Positions 1 through 64,000 of a stretch of 64,000 nucleotides of DNA are shown in pieces. Both the position numbers and the translations under genes were made by a program. Every line of letters starts with the position of its first letter. Positions within the stretch are counted from its first letter, which is position 1. The notes under the pieces are model-generated. The model was given only the letters and a program-made list of their open reading frames with translations, did no database searches and was not told the origin of the DNA. The stretch comes from an uncultured Kordiimonas sp. (GTDB taxonomy: Bacteria > Pseudomonadota > Alphaproteobacteria > Sphingomonadales > Kordiimonadaceae). The stretch is taken from the NCBI GenBank assembly GCA_947492375.1, contig CANLMI010000001.1, forward strand, positions 992,001 to 1,056,000, written 5' to 3'.

Positions 1-2
1 TT

Positions 3-479
3 GAACCGAGCGATCAAATCCGACATTTTGGTGTGAAACTAAAGCACAATGCCAACCACTGGCACATTAAAGGCAAAAAAGTTGTACTGGTAGACGATTC
101 GATTGTTCGTGGTACGACTTCTATGAAGATTGTAAATATGGTTCGTGAAGCGGGGGCCACGGAAGTACACATGCGTATTGCATCACCGCCAACCGCCCAT
201 AGCTGTTATTACGGCGTTGATACACCAGAGCGCCAAAAGCTATTAGCGGCGCGTATGGATGTCGCTGCCATGCAAGATCATATACACGCAGATTCGCTCG
301 CGTTTCTGACAATAGATGGGTTATACCGCGCTGTTGGTGAAGCTGAAGGACGCAACCAGCAATGCCCAAAGCATTGTGATGCCTGCTTTACCGGTGAGTA
401 CCCAACATTTCTAACTGATCAAAGCGAGAAAGAAAACGATAAAGATCAGTTGAATCAAATCGCCTCAACAGGCTCATAA
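3..479 (+). CDS. purF: Amidophosphoribosyltransferase, C-terminal part (partial)
   Basis: This is the 3' part of PurF, which makes 5-phosphoribosylamine from PRPP and glutamine in the first step of purine synthesis. The reading frame is open from base 3 and the true start lies before the window. The PRPP-binding signature VVLVDDSIVRGTT is clear, followed by the family sequences EAGATEVHMRIASPP and CYYGVDTP. The N-terminal glutaminase domain is outside the window. The stop lies 14 bases before the SDR gene, so the two are probably co-transcribed, an arrangement common in alphaproteobacteria. Confidence 0.95.
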   Translation, partial: EPSDQIRHFGVKLKHNANHWHIKGKKVVLVDDSIVRGTTSMKIVNMVREAGATEVHMRIASPPTAHSCYYGVDTPERQKLLAARMDVAAMQDHIHADSLAFLTIDGLYRAVGEAEGRNQQCPKHCDACFTGEYPTFLTDQSEKENDKDQLNQIASTGS

Positions 480-493
480 GAATAGAGATAAGA

Positions 494-1243
494 ATGTCTG
501 ACCAAGCTAACAAACCTCTTGAAGGTCGCCTTGCCCTTGTTACAGGGGCGTCACGTGGTATTGGGCGCGCTGTTGCTCTCAAGCTGGCTGAAGCTGGCGC
601 TGACATTATCGCGGTTGCGAGAAACCGTTCACAAGGCGCGCTTGAAGAGCTTGATGACCGCATCCGAGAGTTTGGCCAGAATTGCACCATAGCCCCGCTG
701 GACCTTAAGCAAGGTGACATGATTGACCGCCTTGGCGGTATGATTTACGAGCGCTGGGGCAAGCTGGATATTCTGGTCGGCAATGCAGGTATCCTTGGCC
801 CTATATCACCACTTGGGCATGTATCTCCAAAAGACTGGGATGAGGTATTCACTGTAAATGTAACAGCAAACTGGCGTCTTATCCGGTCAATGGACCCGCT
901 TCTTAAATTATCCGATGCAGGACGTGCAATTTTTGTTTCCTCTGGTGCAGCGAGCAAAAACAAACAACATTGGGGCGCTTATGGTGCGAGCAAAGCAGCG
1001 TTAGAACATCTGATAAAAACGTATGCCGCAGAATGCTCAATCAACACTATTAAAGCCAATCTGATCGACCCCGGCCCTATCCGCACCCACATGCGGGCGC
1101 AAGCAGTTCCCGGTGAAGATCCGAATAGCTTGCCAACATCAGATCAAATAGCACCGCTCTTCATCGAACTTGCAAGCCCACTCTGTAACAAGCAAGGCGA
1201 AATCGTTAACTTTTATGATTGGGCAGGCATCAAACGACGTTAA
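494..1243 (+). CDS. SDR family NAD(P)-dependent oxidoreductase
   Basis: A 249-residue classical short-chain dehydrogenase/reductase, expected to be a soluble NAD(P)(H)-dependent alcohol or ketone oxidoreductase. Visible landmarks are the nucleotide-binding TGASRGIG at about residues 17-24, the NAG motif near 97-99, the catalytic serine in FVSSGAA near 149-150, and the YGASK catalytic pair (Tyr163, Lys167). Near the C terminus the family PGPIRT sequence follows the active site. The substrate cannot be told from sequence. The start is 14 bases after purF, so it is likely the distal gene of that operon, although no purine role is known for it. Confidence 0.9.
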   Translation: MSDQANKPLEGRLALVTGASRGIGRAVALKLAEAGADIIAVARNRSQGALEELDDRIREFGQNCTIAPLDLKQGDMIDRLGGMIYERWGKLDILVGNAGILGPISPLGHVSPKDWDEVFTVNVTANWRLIRSMDPLLKLSDAGRAIFVSSGAASKNKQHWGAYGASKAALEHLIKTYAAECSINTIKANLIDPGPIRTHMRAQAVPGEDPNSLPTSDQIAPLFIELASPLCNKQGEIVNFYDWAGIKRR

Positions 1244-1284
1244 TTTATAAGATTAATAAAATTAATTAACCATTTGATATATCA

Positions 1285-2565
1285 CTACCTTTCCAGTGCA
1301 TACCCGCGCTCATGCTCAACTATATGCCATCCGGGATTAAGCTCTAACGTCCATTTATCATTATTAATGACAAGCTCACCGTTTTCTTCAACTGCTTCAA
1401 CATAAATCCACGGCGGGCGCGGCCCCATCATTGCGCCACCTGTTGCATGTAAACTACCCCAGTCGTCCGATATTTCCATTTCCTGAAATACCCGCCCATC
1501 TGTACCAAGAGACACAACAGAACTGGGATCCATACGGAAACCGCTTGCTGTTAATACAAGAACTTTACCGTCAACAAACCGCGCACGGTACTGCGCCCGC
1601 TCATTATCCAAAGTCCTTTGGCGCTTACTTTCAAACTCAAAGGACGCATAATAGCCAAACGGAGTTGTTGCCGCCTCAAAGTTTGCATCACTCAATACAC
1701 TTTCATCAAGATGCGACGCTTTAGCGTAGGTATCAGCAAGGTCGTACTGACCAGAAAAATTGTTTCGCCAATTTGGGAACTCTTTGTCGAGCAAAATGGC
1801 CCATGCAGGCGTTGTGAAATAAGCAAAGTCATGTGCATATGTTTCACGCGCTACCAAGTCTGGCATTCGGTTCGCAATGAATGCGGCAAACTCGCTATCT
1901 GATTTCGTTAGTTTGTGCCCGGTATATTCAGGGATGCCTTCATATAACTGCCAATAACGTTCAGCCCGAACAGCTCGTTCATCACCAACTAGTCGTTTTG
2001 AGCGAATTTGATAGGCTAATTTTGCAAGCTCTCTCCGGGCACGGGCGTCTTTTTCTACAACAGCCTTTGCCAAAACTGCAACTTCCATCCTGAGCGACAT
2101 ACGCCCAGGTAAATCGTCCAAGTGATTAGTATTAAGGGGTCGTCCGACACGGAAAGGTAAAATTCCCTGAATGGCATGAAAATTTTCATGTAAAATCAGA
2201 GCATTCCGGCGCGCACTATCGCTGCGTGGTGGCCATACGATGGTTGCCCACTGCCTTCCTTTCCAGAACCTTGTCGTATCCGATATCGGCCTGTCATCAG
2301 GCCAATACCCTCTGGTGAACTTGCTAGGGTCAATTTGCCCATCACGCCTAAGATCATAACCAAGTACACTCCTGTCGTTCGGGTCGATAAAAAGCGTATA
2401 TCGGCAAAAATCAATATCCCATAACGCCTGATTATCTGCGCGGCAAACTTTCTGGGCATCTGCAAAATACCGGGCTGCCATTGCTTCATCAATATCGGCA
2501 TAACTGCCCGTTGAAACGCTATGAAATAAACAAAGGGATACAAGTAAGAAAAGAGCTCGCTGCAT
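1285..2565 (-). CDS. Secreted protein with HEXXH zinc-peptidase-like motif
   Basis: I do not recognise a named family. The 426-residue product starts with a signal peptide (about residues 1-23, hydrophobic core LFLLVSLCLF, then an SYA-type cleavage site), so it should reach the periplasm or outside. An HENFH sequence (residues 126-130) in the setting ALILHENFHAIQ matches the HEXXH zinc-binding motif of metallopeptidases. Downstream glutamates in MEVAVLAKA and YEGIPEYTGH could supply a third ligand. The C-terminal third looks like a beta-rich domain. It converges on the purF-SDR pair. Protease activity is an inference from the motif alone. Confidence 0.7.
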   Translation of the reverse strand: MQRALFLLVSLCLFHSVSTGSYADIDEAMAARYFADAQKVCRADNQALWDIDFCRYTLFIDPNDRSVLGYDLRRDGQIDPSKFTRGYWPDDRPISDTTRFWKGRQWATIVWPPRSDSARRNALILHENFHAIQGILPFRVGRPLNTNHLDDLPGRMSLRMEVAVLAKAVVEKDARARRELAKLAYQIRSKRLVGDERAVRAERYWQLYEGIPEYTGHKLTKSDSEFAAFIANRMPDLVARETYAHDFAYFTTPAWAILLDKEFPNWRNNFSGQYDLADTYAKASHLDESVLSDANFEAATTPFGYYASFEFESKRQRTLDNERAQYRARFVDGKVLVLTASGFRMDPSSVVSLGTDGRVFQEMEISDDWGSLHATGGAMMGPRPPWIYVEAVEENGELVINNDKWTLELNPGWHIVEHERGYALER

Positions 2566-2853
2566 AAAAAGGCTTTCTGACTATATTTTTACAGCAGCCT
2601 AGATTGTTGGATACTATTCGGTCAATTAACCTGCAAACACCTTTTGTTGATATAGTTTAATAACAAGTCTATTTCCAAAGGTAAAAATGCTGGCCAGTCT
2701 AATGTTTCTTTTAGCATCCAATTGATAAGCAATTAGATAAAAATTGGCATACGTTTTTCCAACAAACCTTCAGAATCTTCAAAAATTTATCCTATAATCA
2801 CAAAATTAGTCAAATTGACTTCCATGAAGCGAGAAAAATTTAAACTTGCCCTG
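2566..2853. other. Intergenic region with no recognised feature
   Basis: AT-rich spacer between the end of meaB and the start of the secreted HEXXH protein, both on the minus strand. It must carry the promoter of the HEXXH gene. I see no clear hairpin terminator with a T-run and no plausible small gene. Confidence 0.6.
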
Positions 2854-3861
2854 CTAGCTCGACTGATACTTTGACAACAACGCCGTCACAGCGCGCGATA
2901 CGGTTGTTTTACCGTCAGACACGTCTTGCTTCATCTCTTCGATAATATTTGAAACAGCGGAGTTATTATTAAAGTCATCAAGCAGTCTGTCGCGGATATG
3001 TGCGTCTAACCACGAGAGCTTTTGCTTAATGCGCCTTTGTTCACGCTCACCACTATCCGTCATAATCCGTGCATGTTTCTCTATGGTTTCCCAAAGTTCA
3101 TTAATACCTGCCCCCGTGATCGCGGAGCAGCTTGTAACGACGGGGTGCCAGTTCGGGCTTGCATCCCGCATAATATGCAGCGCTGATTTATATTCGCGCG
3201 TTGCCTGCGTTAACTTGTCAGCAAAAATATCAGCTTTATTAAGAGCGATCATGTCCGCAAGTTCGAGGATACCTTTCTTAATCCCCTGTAGCTCATCCCC
3301 TGCCCCTGGCAGCATCAGAACAAGGAAAAAGTCCACCATATCACAGACCATCGTCTCGGATTGACCGGTTCCAACTGTTTCCACGAGCACAACATCAAAA
3401 CCCGCCGCTTCAATGACCGCAATTGTTTCGCGTGTAGCCCGCGCGACACCGCCGAGAACACCAGCGCTTGGGCTTGGTCGGATGAAGGCATTTTTATCTG
3501 CTGACAAACGTTCCATACGGGTTTTATCGCCCAAAATTGAACCGCCTGTGCGCCCGCTTGAAGGGTCAACAGCCAAAACTGCAACTTTCTTGCCCTCGCC
3601 TGTTAGCTTAGTCCCCAATTCCTCAATAAAGGTTGATTTCCCAACCCCCGGCACACCGGATATGCCAACCCTCTGAGATCCACCAGCATATGGTAGCAAT
3701 TTATGCAAAAGCGCTTGCGCTTTTTCTTGATGCTTGGGGTTACGGCTTTCAATCAGTGTTATTGCCCTACCAATCAGCGCGCGGTCACTTACACGAACGC
3801 CGTCGAATAACTCTTCGACACTTGGTTGTTGAACGCGTCTAACAGGGTTAGATGAAGTCAT
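2854..3861 (-). CDS. meaB: Methylmalonyl-CoA mutase-associated GTPase MeaB
   Basis: MeaB is the G3E-type GTPase chaperone that protects methylmalonyl-CoA mutase and gates loading of adenosylcobalamin. The P-loop GVPGVGKST, the DPSSG segment and the NKAD guanine-specificity motif are all present. The ATG at 3861 is chosen because it lies one base after the scpA stop codon; a longer frame upstream would run into scpA. This gives 335 residues, normal for the family. It is the last gene of the mutA-scpA-meaB operon, which supports the chaperone role. Confidence 0.95.
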   Translation of the reverse strand: MTSSNPVRRVQQPSVEELFDGVRVSDRALIGRAITLIESRNPKHQEKAQALLHKLLPYAGGSQRVGISGVPGVGKSTFIEELGTKLTGEGKKVAVLAVDPSSGRTGGSILGDKTRMERLSADKNAFIRPSPSAGVLGGVARATRETIAVIEAAGFDVVLVETVGTGQSETMVCDMVDFFLVLMLPGAGDELQGIKKGILELADMIALNKADIFADKLTQATREYKSALHIMRDASPNWHPVVTSCSAITGAGINELWETIEKHARIMTDSGEREQRRIKQKLSWLDAHIRDRLLDDFNNNSAVSNIIEEMKQDVSDGKTTVSRAVTALLSKYQSS

Positions 3862-3862
3862 A

Positions 3863-6022
3863 TCACTCAATCTCGTCGCTATAGCCCAAACGGTCGTTGA
3901 GTTTGGCAACAAGCTCGCCGGCGGCTTCCGCAATCACGGTTCCCGGCGGGAAGATCGCTTCTGCCCCAGCGTCATATAATGCATCATAATCTTGCGGCGG
4001 GATAACGCCGCCAGCCACCACCATAATGTCGCCGCGACCACGCTTTTCAAGCTCTGCCCTCAGGGCTGGTACAAGCGTTAAATGACCAGCTGCAAGCGAT
4101 GAAGCCCCAATGATATGCACATCGTTTTCTACTGCTTGCCGTGCTGCTTCTTCAGGTGTTTGAAACAGTGGCCCTATATCAACATCAAAACCAAGATCAG
4201 CAAAGGCACTCGCTATAACCTTCTGGCCTCTGTCATGACCATCTTGCCCCATTTTCGCAACGAGAATACGCGGACGACGACCATCATTGATCTCAAATTC
4301 GTCAACAGCCGCAAACACATCCTTCATAAGCTGGTTATCACCACCAACTTCCTGTTTATATACGCCGCTCACAGCTCTGATTTCCGCTTTGTGCCTGCCA
4401 TAAACCTTCTCTAACGCATCAGTAACCTCGCCAACTGTCGCTTTTGCGCGCACTGCCTTAACGGCAAGGTCAAGAAGATTACCATCACCTGCGTCAGCCG
4501 CATTTGTCAATGCATTCAACGCGCTTTCAACGTCAGCACCATTACGTTCAGCCTTCAGACGCTTGAGCTTATCAAGCTGCGCCGCACGCACCACACTGTT
4601 ATCAACCTTAAGAACATCAACCTCTTCAGTTTCATCAAGGCGGTATTTATTAACGCCAACAACAGTCTGGCGGCCACTATCAATCCGCGCCTGTGTGCGC
4701 GCTGCGGCGTCTTCGATCCTCAGTTTGGGAATACCTGCTTCAATTGCTTTCGCCATTCCACCTTCAGCCTCAACTTCTTCGATATGCGCCCATGCTTTTG
4801 CTGCCAAATCAGCCGTTAGCTTTTCAACATAATAGCTACCGCCCCACGGATCGATAATCCGGTTGGTTCCTGTTTCCTGTTGGATAAAGAGCTGTGTATT
4901 CCGTGCAATCCGGGCTGAGAAGTCTGTTGGCAATGCAAGCGCCTCATCAAGCGCGTTTGTATGCAGACTTTGTGTATGGCCGTGCGCAGCCGCCATTGCT
5001 TCAATACAGGTACGGGTTACGTTATTAAACACATCCTGCGCCGTTAGGGACCAGCCTGACGTCTGGCAATGCGTGCGCAAAGACAAGGATTTCGGGTTTT
5101 GTGGGTTAAAGCCCTTAACAAGCTTGGCCCACAGCATGCGCGCAGCCCGCATTTTCGCGACTTCCATGAAATAGTTCATTCCAATCGCCCAGAAAAAGCT
5201 TAGGCGCGGGGCAAAAGCATCAACATCAAGGCCAGCCGCGACACCAGAGCGGATATATTCAACACCGTCCGCGAGCGTATAGGCAAGCTCAAGGTCTGCT
5301 GTCGCGCCTGCTTCCTGCATGTGATAGCCAGAGATCGAGATACTGTTGAACTTAGGCATATTCTGCGACGTGTAGGCAAAGATATCAGAGATAATCCGCA
5401 TGCTTGGGCTCGGTGGGAAAATATACGTATTCCGCACCATGAATTCCTTCAAAATGTCATTCTGAATTGTACCAGATAACTTATCGGGGGATACGCCCTG
5501 CTCTTCAGCAGCCAAAATATACAGCGCAAGCACGGGAAGAACCGCACCGTTCATTGTCATGGAAACCGACATCTGATCAAGCGGAATACCATCAAATAAC
5601 GTGCGCATATCATAAATACTATCGATAGCAACGCCTGCCATCCCAACATCGCCGACAACGCGGGGATGATCACTATCATATCCCCGGTGGGTCGCAAGGT
5701 CGAACGCAACCGATAGACCCTTTTGCCCGGCTGCCAGGTTACGGCGATAAAAGGCGTTTGAATCTTCAGCGGTTGAAAAACCAGCATATTGGCGCACAGT
5801 CCATGGCCGCTGAACATACATGGTTGGATACGGACCGCGCAGGAACGGCGCAGCGCCCGGTTTAGTATCGAGAAAATCAAGACCTGCTTGATCAGCTTTA
5901 TCGTACTGGCCTTTAACCTCGATACCCTCAGGCGTCATCCAAGGATCACCAGCGTTTTCAGAACGCGCACCTGATAAAGTGGATTTAAGAGCAATTTTTG
6001 AAAAATCAGGGATAGCACTCAT
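3863..6022 (-). CDS. scpA: Methylmalonyl-CoA mutase large (catalytic) subunit
   Basis: This 719-residue subunit interconverts (R)-methylmalonyl-CoA and succinyl-CoA with adenosylcobalamin, joining propionate and branched-chain amino acid breakdown to the TCA cycle. The N-terminal substrate barrel contains [20 protein letters not shown] and [14 protein letters not shown]. The C-terminal cobalamin domain has the DGHDRG base-off histidine motif (DxHxxG), followed by a GGVIPPQDY segment. The gene overlaps mutA by four bases (ATGA) and ends one base before meaB, so the three genes are translationally coupled. Confidence 0.97.
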
Positions 6023-7914
6023 TTCTCATCTCCTGCATTCACAGCAAGCCGTTTCATTAACGCTTCAAGCGTACCAAGTACGTCACATCCCATGAAAATA
6101 AAATCATCAACACCTGACGCTTTGAACTCATCAGCATTCGCTGGTTTCCCCGCAAGATATATATAGTCACACCCAACGACTTTAAGAGACTTAGCAGCCT
6201 CCAAGCCTTGGGCATCGTACCCACTATCATTGCCACAGATAACGGCAACCTGAGCGCCTGACGCTTTAAATGCATCGCTTAAGGCTACGGTATCCGTAAA
6301 GCCTTCGCTTGAGAGTGCTTCAACGCCGCCAGCCTCAAAGAAGTTTTTGGCATATGTTGCCCGCGCAGTGTGTGCCGCTACAGGACCAAGGTTTGCGAGA
6401 AAGATTTGGGGACGCTTACCAGTATCACCCAAACATTGGTCGCTTAACAAACGCAGTGCCTCAAAGCTCTCGCTGTATCGGTGGAATGGTAGCTGCGTAA
6501 CAGTTTCGCCTGCCGCAGGAACTTCGGTGATAAACGCTGGGTTTTCTTCAATATTATCGATCGGCTTTTCATGGACGTCTGGAAACTCTGACACACCGGT
6601 TATGGCATCCTTACGTCTCGCGATATTTACGGCACGCTTCTGCCAAGCTGCCTCCAAATCGTGCTGGATGCCATCAGCTTTCAGGCTGCTGACAATGCCA
6701 CCTGCTGCTTCAAGCGTTTGGAAATAGTCCCACGCCTTCTCACTTATCTCATTGGTAAGCGTTTCAAAGGCAAATGAGCCTGCTGCTGGGTCAGCAACAA
6801 CCGCGAGGCTGCTTTCTTCCTGCAAGATAATTTGTACATTGCGGGCAATCCGGCGCGCGAAACGGCTCGACATACCAATCAGAGTATCATGCGGCATAAT
6901 AGAAATACGATCTGCACCACCAACACCCGCTGAAAAACATGCGGATGTAGCCCGCAGGATATTCACCCAAGGATCTTTCACCGTCATCATGCGCAGACTG
7001 GATATCCCGTTGATAGCAATTTTCACATTCTCAACACCGCAGGCAGCAAACAGGTTATCAATCAACCGCCGCGCAGCCCTAAATTTTGCGATGTTTAAGT
7101 AAATATCCGCATCAACCGCAAGCGACACTTCAATTTGCTTACTTGCTGTCTCGACCGGCCTGCCTGCGGCTTCAAATGCACGAAGGTAATACGCGAGCGT
7201 CGATAGCATAACGCCAAGTTCTTGCGCCTCAGTTGCCCCCGCCAAGTGATAGGCAGATGTATCAATATTGATAGCGCGTAAATTTGGATACGTGGCTGCG
7301 CATGTTTGCGCTATCGAGACAGCCGCCTTCACTGTATCATCAATCGGGGATAGTAATCGCCCGGTAGCCGCTAAAACCCCAACAGGATCAATACCCAAGG
7401 TCCCTTTAATTTCAGATTGTTGTATATTTTTCTTATCAAGAAACTTTAAATATTCATTGCACGCTACTTCGAACCCTTCACCCGGCATCAAGTTAATAGG
7501 CGCAAGGTCCAGGAACACGCCGTTTAGAACAGTATCAAAATCCGCCGACTTAATTCCCGGAAAATGCCCAGCCTCAGTCCTTAGTGTTATTGAGGTCGCA
7601 CCGCGCTCAAGGTCATCGAGGATCGCTGCGTTCGTTGCTTTTGCGTCCGGGTTCCAATGGCCCGTATCGATATGCCATGCGCCTATACGCCCCTCTGCGC
7701 GTCCTTCATCCCTTGTATCAACACTTGTATTTGCAGGGGTGTAAAGCGCTTCAATAGCAATATCGTCATAAGACGCAGATCGCATAACCTTATCGAAAGG
7801 TTTCCCCTTCAATGTTTTTTCAACCAAAGTGCGCCATTCGCTGTCGCTTACAGGATCAAATCCATCGGTATAGGATGTCGAACTACCCATCATAACTTCC
7901 TGATTATTTATCAC
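6019..7914 (-). CDS. mutA: Methylmalonyl-CoA mutase small subunit
   Basis: The 631-residue non-catalytic partner of the large subunit. It shares the barrel-plus-cobalamin-domain layout, but the cobalamin region (about residue 490 onward, near [18 protein letters not shown]) lacks the DxHxxG histidine. This is expected for the beta chain of heterodimeric mutases, which does not bind B12. Methionines at residues 1, 8 and 9 are all possible starts. It is the first gene of the operon, and its promoter should lie in the 83 bases between it and the TauE-like gene. Confidence 0.93.
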
Positions 7915-7997
7915 TATTTTCGCTCATTTAATCATTCATCAATAATGAGCAATAAATTTGTGCGCAACCTAACGAAAATATAGGAATTGTGCAAACC

Positions 7998-8804
7998 CTA
8001 TACGGAGGTAACAAGCCTGTAGGTTGCGACAACGAGGAATATCCCAAAGGCAACGCTTAGTAACTTTTTCGGCATCTTATGCGCAGCCTTTGCACCAAGA
8101 GGGGCAAAAAACACAGAAGCAACTGCAACTATGAGCGCCGATGGCCAATTGACAAACCCAATATTGCTAGACGGTAATCCCGCAACAGACAGGCCGCCTA
8201 TCAAATAGCCTGCCCCTGCTGAAACACTAATCACTAAGCCGGCTAGCGATGCCGTGCCGACAGCGCGGTGGATGGGAATGCCGTATAATGTCATGTAAGG
8301 AACAGAAAAACTGCCGCCCCCGATACCCATCACAGCAGAGAAAAAACCAATCAGCATAGGGTTGATAAAGCGGAACAGGCCTGAAGGCAAAGTATCGCCA
8401 GCCTTCAGGCGATCAAGCGGCAACAGCATTTTAAGCGCTAAAAGCCCAGCAAGCACCGCAAAGATATAAACAAGCTCAGCTGTTTTAAGCGTTTTAGCAA
8501 AAAAACTGCCGGCAATTGCACCAACCAGAATAAACAACCACCAGTCTTTCACTATGGCCCAATCAACACCGCCCTTTTTATGGTGGGCATAAACGCTCGA
8601 ACTATTGGTCGCGATAATAATAACAAGTGATGTGGCGATCGATGTGTGCATGCGCCATTCAATTGGAACACCCAGCCCTTCTAGAGCGATAAAGAGCGCA
8701 GGAATTGTAACAATTCCACCGCCTATACCCAGCAACCCTGCAAGGAAGCCCGCAACGGCGCCTGCTGCCAAAAGCGGCACTATAAACCCAACGATATCTT
8801 CCAA
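7998..8804 (-). CDS. Sulfite exporter TauE/SafE family membrane protein
   Basis: A 268-residue inner-membrane protein with about eight hydrophobic segments. Its two halves each open with a Gly-rich loop, LLGIGGGIVTIPAL and VMGIGGGSFSVPYM, the hallmark internal repeat of TauE/SafE (DUF81) anion exporters. The start is read as TTG at 8804, because AGGCGGG lies a few bases upstream and no ATG is close by. Family members export sulfite, sulfoacetate or related anions, but the substrate here cannot be deduced. It is on the same strand as the mutase operon, with an 83-base gap. Confidence 0.88.
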   Translation of the reverse strand: MEDIVGFIVPLLAAGAVAGFLAGLLGIGGGIVTIPALFIALEGLGVPIEWRMHTSIATSLVIIIATNSSSVYAHHKKGGVDWAIVKDWWLFILVGAIAGSFFAKTLKTAELVYIFAVLAGLLALKMLLPLDRLKAGDTLPSGLFRFINPMLIGFFSAVMGIGGGSFSVPYMTLYGIPIHRAVGTASLAGLVISVSAGAGYLIGGLSVAGLPSSNIGFVNWPSALIVAVASVFFAPLGAKAAHKMPKKLLSVAFGIFLVVATYRLVTSV

Positions 8805-9112
8805 ATGGCCCGCCTATTATATTTATACATAGATACAGCTCTGCAACCTATTAAGTCGTTTACGAAAAACTGTCAAAAAACGATACACAAAACCCGCCCC
8901 CTGAAGCCGAAGCGAAATAAGAAACCGACCATAAACGAATCAAAAAACACCAGGTTTCAGCCATTTTACCGACATTATGAAAAACATATAAAACTTTAAC
9001 CAAGCCAGAGTGCCAGTTATGCATGCATTGCTGAAATTATATTACAACCCAACCGCACAGGTAAGGATTTGTTAATATTTTACTCTCCAGAATAAGAGTA
9101 TGGAGAAAAACC
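8805..9112. other. Divergent intergenic region
   Basis: About 300 AT-rich bases between the leftward TauE-like gene and the rightward PAS gene. It must hold both promoters. I see no hairpin, clear sigma-70 pair, tRNA or credible small gene in it. Confidence 0.6.
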
Positions 9113-9754
9113 GTGTTAAGCATATTTCAGCGCCAGAAAGAACTAGGCCTTAAAAATGAAATCATCGTAGAAGAAAGCGATGCTGTACCTATAGGGCCTG
9201 TTCATCAAGATATGATCCAGGCACTATGGGCAAAATTTGGCGACCAGAAATTTGGCCGTAAAGATTTCAGCCCAAGCGTAATACCTGCAAGAGCATTACC
9301 AAACACCTGCTTACTTGATGTCATAAAGGGCGAAGCAACAAATACATATCAATACCGTGTTTTTGGAACAGAAATGCGTGATGTTGTTGGCGTTAACCTC
9401 TCAGGCAAGACAATATTGGATTTTCCGAAACGCAGTTGCCGCACATATCTCATGAGATTACACGATGAATGCACCTATCAGGCAAAACCCCTGCATTCGG
9501 TAGCACGCATAAAATACCCAAAAGGTATAACCATGCTGACGGAGAAAACTTTCATTCCGTTATTTGATGACAATCAGAAAACAGTCAATATGATTTTAAC
9601 TGTCTTTACGTTTGATTTCAGCAACCGACAAAAACCAGGCAAAGATGATGTGTTTACAGAACCAGTCTCAGCCTACGAACAGTTTCGCGTCTTTAAATCA
9701 CTTAACCACTTATATACCGAAGCCAATCCTACACCACAATTACATGTGATATAA
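9113..9754 (+). CDS. PAS_5-type PAS domain protein
   Basis: A 213-residue single-domain protein that resembles the alphaproteobacterial PAS_5 family of small stand-alone PAS proteins. Family-like segments are LPNTCLLDVIKGE, YQYRVFGTEMRDVVG and LSGKTILDFP in the core, and MLTEKTFIPLFDD in the last strands. The start is GTG, with GGAG seven bases upstream. No output domain, signal peptide or membrane segment is visible, so any sensory role must work through a partner. It is transcribed alone and followed by hairpins. Confidence 0.75.
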   Translation: MLSIFQRQKELGLKNEIIVEESDAVPIGPVHQDMIQALWAKFGDQKFGRKDFSPSVIPARALPNTCLLDVIKGEATNTYQYRVFGTEMRDVVGVNLSGKTILDFPKRSCRTYLMRLHDECTYQAKPLHSVARIKYPKGITMLTEKTFIPLFDDNQKTVNMILTVFTFDFSNRQKPGKDDVFTEPVSAYEQFRVFKSLNHLYTEANPTPQLHVI

Positions 9755-9777
9755 TTGCAGTAATCTATCTCCCCTAT

Positions 9778-9810
9778 AAAAAAACCTCGCAAAATATAGC
9801 GGGGCTTTCT
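9778..9810. terminator. Imperfect hairpin downstream of the PAS gene
   Basis: CCTCGC (9785-9790) pairs with GCGGGG (9799-9804) through one G-T pair around an eight-base loop. There is a T-rich stretch on the + side and a run of seven A on the other side, so it could end transcription from either direction. Confidence 0.5.
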
Positions 9811-9850
9811 GTGTCGTTATATTGATATATAGCCAAGATGTAGCCCAAAC

Positions 9851-9885
9851 AAAAAAAGCCTCGCCATTTTCAGCGAAGCTTTTTT
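9851..9885. terminator. Bidirectional rho-independent terminator
   Basis: AAAAAGCCTCGC and GCGAAGCTTTTT form a stem with one mismatch around a short AT-rich loop, flanked by A- and T-runs. It lies between the PAS gene and tRNA-Pro and could serve both. Confidence 0.75.
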
Positions 9886-9915
9886 CATATCTCTTTGTAA
9901 ATAAAGAGTTTTAAA

Positions 9916-9992
9916 TGGTCGGAGAGACAGGATTCGAACCTGCGACCCCTTCACCCCCAGTGAAGTGCGCTACCAGGCTGCGCTACTCCCCG
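9916..9992 (-). tRNA. tRNA-Pro (anticodon GGG)
   Basis: A complete 77-base cloverleaf on the minus strand. The acceptor arms CGGGGAG and CTCTCCG pair with one G-T. The anticodon stem CTTCA/TGAAG encloses the loop CTGGGGG, which gives anticodon GGG for CCC and CCU codons. The T arm GCAGG-TTCGAAT-CCTGT is canonical, and ACCA (discriminator base plus CCA) is encoded. Confidence 0.97.
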
Positions 9993-10122
9993 ACAAGATA
10001 TTAATATGATTATATATCATATTAGCCGTGAGGTGTGGGCTTTAAAGTTGGCGGACTATAGCCGCCCTTATTTTCAAGTGCAACAGGAAAGCCAAAAAAC
10101 TATTTCACCGTTTTCTATTAAA

Positions 10123-11724
10123 CTATCCTTCCCGCAAAACAGTTTCGCGGGCCTGATAAAGCGTTCTTTCAGGGTGGCGCATCCGCAACCGGGAAGACAA
10201 ATATTTATTAAGCGCCGCCACGATGATATCAGCTGTTTCCGCCGACGTGATTTTAATTAAAGCTTCCACCGCTCGGATCATTTTTAATCGGTGCACTGAA
10301 TAAATATAGTCACCTGCATCCATGTTAAACAACATCGCTTTCTGTTCTTTGATAAACTGATCACGGTCATCAACACGGTACGCTTCGAATTGAGAGGCAC
10401 TCAAATATCTGGCATTACGTCCAATAAAACACGCCATCTGAAGCAAGCCTGACCACAGCAGTTTTGGATCTGTATCTGCATGAAACTTCACTGCCTCCGC
10501 GAATGTTATTGCGTGGGTAAAATCCAACCACCCAACATTTCTGGCAATTGGCTGTTCGACTTGATCTTGTAAATTAACATCAAACCTCAGCATGCTAATG
10601 GCACTTTCACGCAGCATATGTTCCCATAGGTCACCGTCATCATCTTGGTATATAGCTGTCTTCTCAAGCGCAGTTCGAACACTATCCCCAGAATTCGGCT
10701 TAACAACTGCATCGCTCAATACTGGATTTATTTTTCGGTCCAGATAAGTGGAAAAAGCACGAAATTCGGGAATAAGGTCTTCTCTGGCAGCACTCGTTAA
10801 ATAGCGTGTAATTTGATATATCAAAATCGCTTCAATATCTGCGCCAAGCCGTTTCACCAACATCTCTGCTTTCATAAGATAAATTGCTGGATGTCCAAAC
10901 CCCATATAATGAGCAAAGATAACTTTTTGGAACAATGGTTTAAAATCCTGAAACCCGAGCCCTTTTGCAATCCCTCCTCGTGCCAATTGTATAGCACGAG
11001 GTTCATCAACGGCCTCGATCGCATCAACGAATTGTTTGGCATTCCAGAGTTGCTCTCCTTTTGCCATAGGGTACGGCGGCCCCGTAATACCGTCCCAGGA
11101 AAAATGCGCAATCGCTTCAAGATAGGCTAATGTTCGTTTTTCGGGCACTTCATCAGCAAGTGCGATCCAATCTGCTAACCCTGCATGGGGGTGGCCTATA
11201 CCCTGCTCAAAACGATCTTCACTCCATGCAATTATGTGGGCTAGGGTTTTATCAAGCGGCTCATTTGCCTGTTCTAACCGGCACAATGCCCTTGCGATGC
11301 GCTCATAATCATGTTCACCAGCAGCTTCTTCAAGCTCCGTATAGGCTCGCTCCACTCGCGTTTTGGGATCGATATCCGTTACATCAATGAAATAGTCCGT
11401 ACCTCTTTTTTCAATTAGGTACGTCCTAACAGGGTCACGGCCTTTTAAAGCCTTACCGCTTGATAAATCAAACGACCAACCATGCCAGTTACAAGCGAGT
11501 TTACAGGCTCTTTTTCCACTATGCCCCTCACTTTCTTCAGATAGCGTGCCCTCGATTAAGGGGTAACCTTCATGAGGGCAACGATTATTAATTGCAAATA
11601 TTTGGCCGTGACCATCTTTGAAAACCGCAATCTGCTTACCTTCCACTTTCACTAGTGACCTGCCCTTTACCGCAAGATCAGGCAGTGCACCCACATTGAC
11701 CAAAGTCTTTTCTATTTGCCCCAT
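10123..11724 (-). CDS. Rieske [2Fe-2S] protein with large helical C-terminal domain
   Basis: The first 110 residues form a Rieske domain with ligand boxes CPH (Cys49, His51) and CNWH (Cys78, His81), of the ferredoxin or ring-hydroxylating type. The spacing between the boxes is wider than usual because of a Ser/Glu/Gly-rich insert. The remaining 420 or so residues are mostly helical and belong to no family I can name; conserved-looking segments are GIGHPHAGLADW, HFSWDG and MGFGHPAIYLMKAEML. The ATG at 11724 is preferred over a GTG just before it, since GGAG lies six bases upstream. An oxidoreductase or electron-transfer role is likely; the substrate is unknown. The divergent SufR-like regulator hints at Fe-S-responsive control. 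Confidence 0.8.
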   Translation of the reverse strand: MGQIEKTLVNVGALPDLAVKGRSLVKVEGKQIAVFKDGHGQIFAINNRCPHEGYPLIEGTLSEESEGHSGKRACKLACNWHGWSFDLSSGKALKGRDPVRTYLIEKRGTDYFIDVTDIDPKTRVERAYTELEEAAGEHDYERIARALCRLEQANEPLDKTLAHIIAWSEDRFEQGIGHPHAGLADWIALADEVPEKRTLAYLEAIAHFSWDGITGPPYPMAKGEQLWNAKQFVDAIEAVDEPRAIQLARGGIAKGLGFQDFKPLFQKVIFAHYMGFGHPAIYLMKAEMLVKRLGADIEAILIYQITRYLTSAAREDLIPEFRAFSTYLDRKINPVLSDAVVKPNSGDSVRTALEKTAIYQDDDGDLWEHMLRESAISMLRFDVNLQDQVEQPIARNVGWLDFTHAITFAEAVKFHADTDPKLLWSGLLQMACFIGRNARYLSASQFEAYRVDDRDQFIKEQKAMLFNMDAGDYIYSVHRLKMIRAVEALIKITSAETADIIVAALNKYLSSRLRMRHPERTLYQARETVLREG

Positions 11725-11851
11725 CACTATCTCCCGCCCTCGCTGTGTATAGGTTAAGTTCGTTCATTATATTATCCTCAGAAACCTGATCTTTCGCTGC
11801 AAGTTCCTGACGAATACGACCGTATTCACCCCATGCCTTATCTTGTATCAT
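11678..11851 (-). CDS. Small protein (57 aa) upstream of and overlapping the Rieske gene
   Basis: A short ORF beginning MIQDKAWGEYGRIRQ, with a very good AGGAG six bases before its ATG. The following Rieske gene starts inside its last 16 codons, in another frame. The product is hydrophilic, with no signal or membrane segment. It ends with a Cys-x-Cys pair (GQCGCTA) encoded within the Rieske overlap. It is either a small protein made with the Rieske enzyme or a leader whose translation controls it. I know no family for it. Confidence 0.6.
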   Translation of the reverse strand: MIQDKAWGEYGRIRQELAAKDQVSEDNIMNELNLYTARAGDSDGANRKDFGQCGCTA

Positions 11852-11863
11852 TTTACGCTCCTA

Positions 11864-11938
11864 TTTAATAAAGTTTTTACTTTATTAAATATTCAATACG
11901 CTTCTTATTTGATTTTATCAACATTTTTCTTTATTAAA
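11864..11938. promoter_or_regulatory. Candidate operator: three copies of a decamer
   Basis: TTTAATAAAG (11864-11873) and CTTTATTAAA (11880-11889) form a perfect 10-bp inverted repeat with a six-base spacer. A third copy, CTTTATTAAA, lies at 11929-11938. They sit in the gap between the divergent Rieske/small-ORF operon and the regulator gene, the usual place for an autoregulated operator. Binding by the neighbouring regulator is an inference. Confidence 0.5.
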
Positions 11939-11967
11939 TAATTTAAATAAACATATTGGCTGAATGA

Positions 11968-12690
11968 ATGAATAAGAACCTAAGCACACGAGAGATAATT
12001 TTAACCGAGTTAAAACGCCGGGGCCGATTGCGTTCAAGCGAGCTTGCTGAAGAATTGAAAGTAACCCCCATGGCAATATTTCAGCACTTTCAACAACTGG
12101 AAGAAGAAGGCGCTGTTAGCTGCATAAGTATTGCCAAAGGACGCGGACGACCTGTTAAATACTGGGAACTCACTGAAAAATCAGACATCTATTTCCCGGA
12201 TAGCCACCGCGACCTCAGTCTTGACCTGATCAATAGTATTCGTGAAAGCTTAGGTGAGACAGCGCTCGATACATTAATTGACCATCGTGCAATCAAGCAA
12301 GAGCACACATATCAAACTGCTATTGCAAATGGGAATGATCTTAAAGCCAAACTTGAAAGACTAGCACAGCAACGCAGCCATGAGGGTTATATGGCAGAGG
12401 TTTTACCTGTTAAGGTATCAACCAGCCTGACTACAAATACAAGTAAAGTTGAGTCAGCAACAGAGACAACAAAGAAAAATGATCAAACCAGCGATAACAG
12501 TTTTATTTTGGCGGAAAATCATTGCCCGATTTGTGATGCAGCAAAGGTTTGCAGTAGATTATGTTCAAAAGAACTGGATATATTCCAATCCCTTTTTAAA
12601 GAAATAGCCACCGTTGAACGCACAGAACACAAATTGGCCGGCGCACGGCGATGTGCTTACAAAGTAACCCCTATTAAAACCGATACTTAA
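11968..12690 (+). CDS. SufR-like winged-helix regulator with cysteine cluster
   Basis: A 240-residue transcription factor. The N-terminal winged helix (about 7-70) contains [20 protein letters not shown] and the wing [12 protein letters not shown]. The C-terminal region has the family pattern CPIC (186, 189), C195, C199 and GARRC (229), together with VERTEH. This layout resembles SufR and related regulators that carry an Fe-S cluster on conserved cysteines. A Ser/Thr-rich linker (about 150-178) looks like an insert. The gene is divergent from the Rieske operon, and its stop overlaps the merR stop in a TTAA. Fe-S sensing is inferred from the motif. Confidence 0.8.
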
Positions 12691-13184
12691 TCAAGCATTG
12701 CATGGATGGCTTTCAGTTCATCCAGAACATCCATAAGGTCTTTCTTTGACAAGCTAGTATCGCCGCTAGAAGGCTGATCAACCACGCTTGGTTCCTCAGG
12801 CTCGGCTTGGGCGGCTTTATCGTGCGCCAAACTATCAATATTTACCGGAGGAGGAGTGCCAATTTGTTCGGTAGGGTCACCCAACGCTTGCGCAATAGTA
12901 ATCTTAACACCTTGCTCCTTAAAGAGCTTTTGAACACCCCGAATTGTATAACCCTCGGCATGCAACAAATGGCGTATTGCCCTTAAAAGTACGATATCAT
13001 CTGGCCGGTAATATCTGCGGTTACCGCCACGTTTTAACGGCCTGATCTGAGAAAACTTGCTTTCCCAGAACCGTAATACATGTTGAGGGAGGTCAAGGTC
13101 ATCAGCAACTTCTGAAATCGTGCGAAACGCATCACGTGCTTTACCGCTCCGCAGCCTTTCATCATTGTCCGCAGTGTCGTTCAC
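12687..13184 (-). CDS. MerR family transcriptional regulator
   Basis: A 165-residue protein with an N-terminal MerR-type DNA-binding domain: [25 protein letters not shown], given here in parts as [14 protein letters not shown] and [10 protein letters not shown], followed by the wing [12 protein letters not shown]. The C-terminal half is acidic and low in complexity, without the cysteines of metal-sensing MerR proteins. It is the usual neighbour of ihfA in alphaproteobacteria and follows it here with a 19-base gap. The ligand and targets are unknown. Confidence 0.88.
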
Positions 13185-13203
13185 TCTTCGATACTCCGGT
13201 ATT

Positions 13204-13494
13204 TTAGCCGTTGATACGGTCTTTCATGACCTGTGACGGCCTAAATACCAAAACACGTCTTGGATCAATTGGCACTTCTTCGCCTGTCTTGGGGTTTCTA
13301 CCCATACGACCATTTTTTTGACGAACCAGGAAACTCCCGAAGGAGGAAATTTTCACGTTATTACCGTCGATCAAACTGTCAGAAATTTCACCGAGAACAC
13401 TTTCAACAAGATCTGCCGATTCATTACGTGAGAGACCAATTTCCTCGTATAGAGATTCAGTCAAATCAGCACGTGTTAGTGTCTTGCCGCTCAT
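13204..13494 (-). CDS. ihfA: Integration host factor subunit alpha
   Basis: A 96-residue DNABII protein that, with IhfB, bends DNA at specific sites in replication, recombination and transcription. The family signature is intact, with [20 protein letters not shown] and the beta-arm tip [10 protein letters not shown]. It begins after a 161-base gap downstream of plsX, where fabH would normally sit. The promoter is probably in that gap. Confidence 0.96.
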
Positions 13495-13655
13495 CTTTAC
13501 CCTCCGTAATGTTTATCTATTCACTTTTAGAATAGATAACGCGCTTATAAGAGTCAAACAAGCACGTGTAATTCTACCATATTTTCATAAACTTATGACT
13601 ATTTTGTGATGTTTGACTTAAAAATTGGCCGATATTTAAGTAATAATCAACAAGT

Positions 13656-14687
13656 CTATGACGCAGCGTCAACCGACTCGTCAGGTAAATTATCCGAAAT
13701 CAGTTCGATCAAACTATTATCAACCATATCAATAGCTGTGGAAACAGCCGCTGCAAACCCAGCAGCATTTGCGCCGCCGTGGCTTTTAACAACCAAGCCA
13801 TTTAGCCCTAAAAAAACGCCGCCATTATGATTGTTCGGGTCTAAATGGTCACGCAAGGAACTAATTCCCTGTTTGGAGAAAAGATAACCGAGCTTTGTAG
13901 ATATAGATGACCTGAAAGCCCGCTCTAATAAAGTGCCAATGAACTTCGCGGTGCCCTCCATAGTTTTAAGGGCAATATTCCCTGTAAAACCATCAGTAAC
14001 AATCACATCAACATCACCGGCGGCGATACCATCGCCTTCCACAAAACCTACAAATTTCATAGGAACATGCGCAGCAGACCGGATCATATCCGCAGCAGCC
14101 TTGATACTATCCCTACCCTTAAGATCCTCAACACCAACATTTAACAAAGCGACCGACGGTTTCGAAAGGCCAAATACCGTTCGCGCATACGCAGCACCCA
14201 TGATTGCAAACTGCAATAAACTATTGGCATTGCTTTCAACATTAGCGCCCAAATCAAGCATCACACTCTCGCCGCGCAGTGTCGGCACAGGGGATGCGAG
14301 TGCCGGCCGGTCAATCCCCGGCATTGTACGCAGTGTAAACATCGACAGTGCCATCAAGGCCCCGGTATTTCCGGCAGACACACAAACATCCGCATCACCG
14401 TCTTTCACCGCCTGAATAGCAAGCCCCATTGAAGACTTGCGGCCGCGGCGCAGCGCCTGTGAAGGCTTCATGTCTGAAGAAACAATATCCTCTGTATGAA
14501 TAATTTCGCTGATCTCAGCCAAAGATGTATGTTTGGCAACCATCGAGCCAATATGCTTTTCATCACCGAATATCAAAAACTTTACGTCTGGATACAAAAC
14601 CCGCGCTTCGGCAAGACCATCAATTACCATTTGGGGAGCCTGATCGCCGCCCATTGCATCAACTGCGATTGTTATATTTCTTGCCAC
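13656..14687 (-). CDS. plsX: Phosphate acyltransferase PlsX
   Basis: PlsX converts acyl-ACP to acyl-phosphate for PlsY in phospholipid synthesis. The N terminus ITIAVDAMGGDQAP is diagnostic, and later family segments include DLGANVE and NVGVEDLKG. The GTG at 14687 is chosen because AGGAAG precedes it at good spacing and the product then starts directly with the family N terminus (343 residues); upstream codons lack a ribosome site. It follows DUF177 in the conserved order, but the next gene is ihfA rather than fabH. Confidence 0.94.
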   Translation of the reverse strand: MARNITIAVDAMGGDQAPQMVIDGLAEARVLYPDVKFLIFGDEKHIGSMVAKHTSLAEISEIIHTEDIVSSDMKPSQALRRGRKSSMGLAIQAVKDGDADVCVSAGNTGALMALSMFTLRTMPGIDRPALASPVPTLRGESVMLDLGANVESNANSLLQFAIMGAAYARTVFGLSKPSVALLNVGVEDLKGRDSIKAAADMIRSAAHVPMKFVGFVEGDGIAAGDVDVIVTDGFTGNIALKTMEGTAKFIGTLLERAFRSSISTKLGYLFSKQGISSLRDHLDPNNHNGGVFLGLNGLVVKSHGGANAAGFAAAVSTAIDMVDNSLIELISDNLPDESVDAAS

Positions 14688-14828
14688 AAATTTCTTCCTG
14701 CGATGGCTTTGATTGTATGATCGCATATATTGAATATCAGGACTATTCAGCCCTAAAACTTATCACGATCACCATCTAGTCCACGAATACCTAAATATCT
14801 TAAGACAATAGTGTTTTTATTAGAGAGT

Positions 14829-15386
14829 TCAAGATTTCTTATTGTTATCGCTCAGTTCACTCAAAACCGAAAAAGGATTAGGGCGTTTGATTTCTTCTTC
14901 ATTGATACTTACATCCGTTGCCGTACCCAAATCAATTTCCACCCCGTTTTTCCTTGGATACGGATTCATCATAATCGATAATGTCTGAATAGCGATTTCA
15001 CCCGGCGACAGAGTATCACCTTCCAACAGATCATAATCCGGTATTTCAGGGTCCAGATATGCTTCGTCATTATCAAAGCGTTCAACAGTTGCTTCATCAA
15101 CGAGCATCAATTCAAATTCTTCGTTGATTGTTTCACCCACATCTTCAAGGCTTACAATACATCGCTGTACAAGAGATGCCTTAATATGACCTGTCACCCA
15201 AACACCATTGTGCTTGCCTTTATCCTGAATACGAACAAGAGCCTGAAATTCCGATATTTCAACAATATCAAATCTCTTTTTTATCTCTTCGAATACATCT
15301 TGATCACCGACAAGGCTATAATCCCGCCCATCCGCCGACAAATCTTGAACATTCAGGCTATGTGTAAATTCTATTGTTTGAGCCAT
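14829..15386 (-). CDS. DUF177 (YceD-like) protein
   Basis: A 185-residue soluble protein of the YceD/DUF177 family, which in many bacteria precedes rpmF or plsX. Typical features are the central VTGHIKASLVQRCIVSLEDV and the acidic DEAYLDPEIPDYDLLEGD, followed by GEIAIQTLSIMMNPYPRK. The ATG at 15386 has GAAGGGG upstream and is preferred over the TTG that abuts the preceding gene. The conserved position between the bc1 chaperone and plsX supports the call. Its molecular function is not settled. Confidence 0.9.
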   Translation of the reverse strand: MAQTIEFTHSLNVQDLSADGRDYSLVGDQDVFEEIKKRFDIVEISEFQALVRIQDKGKHNGVWVTGHIKASLVQRCIVSLEDVGETINEEFELMLVDEATVERFDNDEAYLDPEIPDYDLLEGDTLSPGEIAIQTLSIMMNPYPRKNGVEIDLGTATDVSINEEEIKRPNPFSVLSELSDNNKKS

Positions 15387-15407
15387 AATTGCCCCTTCAG
15401 TTTTCAA

Positions 15408-15959
15408 TCATAATATATCAAAAGCAGGAAATGTAACTTTGCCTGTTTTCTGAACATCTGTATTCTTGTTTATTATTCCATCACTTGTTGCAGATTGAAT
15501 ATAAGATACTAAACCGTTTACTGCCCGTTCATTGATTGTATCTACATCAGACCTGTATATGTTCTTCACAACCACATCATACAAGGCTTGATGGTGATCA
15601 TTTGCATGAAGCGCGTCATGATAAGCCTTTAGTCTTCCAAGAAGCGAGGCCCCTACACCCTTCATCTGTTTGCCTACGTTCATGTCACCGACGCCAATCT
15701 CTCTAAGCGATCGGTCAATATCGCGTATCATAACCTCCTGCAAAATTTGAATAAGACGCTGATTATCAATTTCCGAACTGCGAAGATAGTTAATGACTAA
15801 AAACATATGCAACAAAATCATATCCAGACGCCCTTCGAGCGTATCAGCCACATCATATTCTTCATAGAAAACTGGATTACGCGCTTGATCCACAAGCGCA
15901 CAATATAACTCATGCGCAATTTGTGTGTTTTTGCGATTTTCAAGCCAGCGACCAATCAT
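15408..15959 (-). CDS. Ubiquinol-cytochrome c chaperone family protein
   Basis: A 183-residue helical protein of the CBP3-like family that helps assemble the cytochrome bc1 complex. Family-like segments are FYEEYDVADTLEGRLDMILL in the first half and GVGDMNVGKQMKGVG in the second. It heads the chaperone-DUF177-plsX run and is divergent from bamE, the standard alphaproteobacterial arrangement. Its TGA is followed closely by the DUF177 gene. Confidence 0.9.
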   Translation of the reverse strand: MIGRWLENRKNTQIAHELYCALVDQARNPVFYEEYDVADTLEGRLDMILLHMFLVINYLRSSEIDNQRLIQILQEVMIRDIDRSLREIGVGDMNVGKQMKGVGASLLGRLKAYHDALHANDHHQALYDVVVKNIYRSDVDTINERAVNGLVSYIQSATSDGIINKNTDVQKTGKVTFPAFDIL

Positions 15960-16100
15960 GCTGTTACCTTTTTCTTGCCGAAATTACTGCTTATCACTAA
16001 TTTTATGAGCCCGCTCTATCATGCACCCTTGATAAGTGCAATAAGAACAGGCTATGTATGAGCGAATTGACAAACGATTAATTAAGGATGGTCCATTGTT

Positions 16101-16607
16101 ATGGTTCAGGTACTGAGTGATAAAAGTTCATTTATCAAGTATGGCAAAATCGCAGTCGTGCTTTCACTTAGCTTAGCCACATGTGCTTGCAGTAAATCCC
16201 GTTCCATTCGTGGCTATATATTCGATGCCGAACTGGCAGACGCCATCACAGCAGGTGTTGACAACAGACAGTCAGTTGAATCCACATTGGGCACACCGAC
16301 AATTCGCGGTACATTTTCCAATGATACTTGGTATTATGTCTCCACGACTGTAAGAGTTCGACCTGTCTTTTGGCCTGAGGCCAAACAACACCGTGTATTA
16401 GCGGTTGGTTTTAACGAAAGTGGCATCGTTGAAAAGATCGAAAATTTTGACCTCGACGATATGCAAAAAGTCAGTCCAGTTGGCGGCAAAACCGAAACAC
16501 GCGGCCGTAACGTTGGCTTTTTCCAACAAATCTTTGGTTCACTGGGACGTTTTGGTGGACAGGCACCTGTTGGTTCACAAGGCGGGAATGGGCCTAACGG
16601 TTCATAA
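16101..16607 (+). CDS. bamE: Outer membrane assembly lipoprotein BamE
   Basis: A 168-residue SmpA/OmlA-domain protein, part of the BAM complex that inserts outer-membrane beta-barrels. The domain runs from about residue 35 (RGYIFDAELADAI) through VESTLGTPTIRGTF and WYYVSTTV. The N terminus has a lipoprotein-type signal, but the lipobox is unusual: LATC has Thr at -1, with a second cysteine two residues later. The C-terminal tail is Gly-rich. It is divergent from the bc1 chaperone and followed by a strong terminator. Confidence 0.93.
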   Translation: MVQVLSDKSSFIKYGKIAVVLSLSLATCACSKSRSIRGYIFDAELADAITAGVDNRQSVESTLGTPTIRGTFSNDTWYYVSTTVRVRPVFWPEAKQHRVLAVGFNESGIVEKIENFDLDDMQKVSPVGGKTETRGRNVGFFQQIFGSLGRFGGQAPVGSQGGNGPNGS

Positions 16608-16630
16608 TAATCTTCATCAAGTATCAAATA

Positions 16631-16658
16631 AAAAAGCCCAGCATATGCTGGGCTTTTT
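16631..16658. terminator. Bidirectional terminator between bamE and hppA
   Basis: AAAAAGCCCAGC-ATAT-GCTGGGCTTTTT is a perfect inverted repeat with A- and T-runs on either side. It lies just after bamE and just after the hppA stop, so it can end transcription of both convergent genes. Confidence 0.93.
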
Positions 16659-16680
16659 CGTATCACATACTTAATCATAC

Positions 16681-18777
16681 CTAATGAGCAAGCACCGCTA
16701 ATAATAATAAGGCCACAATATTTGCGATCTTAATCATTGGATTAACGGCAGGCCCAGCCGTATCCTTGTATGGATCACCAACAGTATCACCCGTTACCGC
16801 AGCCTTATGAGCTTCAGAACCTTTACCACCGTGGTTACCATCCTCAATATATTTCTTCGCATTATCCCATGCACCGCCGCCGGCAGTCATGGAAAGCGCG
16901 ACAAACAAGCCACCGACAATCACACCTAAAAGAAGCGCACCGAGTGCCGCAAATGCAGCCGCCTGCCCTGCGATAAGGTCAATAACAAAATATGTTACGA
17001 TTGGTGCCGCCACAGGCAACAGACTAGGCACAATCATTTCCTTGATCGCTGATTTTGTCAAAAGATCAACTGAACGGGCATAATCAGGCTTTGATGTACC
17101 CTCCATAATCCCTGGGTTTTCCCGGAACTGTGCACGAACTTCCTCAACAACGGCGCCGCCAGCACGACCAACAGCCATCATGCCCATTGCACCAAACAAG
17201 TACGGTAGTAAGGCACCAATAAACAGGCCGACAACCACATATGGGTTTGAAAGGCTAAAGTCGACTGTGACATCACTGAAATATGCGTTCAGGTCTGCCG
17301 TATAAGCACCAAAGAGAACAAGTGCCGCCAATCCAGCAGAACCAATTGCGTACCCTTTTGTAACAGCTTTAGTTGTGTTCCCAACAGCATCAAGCGCATC
17401 AGTGCGATTTCGCACATCTTCGTCAAGTCCGGCCATTTCTGCAATACCACCTGCGTTATCGGTCACAGGGCCATATGCGTCTAACGCAACAACCATACCC
17501 GCAAGGGCAAGCATTGCCGTTGCCGCAAAACCAAGGCCAAGGATACCAGCAAGTTTATATGCGATGATGATACCCGCACAGATAACAATCGCCGGAAGCG
17601 CCGTTGCCTCCAATGATACAGCAAGGCCTTGAATAACGTTTGTGCCATGCCCTGTTTCTGATGCCTTTGCAATCGAGCGTACTGGGCGGTATTCCGTACT
17701 TGTGTAATATTCAGTGATCCAGATAATCACGCCCGTTACAACAAGTCCAACAAGCCCACAGTAAAATAACGACATGCCGGTAAAGCTTGTTTCGCCCGCC
17801 TTATAGACATGGTTCATATCACCAAGCGACCAGTTCATAACCCCGTATATGACAAATGCAGATGTTATAGCTGTTACGATAAAGCCCTTATAGAGCGCCC
17901 CCATGATTGATTGGTTTTTACCAAGTTTCACAAAGAAAGTGCCCAAAATTGACGTGAGAATACACCCGCCACCGATAATCAACGGTAGTTGCATAATATC
18001 AGCAGCGCCATTTGCGATAAAGAGCGCGGAGAGAACCATCGTCGCACCAATGGTGACAACATATGTTTCAAACAAATCAGCCGCCATACCAGCACAGTCA
18101 CCAACATTATCACCAACATTATCAGCGATCACTGCTGGATTACGGGGGTCATCCTCAGGGATACCCGCCTCTACCTTACCAACAAGGTCAGCACCGACAT
18201 CTGCACCCTTGGTAAAGATACCGCCGCCAAGCCGCGCAAAAATCGAAATCAGGGAAGCACCGAAACCAAGTGAGACCAGACCGTCAACAATAGTACGCTT
18301 TTCAGTGGCATCATCCAGACTGAAACCAAGCGGACCAACAAGTAATACATAATATCCAGCAACAGCAAGCAACGCGAGGCCTGCCACCAACATGCCTGTC
18401 ACAGCGCCTGATTTAAACGCAATATCAAGACCTTCTTGCAATCCCGTTCTGGCGGCCTCTGTAGTGCGCACATTGGCTTTCACCGATATAACCATACCAA
18501 TGTAACCAGCCGCTCCCGATAGGATCGCGCCAATTACAAAACCAACAGCAGCCCATTGATCAATTGTAAAAAACAGTGCAACCGCGACAACAACACCTAC
18601 AATTGCGATTGTTCTATATTGACGATTAAGATATGCCTGTGCTCCTTCTTGGATCGCACCGGCAATTTCCTGCATTTTTTCGCTACCTGCACTAGCTGAC
18701 AAAATAGACTGACGAGCCCATATACCGTAGACAACGGCTAACACTCCACACAAAATGGCAGCGTATAAAACGTCCAT
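16681..18777 (-). CDS. hppA: H+-translocating inorganic pyrophosphatase (K+-independent type)
   Basis: A 698-residue membrane pyrophosphatase with about 16 transmembrane helices that couples PPi hydrolysis to ion pumping. Substrate-site motifs are [20 protein letters not shown] and [20 protein letters not shown], with a matching acidic cluster near the C terminus ([19 protein letters not shown]). The segment [16 protein letters not shown] has Lys where K+-dependent enzymes have Ala, and Thr at the next marker position. This is the pattern of K+-independent proton pumps. It probably recycles biosynthetic PPi as proton motive force. Confidence 0.96.
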
Positions 18778-18950
18778 AGGATAACTCCCTCTCCCTGATT
18801 AAAACAAATCATCGAGGGCCACTTCGGGCGGCGATACTCTAAACAGTCCGCCCAAACCCTCGTGAAATCCGATCTTTCCCTCCCCTCAGAAGGATAGACT
18901 TTTACCTTATGGAGCATTTTCCCATCATGCAACCCCCTTAACAAAAACAT

Positions 18951-18984
18951 AAAAAAGCGACGGAAGGTATTTTCCTCCCGTCGC
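18951..18984 (-). terminator. Terminator downstream of the FliL-like gene
   Basis: GCGACGG...CCGTCGC (18957-18984) forms a GC-rich stem extended by AGG/CCT. On the minus strand it is followed by six T. It lies 25 bases after the fliL-like stop codon. Confidence 0.9.
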
Positions 18985-19008
18985 TCAGTAATAATAAACG
19001 TCAAAATG

Positions 19009-19509
19009 TTAGTTAGTAGTTCTAATGGCTGTAATGATTGATACGCTATGTACAGTATCATCACCCAATACTTTATTGGCAGCACTTGCAAGAACCTTAC
19101 CTGCCCTGTTTACATCAAGCTCGGTTGGCGAATCCTCACGCATCAGATGCCCGGTGCCAATTTCAGACAAAAACGCATGCTTTAACCTGGTAGTAGACCT
19201 ACGTACTTTTACCGCATTTTCATCGTTTTCAACGTTAACGTCGAGATCAATGAAAAAGTTCCCAATAAACCGTGCCTGCCCATTATGGCGCCGATATATG
19301 GGCACAGGCATTTTTTCAAATGTAATAGATGTCAATTCAGCAGGGACTTTTTCTTCTACTTCTTCTTCTACGGCTTCACCCTGCTCGCCCTGCGGCAATA
19401 AAAAGAATACAGCACCGCCGCCTATTCCAAGCCCTGCCAGAAGGCCGACAATCAAAAGAATTTTACCGCCGCCACCTGATTTTTCTTCAACATCTGAATC
19501 TTCAGCCAA
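19009..19509 (-). CDS. fliL: FliL-like basal-body-associated protein
   Basis: A 166-residue single-pass membrane protein: a short cytoplasmic N terminus, a helix at about 17-38 (ILLIVGLLAGLGIGGGAVFF), an acidic Glu-rich linker and a periplasmic FliL domain (from LTSITFEKMPVPI to the C terminus). FliL supports stator function at the flagellar motor. No other flagellar gene is near, and thiL lies only 13 bases upstream, so it may be co-transcribed with the riboflavin/thiamine run. A motor role is therefore likely but not certain. Confidence 0.75.
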   Translation of the reverse strand: MAEDSDVEEKSGGGGKILLIVGLLAGLGIGGGAVFFLLPQGEQGEAVEEEVEEKVPAELTSITFEKMPVPIYRRHNGQARFIGNFFIDLDVNVENDENAVKVRRSTTRLKHAFLSEIGTGHLMREDSPTELDVNRAGKVLASAANKVLGDDTVHSVSIITAIRTTN

Positions 19510-19522
19510 TTTCCAAATCCCT

Positions 19523-20482
19523 CTAAAAGTGCCTGTAACCTGTCTCAGGTTTTTTTATAAGTTCTCTATTCTCATCATAAATCAGAACAGATTTTTCATC
19601 GGTAATATGCCCTACCTTGGTAATCAAAGTGTTAAAATCATTAGACATCCCGGAAATTTTTTGACGGTCAGACCTATCAGCAGTGAAAACGATTTCATAA
19701 TCATCACCCCCAGACCATAAAAATGAACGATACTGAGGCAATGAATGGCAAAGAGCCCTGACACTCTCTGTTGTAGGCAATTGATCAACAAATATTTCTG
19801 CACCTTTATTCGATGCAGTACAAATATGCGTAACATCAGCCAGTAAACCATCAGATACATCTGCACTTGCCGTCGCGGTTCCAACTAATGCAGGCCCTAA
19901 TTCTGATCTCGCCGCAGGCCTCAAATAACGATGCAGTAAAGTATTATCATTAACTGAGATTTGCCCCTGTCGAACAAGAAGGCCAAAAGCCGCTAAACCG
20001 AGCTCGCCAGTTACATAAATATCATCACCAATTTTAGCGCCCGAACGTTCAATCATGTTGCCGCGTTCTATTTCACCAAAAATGGTTATACTAATAGTGA
20101 TACTATCTTTGGGGCTTTTCGTTGTATCACCACCAATAAGATGCATACCAACTGCTGCTTGCCCGTGTTTTAATCCTTTGGAAAATGCCGAAAGCCAATC
20201 AGGTGAAACACCATGTGGCAAAGATAGCCCAAGCATATAATATTTTGGAAATGCACCTTTTGCCGCGATATCCGAAAGGTTTACGGCAAGAGCTTTCAAA
20301 GCAATATCATAAGGGTCGTCATCACGGAAAAAATGAACATCTGATACCAAGATATCTTTTGACAGAACTAAGTCATAGCCCACTTTTGCAGAAATACATG
20401 CCGCATCATCAAGCAGATGAAGGCCTTCAGCACCCACCAATGGCCTGAAATACTGTGCAATCAGGTCAAACTCATCCACCAT
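19523..20482 (-). CDS. thiL: Thiamine-phosphate kinase
   Basis: ThiL phosphorylates thiamine monophosphate to thiamine diphosphate with ATP. The 319-residue product has the PurM-like ATP-binding fold with DDAACI near residue 30, DVHFFRDDDPYDIALKALAV, the LIGGDTTKS loop and WSGGDDYEIVFT near the C terminus. The ATG at 20482 is preferred (GAGG upstream); an in-frame GTG five codons earlier is possible. It follows nusB closely in the conserved ribH-nusB-thiL order. Confidence 0.95.
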   Translation of the reverse strand: MVDEFDLIAQYFRPLVGAEGLHLLDDAACISAKVGYDLVLSKDILVSDVHFFRDDDPYDIALKALAVNLSDIAAKGAFPKYYMLGLSLPHGVSPDWLSAFSKGLKHGQAAVGMHLIGGDTTKSPKDSITISITIFGEIERGNMIERSGAKIGDDIYVTGELGLAAFGLLVRQGQISVNDNTLLHRYLRPAARSELGPALVGTATASADVSDGLLADVTHICTASNKGAEIFVDQLPTTESVRALCHSLPQYRSFLWSGGDDYEIVFTADRSDRQKISGMSNDFNTLITKVGHITDEKSVLIYDENRELIKKPETGYRHF

Positions 20483-20513
20483 ATGTTTTGACCTCACGCA
20501 ATATTAATAAAGG

Positions 20514-20990
20514 CTATCGAACCGCTTTGGCGACCTTATCCAAAACCCCGTTTACAAAGGACGCTTCGGTACGATCATAAAAGGCATGGCAAACATCAAC
20601 ATATTCGTTGATAATAACCGGTGTTGGCACATCAGGGCGCGCTACTAATTCATAGGCCCCTGCACGCAAAATTGCGAGGATAACGCGCTCAATACGGTCA
20701 AGTGACCAATCAGCATTTAAATATGGTGCGATAGCTTCATCAAGTTCGGCGCCTCTTTCCCATGCACCTTCACAAATATCCGCAAAGAGCGCAGGATCAG
20801 CATCCACATATTGATCCCCTTCTATTTCAGCTCCCAGGCGATATTTTTGATACTCAGTAATAACCATTTTGATCTTGGGTTCATCTGACGACAAAAGCTG
20901 ATAAAGAGCTTGCACCGCTGCCAAACGTGACGCGCTACGCGGTCCACCTTGCTGCTTGCCTTTTTTTCTTGAAGGTCTTTGCTGTACCAT
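20514..20990 (-). CDS. nusB: Transcription antitermination factor NusB
   Basis: A 158-residue NusB, which with NusE binds boxA RNA in rRNA antitermination. It has a basic N terminus, ASRLAAVQALYQLL, LDRIERVILAILRAGAYEL, and the closing VINEYVDVCHAFY and FVNGVLDKV segments. Its ATG overlaps the ribH stop (TAATG), so the two are translationally coupled. Confidence 0.96.
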   Translation of the reverse strand: MVQQRPSRKKGKQQGGPRSASRLAAVQALYQLLSSDEPKIKMVITEYQKYRLGAEIEGDQYVDADPALFADICEGAWERGAELDEAIAPYLNADWSLDRIERVILAILRAGAYELVARPDVPTPVIINEYVDVCHAFYDRTEASFVNGVLDKVAKAVR

Positions 20991-21430
20991 TACTTGGTTC
21001 CAAATTCTTTTTTAAGTTCAATCATACGGAGCGCAGCGTTCGCAGCATCAGCACCCTTATTTTTTTCTGACCGGTTTGCACGCGCCCATGCCTGTTCACG
21101 GTTTTCAACAGTCAAAATACCATTACCAATCGCCATATTATGCTGAAGCGCTAAATCTTGCAAACCACGTGCGCTTTCACCACATACATAATCATAATGC
21201 GTTGTTTCACCGCGAATAACACAGCCAAGAGCAACATACCCATCATAGGAAACCTGCTCGCCGTCATTGGCGAACTTCATCGCAGCAGGAACTTCAAGAG
21301 CACCTGGCACACTCACCCGCGTATAAGAACCGCCTTTAGCCTCGATTGCTTCTATTGCACCCCTTGCCATTTCTTCCGCAAGGTCACTATAGAAGGCAGC
21401 TTCCACAATCAAAATATGTGGTTTCGACAT
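20990..21430 (-). CDS. ribH: 6,7-dimethyl-8-ribityllumazine synthase
   Basis: The 146-residue lumazine synthase joins dihydroxybutanone phosphate to the pyrimidinedione in the penultimate riboflavin step. Visible motifs are PGALEVPAAMKF, the conserved GCVIRGETTHYDYV, and NGILTVENREQAWAR. The length and position after ribBA are typical. The stop overlaps nusB by one base. Confidence 0.96.
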   Translation of the reverse strand: MSKPHILIVEAAFYSDLAEEMARGAIEAIEAKGGSYTRVSVPGALEVPAAMKFANDGEQVSYDGYVALGCVIRGETTHYDYVCGESARGLQDLALQHNMAIGNGILTVENREQAWARANRSEKNKGADAANAALRMIELKKEFGTK

Positions 21431-21470
21431 AATGTATCTCTCTACTATTTCTGCGTATCAATAACGCTGA

Positions 21471-22598
21471 TCATCTATCTTCAGGAATTGCTCGGTGTTC
21501 TACAATATTAAGACCGTATCCTTCAAGGCCAACAAGATGACTTTCCGAATTACTTAAAAGAATCATATCCTTGACACCAACATCACGGAGGATTTGGGCG
21601 CCAATACCATAATTTTTCAGTGAATTATTTGCATTATGCTCTTCACGAATATCTGCATTCATCAATTCGGAAGGACGCATCATCTGAAGCCCCGGGAATA
21701 AAACAACAACCCCGCTGCCTTCAGCTTCAATTGCTGCCATCGCCCGGGTTAGCTGGCCGCTCCGCGGATGGTCAAGGCCCAATATATCTTCCATCGGATT
21801 TAAAGAGTGCATCCGAACCAGGGTTGGCGACTTTGAATCAATATCGCCAAGGGTAAGAACAACCGTTTCCAAACTATCGCCCTGACTTACATAAGCTGAG
21901 GTCTGCCATTTTTTACCAGAAAACCTTGTAAAAGCGCTCTCATTAACTCGCTCGACTAAAATATCATGTTTCAACCGATACGCAATCAGATCACGAATGG
22001 TTGCTACTTTCAAACCATGCTCTTTTGCAATTTCAATCAACTGCGGCAGGCGTGCCATTGTGCCATCTTCATTCATGATCTCACAGATAACAGCCGATGG
22101 GTTAAGACCTGCAAGGCGCGATATATCAACAGATGCTTCCGTGTGCCCTGCGCGAACAAGAACACCGCCGTCTTTAGCAACAAGCGGGAAAACGTGCCCC
22201 GGTGTCGCCAAATCGTCTTTGCCGTAATTTGCATCAGCCGCTACAGCAATTGTGCGCGCACGGTCAGAAGCAGAGATACCAGTCGTCACACCAGTGCGCG
22301 CCTCAATTGATACAGTGAAAGCTGTTTCATGTTGCGACTGGTTGTTTGTGCTCATCATCGGGAGGCCAAGTTCTTCTACCCGCTTTGCCGTGAGCGGCAG
22401 GCAAATCAAACCACGGCCGTATTTTGCCATGAAGTTGATCATGTCAGGGGTTGCCATCTGCGCCGGGATAATTAAATCGCCTTCATTCTCTCGGTCTTCG
22501 TCATCGACGAGGATATACATCCGGCCATTGCGGGCATCTTCGATCACATCTTCAATGGGAGAGAGAAAACTCTGAGGCACAGGCTTAACCTTTTTCAT
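21471..22598 (-). CDS. ribB: 3,4-dihydroxy-2-butanone-4-phosphate synthase with degenerate GTP cyclohydrolase II domain
   Basis: The N-terminal 205 residues form a complete RibB domain ([48 protein letters not shown]), which makes the four-carbon precursor of riboflavin. The C-terminal 165 residues have the RibA fold, with [11 protein letters not shown] and GVVVLFPG, but none of the zinc-binding cysteines or the GSLRCDC-type segment of active GTP cyclohydrolase II. So only the RibB half should be active. The start overlaps the end of ribE by 14 bases. Confidence 0.93.
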
Positions 22599-23184
22599 TC
22601 AAACGAGCGACGTAGCGCGCTAAAATATCAAACTCAACATTTACCGCATCACCAACACTTGATGTCTTAAAGCTGGTGACTGACTGTGTGTGCGGAATAA
22701 GGTTGATCGACATAACTGTTTTGTCGTCAATATCCGTAACATTATTCACTGTGAGCGATGTACCGTCAATGGCTGCACTTCCTTTGGTCGCAACAAAACG
22801 CCCATGATCACCATTGATTTCAATATCCATTGCAATAGAATCGCCAACATTCTCGAACCGGACAATTTTACCGAGGCAATCAACATGGCCGGTTACTATG
22901 TGCCCCCCCAGTTCATCACCAACTGATAGTGAACGCTCAAGATTAACCAGCGTGCCAACATCCCAATCACCAAGGTTGGTTACGCGGAGCGTTTCATCAG
23001 AGATATCAGCCGCAAACCAGCCATCACCCTTTTCTATGACAGTAAGACACACACCAGAACATGCGATCGACGCACCAATATCTACAGTGGTCATATCATA
23101 ACTGGTTTCAATAATAGCACGCATGTCACCGTTTTTCTCGGTGGAGCGTATCTTTCCTAGATCTGTGACAATTCCGGTAAACAT
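22585..23184 (-). CDS. ribE: Riboflavin synthase, alpha chain
   Basis: A 199-residue enzyme that dismutates two lumazine molecules to riboflavin. It starts with the diagnostic MFTGIVTDLGKI and has two internally repeated lumazine-binding barrels, each with a CLTV or SLTV segment (ACSGVCLTVIEKG; IDGTSLTVNNV) and a GHIVTGHVD-type turn. It sits between ribD and ribBA in the conserved order. Confidence 0.96.
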   Translation of the reverse strand: MFTGIVTDLGKIRSTEKNGDMRAIIETSYDMTTVDIGASIACSGVCLTVIEKGDGWFAADISDETLRVTNLGDWDVGTLVNLERSLSVGDELGGHIVTGHVDCLGKIVRFENVGDSIAMDIEINGDHGRFVATKGSAAIDGTSLTVNNVTDIDDKTVMSINLIPHTQSVTSFKTSSVGDAVNVEFDILARYVARLNEKG

Positions 23185-23193
23185 GCCCTTGGA

Positions 23194-24300
23194 TTACTCT
23201 GCCTTGTTCCATGATGCAAGTATATCCGGCCCTAATTGTCGAATTGACGCACTTTGGTATTTCGGCGCATCGTTAAGCACCCTGTAATTCATAGGCCCAA
23301 CCGCAGATATTCCATCACCGCCTAGAACACTACCACCAATAAATTGCTCGATGCGGTCGACAACACCAGCCTTCAAAAATGAAGCATGAACAATACCCCC
23401 GCCTTCGATCAGAACCCTTGTTATGCCCTCACCTACCAAAGCCTCGGATATTTCAGAAACATTACGAATATTGTTTACCGATATAAATTTAACGCCGTAA
23501 TCAATATACGCTCGACGTTTATCAATGCTTGTTTCTTCTGTTATTATAATCGTTGGAGTGTCATTGGCAGATGTAACTAAAACACTGTCGATTGGTGTTC
23601 TAAGGGTGCGGTCAAGTATCACACGAACAGGCGAATGGACTTCAAGCCCATCAATTCGGCACGTCAGCGATGGGGTATCAGCTATAACCGTATTGATACC
23701 TACTAATATCGCATCATGATTTGCGCGTAGCATGTGACCAAAAAACCTAGATTTTTCGCCAGTTATCCATTGACTGGTGCCATTTAAAAGCGCGATACGA
23801 CCATCGATTGACCCCGCAATTTTAGATGAATAAAAGGGCCTAGATGCTTCAAAACGCAGAAAAAAGCCTTTATTTACATTATAGGCTTGGTCAGACAGTA
23901 GACCAACATGCACCTCAATATCAGCGGCCTCTAGCAATTTAACGCCTTTGCCTGCGACGCGTTCATCCTGATCGAGAACCGCGATAAAAACCCGAGCAAC
24001 ACCTGCACCAATCAATGCTTCTGCGCAGGGCGCCGTTTGGCCCGTGTGCGCACATGGCTCAAGCGTAACATAAACATCAGCACCTTTTGCTTCATCACCA
24101 GCTTCTAAAAGGGCCACTCGTTCCGCATGAGGTCTGCCGCCATCTTGCGTGCGGCCACGGCCAACAATTACATTATTTTTAACAATAACACAGCCAACAG
24201 ATGGATTTGGTGCAACACGCCCTATCCCACGCTTTGCAAGCGCAAGCGCAATAAGCATATATCGGTTATGATGTGGTGATAGAATTGATGGAGAGGTCAC
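23194..24300 (-). CDS. ribD: Bifunctional riboflavin deaminase/reductase RibD
   Basis: RibD deaminates the pyrimidine intermediate and then reduces its ribose side chain. The N-terminal deaminase has the zinc signature HAERVALLEAG plus PCAHTGQTAPC; the C-terminal reductase contains KIAGSIDGRIAL and RVLIEGGGIVHASFL. The 368-residue length is normal. The GTG start shares its first base with the nrdR stop (TAGTG), showing coupling. Confidence 0.95.
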   Translation of the reverse strand: MTSPSILSPHHNRYMLIALALAKRGIGRVAPNPSVGCVIVKNNVIVGRGRTQDGGRPHAERVALLEAGDEAKGADVYVTLEPCAHTGQTAPCAEALIGAGVARVFIAVLDQDERVAGKGVKLLEAADIEVHVGLLSDQAYNVNKGFFLRFEASRPFYSSKIAGSIDGRIALLNGTSQWITGEKSRFFGHMLRANHDAILVGINTVIADTPSLTCRIDGLEVHSPVRVILDRTLRTPIDSVLVTSANDTPTIIITEETSIDKRRAYIDYGVKFISVNNIRNVSEISEALVGEGITRVLIEGGGIVHASFLKAGVVDRIEQFIGGSVLGGDGISAVGPMNYRVLNDAPKYQSASIRQLGPDILASWNKAE

Positions 24301-24776
24301 TAGTCGTCCTCCCCAAACTCCTCATCTGTGCCTGTCATTTTACCAAGGAATTTTTCAAAATCCGATGCTTCGCGGAAATTTCTGTAAACAGACGCATACC
24401 GCACATATGCAACCTGATCCAGGCTCTCAAGCCCTTCCATAACAAGGCGGCCAATCTGATCTGCATCGACTTCGCTTTCACCGAGCGATTCCAGCCTGCG
24501 AACAATACCATTAATCATCCGCTCTACCTGATCTGGATCAACAGGGCGTTTTCTGAGCGCGATATCAAGAGAACGTTCCAATTTATCACGCTCAAACGGC
24601 ACACGGCGACCACTCTTTTTAAGAACAGTGAGTTCGCGAAGCTGAACACGCTCAAATGTCGTAAATCTGGCACCGCACGCCGGGCAAAAACGCCGCCGTC
24701 TAATGGAAGCCTTATCATCGGTCGGCCGCGAGTCCTTAACCTGAGTATCTTCATTTTGACAGAAAGGACAGCGCAT
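24300..24776 (-). CDS. nrdR: Transcriptional repressor NrdR
   Basis: A 158-residue repressor of ribonucleotide reductase genes. It has an N-terminal zinc ribbon (CPFC at residues 3-6, CPAC near 32) followed by an ATP-cone domain beginning [16 protein letters not shown]. The acidic C-terminal tail is typical. It lies between glyA and ribD, its standard position. Confidence 0.96.
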
Positions 24777-24840
24777 TTTCCCTTACCCCTTAGCAGTAGA
24801 AATCATCTGTAGATATTTATGCTCATTTGCCAATGAAAGT

Positions 24841-24869
24841 AAAATACCAATTCAAATGTTTGGTATTTT
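24841..24869 (-). terminator. AT-rich hairpin between glyA and nrdR
   Basis: AAAATACCAA (24841-24850) and TTGGTATTTT (24860-24869) form a perfect 10-bp stem with a nine-base loop. It lies 30 bases after the glyA stop. It is AT-rich, so it may only attenuate read-through into nrdR. Confidence 0.5.
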
Positions 24870-24898
24870 TTCAATCATTAGCAATGAATAAGGAAATA

Positions 24899-26191
24899 TT
24901 ACCCTAAATCAGAATAAATTGGGAACGCATTACACATATCAGCGACCTTGGCGCGGACTGATGCTTCTGCATTCGCGTTATCCTCGGGTTTAGCTGCCAA
25001 ACCATCCAGAACCTCTGTGATCATATCTGCGATTTGAACGAATTCAGTTTCACCAAACCTGCGCGTTGTACCCGCAGGTGTTCCAAGGCGAATACCGGAC
25101 GTGATGAATGGCTTTTCTGGGTCAAATGGCACACCGTTTTTATTACATGTCATATGGGCGCGCTCTAATGCTTCGTCAGCGGCTTTACCTGTCAAGCCTT
25201 TCGGGCGCAAGTCAACGAGCACAACATGTGTATCCGTACCGTCTGAGACAATATCAAAACCATTTTCAAGAAGGCGGGCAGCAAGCGCACGTGCGTTTAC
25301 CACCACCTGCTCCGCATACGCTTTAAACTCTGGGCGTAGTGCTTCACCAAAGGCAACAGCCTTGGCAGCAATCACATGCATCAATGGGCCACCCTGAAGC
25401 CCCGGGAATACCGCCGAGTTAAACTTTTTACCCAAGTCTTCATTATTGGTCAGGATCATACCGCCTCTTGGCCCACGAAGCGTTTTATGGGTTGTTGTTG
25501 TAACAACATCAGCATACGGCAGCGGGCTTGGATGTACGCCGCCAGCCACAAGGCCTGCAAAATGGGCCATATCAACCATCAAATAAGCCCCGACGCTATC
25601 TGCAATTTCGCGGAATTTTGCAAAATCGATTGTACGGGGATACGCAGACCCACCAGCGATAATAATTTTTGGATTATGCTCTTTCGCTGTGGCGGCAACT
25701 TCATCATAATCAATCAGAGCGTCTTCCCGGCGAACGCCGTATTGAACAGCATTAAACCATTTACCGGACTGAGCGGGCGCAGCCCCGTGCGTTAAATGGC
25801 CCCCAGCATCAAGTGACATGCCCATAATTGTGTCGCCCGGTTTTGCAAGCGCCAGCATAACAGCGCCGTTTGCCTGAGCGCCAGAATGCGGCTGTACGTT
25901 CACATAGGCACAATCAAACAGCTTCTTCGCACGATCAATTGCAAGGCTTTCTGAAATATCAACAAATTGACAGCCCTGATAGTAACGTCGCCCTGGATAC
26001 CCTTCAGCATACTTATTGGTAAGAACTGATCCCTGAGCTTCAAGAACTGCCTTACTAACAATATTTTCTGACGCAATAAGCTCAATCTGGGTTTGTTGAC
26101 GCTTAAATTCTTTATTGTTAGCAGCAAGCAAATCAGGATCAGTTTCAGCCAATCCTTTTGTGAAAAAACCATCTTGTGTGAAAGAAACCAT
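24899..26191 (-). CDS. glyA: Serine hydroxymethyltransferase
   Basis: A 430-residue PLP enzyme that interconverts serine and glycine with transfer of a one-carbon unit to tetrahydrofolate. Clear family segments are [51 protein letters not shown] and the PLP-lysine region [19 protein letters not shown]. It is 49 bases downstream of rpiB and followed by an AT-rich hairpin. Confidence 0.97.
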
Positions 26192-26240
26192 GACGTAAAT
26201 CCTGCAAATAAAAAACTATGAGAATATCTTCAAAATGGGT

Positions 26241-26675
26241 TTAGACATTCTGCGAGAGTTTGTCGACCCGTCTTTGATGTCTACCGCCCTCAAATGGTGT
26301 ATTCAAGAATTCATGAATACAATCTTTGACCGTTTCAATTCCGATCAAACGCGCCCCTAACGCCAGAACATTTGCATCATTGTGCTGCCGTGCAAGCCTT
26401 GCCATCAAACCACTTGTACAAAGCGCTGCCCGAACTACAGGGTTGCGATTAGCTGCGATTGAAATTCCAATACCAGATCCACAAACCACAATTGCTCGGC
26501 TCACTTGTTCGCTGGCAATAGCCTCCCCTGCAACCTTACCGTAATCAGGATAATCGACTGATTCCAAGTTTTCAGGGCCTAAATCTATGACTTCATGGCC
26601 TAAACTTGATAAAATTTTATTTATTTCTTTCTTTAATTCATACCCTGCATGATCACTACTAATTGCAATCTTCAT
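26241..26675 (-). CDS. rpiB: Ribose 5-phosphate isomerase B
   Basis: RpiB interconverts ribose 5-phosphate and ribulose 5-phosphate. The product starts KIAISSDHAGYELK and has the active-site VVCGSGIGISIAANR and the HNDANVLALGAR segment. The ATG at 26675 is preferred because GGTGG lies just upstream; a start four codons earlier has no ribosome site. The length of 144 residues is usual. Confidence 0.94.
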   Translation of the reverse strand: MKIAISSDHAGYELKKEINKILSSLGHEVIDLGPENLESVDYPDYGKVAGEAIASEQVSRAIVVCGSGIGISIAANRNPVVRAALCTSGLMARLARQHNDANVLALGARLIGIETVKDCIHEFLNTPFEGGRHQRRVDKLSQNV

Positions 26676-26993
26676 ATACACCACCATTAATTAATACTAA
26701 GCCGAAGCGCAATGCTTGTATCAATTGCCGACTAGCGAGTAAACACCATAACGTATACTTAATAAAATACACACTACCAGCTAACCATAACTATGTTTTT
26801 TTTAGATATTAGTGAGTATTACGAAGAATATTTTTCATTTCATCAACAATTCAATTATGAATACTATGTAAAAGTTACCTATTAACGATTTATTAACCAT
26901 TTGAATTCGTAAGTATTCATTCTTTTTTGTTGAACTTTGTAAAATATGCTGCAATAAACAATGAAAAGATCAAATAATCGGAGCAATAAGTTG
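26676..26993. other. AT-rich divergent promoter region of rpiB and mucR
   Basis: About 320 AT-rich bases between the leftward rpiB and the rightward mucR. It holds the CtrA-like site described separately. I see no hairpin or RNA gene in it. Confidence 0.6.
26882..26897 (+). promoter_or_regulatory. Candidate CtrA box upstream of mucR
   Basis: TTAA-N7-TTAACCAT starts at 26882 and matches the full CtrA consensus, including the extended TTAACCAT half. It is about 100 bases before the chosen mucR start. Control by CtrA is an inference. Confidence 0.55.
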
Positions 26994-27416
26994 ATGTCCG
27001 AAAGTATCGGAAACGAACAAGATCAAGATGAAATACTTGGCTTAGTAACAGATATAGTCACCGCATACGTAAGTAATAACACCGTTTCGGCAGTAGATTT
27101 ACCTTCAGTCATTAAATCTGTACATTCAACGCTATCAATACTTGATACACCTGAAGTACAAGTTCCTCCTGCAAAACCACCTGTGCCTATCAAGAAGTCA
27201 TACACAGATGAATATATTATATGCCTTGAGGACGGCAAACAGCTGAAAATGCTGAAGCGCTATCTTCGGTCCAGATATAATATGAGCCCAGAAGAGTATA
27301 AGGCCAAATGGGGGCTACCGGAAAGCTACCCTATGGTTGCACCAAATTATGCGGCAAAACGATCAGAATTTGCAAAAAGAATCGGGCTTGGTAAACGCGG
27401 GAAAAGAACAGGCTAA
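26994..27416 (+). CDS. mucR: MucR/Ros family transcriptional regulator
   Basis: A small H-NS-like AT-rich DNA binder that controls surface polysaccharide, motility and cell-cycle genes in alphaproteobacteria. The N-terminal region (LVTDIVTAYVSNNTV) is the oligomerisation part, and the C-terminal domain has YIICLEDGKQLKMLKRYLR and WGLPESYPMVAPNYAAKR. The zinc-finger positions are degenerate: Cys-x2-Asp, with Tyr and Arg where Ros has histidines, so zinc is probably not bound. The ATG at 26994 is preferred (140 residues, GGAG upstream) over one 33 bases earlier. Confidence 0.9.
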   Translation: MSESIGNEQDQDEILGLVTDIVTAYVSNNTVSAVDLPSVIKSVHSTLSILDTPEVQVPPAKPPVPIKKSYTDEYIICLEDGKQLKMLKRYLRSRYNMSPEEYKAKWGLPESYPMVAPNYAAKRSEFAKRIGLGKRGKRTG

Positions 27417-27463
27417 TCATTAGCCATTCAAAAGTATATAGATCAAATCTTACTTAGTTCAAC

Positions 27464-27679
27464 TTAAACAATAATGCCCGAACGTTGTATTGGTTGCGCC
27501 TTACCCTTATCCAAAACATACTTAAGCTTTCTAATCGCTATTGTTTCAAGCTCTTTCTTAGAAGCTTTAGGGTTTCCAACAATACTAACTTCCTTACCCG
27601 AAGCAGCACAAATTGCGGTCACTTTTACAACATTGCCAATATTGATAAATTCTATGATAATATCATTTTGAGCAGTCAT
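27464..27679 (-). CDS. Small conserved protein (DUF6898-like)
   Basis: A 71-residue soluble protein with the pattern EFINIGNVVKVTAICAASGKEVSIVG followed by a basic helix (IAIRKLKYVLDKG), quoted here as EFINIGNVVKVTAI and GKEVSIVG. It resembles a short alphaproteobacterial family of unknown function. The start is uncertain: ATG at 27679, or TTG five codons earlier. It lies 48 bases after hemA on the same strand and may be co-transcribed. Confidence 0.7.
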   Translation of the reverse strand: MTAQNDIIIEFINIGNVVKVTAICAASGKEVSIVGNPKASKKELETIAIRKLKYVLDKGKAQPIQRSGIIV

Positions 27680-27727
27680 ACAGTCGCTTGCCAATTGCGT
27701 TATCGAAATAATCCTTCGGGCAGCTTA

Positions 27728-28945
27728 TCATGCCACCCTGGAGGCTAATCCCTTTTTTGCCCAAACATCACTCACAGCTTCAATCAATGCATCCATTAAA
27801 TTGTCGTCATGCATGGGACTTGGTGTAAACCTTAGGCGCTCGGTTCCTTTTGGTACTGTTGGATAATTAATCGGCTGAACATAAATACCGTATTCATTCA
27901 ACAAATCATCAGATATCTCTTTGCATAGAACCGGGTCACCGACAAACAACGGAACAATATGGCTAACAGAATCCATAACAGGTAAGCCAGCATCCTGAAA
28001 GCGTGCTTTTAAAACTGCTGCACGGCTTTGATGCTGCTCACGTTCAGCGTTGCTACTTTTAAGATATTTCACGCTTGCAAGCGCCCCTGCCGCCAAAACC
28101 GGACTAAGCGCAGTTGTAAATATAAAGCTTGATGCATAACTTCTGATAACATCAACAAGCATTTTAGATGATGCAATATAACCACCCATAATACCGTATG
28201 CCTTGCCAAGCGTACCCTCGATCACGGTTAAACGGCTTGCAACATTATCTCGTTCTGAAACACCGCCGCCATGCTTACCGTATAAGCCGACAGCATGCAC
28301 TTCATCGAGGTAAGTCATGGCGCCATATTTATCTGCCAAGTCACAAATCGCTTCGATAGGTGCAATATCACCGTCCATTGAATAAACGGATTCAAATGCG
28401 ATTAATTTTGGCGCATCAGGATCAGCCTGTTGCAACAATTCTTCGAGGTGCTCCAGATCATTGTGGCGGAAGATGTGCTTTTTTGCACCACTGTTTCTAA
28501 TTCCCTGAATCATTGACGCATGGTTCATCGCATCAGAAAAAACAATACAGCCCGGCAAAACCTTAGCGAGTGTTGAGAGCGTTGCTTCATTCGAGATATA
28601 GCCTGAAGTGAACAAAAGCGCAGCTTCTTTACCATGCAGGCTTGCCAATTCATCTTCCAACAACACATGATAATGATTATTTCCGGCGATATTTCTAGTA
28701 CCACCTGCACCTGCGCCAGTTTCCTCCAACGCGTTGTGCATGGCCGTTAGAACATCAGGATGTTGCCCCATACCAAGATAGTCATTGGAACACCAAACTG
28801 TAATCGATTTTGCATTATCGCCGGCATCATGGCGAACGGCGCGCGGAAAATCTCCCTTTTGGCGGGAAATATCTGCAAAAACACGGTACCGCCCTTCGGA
28901 ATGCACCGCCTCAATCGCATCAGAAAATATCTTTTCGTAGTCCAT
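27728..28945 (-). CDS. hemA: 5-aminolevulinate synthase
   Basis: A PLP enzyme that condenses glycine and succinyl-CoA to aminolevulinate, the C4 haem route typical of alphaproteobacteria. Diagnostic segments are [41 protein letters not shown] and the PLP lysine in [14 protein letters not shown]. The ATG at 28945 follows GAGAGAGC. Its product feeds HemB, encoded 0.8 kb away. Confidence 0.97.
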
Positions 28946-29098
28946 CACGCTCTCTCTGTAGATATGATTTCAAGCATTTTAGCCTATTTCACATCGTTTA
29001 CGCAATGAAATATACATTGTCGATATGTGATTTTGTCGCACACAAAAAACGACAAAATCAATTAATCCCGAAAAAGAGCTGTTTTAAACTGTTTTTTC

Positions 29099-29578
29099 TT
29101 ACAAGCCAAAATGCAATTTATCGGACCAGAATCGCTCCAGATTCCTCAGGTTCCGACGAAGACTTCTCATGTCTTCTTCAGAAATCAACTCGTCATTCAA
29201 AAGCTCATCAAGGTGCTTTTTATAAAGGTTATCGATCATATCACGAATTTCATACCCCGAATCCGTAAGAGAGATACGAACAGAACGGCGATCATAATCT
29301 GAACGCTCATGCTTGAGATATCCCATTTCCACCAGTTTCTTGAGATTATAGGAAACATTCGATCCCTGATAATAACCGCGGCTCTTAAGCTCACCTGCCG
29401 TCATCTCATTTTCACCAATATTATGCACAAGTAATGCCTGCACAGGATTAAGGTCTTCACGCCCAATCCGCTCAAGATGATTTTTAAGTACATCCAGAAG
29501 CCTTCTATGAAGCCTTTCAACCAAAGAAAGAATATCCAAAAAAAGATACTTAGGATTATTAAAATCGTAGCCGCTCAT
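29099..29578 (-). CDS. ldtR: MarR family regulator, LdtR type
   Basis: A 159-residue winged-helix protein. The recognition region is AGELKSRGYYQGSNVSYNLK, and the wing is HERSDYDRRSVRISLTDSG. The long N-terminal helix and the whole sequence resemble LdtR, the alphaproteobacterial MarR member that controls an L,D-transpeptidase and envelope stress genes. It is divergent from hemB, a neighbourhood also seen in Rhizobiales. Targets here are not shown. Confidence 0.82.
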   Translation of the reverse strand: MSGYDFNNPKYLFLDILSLVERLHRRLLDVLKNHLERIGREDLNPVQALLVHNIGENEMTAGELKSRGYYQGSNVSYNLKKLVEMGYLKHERSDYDRRSVRISLTDSGYEIRDMIDNLYKKHLDELLNDELISEEDMRSLRRNLRNLERFWSDKLHFGL

Positions 29579-29648
29579 AACTGTTCCGCCTGATAATTCA
29601 TTTTAGGTATAGACAAAAATTCATAGATTGCATTTTCCTCGATTTGTC

Positions 29649-29663
29649 TTAAAGCTTTGTTAA
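29649..29663. promoter_or_regulatory. Possible CtrA-type site between ldtR and hemB
   Basis: TTAA-AGCTTTG-TTAA has the CtrA spacing of seven bases but lacks the ACCAT extension. It lies about 105 bases before hemB and 70 before ldtR. AT-rich DNA gives such matches by chance, so confidence is low. Confidence 0.3.
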
Positions 29664-29753
29664 AACTAAAATTGTTGATAAATTTATTCAAAATAATCAC
29701 TCATTATAACTGACCAAACCAAGGCAACAGCTTTTGTAGTCAGCTATTAATAA

Positions 29754-30758
<1,005 letters not shown>

Positions 30759-30775
30759 ATATTATAGATTAAAAA

Positions 30776-30807
30776 GGAAGGATGATATGGAGCCAGACCA
30801 TCCTTCC
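30776..30807 (-). terminator. Terminator downstream of the secreted sandwich protein
   Basis: GGAAGGATG and CATCCTTCC form a perfect 9-bp stem with a 14-base loop. On the minus strand it is followed by TTTTTAAT, so it fits the leftward gene at 30850. It could also slow transcription from hemB. Confidence 0.85.
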
Positions 30808-30849
30808 TGCGCAAACCTGCTTTACAATGCTTTTATCACTAGACAAATA

Positions 30850-31998
30850 TCACTGTAAGCTGGTGACTTGCGCTGTCACCCCCCAACCGCCAAAGCCTTC
30901 GCTTACGGCCATGATAATTTCGTTTTCACCAGCCTTTAAATCGAGCGGAATACTATCAAAAAGCCCTATAGTACCAAGATAACGGTGATCGCGTGAGCGC
31001 CAGCTATTGTTGCCGCTGTAGGCCAGTTTTCCATTCACATAAATGCGCACGCGGTCGCTATACCCAAAATTAAGCGTTTTATAGCCAGATACATCCGCCC
31101 TGATCATGGCTTTAGCAAGCACTAGGTTTTGTGCCCTTGTCCGGCCTGTCACACGGGCAATATTAATTGCGCCATTTTCTTCAACCAATAGCGGTTGCCA
31201 ACTCACGCCGTCCAACATGGCCTTGGAAATATTTGCGCTTCCGTCCAGTGCATTTGACGCCAATAATGACGATACCTGCCATTTATTGATCAAGCCATCA
31301 GGCTTTTGCTGCGTTAACTTAGCACCATTATCACGCTCAGAAGGAAGCAAAGCTGGCCCAGAGGCTGTTTTTATCTCGCCTTTAAAATACGGAATCAAAT
31401 CAACGTTTTTTTCCTCTGCTTTAAAGTCGCGAACCCGTACAGAAGAGATGCGGCTTTTAAGGCCAATTAAACCGCTTGCCTTGTCAAACTTCAACGATGG
31501 AACTTTGATAATCGGTCGGCCGTCCATAAGTAAAACAGCTCGCTTACCGTTTAACAACAAGCGCACATCAATCCAGCGTCCACGCTCAAATAACGTATTC
31601 CCCCAATACCCTTTGCCTGCATACAACTGCCAACCGGAAAGACCATTGAACACGGGGGTATATTGTACTGCATCCGGTTCACCGCTTAAGTGGTGCCTAA
31701 TATAAAACTCATCATAATTATTGTTATCCAGACCGTGGAACATAACACCGGAAAAACCACGCCCTGCTCCAAGCCACATTGAAAAACTAATCTCGCCGTT
31801 CGCGAAATTGCTCTCCTTTAACCAAACATTGCTATTTTCAAAAAACAGGACGTCACTATCTCCGTCCTTCTCCAATTTATAGCTTGTTGAATTTATATCC
31901 CATACCTGACCGGCAAACTGAATATCTTCGGCAATTAAGGGAATACTTACAAATATTGTAAGCACTCCAACAACAAACCTTCTAAATTTTTGTTTCAT
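30850..31998 (-). CDS. Secreted protein with two beta-sandwich-like domains
   Basis: I cannot name this 382-residue protein. A signal peptide (about residues 1-23, with VGVLTIFVSIPLIA) precedes a domain to about 205 that resembles LamG/concanavalin-like lectin folds (FENSNVWLKESNFANGEIS, GWQLYAGKGYWGNT, RWIDVRLLLNGKRAVLLMDG). After a linker, the C-terminal part (SDRVRIYVNGKLAYSGNN, LKAGENEIIMAVSEGFGGWG) looks like a carbohydrate-binding type sandwich. No catalytic motif is visible. The ATG at 31998 is chosen because AGGAATAGG precedes it. Glycan binding is a guess from the fold. Confidence 0.65.
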   Translation of the reverse strand: MKQKFRRFVVGVLTIFVSIPLIAEDIQFAGQVWDINSTSYKLEKDGDSDVLFFENSNVWLKESNFANGEISFSMWLGAGRGFSGVMFHGLDNNNYDEFYIRHHLSGEPDAVQYTPVFNGLSGWQLYAGKGYWGNTLFERGRWIDVRLLLNGKRAVLLMDGRPIIKVPSLKFDKASGLIGLKSRISSVRVRDFKAEEKNVDLIPYFKGEIKTASGPALLPSERDNGAKLTQQKPDGLINKWQVSSLLASNALDGSANISKAMLDGVSWQPLLVEENGAINIARVTGRTRAQNLVLAKAMIRADVSGYKTLNFGYSDRVRIYVNGKLAYSGNNSWRSRDHRYLGTIGLFDSIPLDLKAGENEIIMAVSEGFGGWGVTAQVTSLQ

Positions 31999-32124
31999 AT
32001 ACCTATTCCTCGCTTTTATGAAAAGGTTCACCCCATAGGTAGAAGCAAGAGACCAAAAGATACAATGTCAAAACCAGAGGTTTATTTGTCAATTTCGGAG
32101 ATATCAGCAAAACTTGAAATCAGC

Positions 32125-33009
32125 TTATTTACTTTGAATATTTTTCCTGAACACACTTGGGTTCATAGCAATTTGTTTTTTAAAAGCTTTTGAAAAATGT
32201 GCGCTGTCACTATACCCAAGCTTATAGGCAATTTGCTGCATTGACAATTCGCTGTACCTCAGCAAACGTTTTGCCTCTCCCATCAATCTATTTCGAATAT
32301 AGATGCCCGCTGACACCCCTAATGTGTCGTTCAAAATATGATTGAGGTGACGCTCGGATACGCCAATTTTATCAGCGTAAAAATCAACCCGATGAGAATG
32401 TTGAAAATCTATTTCAACCGCTTTTATGAAACGTAAAATAATCGGATTCTGCTTGGCCGATATATCTGAGAAAGCAAGTGGATTAGACGCGATATAGCGT
32501 TCCAACTGCAATAAAACATCAATAGTCCCTGCCCGCAAGACCTCTTCCACTAACGGCTCATCTTTATCAACATCACTGCCTAGCATTTGCACCCGGCTTG
32601 ATAACTCGTTGAATGACTTATGTGGTAAATCGACATACGCTGGTTTATTCACTGCCGAGAAAAGATTGGTCTCATCAATATCTCTTGCCTCCCAAAGGAC
32701 TGGCGGCAAAAAATCATGCTCAAAGGCCAAACAAATACCATCCACACCTTCCGCTTGCCATGATCGTATTGAATAAGGCCTAAAAATCAAAATACGGCCT
32801 TTTTGAACTGAAATACTATCATTATCAGCCCGAAGCTCACCTTGCCCTTCCGTGACAAAAATTATCTCATAAAAATGAAGACGATGCGGCCGTGGGTCGG
32901 TAATAAAATTTGGGCGACTTTTAATACCACCAATATCAACACTTCGCGGCATACCATACTTATCATGCCAGAAAAAAACGTCTTCGATATCCCCCGCCTT
33001 ATGGATCAT
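32125..33009 (-). CDS. AraC family transcriptional regulator
   Basis: A 294-residue regulator with an N-terminal cupin-like sensor half (PHRLHFYEIIFVTEGQGEL) and a C-terminal double helix-turn-helix, whose last helix reads LGYSDSAHFSKAFKKQIAMN, just as in AraC proteins. It overlaps the upstream DMT transporter by one base (TAATG), so the two are co-transcribed. The transporter substrate may be the inducer. The ligand is unknown. Confidence 0.92.
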   Translation of the reverse strand: MIHKAGDIEDVFFWHDKYGMPRSVDIGGIKSRPNFITDPRPHRLHFYEIIFVTEGQGELRADNDSISVQKGRILIFRPYSIRSWQAEGVDGICLAFEHDFLPPVLWEARDIDETNLFSAVNKPAYVDLPHKSFNELSSRVQMLGSDVDKDEPLVEEVLRAGTIDVLLQLERYIASNPLAFSDISAKQNPIILRFIKAVEIDFQHSHRVDFYADKIGVSERHLNHILNDTLGVSAGIYIRNRLMGEAKRLLRYSELSMQQIAYKLGYSDSAHFSKAFKKQIAMNPSVFRKNIQSK

Positions 33010-33899
33010 TACCTATCCACTTTCTCAGGCACAGCATTGACCTCGGTGCCCTCACGCCAAAAGGAATAAAGACCCGCAAGAACAACAACCCCGCTGCCAA
33101 TAATTGTTGGTACATCCGGATATTCTGCAAACATGATAATGCCGAGCAAAATTGCCCAAACAAGATAAGTATAAATGAAGGGAGCAACATAACCGACATC
33201 CCCTTGCCTGAACGCAAATACGCTAAACAAATAGGCAATGATCAAAAACACGGAAGCGCCAAACAAAACAGAAAATTCATAAAACTGAATTGGTTGCCAT
33301 TCTTCAAAAAATACGCCGACGGCACCAAGCAGGGTTACACCGAGTGATGTTAAAAAAGCAACAAAGTTAGACGAAATTTCCTCTGTCATCATACGTGTTG
33401 TAATATCGCGTAAAACCAAAAACAAAACCGCACCAAGTGCGATAAAATAATATGGATTTATCGCAGCACCCACGGGCTTAATGATAACTAAAACGCCAAC
33501 AAGGCCGATAACAATAGCAGCCATCCGCTGCCAGCTAATTCGCTCTTTCAAAAGAAGAACAGCAACCAATGTTACCGCCAGAGGAAGCACTTGCAGGATC
33601 GCGCTTGCATCCGCAAAAGCAACGTGAATAATGGCTGTGAGAAAACATATGGTGCCACCAACCTCACCCAGCACCCGCAACAGCACCAAGGTATTTATAT
33701 TCCCCCGGACAACCCGAGCCCCGTCAGCTTTAATCATATACAAGCCCAAGAATAGCGTTGCTATAACACCTCTGATGAGGATTGATTGATACAGGCCAAC
33801 ATCTTCAAAAATCAATTTCATCAATGCGTCATTAAAAGCAAACCCTGCCATTGCAAGGGTCATGAAAGCAGCGCTTTTTATATTGTCAGACATACCCAT
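33009..33899 (-). CDS. DMT superfamily (EamA) transporter
   Basis: A 296-residue protein with about ten transmembrane helices in two EamA repeats, the second beginning near residue 150. It belongs to the drug/metabolite transporter family of inner-membrane carriers for amino acids, nucleosides or other small molecules. It is co-transcribed with the AraC regulator. The direction and substrate are not visible. Confidence 0.88.
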   Translation of the reverse strand: MGMSDNIKSAAFMTLAMAGFAFNDALMKLIFEDVGLYQSILIRGVIATLFLGLYMIKADGARVVRGNINTLVLLRVLGEVGGTICFLTAIIHVAFADASAILQVLPLAVTLVAVLLLKERISWQRMAAIVIGLVGVLVIIKPVGAAINPYYFIALGAVLFLVLRDITTRMMTEEISSNFVAFLTSLGVTLLGAVGVFFEEWQPIQFYEFSVLFGASVFLIIAYLFSVFAFRQGDVGYVAPFIYTYLVWAILLGIIMFAEYPDVPTIIGSGVVVLAGLYSFWREGTEVNAVPEKVDR

Positions 33900-34175
33900 A
33901 TACCCCTTATTCTACACTCAACAAGCCTTACCTGAGGGACTAACCAACACTATTAGAGCCATTGCAACCTATTGAATACACTATAAGTTTCGCTCTATTA
34001 AAATAGCTGAAAACTATTCATATACGCAAAGCGATCGAGAGGCAAAACATCCAAAACTTACAATGTAAATAGCAATTAAAAACAACTAATGGTATTTTTT
34101 AGAAACCTTAATTATAAATTAACGAGACATAATAGATAATTTTTCTCCAATTCAAGTTTGCAGGAGAAATCCACC
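33900..34175. other. AT-rich promoter region of the CZB gene
   Basis: Spacer between the leftward DMT gene and the rightward CZB gene. It holds the CtrA-like site at 34108. I see no gene, hairpin or repeat otherwise. Confidence 0.6.
34108..34124 (+). promoter_or_regulatory. Candidate CtrA box upstream of the CZB gene
   Basis: TTAA-TTATAAA-TTAACG has the exact TTAA-N7-TTAAC spacing and lies about 52 bases before the start codon. CtrA often controls chemotaxis and motility genes, which fits a CZB protein. Direct control is an inference. Confidence 0.5.
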
Positions 34176-34532
34176 ATGACCCCAGAAGAGGTATTAGATA
34201 AAGGCTTCATTGCTCATGCCAACGTTAAAAATCGTTTAAAAAAAATCATATCCGGCAAAGAACAGGCAGAACCTGAGAGCGTTCGTGCTGATAATAAATG
34301 TATCGTTGGCGAGTGGATTTACGGCCCCGGCCAAACCCACTCATCTTCAGAGGAGTATAAACTTCTCAAAGATATTCATGCAAAGTTTCATGAAGAAGCA
34401 TATCAAGCCTTGATGCTGCATCAAAATGGTAAAGTCAGCGAAGCCATGCATTATGTAAATAGCGGCCCTTTTGAACAAAAGTCAAAAGAGATTAAGACCG
34501 CGCTTCATAACATGAAAAAAGCTGTCATGTAG
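34176..34532 (+). CDS. Stand-alone CZB (chemoreceptor zinc-binding) protein
   Basis: A 118-residue, all-helical protein matching the CZB domain usually found at the ends of chemoreceptors or diguanylate cyclases. The presumed zinc ligands are visible: His in IAHANVKNRL, Cys in NKCIVGEWIYGPG, and two His in DIHAKFHEEA. No other domain is attached. The ATG at 34176 follows AGGAG. CZB proteins sense zinc or hypochlorite and control chemotaxis or c-di-GMP; as a lone protein it would need a partner. The CtrA-like box upstream fits a motility role. Confidence 0.85.
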   Translation: MTPEEVLDKGFIAHANVKNRLKKIISGKEQAEPESVRADNKCIVGEWIYGPGQTHSSSEEYKLLKDIHAKFHEEAYQALMLHQNGKVSEAMHYVNSGPFEQKSKEIKTALHNMKKAVM

Positions 34533-34553
34533 CAAAATGATAATTTTGTGTGA

Positions 34554-35285
34554 TTATCTATCTCGCACAAGGGATTTGATGATACCGCGCATGGTCTGTA
34601 CTTCCTGAGTGGAAAAGCCAGCACTGTGCATCAAGTTATGTAGCATACGGCGCTGGCTATCACGGCGCCCTTCGCTTCTGAAAAAGCCTTTGCTCTCAAG
34701 CGCGCCTTCTAAATGCTCAAGAAGTCCCAGGAATTCCTGCTTGCTCGCCTGACCTTCTGGAAAAGCTGGCTGAAAGGCAGGTGTTTCGTTCCGGGCTTGA
34801 CTGAATTCGTAAGCGCATAGGATAACCGCCTGCGCTAAGTTCAAGCTGCCAAATTCGGGGTTTACAGGCACAGTCAAAATTGTATCCGCAAGCACTACAT
34901 CATCACTGGTGAGCCCAGACCGCTCTGGCCCAAATAGAATGGCAGGTTGTTCACCAGCATCTAGTCTCAAGCGCATCTGCGCCGCTGCTTCTTTGGGCGT
35001 TGCAACAGGTTTTGGCATATTGCGATCACGAACGGTCGACGCAAAAACAAGCGTACAATCTGCAATAGCTTCTTCAACTGTGTTGAATAGCTTCGCGTTA
35101 TCAAGCACCATATCAGCGCCAGAGGCCGCAGGCACCGCGCTTGGGTTTGGCCAACCATCGCGCGGCGCAACAATCCGCATATCCGAGAGGCCAAAATTTA
35201 GCATGGCACGCGCCGCTTTACCGATATTTTCACCAAGCTGCGGCCGCACCAAAATCATTGCTGGCTGGTTCAAAACGCTCGCCAT
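34554..35285 (-). CDS. trmJ: tRNA/rRNA methyltransferase, TrmJ-like (SpoU/SPOUT)
   Basis: A 243-residue SPOUT 2'-O-methyltransferase. The three family motifs are NIGKAARAMLNFGL, FGPERSGL and GSLNLAQAVILCAYE, which form the knotted SAM site. It most resembles TrmJ, which methylates position 32 of tRNAs. The start overlaps the cysS stop by one base (TAATG). Confidence 0.88.
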   Translation of the reverse strand: MASVLNQPAMILVRPQLGENIGKAARAMLNFGLSDMRIVAPRDGWPNPSAVPAASGADMVLDNAKLFNTVEEAIADCTLVFASTVRDRNMPKPVATPKEAAAQMRLRLDAGEQPAILFGPERSGLTSDDVVLADTILTVPVNPEFGSLNLAQAVILCAYEFSQARNETPAFQPAFPEGQASKQEFLGLLEHLEGALESKGFFRSEGRRDSQRRMLHNLMHSAGFSTQEVQTMRGIIKSLVRDR

Positions 35286-36622
35286 TATGCTTTCCGCCAG
35301 CTCGTCTTGCCAGCAGCATCCTCAAGGATAATTCCCTTGGCGAGCAACTCATCCCTGATACGGTCTGATTCTGCAAAATCCTTGTTGGCGCGCGCTGTAT
35401 TTCGTGCGTCTATCATTGCTTCGATATCAGCATTATCAACGCCGTCAACACTGTCACCCTGAAACCAAACACTCGCTTCAACATTCAATAGCCCCATAAA
35501 CCGGGCACCTGCTTTCAATTCCGCAGCAGTCTCACTACTTGCAAGCGCATCAAGGGCCGCGAATGCCTTTGGTGTGTTCATGTCATCTGCAAGCGCTTCA
35601 ATAACAGATGCAGGAACTTCGCTCGCAGCTTCAACACCGTCTGTTAGCCGGTACCATTTATCAAGACGACGCTTTTGTTCCTTTAACGCATCCAAACTAA
35701 AATCAACCGGCTGCCTGTAGTGCGCAGACAATAGCGCCATACGGATCGCTTCACCTTTATATCCATCATCCAACAAATCATGAACCGTATGATAATTACC
35801 AAGCGACTTGGACATTTTCTCACCGTTCACAGTCAGATACCCATTATGCATCCAATAGTTCACAAAGGTTTCGCCGTGGGTACATTCGCTCTGCGCTATC
35901 TCGTTTTCATGGTGCGGGAATATCAGATCCTGCCCACCGCCGTGAATATCAATGGTTTTGCCCAGATGTTTTTCAATCATGCATGAGCATTCAAGATGCC
36001 ATCCCGGGCGTCCACGCCCCCACGGGCTACCCCATCCCACTTGTTCTTCGCTTGATGGTTTCCACAATACAAAATCAGCCGGGTCTTTCTTATAAGGCGC
36101 CACGTCAACACGTGCCCCTGCAACCAACTCATCGCGTGAATGTTTTGATAACCCGCCATAGTTTTCCATTGACGGCACATGAAACATCACATGACCTTCG
36201 GCTTCGTACGCATGACCTTTTTCAATGAGTGTGCGCATCATCTTAATCATTTCAGGAATGTGTTCGGTCGCCTTCGGCCGCATACTTGGATTAATAATTC
36301 CAAGCGCACCCATATCATCCAGATATGCTTTTGCGTAACGGTTCGAAATCGCTCGGATCGTTACGCCCTCATCAACAGCCTTCGCCATGATACGGTCATC
36401 AATATCAGTGAAATTTGCGGCAAACGTTACATTATCATCACCGTACACATGGCGCAGCAAACGAAAGAGCGTATCAAATACCACAACTGGTCGTGCATTG
36501 CCTACGTGCGCATAATCATAAACAGTCGGGCCACATACATACATGCGAACATTCGATGGATCTATCGGCTCGAATTTTTGTTTTTCACGTGCGACAGTAT
36601 TGTAAACATGAATATCTGTCAT
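35285..36622 (-). CDS. cysS: Cysteine--tRNA ligase
   Basis: A class I synthetase of 445 residues. The HIGH-equivalent lies in CGPTVYDYAHVGNAR, the KMSKS motif in KMSKSLGN, and zinc ligands in CGP, WHLECSCM and FPHHENEIAQSE. The length is a little shorter than the E. coli enzyme because of a reduced anticodon-binding end. It overlaps gltX by four bases and trmJ by one, forming one operon. Confidence 0.97.
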   Translation of the reverse strand: MTDIHVYNTVAREKQKFEPIDPSNVRMYVCGPTVYDYAHVGNARPVVVFDTLFRLLRHVYGDDNVTFAANFTDIDDRIMAKAVDEGVTIRAISNRYAKAYLDDMGALGIINPSMRPKATEHIPEMIKMMRTLIEKGHAYEAEGHVMFHVPSMENYGGLSKHSRDELVAGARVDVAPYKKDPADFVLWKPSSEEQVGWGSPWGRGRPGWHLECSCMIEKHLGKTIDIHGGGQDLIFPHHENEIAQSECTHGETFVNYWMHNGYLTVNGEKMSKSLGNYHTVHDLLDDGYKGEAIRMALLSAHYRQPVDFSLDALKEQKRRLDKWYRLTDGVEAASEVPASVIEALADDMNTPKAFAALDALASSETAAELKAGARFMGLLNVEASVWFQGDSVDGVDNADIEAMIDARNTARANKDFAESDRIRDELLAKGIILEDAAGKTSWRKA

Positions 36623-37950
36623 ATAGCCTTACCTTCAAGCCTCGCCAATACTTTTTCCCGGCCAATCATTGGTAATAATGTACTCATATCCGGACCGTGG
36701 TTCTGACCTGTGAGAGCCTGACGCAATGGCATAAACAGTGCCTTACCTTTTACACCAGTTTCGGCTTTAACTTTATCTGCCCATTCACACCAACTATCTA
36801 CCGTTAATTCACCTTCCGGCAATAAATCACGTGCAATAGCGATATGACCTTCGTCTTCAATTACTGGCGTTATCGGACCATTAATGATTGCAAGCCAGTC
36901 TTTCACATCCGAAAGCTTGTTAATATTTGGTTGAACAACATTCCAACAAGCCTCATCAACATCATCAAGGCGATCTTTTATGGCGTCATAAGGCGTCATG
37001 CGTAAAATTTTTGTATTAAGCCATCCTAGTTCTTCAGGGTCTAATTTTGCTGTCGAACGGCCAAACTTATTAAAATCAAATCCCTCAATCAGCCGATCAA
37101 TTGAAGCAAAGGCCTCAATCGGCTCAGATGTACCCACACGGGCAATCAGTGATGTAATCGCCATCGGTTCCAAGCCTGCGTCATCGCGGAATTCACTAAT
37201 ACACATTGAGCCATAACGTTTCGAGAGGCCCTCTCCCCCTTTGCCGGTTAAAAGGGCAAAATGCGCCATTTCCGGCGCTGCTCCACCAATTGCATCAAAG
37301 ATTTGCACCTGAACCGCAGAGTTGGTTACATGATCTTCGCCGCGCACGATATGGGTGATGCCGTAATCGATATCATCGATGACACTTGGCAACGTGTATA
37401 GGAAACTACCATCACCGCGAATAAGGATCGGGTCGGAAACCGATGCCATATCAATGGATACAAACCCGCGAATTTTATCACTCCAGTCGATGCGCGCTGG
37501 AATATCAAGCTTAAAACGCCAATGCGGTGTACGTCCTTCTGCTTCAAATGCAGCGACCTCTTCTGCTGTAAGGCTCAAAGCCGCACGATCATAGACAGGT
37601 GGTTGGCCGCGACCAAGCTGGATCTTGCGTTTCATATCCAACTCTTCAGAGGTTTCATAACACGGGTACAAACGGCCATCAGCCTTTAGTTTTTCAACGA
37701 CAGCATTATAGCGGTCAAAACGCTCGCTCTGGCGAAATGTATCGTGCCAATTGATACCAAGCCACTTCAAGTCTGCCTTGATTGCATCTTCATTTTCTTT
37801 TGTGGAACGTACGCGGTCAGTATCGTCGATCCGAAGGATAAATTCACCGCCTTGCTGGCAGCAATATAACCAGTTCACTAAGGCTGCACGGATGTTACCA
37901 AGGTGCAATTTACCTGTTGGTGATGGAGCAAAGCGAACTTTTACAGACAT
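36619..37950 (-). CDS. gltX: Glutamate--tRNA ligase (second-type, EGLSKR)
   Basis: A 443-residue class I GluRS. FAPSPTGKLHLGNIRAA holds the HIGH motif and LRIDDTD follows. The KMSKS loop reads GEGLSKRYGS, with Gly in place of the first lysine of KLSKR. Alphaproteobacteria often carry two GluRS paralogues, one of which may be restricted to certain tRNAs; this could be one of them. It heads the gltX-cysS-trmJ run. Which tRNAs it charges cannot be read from sequence. Confidence 0.9.
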   Translation of the reverse strand: MSVKVRFAPSPTGKLHLGNIRAALVNWLYCCQQGGEFILRIDDTDRVRSTKENEDAIKADLKWLGINWHDTFRQSERFDRYNAVVEKLKADGRLYPCYETSEELDMKRKIQLGRGQPPVYDRAALSLTAEEVAAFEAEGRTPHWRFKLDIPARIDWSDKIRGFVSIDMASVSDPILIRGDGSFLYTLPSVIDDIDYGITHIVRGEDHVTNSAVQVQIFDAIGGAAPEMAHFALLTGKGGEGLSKRYGSMCISEFRDDAGLEPMAITSLIARVGTSEPIEAFASIDRLIEGFDFNKFGRSTAKLDPEELGWLNTKILRMTPYDAIKDRLDDVDEACWNVVQPNINKLSDVKDWLAIINGPITPVIEDEGHIAIARDLLPEGELTVDSWCEWADKVKAETGVKGKALFMPLRQALTGQNHGPDMSTLLPMIGREKVLARLEGKAI

Positions 37951-38008
37951 GTTCTATTATCCTTCAAACCCGCCACAAAGCAAATGACGGTATAATAAAA
38001 TATTGATT

Positions 38009-39676
38009 TTAACGTTGAGCGCTTCTGAAGCCATTCGTAATTGGATAGCGGCGATCACGACCAAAGTTTTTACGGGTTAACTTAACCCCCGGCGGCGATT
38101 GCCGGCGTTTATACTCGGCGATATACAGAAGGTGTTCAATTCGTGCAACCTCTGATACATCATGGCCGCGCGCAACAATCTCTGAAACCGGCATTTCTTC
38201 GTCAACCAAACACCTGAGCATATCATCAAGCGCTTCATACGGTGGCAGACTGTCTTCGTCCTTTTGATCATCACGAAGTTCCGCGCTTGGTGGTTTCGTA
38301 ATAATGTTTTCAGGGATCACAATACCCGCAGGGCCGTGGCCGCCTTTTGGTACACTTGTATTACGCCAACTCGATAATGCAAACACATCGAGCTTATAAA
38401 CATCCTTTAAAACGCTGTATCCACCGCACATATCGCCGTATAGCGTTGCGTATCCAACCGACATTTCGGATTTATTACCTGTGGTTAGTACCATTTTACC
38501 GAATTTGTTCGAGAGCGACATCAACACAAGCCCCCGAAGGCGTGATTGAATATTTTCTTCGGTTGTATCAGCGTCCAATCCCTCAAACACAGGCCCTAGC
38601 ATTGTATCAAATGCCTCAACGCCGGGCTTAATAGCAATTGTATCATATTGAACACCGAGGGCTTTGGCGCATGCTTCTGCGTCTGTAATGCTTTCGCCAG
38701 AGGTATATTTTGTTGGCATCATTACACAGTGGACCTTGTCTGGCCCAAGTGCATCAACAGCAACAGCAGCAGACAGCGCGCTATCGATGCCCCCAGACAG
38801 GCCAATCAACACCCCCGGAAAGCGGTTTTTCGCAACATAATCCTTAAGCGCCAACACCATCGCCTGATAGATATCTTCCAGACGCTCGGGCATATATCCA
38901 TCTAATTTCGTGTCACACACCAGTTTGCCATCAACCCTGGACCATTCGCTTAACTGCTCAGCTTCGGACCAACTATCCATTTGCATTGATTGGCTGCCAT
39001 CCCCTTGCAAAACAAAACTGGCACCGTCGAACACCAACTCGTCCTGACCACCAATCTGATTACAAAACACGATAGGCAAACCCGTTTCACTGATACGCTC
39101 GCGCGCAACTTCAAGACGTTCTTCATGTTTAAATTCATGATACGGGCTGCATGTAGGCACCAACAGAATATCAGCCCCGTTCTCAGCGAGTGATTTAGCA
39201 GCACTTTCAAACCACATATCTTCGCAGACCATAACACCAAGTTTGAAACCACGAAAATCCATCGGAAGCGGCGCCTGGGCCTCGGAAAAAACGCGCTTTT
39301 CATCAAAAACACCGTAATTCGGTAATTTGTGTTTATAGCGCACAGCCGTCACTTCACCGTTCTCAAATAGAAGCGAAGCATTACGCAGAATATCATCATC
39401 ATATTTCGGCACACCAACAATCAGCCCAGGTTTCCCCTCGCCTTTGGTAATAGCTTTCAACTCAGTGATTGCTTTTTCAACAGTTCGAATAAAAAACGGT
39501 TTCAGCACTAAATCTTCGGGCGGGTAACCAATAACAGACAATTCAGGCGTTAGAACAAGATCGGCTGATACCTTACTGGCTCTATCATATGCTTCCACAA
39601 TTTTCGCACAGTTATTTTCAACTGCGCCAACCGTGGCGTTCAATTGCGCTAAATATATTTTCAATCCATGTATCAT
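38009..39676 (-). CDS. nadE: Glutamine-dependent NAD+ synthetase
   Basis: A 555-residue enzyme that amidates deamido-NAD with ammonia from glutamine. The N-terminal nitrilase-like domain has the Glu of TPELSVIGYPPEDL, a Lys in YKHKLPNYG and the Cys of VCEDMWFE. The C-terminal synthetase has the ATP-binding SGGIDSALSAAVAVDALGP. The gene begins with an ATG at 39676 and stands alone. The gap before gltX is about 58 bases, so read-through is possible. Confidence 0.95.
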   Translation of the reverse strand: MIHGLKIYLAQLNATVGAVENNCAKIVEAYDRASKVSADLVLTPELSVIGYPPEDLVLKPFFIRTVEKAITELKAITKGEGKPGLIVGVPKYDDDILRNASLLFENGEVTAVRYKHKLPNYGVFDEKRVFSEAQAPLPMDFRGFKLGVMVCEDMWFESAAKSLAENGADILLVPTCSPYHEFKHEERLEVARERISETGLPIVFCNQIGGQDELVFDGASFVLQGDGSQSMQMDSWSEAEQLSEWSRVDGKLVCDTKLDGYMPERLEDIYQAMVLALKDYVAKNRFPGVLIGLSGGIDSALSAAVAVDALGPDKVHCVMMPTKYTSGESITDAEACAKALGVQYDTIAIKPGVEAFDTMLGPVFEGLDADTTEENIQSRLRGLVLMSLSNKFGKMVLTTGNKSEMSVGYATLYGDMCGGYSVLKDVYKLDVFALSSWRNTSVPKGGHGPAGIVIPENIITKPPSAELRDDQKDEDSLPPYEALDDMLRCLVDEEMPVSEIVARGHDVSEVARIEHLLYIAEYKRRQSPPGVKLTRKNFGRDRRYPITNGFRSAQR

Positions 39677-39740
39677 GGCGCTCTTTTACATTGCTTAAGA
39701 AGCGGGCACAAGCCTTGTTATCTTGTGTTTACGACAAGAA

Positions 39741-39766
39741 AAAAGCGGCTAAAGCCAGCCGCTTTT
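39741..39766 (-). terminator. Terminator of the DAHP synthase gene
   Basis: AAAAGCGGCT (39741-39750) and AGCCGCTTTT (39757-39766) pair perfectly with a six-base loop. On the minus strand a T-run follows. It lies 20 bases past the stop of the leftward gene. Confidence 0.9.
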
Positions 39767-39786
39767 CATACCACGATGTTATTTGA

Positions 39787-41163
39787 TTATTCTGCGGCTC
39801 TAATATTCAACGAATCCCGCTCTTCCTTTAAAGCTTCCGCAAGTAAAAAGGCGAGTTCAATCGACTGATCAGCATTAAGACGCGGGTCACAATGCGTATG
39901 ATAACGCGAAGCAAGCCCTTCTTCGGTCACAGCACTTACACCGCCCGTACATTCAGTCACATTTTGCCCTGTCAGTTCAAGATGTACACCACCGGCATAC
40001 GTACCCTCAGCCCTATGGCATGCAAAGAATTGTTTCACTTCTGTCATTACCCGGTCAAACGGACGAGTTTTATAACCAGTTGACGCTTTCATGACATTGC
40101 CATGCATTGGGTCGCATGACCAAACAACCTTAAAGCCTTCTGATTTTACTGCACGCAGTAAGCGAGGTAGATGTTCCTCTACATTGTCAGCACCAAAACG
40201 CGAAATTAATGTTAGGCGCCCTGCCTCATTTTCAGGGTTTAATTTCTCAATCAAACGCAGCAAATCATCAGTTTCAGTTGTCGGGCCAACCTTCGAGGCA
40301 ATCGGGTTTGCAATACCGCTCAGGAATTCAACATGACCACCATCAACCTGACGGGTCCGGTCTCCTACCCAGAGCATATGGGCAGACGTATCATACCAAT
40401 CACCAGAGGTTGAATCGATACGTGTCAAAGCCTGCTCGTAGCCAAGAAGTAATGCTTCGTGACTTGTATAAAAGTCTGTGCCGCGCAACTGCTGGACATC
40501 AGCCGGATTAATACCGCAAGCTTGCATAAATTCTAACGCCCGACCGATTTGATCAGCCAATTCACTGTACCGCCCACCAGCACCACTTTCGCGAACAAAA
40601 TCAAGATTCCACTTGTGAACAGAAACAAGATTTGCATATCCGCCCTGCGCAAACGCGCGCAGTAGATTAAGCGTCGCTGCCGATTGGCTATAGGCGCGCT
40701 TCATGCGCTCAGGGTCTGGAACGCGTGCTGCTTCATCAAAGGCAATACCATTAATAATGTCACCGCGGTAACTAGGCAGTTCAACACCATCGATAATTTC
40801 AGAACCACTGGAACGTGGCTTTGCAAACTGACCTGCAAGACGACCAACCTTTACAACCGGACAACTACCCGCAAATGTCAGCACCACTGCCATTTGAAGA
40901 AGCACACGAAAGGTATCGCGGATATTATCAGGGTGAAATTCTGCAAAACTTTCAGCGCAGTCACCACCTTGTAACAAGAATGCCCGCCCTTCAGCTACCT
41001 CACCGAGTTGCGCTTTGAGGTTTCTCGCTTCACCAGCGAATACAAGCGGTGGGTAATTTGTAAGCTCACCTTCAACACGCTCTAATACATCTTGATCCGG
41101 ATAGTCCGGCATCTGGATAGTTGGCTTTGACCTCCAGCCGTCCGGTTTCCATTCAGTCGTCAC
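39787..41163 (-). CDS. Class II DAHP synthase
   Basis: A 458-residue type II (plant-like) 3-deoxy-7-phosphoheptulonate synthase, the first step of the shikimate pathway. Recognisable segments are [39 protein letters not shown], the HWNLDFV-like [12 protein letters not shown] and [17 protein letters not shown]. The start is ATG at 41163. It is monocistronic. Confidence 0.96.
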
Positions 41164-41494
41164 TATATTACTCCTATCCTAACAATAACGCACCGCCACT
41201 CAGCAAAAATGCATCGCCGGGATATTTTCTGTTTACCTTAGTTTCAATTGAAACCATCTTTTCAAAGATTTCAATTTAACATCCAATTATGTAATTTAAT
41301 TAGGGACTATAAATCATGACCCTAAAATAATCTCAAGTGAATTATACAGGAAATGAGTTCTTTTAAAGAAAAAACAAGCCCTTTAAAGCCGCAAAAAATC
41401 GAACATTGTTATTTAATTTTTTCATTATTCCATTATAGCCATGATAACGGAAATAAATATCAACCAATTCAGCTTTACGCTTTCAGGATTACAA
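41164..41494. other. Divergent promoter region with a perfect 14-bp palindrome
   Basis: About 330 AT-rich bases between the DAHP synthase and the phosphatase genes. The one clear element is the palindrome GTTTCAATTGAAAC at 41241-41254, about 80 bases before the DAHP synthase start. It might be an operator. I see no gene or terminator. Confidence 0.5.
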
Positions 41495-42163
41495 ATGAAA
41501 ATCAGCCCGCGTTTTAACGTTCAAAAAATCTTATTCGACCTTGATGGTACGCTGGTCGATTCTGCCCCTGACCTGCATGCTGCCACTAATCATGTTATGC
41601 ACCATGTTGGCCGCCCCCTCCTTAAACTGGAAGAAGTAAGGCACATGGTTGGGCAAGGGGCGAAAAAATTGATCGAACTCGGCCTGACTGCAACAGGGGG
41701 AATAGAAGATCATGATATTGATGACCTTCTTCCGGTTTTTTTAGATTATTACCGCGCAAATATTGCCAATGGTACCTATTTTTATGATGGCGCACCTGAG
41801 CTTTTGAAGACATTAAAATCAAATGGTTTTGGCGTTGCCATATGCACTAACAAACCCATCAATTTGGCCAAATTATTGATCAAGGAACTTGGTGCAGACA
41901 GTTTATTTGATGTCATCACTGGCGGCGATAGTTTCGACTTCAGAAAACCAGACCCCCGACATGTGATTGAGACTGCTAATATGTTAGACGGCAACGGCAA
42001 AAGCCTGATGATTGGTGACACGTTCAATGATATTGATGCAGCAAAAGCCGCGAACATTCCATCGATTGCGGTCAGTTTTGGATATTCATCAACGCCTGCT
42101 AATGAACTAGGCGCCGACATTGCTGTTGATCACCTCAAGGACATTACCGAATTATTGATATAG
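41495..42163 (+). CDS. gph: HAD family hydrolase, phosphoglycolate phosphatase-like
   Basis: A 222-residue HAD phosphatase. Motif I is FDLDGTLVDS, motif II lies in CTNKP, and motifs III-IV are the Lys in DFRKPDP and MIGDTFNDIDAAKAA. A helical cap lies between. The closest activity is phosphoglycolate phosphatase, but related enzymes use other sugar phosphates. The ATG at 41495 is chosen because AGGA precedes it; an upstream ATG lacks a ribosome site. Confidence 0.88.
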   Translation: MKISPRFNVQKILFDLDGTLVDSAPDLHAATNHVMHHVGRPLLKLEEVRHMVGQGAKKLIELGLTATGGIEDHDIDDLLPVFLDYYRANIANGTYFYDGAPELLKTLKSNGFGVAICTNKPINLAKLLIKELGADSLFDVITGGDSFDFRKPDPRHVIETANMLDGNGKSLMIGDTFNDIDAAKAANIPSIAVSFGYSSTPANELGADIAVDHLKDITELLI

Positions 42164-42181
42164 GGCTGTAATGCTAATCAG

Positions 42182-43132
42182 TCATATACTTCTTTTAGCA
42201 ATTAGAATAATCCCGACTGAGCACAAAATAAGGGCAAGACCATGATATATAGTAAAGCTCTCGCCTAGAAAACTAATAGCAATTACACTCGTTGCGATAG
42301 GACCAACTGTCCCGGAAATTGCCGTTCGTTCCGGGCCAATACGAGCGATCGCTTCCGAAATCATAAACCCCGGTATAACTGTACCGATCACCGCCAACGC
42401 CAACAAAGCAATGAAAGCTGTTTGCGAAGGAACAACCAAACTACTATCGGGGTCTAACACAGCAAACCCCAGCGTATGCAAGACAATAAACAGCGTTGAA
42501 ATGCTCCATACACCGCCAGTGTAAAATGCACTGCCATAGCGAGTGATTAGCTGTTTGGACACTAATACACTGGACGCAAATGCCAAAGCTGCGATCCCGA
42601 CTATAAGGGCGCCAAATACAACACCATTATTCTGAGGGGCCGCGTGAAAGTTTTCCGCCTGACCTGCAAAAAATTCCTGACCAAAAATAAGAAACACCCC
42701 TATATACGTGAGCATAGCAGCGACAATCATTTTAAATGTCGGTGGTTTACGATTCAGCACTGCGGTTCCCAGAACAACAAGCGCCGGATAGCTGAATAAA
42801 ATAACTCGTTCAAGCTGAACAGAAATGAAATGCAAACTATAAAAGCTGAGGAAGCCCGCAAGGTAATACCCCATAAAGCCGCAGTATAATAATTTTAAAA
42901 AATCAGCTTTCGGTAATTGATTAATTGAGCGCCGTTTAATAGCCCGCAACATGACAATAACAAATACAGGAAGCGAGAAAAGCATACGGTAAAATAATAC
43001 CAATTCTGTCGACAAACCGTATTGATAGGAAAGTTTGACAAATATCCCCTTACTTGAGAACAAAACAGCCCCAAACGTGGCAAATATCAAGCCAATAGTC
43101 AGGCTATTTCTGTCGGTTCTGAAATCTACCAT
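42182..43132 (-). CDS. DMT superfamily (EamA) transporter
   Basis: A 316-residue inner-membrane protein with about ten helices and two EamA repeats, with FILFPALVV-like and GTVIPGFMISEAIARIGPER segments. It is distinct from the DMT protein at 33 kb. Small-molecule export is the likely role; the substrate is not visible. It converges on the phosphatase gene. Confidence 0.88.
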   Translation of the reverse strand: MVDFRTDRNSLTIGLIFATFGAVLFSSKGIFVKLSYQYGLSTELVLFYRMLFSLPVFVIVMLRAIKRRSINQLPKADFLKLLYCGFMGYYLAGFLSFYSLHFISVQLERVILFSYPALVVLGTAVLNRKPPTFKMIVAAMLTYIGVFLIFGQEFFAGQAENFHAAPQNNGVVFGALIVGIAALAFASSVLVSKQLITRYGSAFYTGGVWSISTLFIVLHTLGFAVLDPDSSLVVPSQTAFIALLALAVIGTVIPGFMISEAIARIGPERTAISGTVGPIATSVIAISFLGESFTIYHGLALILCSVGIILIAKRSI

Positions 43133-43253
43133 TATTCAATATGTCCAAGCCATGTAGGCAGCGAATACTAGAAATAATCGACTGACCGTCAATCATTGGA
43201 TTAGTAACTAGTTATCACACCACACTCTTAGGTTCAGGCTTAATAAATTAAAT

Positions 43254-44363
43254 TCACCCAAAGAGGTCATTTTCAAGAAAATTCTTAGGCAATTGCTTTG
43301 TTGGTTTACGAAAGGCTTTCATACTTAAATGTTTTAATAACATGAAAAATGGCATTCGCATCCAATGCCCGCGTATATAAAGAAACAACTTGGCCATTGA
43401 GGAAAAAGCATTGCTACTCATCTGCGTTTTAACCAGCCAGAATATGACTTTAGATGAGAGCGGGATTTGAACGCCTGTTAATAAAGCGAACGCCTTCAAT
43501 AAGTCATTTGCTTTTGAATGATCAAAATATTCAGCTAGTATTTGAAGAGCCATAAATAAAGGTTTCTCTGCCCCTATGTCCCTTGCGCGCGCTAAAAGAT
43601 GAATTATTTCTTTTTGTGTCAAATCATCAAACAGATAATAAATTTCAATTAAACTTCTGGCTGGCGTATCCAATTCACCATCATAGAATGCATGATAGGC
43701 TGCATGCAAAAATCGATCTGTGGGCGCCAGCACACGAATCTGGCGGCCCTCTATTTTGACAGCGGCCTCTATCATTTTTTCATGCGCCAACTCTATTCTC
43801 GCCGTTTTAGGCGTTAGCCGGTGATGAACATCAATCAATGTGCGCCTGCGCTGGTGCCGCATGGGGGGAAGTTCGTGCATCCATTTGCGGTAATAAGCTT
43901 GATCATAATCATTATCAACCGTCTCATCGCCTTGCCAACCGGCCATTATCAGAGCCTTCTCAACCTGTGACAACTCTCCATCAGCAACCATAATATCCAG
44001 ATCACTAACTCTTCTTCCCTGCCCTGCTCTGTGCCCTGCTATCACATACGCTCCGCCTTTCAGCAAGGTCGGCTGAATATTATAATGAGCAAGTGCGCGT
44101 TCAACACGGTCGCTTTCAAACATAAGCATACGTTGATCATAGGCAGCGCGGATCCAGGCGTTGTCAAACTTTATAACTAAAGCATCGGCATCGGCACAAA
44201 CGGGCTTAATGGAGCTGATATCCTCCTTATGCATGGAATGGCTATATGCGACCTGAGCCAGAATATGTTCACGGTCGGCATACTCGACAAATTCATACAG
44301 TTCCTGCGGGTTTGGTGGCAACGCCTTAAGCCCAACTGCTATTTTCAACCAGTTATGCTTCAT
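43254..44363 (-). CDS. Nucleotidyltransferase family protein of the HPr-rel-A cassette
   Basis: A 369-residue protein of the NTP_transf_5 type. The core is LLKGGAYVIAG followed by GRRVSDLDIMV, the G-x-x-SDxD pattern that places two metal-binding aspartates, with a third acidic strand in TLIDVHHRL. Such proteins occur beside HprK-related kinase A and PqqD-like genes near exosortase loci. Its start overlaps the kinase by four bases. It might add a nucleotide to a protein or small molecule; the target is unknown. Confidence 0.8.
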   Translation of the reverse strand: MKHNWLKIAVGLKALPPNPQELYEFVEYADREHILAQVAYSHSMHKEDISSIKPVCADADALVIKFDNAWIRAAYDQRMLMFESDRVERALAHYNIQPTLLKGGAYVIAGHRAGQGRRVSDLDIMVADGELSQVEKALIMAGWQGDETVDNDYDQAYYRKWMHELPPMRHQRRRTLIDVHHRLTPKTARIELAHEKMIEAAVKIEGRQIRVLAPTDRFLHAAYHAFYDGELDTPARSLIEIYYLFDDLTQKEIIHLLARARDIGAEKPLFMALQILAEYFDHSKANDLLKAFALLTGVQIPLSSKVIFWLVKTQMSSNAFSSMAKLFLYIRGHWMRMPFFMLLKHLSMKAFRKPTKQLPKNFLENDLFG

Positions 44364-45265
44364 AAAACGGTGCCTTCAGCTATCGTCCTAAACAAGCTTA
44401 AAGCGTCAGCACTTGAGCCATACGTTACTTCATAGGCTTGAGCCTGTTTTGCTATATGGTTTACAGCCCTGAAGGCATCTTTTCCTATGATCTGGTAATT
44501 TGTTGAACTTGCGATTAACCGCATTACCGTATCGGCACTAGCAACCTTGCTAATCGCTGCTACTGCCCCTTTTTCAAATTTAGGGAATATAATCAGCCTT
44601 GGCACAGCAGTTTCATATGCTCGGGCTATATCATCGGAGCGGGCGCGCCGATACGCGATATCCCCTTTTGGTCCGTCCTTAATGACTGCGCTTATCCATT
44701 CATCACCAGCAACCTCTCTAATGACATCAATCGATGCATTCTTTAACGATACTGGGCGCGGGTATGGTAATAAAGTATGATCATTTAATTCAATGATACC
44801 AAATTCATCCGAGAGAAGGCGAAAACCTTCTTGCATCAAGAGCGCGGTCAAGGTGCTTTTACCGCCACCCGAGGCAGCAGAAATAATCACCCCGCCTTTA
44901 TCATTAGCAACAGCCCCAGCATGCAAAATTAATCGATTATATGTCTTAAGAGCGACTGAAATATTTAAGCCCATCTCAAACGCTAAAGCGCCCATAGAAG
45001 CAGGCAAAGGCACAGCAGGGAATTGAAAGCCCGGATCAGGAATAATCTGCTTTTTCATCAAATCACGCAGTAAATTGGGAGGGCGTACATCTAAAAACTG
45101 ATCATGTAATTGATGATCAAACTTTACAAATCTATAATCCCTGTAGACATCATGAAGATGTACACCAACAGACGCACAAGAAGATTTAAGCCGGGCAGAA
45201 AAGTCACCAATTGATAAAACAAGCCGCCCTTGGCCAAGATATTTATCAATGTCACTTTTAAGCAT
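44360..45265 (-). CDS. HprK-related kinase A
   Basis: A 301-residue P-loop protein resembling the kinase domain of HPr kinase/phosphorylase. Walker A is SAASGGGKSTLTALL and the second acidic motif is LLSDEFGII. There is no HPr gene in the cassette, so the phosphoryl acceptor is probably something else. The gene overlaps the PqqD-like gene by eight bases and the nucleotidyltransferase by four, so the products should be made together. Confidence 0.87.
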   Translation of the reverse strand: MLKSDIDKYLGQGRLVLSIGDFSARLKSSCASVGVHLHDVYRDYRFVKFDHQLHDQFLDVRPPNLLRDLMKKQIIPDPGFQFPAVPLPASMGALAFEMGLNISVALKTYNRLILHAGAVANDKGGVIISAASGGGKSTLTALLMQEGFRLLSDEFGIIELNDHTLLPYPRPVSLKNASIDVIREVAGDEWISAVIKDGPKGDIAYRRARSDDIARAYETAVPRLIIFPKFEKGAVAAISKVASADTVMRLIASSTNYQIIGKDAFRAVNHIAKQAQAYEVTYGSSADALSLFRTIAEGTVL

Positions 45266-45578
45266 TGCTGAACTTTACTTTGTCAGATGGCCTTATAAAG
45301 CCCGCGATATCCAATTCCTGTATTGTTTGCCTAATGAGTGACAAGGGGCAGTCTTCAATATCAAAATCTAGACCTATTCGGACATGCTCCGCGATTGCCT
45401 CGGCGTCCAGCGGCGTATCAAACAATAGTTTCAACACCTCATAGGACAGGAAATTTAATAAATGCGTTTCACCAGACAAGGTGTGATAGACATACCAAGC
45501 CTCTTCGTGTGGCTCGATTACACAACATGCTTTATCAGCACACCAGACGGTATCTTGTTGAGACGGCCCTGCGAGCAT
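45258..45578 (-). CDS. PqqD-like peptide chaperone, HPr-rel-A system
   Basis: A 106-residue winged-helix PqqD-type protein. Typical features are an N-terminal beta part with TVWCADKACCVIEP and the helical core LLNFLSYEVLKLLFD, ending IQELDIAGFIRPSD. PqqD proteins bind a precursor peptide and hand it to a modifying enzyme. No PQQ genes or radical SAM enzyme are nearby; the kinase and nucleotidyltransferase take that place. It starts five bases after the Asp-rich protein gene. Confidence 0.85.
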   Translation of the reverse strand: MLAGPSQQDTVWCADKACCVIEPHEEAWYVYHTLSGETHLLNFLSYEVLKLLFDTPLDAEAIAEHVRIGLDFDIEDCPLSLIRQTIQELDIAGFIRPSDKVKFSNA

Positions 45579-45583
45579 CAGGC

Positions 45584-46297
45584 CTAAGACTGATTAACAT
45601 AATCAAGGATTGAAACCAGACAGGAAACCCCCGGAAAGCCACTATTCGCCCCCTGATCCGCAAACCGGGCCGCCAAAACCAAATATAAGCCCGTTGCGCC
45701 AGAAACATTAAACTCGCCAGAAGGTGTTACAAACCTGCCTGGCTCGAATGTTGTATTACCGGAAAAAGAAAATAAAGCATATTGGCATGCCAAGCGTTCT
45801 TCCCGGCGGCGCCTTCTTTCCCGGCGACGCCTTTCACGAGGACTTAAGCCATCAAGGTTTGCGTCATCATCATCATCCCGATCATCATCGTCGTCGTCCT
45901 GATCATCATCGTCGTCAAATTCATCATCGTCATCATCGACAGGGCAACCTGGCGGTCTAAATTGATCAGGAACAGTGCCATCTGAAAAACTATATTGCGC
46001 ACGACGTTGAATTCGGTTGATACGCCCTTGTGTCAATCTTCCGTTTCCAAGATTGACACGGTCAGTAACCCATGCCGCCCCTTCATCATTCACAAGAATG
46101 ATCAAGCCTGCAGGAATTGTAATTGTACAGTCAAGCGCAGAATGAGCAAATGACTGCGCTGAGGCACGCATGCTAAGCATCATTGGCATACCAGCAATAC
46201 CCAGTTGTAAAACACGGCGACGTTCCAACTGTCGGCGTTGATTATCCGACACCTTATCGCTTACAGGCTTACCAGTCTTTTGCGTATCATCAGCCAA
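45584..46297 (-). CDS. Export-signal protein with Asp-rich block, first gene of the HPr-rel-A cassette
   Basis: A 237-residue protein of no family I know. Residues 21-47 look like a twin-arginine signal (ERRRVLQLGIAG, then a hydrophobic stretch and an ASA-QS cleavage site). The mature part has an Asp-rich block at 121-145 (21 of 25 residues are Asp) followed by an Arg/Glu-rich stretch (about 153-168). It then ends in a hydrophobic, Gly-rich domain with two Cys (ACQY, SCLV). It lies five bases before the PqqD-like gene, so it may be that chaperone's substrate. A role is not established. The Asp run could bind Ca2+ or other cations. Confidence 0.6.
   Translation of the reverse strand: MADDTQKTGKPVSDKVSDNQRRQLERRRVLQLGIAGMPMMLSMRASAQSFAHSALDCTITIPAGLIILVNDEGAAWVTDRVNLGNGRLTQGRINRIQRRAQYSFSDGTVPDQFRPPGCPVDDDDDEFDDDDDQDDDDDDRDDDDDANLDGLSPRERRRRERRRRREERLACQYALFSFSGNTTFEPGRFVTPSGEFNVSGATGLYLVLAARFADQGANSGFPGVSCLVSILDYVNQS
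45863..45937 (-). repeat. Trinucleotide (GAT/GAC) tract encoding the Asp block
   Basis: A run of GAT and GAC codons, seen on the + strand as ATC/GTC triplets, with single breaks at Glu-Phe, Gln and Arg. Its length may vary between strains without changing the frame. It makes a His-rich reading frame on the other strand, which is a shadow. Confidence 0.85.
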
Positions 46298-46542
46298 TGC
46301 ATCTCGTCCTTAGCGGCATATTAGAATTCAAAAGCAATTAACAGCATATTGTATTCATTCATTTTCATAAAGCAATTAGCTATATTTATAACAGTTTTTT
46401 TAATGTAACGTGAATAAAAAGAAAATAAGTCACTTAGCTTAATATTTATGCAACAAAGCTACACTAAAGGCCTGATAAATAGAATTTAATCCAAATAGAA
46501 TATTGGCCCAATCATACTATAAGCTCGTTTGAGATGATCTAA
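46298..46542. other. Divergent promoter region of the HPr-rel-A cassette and phoR
   Basis: AT-rich spacer between the leftward Asp-rich gene and the rightward phoR. I see no clear Pho box, hairpin or small gene here. Confidence 0.5.
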
Positions 46543-47889
<1,347 letters not shown>

Positions 47890-47985
47890 GCCACATAAAC
47901 AACCCAGAAATTGCGAGTATAAAGAATTTTATTATATCCCCATTACTAAAGTGTTATGTTTGAGTGTAATAAATTTGTAGCTTAT

Positions 47986-48048
47986 CTGTCATATTCGTCA
48001 CACTGACGTCATATAACAGCATTACTAATAACGATGTTACTATGACAG
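47986..48048 (+). promoter_or_regulatory. Candidate Pho-box region upstream of pstS
   Basis: CTGTCAT (47986), GTCAC (47997) and GTCAT (48008) lie at spacings of 9-11 bases, with an inverted TGACAG at 48043-48048. This partly matches the TGTCA direct repeats of PhoB sites and sits 40-100 bases before pstS. Spacing is not perfect. Confidence 0.4.
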
Positions 48049-48086
48049 CTTTTGACATTTAGATGTTCCATTATAGGAGGCTCCAT

Positions 48087-49166
48087 TTGAACCGTTTGAT
48101 GCAAATACTACCGATTGGGTTAATCCTTATTTTTGCACCAGCAGGTTTAAAAGCTCAAAATGACAACGAGCCAATAAGAATTATCGGTTCATCTACCGTA
48201 TATCCTTTCGTTACAATCGCAGCAGAAAAATTCAGTGAAAATACAGACTATGAGTATCCTAACATCATAGCGACTGGTACTGGCGCCGGCATGATGGAAT
48301 TCTGCGAAAACAATCCAGATATTATTACGCATATTGTAACGGCATCGAGGCGCATTTCGCCTAAAGAAGAACAAGTTTGCATTCAAAATGCGCAAACAGA
48401 AATTATCGAGATTAAATTAGGGTATGATGGTATTGGGCTAACACGGTCCCGGCTTGCAACCAGCATGGCCCTATCATTACATGAAATTTACCTGGCTCTC
48501 GCAAAAAGCATTCCATCACATAACCAAAGCGATGATAGCGTTTCCTTCATTCCAAACCCATATAAATATTGGAATGAAATCAACCCTAATTTACCAAATG
48601 AGCCGATAAAATTTTATGGCCCTCCCATTACTTCTGGTACACGCGATGCTTTCAATGAATTAGTCTTAAGCGAAGGTTGTTCCGTCAACATTGAACAACA
48701 TTGCACCGAAATCAGAAATGACGGCGTATATTCAGCGATCGGTGAGAATGACGACCTGATCGTTCAACGGCTACAAACAAATGATACAGCTATTGGTATT
48801 ATCGGATTTAATTTTCTAAACCGTCACAACGCTATTTTAAGCGCGATTCCCATATCGCATGATGACCTGAAACCGGAATTACCCACAGGTCGTAATATCA
48901 CAATCGGTCATTATCCAATTTCGAGAACTTTATACCTCTATTTAAATAAACAGGAATATACAAATTCAACAATGCTACAAGCATATGTTCAAGAGCTGAT
49001 CAGCGACAAAGCATTCGGTGAAAATGGGTATTTAACGCAAGAAGGGCTGATCCCCTTAAGCCCTGAAAGCCGCAAAGCTACCCTTGATAATTTGATCAAA
49101 CTAAGAACATTAAATTTTACCATTGAAGCAAATACAGAGCCTACAGTTATTCAAAATAACAACTAA
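48087..49166 (+). CDS. pstS: PstS-type phosphate-binding protein
   Basis: A 359-residue periplasmic solute-binding protein of the PstS family. A signal peptide (to about GLKA-QN) is followed by IRIIGSSTVYPFVTIAAEKF, the phosphate-site TGTGAGMMEFCEN, then RRISPKEEQ and SGTRDAFNELV. The start is read as TTG at 48087, because AGGAGG is six bases upstream and the nearest ATG is too far from it. The permease genes pstC, pstA and pstB are not here, so it must work with a transporter encoded elsewhere, or act as a sensor partner of PhoR. Confidence 0.85.
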   Translation: MNRLMQILPIGLILIFAPAGLKAQNDNEPIRIIGSSTVYPFVTIAAEKFSENTDYEYPNIIATGTGAGMMEFCENNPDIITHIVTASRRISPKEEQVCIQNAQTEIIEIKLGYDGIGLTRSRLATSMALSLHEIYLALAKSIPSHNQSDDSVSFIPNPYKYWNEINPNLPNEPIKFYGPPITSGTRDAFNELVLSEGCSVNIEQHCTEIRNDGVYSAIGENDDLIVQRLQTNDTAIGIIGFNFLNRHNAILSAIPISHDDLKPELPTGRNITIGHYPISRTLYLYLNKQEYTNSTMLQAYVQELISDKAFGENGYLTQEGLIPLSPESRKATLDNLIKLRTLNFTIEANTEPTVIQNNN

Positions 49167-49207
49167 GCAGACCGCTCTTCAGTTGAAGAGCTCTAGGAGC
49201 GAAAAAA

Positions 49208-49897
49208 TTGAAAACCCAAATCCTTTTGATCGAAGATGATGTAAGCATTACAGAACTGGTTCGCTACAATCTAGAAAAAGCTGATTTCACGATTAACACT
49301 GCTAAGGACGGTGAAGAAGGGTTGATTTTAGCGACTGACCAAACCCCTGATGTCATCCTTCTTGACTGGATGTTACCCAATTTGTCCGGGCTCGAAATAT
49401 GCAGGCGCCTGCGCAGAAACAACAAAACAGCGAATGTTCCGATCATCATGTTAACAGCACGCGCTGACGAACCTGACCGGGTTCGAGGCCTTGAAACGGG
49501 TGCTGATGATTATGTCACTAAACCGTTTTCACCAAAAGAGTTGATCGCACGTATTCATGCCGTGCTCAGGCGTGTTCGCCCTGCCCTTGCTGCGGAATGC
49601 CTGACATTCGAGGATATTACCCTTGATAACGTTGCCCACCGGGTGAGCCGCGGGGAAAACCCAATTCACCTTGGCCCAACAGAATACCGCCTCCTTCGCC
49701 ATTTTATTGAAAACCCTGGCCGCGTCTTCTCGCGTGAACAACTGTTGGACGCTGTGTGGGGACATGACATTTATGTCGAAGCACGTACCGTTGATGTTCA
49801 TATCCGGCGGCTAAGAAAAGCAATGAACGAATTCGGTGACCCTGATTATATCCGCACGGTTCGATCAGCGGGATATGCGCTTGATAAAAAACGTTAA
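49208..49897 (+). CDS. phoB: Phosphate regulon response regulator PhoB
   Basis: A 229-residue OmpR/PhoB-type regulator. The receiver domain has DD at 10-11, phospho-acceptor Asp53 (LLDWMLP), and the Lys in YVTKPF. The winged helix ends with EARTVDVHIRRLRKAM and IRTVRSAGYAL. The start is TTG with AGGAG upstream. Its stop overlaps that of the XrtA amidotransferase gene in TTAA. It is partner to PhoR. Confidence 0.93.
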   Translation: MKTQILLIEDDVSITELVRYNLEKADFTINTAKDGEEGLILATDQTPDVILLDWMLPNLSGLEICRRLRRNNKTANVPIIMLTARADEPDRVRGLETGADDYVTKPFSPKELIARIHAVLRRVRPALAAECLTFEDITLDNVAHRVSRGENPIHLGPTEYRLLRHFIENPGRVFSREQLLDAVWGHDIYVEARTVDVHIRRLRKAMNEFGDPDYIRTVRSAGYALDKKR

Positions 49898-51804
49898 TCA
49901 GCGTTTTTCGTATATATCCGAGCAAGTGATCTTTTTAGAATTAAGAGAGACCACAATATCTGTTGATGGTCTCTTTTTTCATTCAAATGTTCAGACACCA
50001 TCGTTTGGATAGCAGCCATATCCAAAAGGCCAGTTTGCTCAAGAACAGCATTCCTGGAAAGGCTTAACAGTTCAGCCCTAAGATCTGTTTTCAAAAGCTT
50101 ATCTATCGGTAAGACAAAACCTTTTTTGGGTTGATCAAACAACTTTTCCAATCCAAAATCTGCTAAAATACTACGCAGCAGCGCTTTCCCTTTTCCTTTA
50201 TCAAAAAAACTATCGCTGTTATCTATAAGTGACTTTTCAACCAGTTCATGATCTAAAAATGGCACCCGCCCCTCAAGCGAACATGCCATACTCATACGAT
50301 CAAGTTTAGTCAGAATATCACCTGGCAAATATGTCAACAAATCGATCATCTGAATCCGCCTAAAAGCATCTCTGTCTTCTACTTTATCAACAATCGCATC
50401 AAATAGTTTCACAGGGTGGTAGCCCTTCAATGCCCTTTTCATTTTCTGCGAATGTAATTGCAAACGATCACGGTCAGGGCATTTACTAACACTATTAAAA
50501 TATGCCTCCGCTTCGCTTTTAGCCAAGCTTTCAAATGTAGATTTAGCCCGCAGAAATCTGGGCCACCGATCGAGTTTGGGATAAATATATGCAAAAGCAC
50601 CAAACAACGGGCGCCTTAACCAAAGAGGTAAAAGCCTGCGCACTTTCTCTTCAAAGAGATGCATTTTATACCGGCGATACCCACCGAACAATTCATCAGC
50701 ACCATCACCAGACAAAGAAACTGTCACCTCTTCACGCGCTAATTTACTGACATAATAGGTTGGTACTGCGGAATGGTCTGCAAACGGTTCGCCAAAGTGA
50801 ACGGTAAGAAGATCAAGAATATCGCCATCAAGATTATCGATTGATAAAATTCGGTGATCAAGCTCCAAGTGTTTTGCAATAGCATGCGCTTGATCACTCT
50901 CGTCATATTGAGGAATATTCGAACCTATGGTGCTTGCCTTCACTGGCAAATGACTATGCTTTGCAAGCATGCTTGTAATAATCGAAGAATCGATACCACC
51001 AGATAAAAATGACCCAAGCGGCACATCAGCGATCATTCGCTTTAAAACCGACTTTTCTATATCATCAGCGAGCCAGTCTTCATGTGGCTTCACAGTATGC
51101 TCGTTTACAATCTTATGCGGATTCCAATAGCATTTTTTCTGGTATTTTTTCGACGCAGCATCAAAAAACATCATATGCCCCGGTAGCAATTTATGAACAC
51201 CAACTATAATCGTTTTGGGGTCCGGCACGTACCCTAACGCCAAATAATCCTCAAGTGCATCAACACGGATATCCCGCTTAATCCCCTGATGGCATAATAT
51301 GGCCGAAAATTCAGACGCAAAAACTAATTCACGCGCACCGCCTTCACCAATTTCAGCGTAATATAATGGTTTAATACCAAGCCGGTCCCGCACTGCAAAA
51401 AGGCATTTATCCACCTTATCCCATACCGCAAAGGCAAACATACCGTTTAAGCGTTCTACGCATGCATGTTGCCATTTAATATATGCGTATAATAACACCT
51501 CGGTATCAGACTGCGTTTGAAAACTACACCCTAACGTTTCCAATTCTTCTCTAAGCGCACGATGATTATAAATTTCGCCATTAAAGACAATTGCATATCG
51601 ACCGCTTTGATCTGACATAGGTTGTTGACCTGCATCGATATCGATAACCGATAACCTTCTGTGCCCTAATGATGCATAATCATCGTCATAAAAACCTTCA
51701 CCGTCCGGCCCCCGGTGCTGCATGGCATCTGCCATGGCTTTAACGGTGTGATGGCTATCCGCACTCACACCAGCAAAATTTACAATCCCCGCAATACCGC
51801 ACAT
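49894..51804 (-). CDS. XrtA/PEP-CTERM-associated asparagine synthase-like amidotransferase
   Basis: A 636-residue AsnB-type enzyme. The N-terminal glutaminase begins MCGIAGIVNF with the Cys2 nucleophile; the synthetase half has the PP-loop SFLSGGIDSS and SGDGADELFGGYRRY. The paralogue group in exosortase A loci is thought to amidate or modify exopolysaccharide sugars or a protein. The start overlaps the exosortase stop (TGATG). It is the last gene of the XrtA run. Confidence 0.9.
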   Translation of the reverse strand: MCGIAGIVNFAGVSADSHHTVKAMADAMQHRGPDGEGFYDDDYASLGHRRLSVIDIDAGQQPMSDQSGRYAIVFNGEIYNHRALREELETLGCSFQTQSDTEVLLYAYIKWQHACVERLNGMFAFAVWDKVDKCLFAVRDRLGIKPLYYAEIGEGGARELVFASEFSAILCHQGIKRDIRVDALEDYLALGYVPDPKTIIVGVHKLLPGHMMFFDAASKKYQKKCYWNPHKIVNEHTVKPHEDWLADDIEKSVLKRMIADVPLGSFLSGGIDSSIITSMLAKHSHLPVKASTIGSNIPQYDESDQAHAIAKHLELDHRILSIDNLDGDILDLLTVHFGEPFADHSAVPTYYVSKLAREEVTVSLSGDGADELFGGYRRYKMHLFEEKVRRLLPLWLRRPLFGAFAYIYPKLDRWPRFLRAKSTFESLAKSEAEAYFNSVSKCPDRDRLQLHSQKMKRALKGYHPVKLFDAIVDKVEDRDAFRRIQMIDLLTYLPGDILTKLDRMSMACSLEGRVPFLDHELVEKSLIDNSDSFFDKGKGKALLRSILADFGLEKLFDQPKKGFVLPIDKLLKTDLRAELLSLSRNAVLEQTGLLDMAAIQTMVSEHLNEKRDHQQILWSLLILKRSLARIYTKNAD

Positions 51805-53294
51805 CAGTCGCTCCCCTCTTGATGCTTAATATCCAAAGATTGAATATACTCGTTCAGTATAGCGCGGGCATTATCGATATTATCGTTAACTCTTGTTGCA
51901 ATAACAATGATAGAAGCCGGCGCTGCCCCCGCCTGTAAACGAGAGAGCGCACTATATACTTTTACCTGCCAATCAACCGTTGCTAACCACTGGTCACCAA
52001 TTTGATAACTATAAAAAACAAGCAATCGCTCATCGCCGTGCCATAATAATTTCTCGGTAAAATCAGTATTATTGATCGTGTGCAGTTTTGAAGTACCAAT
52101 CGGCAGCCGCTGCCATCCATCGGTGTCAAATGTATCATAATATCTTAGCAGGTTTTTATCACCAATCTGATCATCATATCCCCCTGCAAACGCAAAAATA
52201 AAATCAGCACCACGCCTCAAGGTGACAGACTGCTCATGATCCAAATCATAAAATTTAGGCGCATAATGTAAGGCCGCATTTTTAAGAACACGATACTCAC
52301 AATCACGGCAATCCAGTGCTGTTATTTTCAATGCCTTTACACGATGACTTGACTGCCCCATCACAAACATAGTTGCAAACAAGGGTAATAAAACCGCCAT
52401 TGTAGCAACTATAACCATAAAGCCAGTATTAGGCTTTTTAACAGCCTTTGGAGGCGCTTTTAAACCAGTGTTACCTTGTGTCGTTTCAACATCGGAAAAA
52501 CGATAGGCAACGATGATCAGGATAATCAAAACAACCGATAAAAAGCCCCAACCATAAACAATATGGTCAACGTCTTTTGCAAACGATTGATCCGTACTCT
52601 CGGCTATTAACAGGATCGTTAAAACACGAATAATATTCGCGAAAACAGGAACAATCATCGAGGCGGCAATAATACCAATACGGCGGTATAAATTCTGAAA
52701 AACAAGATGGCTGAGTAAAATACCTGTCACTAAACTGGTAAAGAAAAACCGCACGCCTGCACATGCCTGCGCTACCTCATAGAGGCCACTTGATAAAGTG
52801 ATCAACACCCCCTCAGCCTGATATTCAACGCCTAACAAACCTAGTAAGGAAATAACGACTTCTGCGGTCAATACCTGTAAGGGAATTACAATCGATTGCC
52901 CAAAAGGAACCATTAAAAACAGAAACAATGCGGGAAATAAGATAGCCCGATAAAACTGCCGCCCCAAAGCCGTTATAAACAGCCCCTGAATTGCAGCTAT
53001 CAAAGCGATATGTTCAAATAACCGAACCTGAGCAGCGTGGCCAACTGTCCACAGACATGCTGCTAAAACAATCACACCAATACCTAAAAAACTAATCTCT
53101 TTTGGTATAGCCAAAAGTGTCTCACGCCGGGCCCAAATCAAACCAAACGAAATTAACGGAACAAATAGACCATGTGAAAATGTATCAACTGTCCAGATGA
53201 TATGAAAAAGATGGTTAGCCGTATCAAACCATGCAACTCCAAGGGCAATAAATCCAGCAACTAGCAATAAAAGATTTATAGCTGGCCTTTCCAT
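51804..53294 (-). CDS. xrtA: Exosortase A
   Basis: A polytopic membrane cysteine protease-transpeptidase that cleaves PEP-CTERM sorting signals. About eight helices are followed by a C-terminal EpsI domain (about 300 to the end). The proposed catalytic Cys lies in AQACAGVRF (Cys179 counted from the upstream GTG), the Arg in NIIRV (224) and the His in DHIVYGW (245). The ATG at 53294 overlaps the previous stop (TGATG), and an in-frame GTG lies one codon earlier. Substrates are not encoded nearby. Confidence 0.93.
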   Translation of the reverse strand: MERPAINLLLLVAGFIALGVAWFDTANHLFHIIWTVDTFSHGLFVPLISFGLIWARRETLLAIPKEISFLGIGVIVLAACLWTVGHAAQVRLFEHIALIAAIQGLFITALGRQFYRAILFPALFLFLMVPFGQSIVIPLQVLTAEVVISLLGLLGVEYQAEGVLITLSSGLYEVAQACAGVRFFFTSLVTGILLSHLVFQNLYRRIGIIAASMIVPVFANIIRVLTILLIAESTDQSFAKDVDHIVYGWGFLSVVLIILIIVAYRFSDVETTQGNTGLKAPPKAVKKPNTGFMVIVATMAVLLPLFATMFVMGQSSHRVKALKITALDCRDCEYRVLKNAALHYAPKFYDLDHEQSVTLRRGADFIFAFAGGYDDQIGDKNLLRYYDTFDTDGWQRLPIGTSKLHTINNTDFTEKLLWHGDERLLVFYSYQIGDQWLATVDWQVKVYSALSRLQAGAAPASIIVIATRVNDNIDNARAILNEYIQSLDIKHQEGSD

Positions 53295-54556
53295 CACGTA
53301 TCATTTTCCAAAATTGCTACAATTGTTTTATCAAGTTTAGCAAGCGCACTATCCCAAGTGAAATTCGCTTCGATAAATTGCCTTGCGCTCTCGCCAATTT
53401 CTTCGCGCCGATTAGTATCGCTCAATAGCGAAATCACACAATCAGTAAAATCATCCGCCGTATCTGCAATCAGGATATTCTTATCCCCCTCAGCATCAAT
53501 CCCTTCGTTTGCAAGAGAGGTTGCGACGACGGCCTTTGCCATAGCCATTCCCTCTAACACTTTATTCTGAATTCCTCGGGCCGTCCTAAGTGGTGCAATT
53601 ATAACATCGGCCGCTGCAATTTCCCGGGCCATATCGTCAACATACCCCTGAACCTCAATACTGTTATGTGCACCAAGTGCCTTTACTGATGAAGCGACAG
53701 GCCCACCCGCAATTCTAAATATTATATCTTTTTTAGCGCTAGTTTTTATCTGCGGCCATATATTTGCAGCAAACCATAAAACAGCCTCTATATTTGGGCG
53801 ATAATCCATAGCGCCTGTAAAAAGAATAACAGCTTTTTTCTGCTCTCGCTCCGCTCCATATATTGGCGCACGTATTGGCGCATATATTTCAGGGTTAAAC
53901 TGATTTAAATTTACACCATTTTTGAAGCTACATACCTTACTCTCAAGGCGCTTATCTGTTAACTGATTAAATAGAGTTGCTTCTGCATCACTGACAAAAA
54001 ATGTTTGATGCGCACTTTCTGCTGCCTTGCTTTCATACTGAAACAAACGAGTAGCTTCCCGCCGATAAATCCAGGAAAGTGGGGCTTTACTGCGCTCCGC
54101 ATAATCAGACCATTTTGCAGAATCAACATCAACCATATCGAGCACAATTGGTATATTCTTGCCAGAATTTGCGCTATTGATTAGTTGTGGTGTAAATTTC
54201 ATCATTGCGCCCGAAAACACATAAATAAAGTCGATATTTTCCTGCTCCAATACTGCATTTACATACGCTTGTAGCCTTGTTTTTGGATAGGCAGCTAGAG
54301 ATAGTGGCTCCCCGCTTATAAAGCCCTTCAAAGCAGAAAGTTTTTGCCCGAATTTTGTTATCTTTGCAAAATAACTTGAAGCAACTTTTGTACGCAGAAA
54401 TCCGCAGTATTGTTCATCAGCAGGGTCATCCAGAAAGCACCCAAGATGAACTTTGTGGCTCTTCAACAAATGCTCCAGAACATGCCATGACCTAATCTTG
54501 TCACCCTTGTTTGGCGGATAAGGAATTCGGTGGGCCAGAAACAAAATATTTGCCAT
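53294..54556 (-). CDS. XrtA/PEP-CTERM system glycosyltransferase (TIGR03087-like)
   Basis: A 420-residue GT-B glycosyltransferase. The N terminus ILFLAHRIPYPPNKGDKIRS is typical of the XrtA-associated group, and the C-terminal donor domain has PLRTARGIQNKVLEGMAMAK, with the conserved E of the GT4 signature. The ATG at 54556, five bases after the upstream stop and preceded by GGGG, is chosen over a longer frame that would run into the FemAB gene. It should add a sugar to the exopolysaccharide. Confidence 0.9.
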   Translation of the reverse strand: MANILFLAHRIPYPPNKGDKIRSWHVLEHLLKSHKVHLGCFLDDPADEQYCGFLRTKVASSYFAKITKFGQKLSALKGFISGEPLSLAAYPKTRLQAYVNAVLEQENIDFIYVFSGAMMKFTPQLINSANSGKNIPIVLDMVDVDSAKWSDYAERSKAPLSWIYRREATRLFQYESKAAESAHQTFFVSDAEATLFNQLTDKRLESKVCSFKNGVNLNQFNPEIYAPIRAPIYGAEREQKKAVILFTGAMDYRPNIEAVLWFAANIWPQIKTSAKKDIIFRIAGGPVASSVKALGAHNSIEVQGYVDDMAREIAAADVIIAPLRTARGIQNKVLEGMAMAKAVVATSLANEGIDAEGDKNILIADTADDFTDCVISLLSDTNRREEIGESARQFIEANFTWDSALAKLDKTIVAILENDT

Positions 54557-54561
54557 TATTT

Positions 54562-55605
54562 CTACCCCAAATGCCGCGCTATATGAGGCCCCACAGTATT
54601 TACAAACCTTAAGGGCAGCTTTTTCCAAACACTACTAAGAAAAGCATATTTTCCGCTTTCTTGAGAACGATCAGGTATGGTAACGCCGTTCAAAAGGCGG
54701 TATTCATACGCAAGCTCCATAGGCTGAAAACCCCAGTTCTTTTTAAATTTATAAGGGCCACTGCCAATTTTTGAACGGCCAAAGTCAAACCTACTTTTAC
54801 CACGCTCGATTGCCCGTGCCATTGTGTGCCAATACATAAAATCATGGGCACCCAAGGACCTGTTTTCTATAGTAGACCCTGCATAATAAGGTAACACACT
54901 GTCCCGGCCGTAAAAATTCAGCAGGCTTGCAACCGGGGCCCCGCCTCTATCACTAACAATCAGAATTTCTGCATCGCTTTCAAATACTTCCATCATACTC
55001 TTAAACAATATTTTCGGAAACACCGGCGTTCCAAGTCGGTGGACACTTTGTGCATAAAGCCTGTAAAATACATCAATATCCCGTGTTGCCCTGAGGGAAA
55101 GACCAGCGGACAAAGCCTTCCTTAAAACAGCCCTTTGTTTACGCGGTATCTCAAGCATACGTTCTTCAGGGTTGGCTACAATTTCTTTGATAAAAGTAGC
55201 AGACTTACTTTCTGCAACTTGCCACCCTACTTCCCTTATTCTGTGTAAATTTTTACTACGATACTCGATTACATCTATGCCGGCGTCTACAGCAATTTTT
55301 TCTGCTTCTTTGTCCAGCAACCTATAAGCTTCATCCGTATCAGCTAATGGGCCGCCATAAACTGCAAACATCGATGATATAATTGCTTTCCCGAACATTG
55401 AGCTTCGTCTGATTGTCAGTGGTAAAATACCAATAATGTCCCCTTTGTTTTCCGCAATCAGATAAACGCTGCTATGCCCAGCACCCTTTCCTACAACAGC
55501 ACGCCAATCATATTTGTGAAAAAATGTAGCGTCCTGATGTACCCCCACATAAGCATCCCAGACAGCACGGTCATTATCGCTTGCATGACGAACAGTAACA
55601 GTCAT
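54562..55605 (-). CDS. XrtA-associated FemAB-like protein
   Basis: A 347-residue protein of the FemAB/GNAT-like group seen in XrtA loci. GNAT fold features include YLIAENKGDIIGILPLTI and the closing FDFGRSKIGSGPYKFKKNWG. FemX-type enzymes transfer amino acids to peptidoglycan; here the acceptor may be an exopolysaccharide unit. It overlaps the deacetylase gene by four bases. Confidence 0.88.
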   Translation of the reverse strand: MTVTVRHASDNDRAVWDAYVGVHQDATFFHKYDWRAVVGKGAGHSSVYLIAENKGDIIGILPLTIRRSSMFGKAIISSMFAVYGGPLADTDEAYRLLDKEAEKIAVDAGIDVIEYRSKNLHRIREVGWQVAESKSATFIKEIVANPEERMLEIPRKQRAVLRKALSAGLSLRATRDIDVFYRLYAQSVHRLGTPVFPKILFKSMMEVFESDAEILIVSDRGGAPVASLLNFYGRDSVLPYYAGSTIENRSLGAHDFMYWHTMARAIERGKSRFDFGRSKIGSGPYKFKKNWGFQPMELAYEYRLLNGVTIPDRSQESGKYAFLSSVWKKLPLRFVNTVGPHIARHLG

Positions 55606-56525
55606 AGCTGCCTCTTCGCATGCTCAAGAATGGGCCGATAGATGACATCATACATAGCTCCCCACTCATGAGCCTTCAACAACCTAGATACTTTGTGCCG
55701 CATCCCTCTTTGTCCAACATGATGACGGAAACTGGATTTCATCGATACAGTATTCAAGCGAGGTTGATCCGGGTCATATTCCCAGGGGTGTGTGTAAAAA
55801 ATCCCCGGTGTTTGAATTTGTTTTACGCCGCGTTTAAACAAACCATCCGCCAGCCAATAAGGCATAAGGCGAAAATAGCCACCACCAGAGGCCGGAAGGT
55901 TCCTGCCCCCCAAGCGGCAAACAGTCATCGGAATTTCAATAATGTCAGAAGTTTTGATAGGGTAAAAGGGCCGCTTCGGAGCAGTTGGCATACCATAATG
56001 ATCATGCCGTATAGGATATAAGCTTGATGAATATTTAAAGCCTAGCGCCACTAGCTCTTCATATACCCACCAGCAATCGCTGTTTAAGGAAAAACTGGGG
56101 GCGCGGTATCCAACAACCTCTACACCAGTAACGTCTTCCAAGCGTGTTTTAGCTTCTTTCGTATTTTTACAGAAAATATCACGGGTTAATGTAAACAATC
56201 GCTGATGATTAAGCCCGTGGCACGCCAGTTCATGACCTGCGGCAGTGATTTTTCTGACAAGATCAGGATTTGTTTTTGCGACATAGCCCAGCGTAAAAAA
56301 GGTCGCTTTTATTCCAGCACGTTCAAGCATATCAAGAAGCATCGACAGTTGATACTCAACACGGCTTTCATATGAAGGCCAATCTTTTTCAGCAACAATA
56401 TCCTCATAAGCGCCAACCTGAAACCATTCCTCCACATCAATCGTAAAGGCATGCTGGTTGCCAAAAGAGATATCCTGTGAGGTTTCCTGAAATTGATCAG
56501 TTACATATGCCTGTTCATTTATCAT
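55602..56525 (-). CDS. XrtA system polysaccharide deacetylase
   Basis: A 307-residue NodB-type deacetylase. Motif 1 is FTIDVEEWF with the catalytic Asp, motif 2 is HELACHGLNHQ with the zinc His pair, and YRAPSFSLN follows. The ATG at 56525 is preferred because GAGG lies six bases before it. It overlaps the ATPase gene by 11 bases. It probably removes acetyl groups from the exopolysaccharide. Confidence 0.91.
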   Translation of the reverse strand: MINEQAYVTDQFQETSQDISFGNQHAFTIDVEEWFQVGAYEDIVAEKDWPSYESRVEYQLSMLLDMLERAGIKATFFTLGYVAKTNPDLVRKITAAGHELACHGLNHQRLFTLTRDIFCKNTKEAKTRLEDVTGVEVVGYRAPSFSLNSDCWWVYEELVALGFKYSSSLYPIRHDHYGMPTAPKRPFYPIKTSDIIEIPMTVCRLGGRNLPASGGGYFRLMPYWLADGLFKRGVKQIQTPGIFYTHPWEYDPDQPRLNTVSMKSSFRHHVGQRGMRHKVSRLLKAHEWGAMYDVIYRPILEHAKRQL

Positions 56526-57510
56526 CTGGCGCCTCATCGCGCACATTTTTATGAACAAGTTTCGTCATCAACTCTGTCAATTGACCGATCATTTGGTGTT
56601 GCTGCGATATGATAGTCTCAAGTTGATCAACCCGCCCACCACTGTTTGCTTCAGTCGCAATCGATCCTGATTTTTGCTGTTTGGGTGTTTCAACCAACTC
56701 GGTGTCGCTGCTCATATCAGCGATAACAGCGCGCACCGTTTCCCCTGATATTTCATGTAGTTCCTCCAGAGCGCCAAAAAGCATAACACGCGAACATAAA
56801 GTGTTTAATTTTCTTGGTACACCTGCCGCATAATCATAAATCGCAGCGACCGCATCAATTGTAAAGCCGGGATCACCCTGCCAGCCAACCAGCGATAATC
56901 TATGTTCAAGATAATCTGCTAACTCTTCCTTTTCCATTGGTCCCAGATGGTGCGTGGCGATGACACGTTGGCGAAGTTGTTCCAGTTCAGGTGCACCAAA
57001 AATCATATCGCGGAATTCAGGTTGGCCAACTAAAAAGCTTTGTACTAAAGCATTATCGCCTTCCTGAAAGTTAGATAACATGCGTAATTCTTCAAGCGCC
57101 TGAATTGAAAGGTTTTGCGCTTCATCCACAATAAGAAGAACACGTTTTCCATTTTTATAATTTTCACGTAAAAACCGCTCAATCCGCATTAAAAGCTGGC
57201 CTTTGTCACCTTCCGCATTCAACCCAAATGCTGAAGCCACCCCCCGTAATAATCCAATACCACCCAACTGGGTACTCACCAGCATAGCTGCAACATATTC
57301 ATCGTGGTCTAATGTGCTGAATAAATGCCGTAAAAGCGTTGTTTTACCTGTGCCAATATCGCCAGTAACAACAATAAATCCTTCGCCCTGATGCAGGCCA
57401 TAGGTAAGGTACGCCATAGCTTTTTTGTGCGTGCGCGAACTGAAATAAAATTTAGGATCAGGCGTAAGCTGAAACGGCCGCGCGCTTAAATTATAAAATT
57501 TCTCATACAT
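56515..57510 (-). CDS. XrtA-associated ATPase (TIGR03015-like)
   Basis: A 331-residue AAA protein of the ExeA-like type. It begins MYEKFYNLSARPFQLTPDP, with Walker A GDIGTGKTTL, Walker B LLIVDEAQN and a sensor R-rich part LRQRVIATHHLGPM. The C terminus is a predicted coiled coil. This family is found in nearly every XrtA locus and probably supplies energy or assembly control at the envelope. Confidence 0.91.
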   Translation of the reverse strand: MYEKFYNLSARPFQLTPDPKFYFSSRTHKKAMAYLTYGLHQGEGFIVVTGDIGTGKTTLLRHLFSTLDHDEYVAAMLVSTQLGGIGLLRGVASAFGLNAEGDKGQLLMRIERFLRENYKNGKRVLLIVDEAQNLSIQALEELRMLSNFQEGDNALVQSFLVGQPEFRDMIFGAPELEQLRQRVIATHHLGPMEKEELADYLEHRLSLVGWQGDPGFTIDAVAAIYDYAAGVPRKLNTLCSRVMLFGALEELHEISGETVRAVIADMSSDTELVETPKQQKSGSIATEANSGGRVDQLETIISQQHQMIGQLTELMTKLVHKNVRDEAPDDK

Positions 57511-57516
57511 AGCGCG

Positions 57517-59028
57517 TTAAAAAGTTCCTCTGATAAAAGCACTAATCGCATTCTCGCGGATATCCTGACCAGCTTCATTGGATAACCGATCAGAATAATT
57601 ATAGGCCACAGAAACATTAAGATGACGTGAAAGCCTTCGTGTCCAGGAAACCGAGCCAAGAATGAAATTATCAACCCGCTCGGAGTTTTCAAACTCGGTA
57701 CGCCGATAACTGGCTGCAATCCTTAGTGTGGTTTTACGGTCAAGGTTACGATCATACCCTACAGAGCCACCAAATGTACGGGCTGTACCTGTATCATTAT
57801 CAAATGTTCGCCATTCAGCATCACCTGTCACAAAAAATGTCGTGCGCTTTCTAAACCATTCAAGGCGAACACTACCAATTCGCCTACGGAAATCTACATC
57901 TGAGAGCGTAAAACTTGGATCAATATTATTAAGGGTTCGCCCATTACCGTCAACAATACCAAACTGGTTATTAAAATTAAACGTATCTAAATTATCATTT
58001 AATATCAGACTATTAGTTGATAGCTCGTCAGTATAATTCGCTTCAATATTTATACGTTTACTAAGTCGGTGAAACAGGTTTCCTGAAAAAGTTGTACGCC
58101 CACCGTCCCGGCCCGACCGACCGGTTAATGTTAAACGATCACTTGGGTTCCAAAGAAATCCAGCATTCCAGAAGAAGCCATCGTTATCCAGCAGAAAAAT
58201 ATTGAAATCGTTATTGGAAATACCAGCAGACCCGACCAAGGCAAATTCACGTGTTAGATAGTAAGTAAGGTCAACACCAGCACGGTCATCACGGAAACTA
58301 CCAGCTTCATCAATCGATCGGTTAACCCGGCGCGCATTTGCAAAGGCTTGCCATCTGATATTACGAAACCGTTCACCAGAATCAACAAGGGCTGTTACTT
58401 CGTGCGAAACCGAGTCAGAAAAAAATGTTGTTAGGCTATCATCATCCAAATCATCGGCTGGGCTAAAGGTCAATCCAAATTCATACTCAAGTGACCAATT
58501 AGCAAGGTTTTGAAAACGCCCCTGAAACAACGCCTCACCAGTATATGTTTGAACAACCTGTCTGTTGCCGCTCCGGTTTGCTATATTACCGGAAAACCCA
58601 TCTTCACGGTTCAGAAATGTTTCTTGAACTGTTGCGCGGCCAGACAGGAAAAAGCGATCCCGGATAACCTCTGCATTTGCAAGGCCGAATAAATTATGAC
58701 GAACGTCGGTATCCCCGTCGCTTAAAAACCAAAGAAAATCGGCAGCATAATCAAGCGACCCTTCAAAACGCTTACCCTTTCCGCGCAGGTTAATTCCCGG
58801 CGAGGCTCTCAGCACGAGATCACTCGCCCGGTCATTTTCCTGTAAATTTACATTATCAGAAAATGTTGTCCCAACCTCGATACGCGGTTCAATTGCATAA
58901 TCCTGAAAATCCGTTGGCTCTTCGCTATTTCTTATCGCAGAAAATTGTGCAAACGCAGGAAATGTTGCCCCAATCACACCAACAAGAAGGTATGGTAAGT
59001 ATCTTTTTATGCGGGCTTTTGTTTGCAC
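57517..59028 (-). CDS. XrtA-associated outer membrane beta-barrel protein (TIGR03016-like)
   Basis: A protein of about 503 residues with a signal peptide (IKRYLPYLLVGVIGATFPAFA) and repeated beta-strand pairs typical of an outer-membrane barrel, ending in a terminal Phe (SAFIRGTF). Family segments include YAIEPRIEVGTTFSDNVNL and RASPGINL. The GTG at 59028 is preferred (AGG upstream, no overlap with the kinase); an ATG at 59052 is possible. It is probably the outer-membrane channel or anchor of the polysaccharide system. Confidence 0.8.
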   Translation of the reverse strand: MQTKARIKRYLPYLLVGVIGATFPAFAQFSAIRNSEEPTDFQDYAIEPRIEVGTTFSDNVNLQENDRASDLVLRASPGINLRGKGKRFEGSLDYAADFLWFLSDGDTDVRHNLFGLANAEVIRDRFFLSGRATVQETFLNREDGFSGNIANRSGNRQVVQTYTGEALFQGRFQNLANWSLEYEFGLTFSPADDLDDDSLTTFFSDSVSHEVTALVDSGERFRNIRWQAFANARRVNRSIDEAGSFRDDRAGVDLTYYLTREFALVGSAGISNNDFNIFLLDNDGFFWNAGFLWNPSDRLTLTGRSGRDGGRTTFSGNLFHRLSKRINIEANYTDELSTNSLILNDNLDTFNFNNQFGIVDGNGRTLNNIDPSFTLSDVDFRRRIGSVRLEWFRKRTTFFVTGDAEWRTFDNDTGTARTFGGSVGYDRNLDRKTTLRIAASYRRTEFENSERVDNFILGSVSWTRRLSRHLNVSVAYNYSDRLSNEAGQDIRENAISAFIRGTF

Positions 59029-59032
59029 TCGC

Positions 59033-60139
59033 TTACCTGCCACCGTATCCATAATAGGATGCAAATTTCTTATTGCTACCGCTGTAATGCGTCTTGTTGA
59101 GAACAAGGTTAATATTCTCACAGGCACTGATCATATTAAGGCTTTCCTTAATTTGGGGTTCAGTGGTTTTTTCAGCTTCGATCACAAATACTGTTTGCCC
59201 CATATATAACGCCAAAACAGAAGCAGCAGAACTGGCGAGCACTGGTGGGCTATCAAAAATAATGATCCGGTCTTTGTAGCGAGTTGAGAGCTCATTCACC
59301 ATTTTTTCCATACGGTCACTGGCTAAAAGCTCTGTAGTGAGGTTATGTTGACGCCCTGCTGGCAACAAAACAAGGTTAGGGATACTTGTTCTAACTAAAC
59401 ATTCACCCAGATCGACATCCTTGTCAGCAACAGAATCCATCAGGCCACGCCCGCCCGCAACACCCAGCCTATTCAGCACCTCTGGTTTTGAAAAGTCCGC
59501 ATCAACAAGAAGAACCGTAACGTCCTGTTCAGTTGCAATCGATAGTGCCAGATTGATCGCAGAAAATGTCTTTCCTTCACCGGGGCTAGAACTCGTCACA
59601 AGAACAATATTTTTATTCTTTTTGTTCTCATTCCCTTTTGCAAAAGCATTAAGGAGGATACTACGTTTAATAATTCTGAATTCTTCAGACATCAGGTTCG
59701 GCGGCATATCAGGGGTTATAAACCCTGCATCCCTAAGCGCAATTAAATCAATACCTTGGACTGTTGGCCTTTTTTCAACGGGCTTCGCTTTATTATTTTC
59801 TGTGATCGCCTCGTCTTTGTTTGCAACAGTCGTTTCTGATTCCAATACTGTTGCCTGTCTCTTTTGATGGCCTTGATCATGCTCTAGGCCTTGGCTTTGT
59901 TCAATTGGCCCTGTCTTTATTGGTTCTTCAACCTCAATTTTATCTTTGCCTACAACAACAGGCTTGGCAGCGCCGAGCCCCCGGAATGAAGATAAATCAG
60001 ATTGTTGCTCAGATGGCTCGACAGATAAGGCACTCGGGTCAGGCCTGTCAGACTTTTCATTTAAAGGTTTGGGCTTACTTAAATCTTCTGCCGCTCGTTC
60101 AAGCAACGAGGCTTTTTTTTGTTCAGGTTTATCAGTCAT
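59033..60139 (-). CDS. XrtA-associated tyrosine autokinase
   Basis: A 368-residue bacterial tyrosine kinase of the Wzc type, without fused membrane domain. The ATP site is SSSPGEGKTFSAINLALS, Walker A' is VLLVDADFSKPE, and Walker B is IIIFDSPPVL. The C terminus is short and Tyr-rich (SYYGYGGR), the usual autophosphorylation cluster. The N-terminal 130 residues are polar and low-complexity. The ATG at 60139 follows GGA. It partners the chain-length protein upstream. Confidence 0.92.
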   Translation of the reverse strand: MTDKPEQKKASLLERAAEDLSKPKPLNEKSDRPDPSALSVEPSEQQSDLSSFRGLGAAKPVVVGKDKIEVEEPIKTGPIEQSQGLEHDQGHQKRQATVLESETTVANKDEAITENNKAKPVEKRPTVQGIDLIALRDAGFITPDMPPNLMSEEFRIIKRSILLNAFAKGNENKKNKNIVLVTSSSPGEGKTFSAINLALSIATEQDVTVLLVDADFSKPEVLNRLGVAGGRGLMDSVADKDVDLGECLVRTSIPNLVLLPAGRQHNLTTELLASDRMEKMVNELSTRYKDRIIIFDSPPVLASSAASVLALYMGQTVFVIEAEKTTEPQIKESLNMISACENINLVLNKTHYSGSNKKFASYYGYGGR

Positions 60140-60152
60140 ACAATATTTCCAA

Positions 60153-61781
60153 TCATCCCAAACTCGGACCGCCAATAAAGTCAAAGGTCAAAAGCACTGC
60201 AAAGGCAACAAACAAAAGCGCGCTCATTGCTACAAAACCCAAGAGCTCTATGCTACGTCTTTTACCTTCAATATCACTCAAGGTTTTGGTCACATTCCCC
60301 AAAACAGGTAGATCAAATTGTGCTCTTAGTTGTTCAATTGTAATTATAACCGGGCGCAGTTGCGACATCATAAAAGATACCCCAATGCCCGCGATAATAC
60401 CGCCTAACAGGCTGCCAACCATATATAGTAACCGTGGAGGTCCACTTGGGCGAGACGGCCTTGTTGGCTCTTCTACAACATTAAGTGCAATAGCATCCCC
60501 AGAATTTTCAACACCGCGCCTGATTTCCAAATCCTGCTGCTGATTGACAAACTCATTATACTGCTGACGGATCGAATTATAATCCCTGCTTAATCTCTGC
60601 TCTTCGGCTTCAATTTCAGGAACACGCTTTGCTTTTTCTTCCATCTGAGCAATCAACAACGTCTGATCATCCCGGCGCTTTTCCAGTGCCGCAATATCTG
60701 TTTTCTTCGTAATTAATTCGAGGCTTAAGCTTTCATAAAGCTTGTTAGGCACTTCAATAGTAAGATTAGATTTCGATCCAGCTTCAGCCGTATTTTTTAA
60801 TTCTTCCTCTACAGCTTTTCTCTGCTCGTCATACTGAACTTTCAAGGTTGAAATTTGCCGTGTTACATTAACAACATCAGGGTGCTTGTCAGTATACCCC
60901 AGCGACTTATAATCATCATATCGTTTTTCAAGCTCTGCAATCCGCTCTTCAAGCGGATCTCGCGCGGAACTGTTACCACCGCTTCGAGCTGAAATTGGCT
61001 CACGCAATGTGGGGGGAACGCTGCTGCGTTGCTCATCAAGCGCATCTATAGTCGCATTCAGTTCTGAAATTGAATTTACTGTAACCTTTAAATTCGCACG
61101 GCTTTCCTCAAGCCGAGAGAGAAAACTGCCTTGCCCCCCTAAAAACTCGAGATTATCTTGCTTGAAGCTAGCATGCCTACGTTCAGATTCTTCAAGGCGC
61201 TTTTGATACTCTTCAACCCGTTCAGCGATAAACCCTTCGGCACTTGCGGTCTGTAACAGCCCTTCTTCCGAATTACGTTCCAGAAAATAAGACACGAGAT
61301 TAACAACGACCAACCGTGATACATCCGCACGTTCACGGTCAGATAACCTTGGTTCATCTATTTCAAACTGAATACGAAACAGGCCACCTTCGGGCGAGCT
61401 AACACGGATGTTACGACGCAAATAAGCAACCAATTCATCCTTCTCAACTTCAGTGGTCGCTAATTTCTCCAAGCTCAGGATACGCTGGATAATTTTCTCT
61501 AAGTTATTACGTGTAACAAGTGTGCGCCTTACCACATCTACCTGCCTTGTAACGTCAACATCAATTCCCAAGTTTCTAGCGATCGAAGGTAATAAAGTTT
61601 CGGCATCGACAAAGATACGTGCATACGATTGGTACTTATACGGCATTGATAAAATAATACCCCACCCAAGCGCACAAACAATCCATGTTGTTGCAAGCAT
61701 CCACCACCGTTTCCGCCATATTCCATAGGCAGCAAACGTTAAACGCTGGGTTAATTCATGTATGCCGAGAGAGGTTGCCAT
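60153..61781 (-). CDS. XrtA system chain-length determinant (Wzz-like)
   Basis: A 542-residue PCP-type protein. One helix near residues 25-48 (WWMLATTWIVCALGW) and two near the C terminus (PPRLLYMVGSLLGGIIAG; ALLFVAFAVLLTF) bracket a long periplasmic coiled-coil region. It probably sets the chain length of the exopolysaccharide and works with the autokinase, whose gene starts 13 bases after it. Confidence 0.9.
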   Translation of the reverse strand: MATSLGIHELTQRLTFAAYGIWRKRWWMLATTWIVCALGWGIILSMPYKYQSYARIFVDAETLLPSIARNLGIDVDVTRQVDVVRRTLVTRNNLEKIIQRILSLEKLATTEVEKDELVAYLRRNIRVSSPEGGLFRIQFEIDEPRLSDRERADVSRLVVVNLVSYFLERNSEEGLLQTASAEGFIAERVEEYQKRLEESERRHASFKQDNLEFLGGQGSFLSRLEESRANLKVTVNSISELNATIDALDEQRSSVPPTLREPISARSGGNSSARDPLEERIAELEKRYDDYKSLGYTDKHPDVVNVTRQISTLKVQYDEQRKAVEEELKNTAEAGSKSNLTIEVPNKLYESLSLELITKKTDIAALEKRRDDQTLLIAQMEEKAKRVPEIEAEEQRLSRDYNSIRQQYNEFVNQQQDLEIRRGVENSGDAIALNVVEEPTRPSRPSGPPRLLYMVGSLLGGIIAGIGVSFMMSQLRPVIITIEQLRAQFDLPVLGNVTKTLSDIEGKRRSIELLGFVAMSALLFVAFAVLLTFDFIGGPSLG

Positions 61782-61824
61782 TAACTTTTCACTATCACCA
61801 CTTCAACTAAGATACTTATATAAA

Positions 61825-62484
61825 TTAAAAAATACTCTCAGGAATGATGAGAACATCGCCGGGTAAAATTTTGACATTGGAACGAATGTCACCATCTTTG
61901 ATTAACGATTCAATGCGTAAAGAATATTCTTTCTGCTCACCGCCTTCAAACCGCACAAGATTAGCTCTGTCGCCTGCTGCAAATTCTGTTAGGCCCCCAA
62001 CATCAATCATAACATCAAGCAACGTCATATTTGCACGATATGCAATTGATTGCGGATTTGCAGCTTCACCAACAACACGAACCTGCTGTGAAAACGGACC
62101 AACGAAACCTCTAACAATTACAGTAACAATCGGTTGTTGTAAGTAATCAGAGAGTTTTTTTTCTATGTCACGCGCCAGCTGACTAGGTGTTTTTCCTGTC
62201 GCAGGCAAATCCTCAACAAGAGGCATCGAAAAACGACCATCTGGTCTTACAGTAATACCAAGCGATAGTTCAGGGTTTCTCCAAACAAAAATCTCCAGGT
62301 CATCACGCGGCCCAATCAGGTAATTTTCACCTGGCCCCTCCTCAGGCGGCACAAACGGTGCTGGGGGGAGCTCTGGATACCCTGACCCACAAGCGGCAAT
62401 AACCAGCGATATGATCGTAAGTGCTGATAACATTCTGGCTTTAGCACTTATAATCTGCACTGCCTGTCTCAACGAAAATTTCAT
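61825..62484 (-). CDS. XrtA system polysaccharide export lipoprotein
   Basis: A 219-residue Wza-type export protein. The lipobox is VIAAC with the modified Cys near residue 32. Then come a poly_export domain (NYLIGPRDDLEIFVWRNPEL, RPDGRFSMPLVEDL) and an SLBB-like repeat (VVGEAANPQSI). It forms the outer-membrane export route. GGAGG lies five bases before the ATG. The product acts with Wzz and the kinase. Confidence 0.92.
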   Translation of the reverse strand: MKFSLRQAVQIISAKARMLSALTIISLVIAACGSGYPELPPAPFVPPEEGPGENYLIGPRDDLEIFVWRNPELSLGITVRPDGRFSMPLVEDLPATGKTPSQLARDIEKKLSDYLQQPIVTVIVRGFVGPFSQQVRVVGEAANPQSIAYRANMTLLDVMIDVGGLTEFAAGDRANLVRFEGGEQKEYSLRIESLIKDGDIRSNVKILPGDVLIIPESIF

Positions 62485-62676
62485 TTAATCCTCCGGCCCC
62501 GCGTAACTGGTGACATATCCAAACTTAATAATGAATCAATAAAATTCATTATTAATAGAAACTTGATACCAATTTATTAACGTCAATCACATATAGTTTT
62601 AACGAATATTAACCATATTACAATAGAGATATGAATAGCCCCATTTCCCTACTGAATTTGCTATTTTAGTTTCATT
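62485..62676. other. AT-rich spacer upstream of the export gene
   Basis: About 190 bases with possible promoter sequence. It contains a TTAA-N6-TTAACCAT that misses the CtrA spacing by one base. I see no hairpin or other gene. Confidence 0.5.
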
Positions 62677-62814
62677 TTAAAATCGTTCAGCGTTTTTACG
62701 TTGCTTCTTCAATTCATCCGTATGGAATTCACTATGATCATCAGCCTTGAGGCTAAAAATAATCAAAAATACCACCATCAGGCTAAAGCCAATGTAATAT
62801 AATGTTTCAAGCAT
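62677..62814 (-). CDS. Small single-span membrane protein (45 aa)
   Basis: A short ORF of 45 residues starting MLETLYYIGFSLMVVFLII. A hydrophobic helix (about residues 6-21) is followed by a charged tail (DDHSEFHTDELKKQRKNAE). AGGGG lies six bases before the ATG, and the gene starts 18 bases after galE on the same strand. No family is known to me. It might be a small subunit or regulator of the polysaccharide machinery. Confidence 0.65.
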   Translation of the reverse strand: MLETLYYIGFSLMVVFLIIFSLKADDHSEFHTDELKKQRKNAERF

Positions 62815-62832
62815 TCTTAGCCCCTTATATTA

Positions 62833-63825
62833 TCAATCACTCTTAACAGAAACTGAACGATACCATTCATACGCTGTTTCAATAATATCATGCAGATCAT
62901 TATATTGAGGTTTCCAATCCAGAACCGATTGCAGCCTTAATGTATCAGCAATAACCGCCGCCGGGTCCCCTTCCCTTCTTTGGCCTATGTTTATATTCAT
63001 GGCTTTTCCGGTTACTGCATTAACCGCATCCACAATATCAAATACACTATAACCAGAACCATACCCTAAATTCAGGGTCTGCGAGGCGCCTCCGTTCAAA
63101 AGATAATTAATCATACAAACATGAATTTCTGCCAGATCCGCCACGCTGATATAATCGCGCACACCACTACCATCTTTCGTCTCAAAATCATTACCAAAGA
63201 TCGTCAGGGCCTGCCCTGAATGAACAGCATCAAAGCATCGACCAATCAAATGTTTTGCTTTTACACTATATGAGCCATGACGCCCAAGCGGATCAGCCCC
63301 TGCTACATTAAAATACCTGAGTATTCCATATGTCATATCGGATGCAGCACAAGCACTGATCAGTGAACGCTCAGCAAACAATTTTGACGATCCATAAGGG
63401 TTGATCGGATTGACCAGCATATCTTCTCTGGCAGGTTCCTTAATATCCCCGTAAACTGCCGCTGTTGAAGACAATACAAACGCTTGAATGTTTGCAGACC
63501 GCGCAGCCATTAATAGCGACTGTGTTGCGATCAGGTTATTGTCATAATAAGCAAAAGGGTCTTTTACAGACGCATCGACTTCAATCGAGGCAGCAAAATG
63601 CATAATCCCGGCAATCGAATTCTCTTCAAAAACCGTGGCTAACAAGGCTGGATCCTGCACAGCTCCCTGATAAAATTTCGTTTGTTTATGAAACTCGGAA
63701 ATTCTTCCACTGGAAAGATCATCCAGAACAACAACAGAATAGCCTGCATCCAATAACGCAAGAACCGTCTGCCCACCAATGTAACCTGCGCCGCCTGTCA
63801 CCAATATAGATGCATCTTTCGCCAT
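62833..63825 (-). CDS. galE: UDP-glucose 4-epimerase
   Basis: A 330-residue extended SDR. The NAD-binding loop is TGGAGYIGGQT, the catalytic pair is in YGSSKLF, and SSTAAVYGD and YFNVAGADPLGRHG complete the GalE pattern. It makes UDP-galactose for the exopolysaccharide. Its ATG overlaps the stop of the upstream glycosyltransferase (TAATG). The small membrane protein follows. Confidence 0.95.
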   Translation of the reverse strand: MAKDASILVTGGAGYIGGQTVLALLDAGYSVVVLDDLSSGRISEFHKQTKFYQGAVQDPALLATVFEENSIAGIMHFAASIEVDASVKDPFAYYDNNLIATQSLLMAARSANIQAFVLSSTAAVYGDIKEPAREDMLVNPINPYGSSKLFAERSLISACAASDMTYGILRYFNVAGADPLGRHGSYSVKAKHLIGRCFDAVHSGQALTIFGNDFETKDGSGVRDYISVADLAEIHVCMINYLLNGGASQTLNLGYGSGYSVFDIVDAVNAVTGKAMNINIGQRREGDPAAVIADTLRLQSVLDWKPQYNDLHDIIETAYEWYRSVSVKSD

Positions 63826-64000
63826 TATTCAGTAATCGCTTTCTGAAATATTTCATACTGGCCGCGCGATGTAGCATCCCATGAATACCTACAAGCATGG
63901 CGACGGACACGCTTTCTAGCCGTGTTAGACTGTATGATTGTTCTGACCGCAGCCGCTATTTCAGTAGCATCCTCGCTATCAACCACACGCCCAACCTCAT
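63825..64000 (-). CDS. Glycosyltransferase, C-terminal end (partial)
   Basis: The window ends inside this leftward gene. The last 57 codons are seen, ending RYSWDATSRGQYEIFQKAITE (given here as RYSWDATSRGQYEIFQ). The Tyr-Ser-Trp-Asp segment is typical of the last helix of GT4 glycosyltransferases. The stop overlaps the galE start (TAATG), so it belongs to the same operon. The catalytic part lies outside. Confidence 0.7.
   Translation of the reverse strand, partial: EVGRVVDSEDATEIAAAVRTIIQSNTARKRVRRHACRYSWDATSRGQYEIFQKAITE

Follow-up and report, generated by a model that had tools for sequence, protein, structure and literature searches.

Gene organization of the cassette

In the window, i.e. 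the whole stretch of 64,000 nucleotides of Kordiimonas DNA that was analysed, four leftward ORFs, designated D, Q, K and N, form a cassette, in which D and Q are separated by 5 bases, Q and K overlap by 8 bases and K and N overlap by 4 bases (Table 1). The ORF coordinates confirmed the tight packing described in an earlier sequence-only reading of this DNA, and the identities proposed there for Q, K and N held as well, all three scoring over the cut-offs of the respective families.

Table 1. Positions of the cassette genes, their motifs and neighbouring features in the window
Feature	Positions	Strand	Basis
N: NTP_transf_5 nucleotidyltransferase (PF14907), 369 aa	43254..44363	-	129.4 bits, cut-off 31.2
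K: HprK-related kinase A (TIGR04352), 301 aa	44360..45265	-	242.3 bits, cut-off 200
P-loop of K, residues 132-138 (SGGGKST)	44852..44872	-	sequence and alignment
Q: PqqD-family adapter (TIGR04353), 106 aa	45258..45578	-	45.7 bits, cut-off 35
D: Tat-like protein, 237 aa, proposed cassette substrate	45584..46297	-	no Pfam/NCBIfam family over cut-off
Ser225-Cys226-Leu-Val-Ser229, [ST]CxxS motif, with Ser229 proposed as modification site	45611..45625	-	86/86 in the order
Asp block of D, residues 121-145, 21/25 Asp, variable insert	45863..45937	-	low-confidence model (pLDDT 51-60)
Cys57, first conserved Cys past the D leader	46127..46129	-	86/86 in the order
Tat-like motif RRRVLQLG, D leader residues 26-33	46199..46222	-	sequence
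PhoR-like histidine kinase, divergent, conserved D neighbour (context)	46543..47889	+	Pfam
XrtA/exopolysaccharide locus, outside the cassette (context)	49894..62484	-	Pfam for 49894-51804

Residues G133, G135, K136, S137, D153 and E154 of K were invariant in the alignment (n = 34 sequences), as were D121, D123 and D178 of N (n = 27 sequences), and we take the P-loop/Asp-Glu residues of K and the Asp-x-Asp residues of N to be catalytic. Searches for related solved structures, with E limited to 1, gave none for Q, three HprK entries (E 0.27, 0.28 and 0.62) and two exocyst entries for K, and two entries, both unrelated, for N. Since homologous gene sets are present in dozens of genomes, the cassette is more than a chance arrangement; a single scan across bacterial genomes showed the modification system at no fewer than 565 places (in the contig search, K alone as query returned no relative and an alignment did). 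The gene order varies among loci: in L123 a TPR-sulfotransferase gene separates K from N; in both L126 and L127 a sulfotransferase follows K and N was not detected in the stretch examined; and in L124 a methyltransferase-like gene lies between K and N. Replacement of N by a sulfotransferase was rejected as a general rule because L123 carries both, short loci such as L114 and L118 being uninformative on this point.

D represents a family of Tat-like proteins

Translation of D starts at a TTG codon with AGGA nine bases upstream. The first gene had not been recognized in the sequence-only reading, and it indeed reached no curated cut-off in Pfam and NCBIfam; no family of either collection covered the 44 D family members scanned. 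D founds a large unnamed family of probably exported proteins. Its leader combines a twin-Arg motif with a hydrophobic stretch and contains an A-x-A site (ERRRVLQLGIAGMPMMLSMRASA-QS), and one leader Arg is invariant in all 86 D relatives of the order. The second residue past the last Arg of the run was Leu, Val or Ile in 99% of D proteins, compared with a Phe at this place in 86% of the 28 Tat-like picks other than D (from 28/30 loci, of which at least two, L257 and L261, look wrong), while TIGR01409 was matched at E 0.01 or better by only 1/44 D members. On the basis of these sequence features, the D leader is a variant Tat-like leader and a hallmark of the family, and D would leave the cytoplasm via Tat.

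The Tat-like signal and the block of 21 Asp in 25 residues described in the sequence-only reading are both present, the block being coded by a mixture of GAT and GAC and 21 being also the maximum for any 25 residues of D. Asp-richness as the defining trait had to be abandoned, since at least 10 Asp in any 25 residues occurred in only 18/86 relatives, and a D relative of the same genus (L032, 72% identical) lacks the block, with at most 4 Asp per 25 residues.

D proteins of the order range from 116 to 298 residues. The model of the window D (mean pLDDT 80.2, pTM 0.68) predicts a folded mature domain, a large part of which has a pLDDT above 90, and its comparison with the PDB gave no match at E 0.001 or better and 33 matches at E 2.1 to 9.4. 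The short relative L217 was modelled poorly (pLDDT 67.2, pTM 0.48).

Co-occurrence of D with the cassette and its neighbourhood

By means of a D profile built from 72 seeds (L006, L057, L058, L063 and L069 were dropped as seeds because of a wrong ORF), a D relative was found upstream in 82/90 loci of the order. D was present in 88/88 genomes of the order with K over the cut-off, compared with 1/108 below it, and in this lone exception, G090, K scored 197.7 bits against the cut-off of 200. A second D profile, applied outside the order, matched 37/48 K-positive genomes and 0/328 others; since 18 of the matching genomes supplied the rows of that profile, the independent count is 19/30. In a named set, from which 29/80 loci were removed as duplicates of earlier ones, the D profile matched upstream in 34 of the remaining 51 loci, 28 of these with C..S.

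Evidence less circular than these counts came from the 8 loci without D beside K, for which D lay at a separate place of the genome in 6, 4 kb upstream in G171 and on another contig piece in G045. In L147, L267, L269, L270, L271 and L272, D adjoins Q at a distance from K or on the opposite strand. On the other hand, Q remains with K and N in five genomes of genus g33, where D is alone elsewhere, and in L268 D is present with no Q detected alongside. Cassettes locally lacking the first gene, an arrangement that the sequence-only reading had set against its own idea, were thus found in the five g33 genomes, yet each of them has D elsewhere. In addition, eight genomes (L148-L155) contain an extra distant D, with no K, Q or N match in the stretch examined, as expected of several substrates per enzyme set.

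A phoR-like gene lies divergently upstream in 45/59 loci (L032-L090, counted by BLAST similarity to the gene of the window), and a GPH-like gene is conserved near the cassette in 69/139 loci. When upstream stretches were scored against a PHO-box consensus with a view to Pho regulation of D, the best match of the window was 9/14, the same as in shuffles; scores of 10-12 were obtained in 20/84 stretches versus about 11 in shuffles, and 13 of these 20 were on the phoR-facing strand. Beyond the phoR, pstS and phoB genes, as seen from the cassette, lies the asparagine-synthase-like gene at 49894-51804, within the XrtA/exopolysaccharide locus, the other genes of which were named from their translations. 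A gene similar to the XrtA-amidotransferase-like gene of the window occurs near the cassette in 15 loci in the order and 14 outside it; by NCBIfam, L126 contains XrtA glycosyltransferases and L128 an XrtA amidotransferase over cut-off.

This neighbourhood raises the question of whether D is a partner rather than a substrate, i.e. an exported scaffold or sensor, with the three enzymes acting on another molecule, for example the exopolysaccharide or a lipid-linked sugar of the XrtA locus. Such a role would suit the XrtA-related genes as well as the confident folded domain of the D model, but we consider it unlikely, because many Sphingomonadaceae-type loci have no gene like the XrtA set of the window within 7 kb, because D adjoins Q even away from K and is duplicated at a distance in the eight genomes above, and because leader binding is the known role of PqqD-like adapters (PMC8498205).

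A C-terminal Ser as the candidate modification site

The complete conservation of the [ST]CxxS motif in the order is partly built in, since the seeds were chosen with loose RR and loose C..S rules. When upstream Tat-like ORFs were selected with no Cys/Ser requirement, the motif was found within the last 60 residues in 26/38 and 20/39 ORFs of two sets, with 0.98 and 0.62 expected from shuffled tails; this count keeps plainly wrong ORFs (e.g. L116, L128, L212, L229 and L235), and its 25 matches to the broad pattern include a spurious one, L230. In the D model, Ser229 lies inside the last helix (residues 224-236). A clear CxxS was not found in the D-like proteins of L177, L184, L185, L121, L134, L135, L205 and L214, and a second type of D-like protein has CxxS directly behind the leader. 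As far as these alignments go, [ST]-C-x-x-S near the C-terminus is a hallmark of the family, though absent in some lineages.

In an alignment made by eye, Ala replaces the motif Cys in five divergent relatives, all of which retain the Ser (L206 TALNSF, L216 TAIGSF, L236 TALSSF, L122 AAYTSI and L208 AAFASM; L206, L208, L216 and L236 are weak profile matches of 20-22 bits). These relatives speak against modification of D at a conserved Cys, as a disulfide, a thioether or a thiol-linked group, with the kinase activating something else. Cys57 and Cys226, each kept in 86/86 proteins of the order, would agree with such chemistry, but Ser is the target of HprK-like kinases in RiPP clusters, and we regard modification at Cys as improbable. 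That D and the cassette are an operon inherited as a block and have no functional tie, as the likewise conserved phoR-like and GPH-like genes might suggest, is hardly credible, since D persists even in genomes in which it does not adjoin K and the D profiles are silent in 107/108 and 328/328 genomes without K over the cut-off.

Proposed mechanism and comparison with known systems

The co-occurrence with the cassette together with the mostly constant Ser indicates that D is likely a target of the cassette kinase. From the sequences and by analogy, we give a probability of roughly 0.6 to D being the dedicated substrate of the HPr-rel-A cassette, bound by Q, phosphorylated by K at Ser, decorated by N and exported by Tat; the proposal of the sequence-only reading that the first gene encodes the substrate thereby gains indirect support, from the near-perfect co-occurrence, the six loci with D beside Q away from K, and the conserved Ser. 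We infer the following order of steps. Q, as the PqqD-like adapter, would bind D while it is still in the cytoplasm, probably at the conserved leader, and K would phosphorylate the Ser of the C-terminal [ST]-[C/A]-x-x-S, which is Ser229 here. N would then put a sugar or nucleotide on the phosphate; in one lineage K is also followed by a sulfotransferase gene. The modified D would exit through Tat and its leader would be cut off by signal peptidase.

HprK-like kinases phosphorylate Ser of the paeninodin, pseudomycoidin and LPP precursors, and hexoses on phospho-Ser are credited to PsmN (PMC9266682, PMC8498205 and PMC13381572). The role of N is weakly founded, since LppN was inactive in a heterologous host (PMC13381572). 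Counting against the mechanism are that D is modelled as a folded domain, with Ser229 inside its last helix, whereas the substrates of the lasso and LPP kinases are peptides, as well as the weak profile scores of the Cys-to-Ala relatives, the separation of Q and D in g33, the lack of a detected Q in L268 and the D-like proteins with no clear CxxS.

The cassette agrees with the HPr-rel-A system in that K and Q pass the curated cut-offs, Q overlaps K and N belongs to PF14907; an NTP_transf_5 nucleotidyltransferase beside the kinase is, we assume, part of the definition of that system. The NCBIfam/Pfam families omit D, and the present analysis adds this candidate substrate together with its CxxS motif. 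With the PQQ/radical-SAM peptide systems the PqqD-family adapter is common, whereas no radical SAM enzyme was found among the four cassette genes.

The LPP system of Bacillota likewise has a discrete recognition element, an HprK-like kinase and an NTP transferase; according to PMC13381572, the system was first seen inside capsular polysaccharide loci, its precursors are 35-200 aa long, their leader motif is YxxPxVLxHQxIxFETxxS, the leader is cut by a dedicated SpI peptidase, an MsbA-like transporter is involved, and phosphorylation occurs at core Ser3. In contrast, the D leader is Tat-like with no YxxPxVL motif and no Tyr at all, the proposed site is near the C-terminus, and neither an SpI peptidase nor an MsbA-like transporter was found in the four cassette genes and five neighbours scanned. 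The paeninodin and pseudomycoidin clusters, according to reviews, share a PqqD-like B1 protein, an HprK-like kinase acting on a C-terminal Ser and a nucleotidyltransferase, and lasso peptide clusters also hold sulfotransferase genes, which likewise follow K in L123, L126 and L127. The cassette differs from them in having neither a macrolactam cyclase nor a B2 protease, and in the 116 to 298 residues of the D proteins of the order, with a folded domain in the one confident model.

Literature searches for HPr-rel-A, for HprK-related kinase with PqqD, for exosortase with PEP-CTERM and PqqD, and for the TIGR names and numbers found no paper, and they yielded no described substrate for the HPr-rel-A system. 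Broader searches, covering few subscription papers, gave nothing on the D family by title and start of abstract among the papers listed, and the six terms looked for were absent from the RRE-Finder paper.

A more specific picture, which we hold to be rather doubtful, is that D is a folded Tat-exported protein with a phospho-linked sugar on one Ser (plus sulfation in one lineage) that may serve as primer or anchor for an XrtA-associated exopolysaccharide, its leader being both Tat signal and PqqD-binding site. The D family provides a named modification system with candidate substrates and with one residue that can be tested. If D is the substrate, HprK-type phospho-peptide chemistry would extend beyond short peptides and include entire proteins exported by Tat, and the frequent location of such cassettes in or near exopolysaccharide loci would become easier to approach.

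Co-occurrence of the first gene with the HPr-rel-A cassette

The sequence-only reading described four tightly spaced leftward genes in the window, encoding a Tat-like first protein (D), a PqqD-like adapter (Q), an HprK-related kinase A (K) and a nucleotidyltransferase (N); the cassette is real and spaced as stated. When Pfam and NCBIfam were searched, Q, K and N matched TIGR04353, TIGR04352 and PF14907, respectively, each above the curated cut-off, and the window's D gave no match over cut-off. Among 44 aligned D members, the window's included, a few gave single weak matches, one of them to a Tat-signal model (E 0.0023).

Of 196 genomes scanned within the order, 88 had a K above cut-off. These together with G006 and G090, both slightly below the K cut-off, gave 90 loci, 82 of which had a D relative upstream (86 proteins, with two copies in four loci; in L063 another gene intervenes). 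When the 44-row D alignment was searched genome-wide, each of the 88 K-positive genomes gave a D, as did G090 (K 2.3 bits short), and 107 genomes lacking an above-cut-off K gave none; the local D of G006 (L089) escaped this profile. Since the alignment was derived from the same loci, which makes the co-occurrence partly circular, its weight rests on the 107 D-negative genomes and on the genomes of the eight loci with no upstream D (L004, L027, L077, L078, L079, L082, L084 and L085). All eight possess D: at a separate place in six (G053, G035, G080, G097, G118 and G166), 4 kb upstream and beyond the stretch initially fetched in G171, and on a different contig piece in G045, whose assembly breaks there.

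The same logic holds outside the order, where 48 of the 61 K-positive genomes in a phylum sample of 398 belong. A second profile built from 18 upstream proteins matched 37 of the 48 (19 of 30 once the 18 row-giving genomes were removed) and none of 328 other non-order genomes. The 11 misses comprised seven genomes with second-type first genes (G477, G517, G214, G452, G499, G519 and G527), one truncated at a contig end (G379), and G454, G552 and G210.

Conserved residues of D

One twin Arg, the first Cys after the leader, and both Cys and Ser of a C-terminal [ST]CxxS motif were invariant in all 86 order D proteins. As the seeds had been picked by a loose Cys-Ser rule, the motif was recounted in upstream ORFs required only to have a Tat-like start: the 47 loci outside the order yielded 38 such ORFs, 26 of which carried it among their 60 C-terminal residues, and the 51 held-out named loci yielded 39, of which 20 did (shuffled-tail expectation 0.98 and 0.62, respectively). 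By-eye alignment showed Cys replaced by Ala with Ser retained in five loci (L122, L206, L208, L216 and L236). Second-type D carries CxxS behind the leader rather than at the C-terminus in 12 loci, seven of which (L093, L094, L133, L136, L191, L224 and L234) share S-P-G-[YFW]-W after it; neither placement had a clear form in L177, L184, L185, L121, L134, L135, L205 and L214. Residues of K and N that we take to be catalytic are conserved here.

Stretches with at least 10 Asp per 25 residues were present in 16 of the 29 proteins from the window's own family, in 2 of 2 from another family and in 0 of 55 among the remainder, and the structure model places the block in a low-confidence loop of an otherwise confident domain. 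The block looks like an accessory. The earlier proposal that this Asp-rich protein is the cassette's substrate is likely, although the reasoning behind it was partly wrong. An Arg/Glu-rich stretch, helical in the model, follows the block.

The D leader departs from other Tat signals. Two positions after the final Arg of the run, 99% of D carried Leu, Val or Ile, whereas 86% of 28 other Tat-like picks taken from related genomes carried Phe; Thr or Ser was added in 85 of 86 D leaders, with a basic residue two places further on in 78 of 86. We infer a double role for the leader, as Tat signal and PqqD-binding site.

D-Q pairing and neighbouring genes

D adjoins Q away from K or on the opposite strand in L147, L267, L269, L270, L271 and L272, the last pair being a second copy; beside the D of L268, Q was not detected. 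In five genomes of genus g33, D lies by itself at another site and Q is still grouped with K and N, preceded by another gene (MarR by Pfam in L078), and no D match was found beside Q in the named Sphingopyxis loci L219, L223 and L233. Eight genus g2 genomes have an extra distant D; in all seven scanned, the adjoining gene is of sigma-70 type and includes a DUF6596 domain.

A divergent phoR-like gene lies upstream in 45 of 59 loci (L032-L090). In the window, phoR-, pstS- and phoB-like genes are grouped, the DNA between them holds no pstC, pstA or pstB ORF, and the phoR-like protein has a C-terminal Gly-Thr repeat. An XrtA amidotransferase-like gene similar to the window's was near the cassette in 15 order loci and 14 outside (XrtA genes named by NCBIfam in L126 and L128). 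A TPR-sulfotransferase lies between K and N in L123; in L126 and L127 such a gene follows K, with no N detected in the fetched stretch.

Locations of the cassette and associated features
Feature	Location	Strand
D-Q-K-N cassette, four genes	window:46297-43254	leftward (-)
Arg/Glu-rich stretch of D, residues 154-168	window:45794-45838	
phoR-, pstS- and phoB-like genes	window:46543-49897	
Second-type D	L091, L093, L094, L108, L131, L133, L136, L191, L209, L224, L232, L234	
Extra D by sigma-70-type DUF6596 gene, far from cassette	L148, L150-L155	
TPR-sulfotransferase gene after K	L123:7756-9537; L126:7858-9558; L127:7858-9558	
Asparagine-synthase-like gene flanking cassette, below XrtA amidotransferase family cut-off	L128:2946-4988	
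Asparagine-synthase-like gene flanking cassette, over that cut-off	L128:9379-11298	

Proposed mechanism

According to PMC9266682, PMC8498205 and PMC13381572, Ser of paeninodin-type and LPP (linear polyphosphorylated peptide) precursors is phosphorylated by HprK-like kinases clustered with PqqD-like partners, PsmN, a nucleotidyltransferase by annotation, is credited with one or two hexoses on the phospho-Ser of pseudomycoidin, and sulfotransferase genes occur too in such clusters. D-Q-K-N has the same parts, and D, a larger protein with predicted Tat export, would be its dedicated precursor, with one Ser that is constant in most members. These features argue that HprK-like/PqqD-like peptide chemistry most likely extends to D, with Ser phosphorylation on a larger exported protein. 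Against this mechanism stand the folded D domain, whose motif Ser (Ser229 in the window) is modelled within the last helix, the missing CxxS motif in some lineages, the separation of D from Q-K-N in g33 genomes, and the LPP nucleotidyltransferase LppN, reported as inactive in its heterologous host. With D, an orphan system gains a candidate substrate family and one residue to test.
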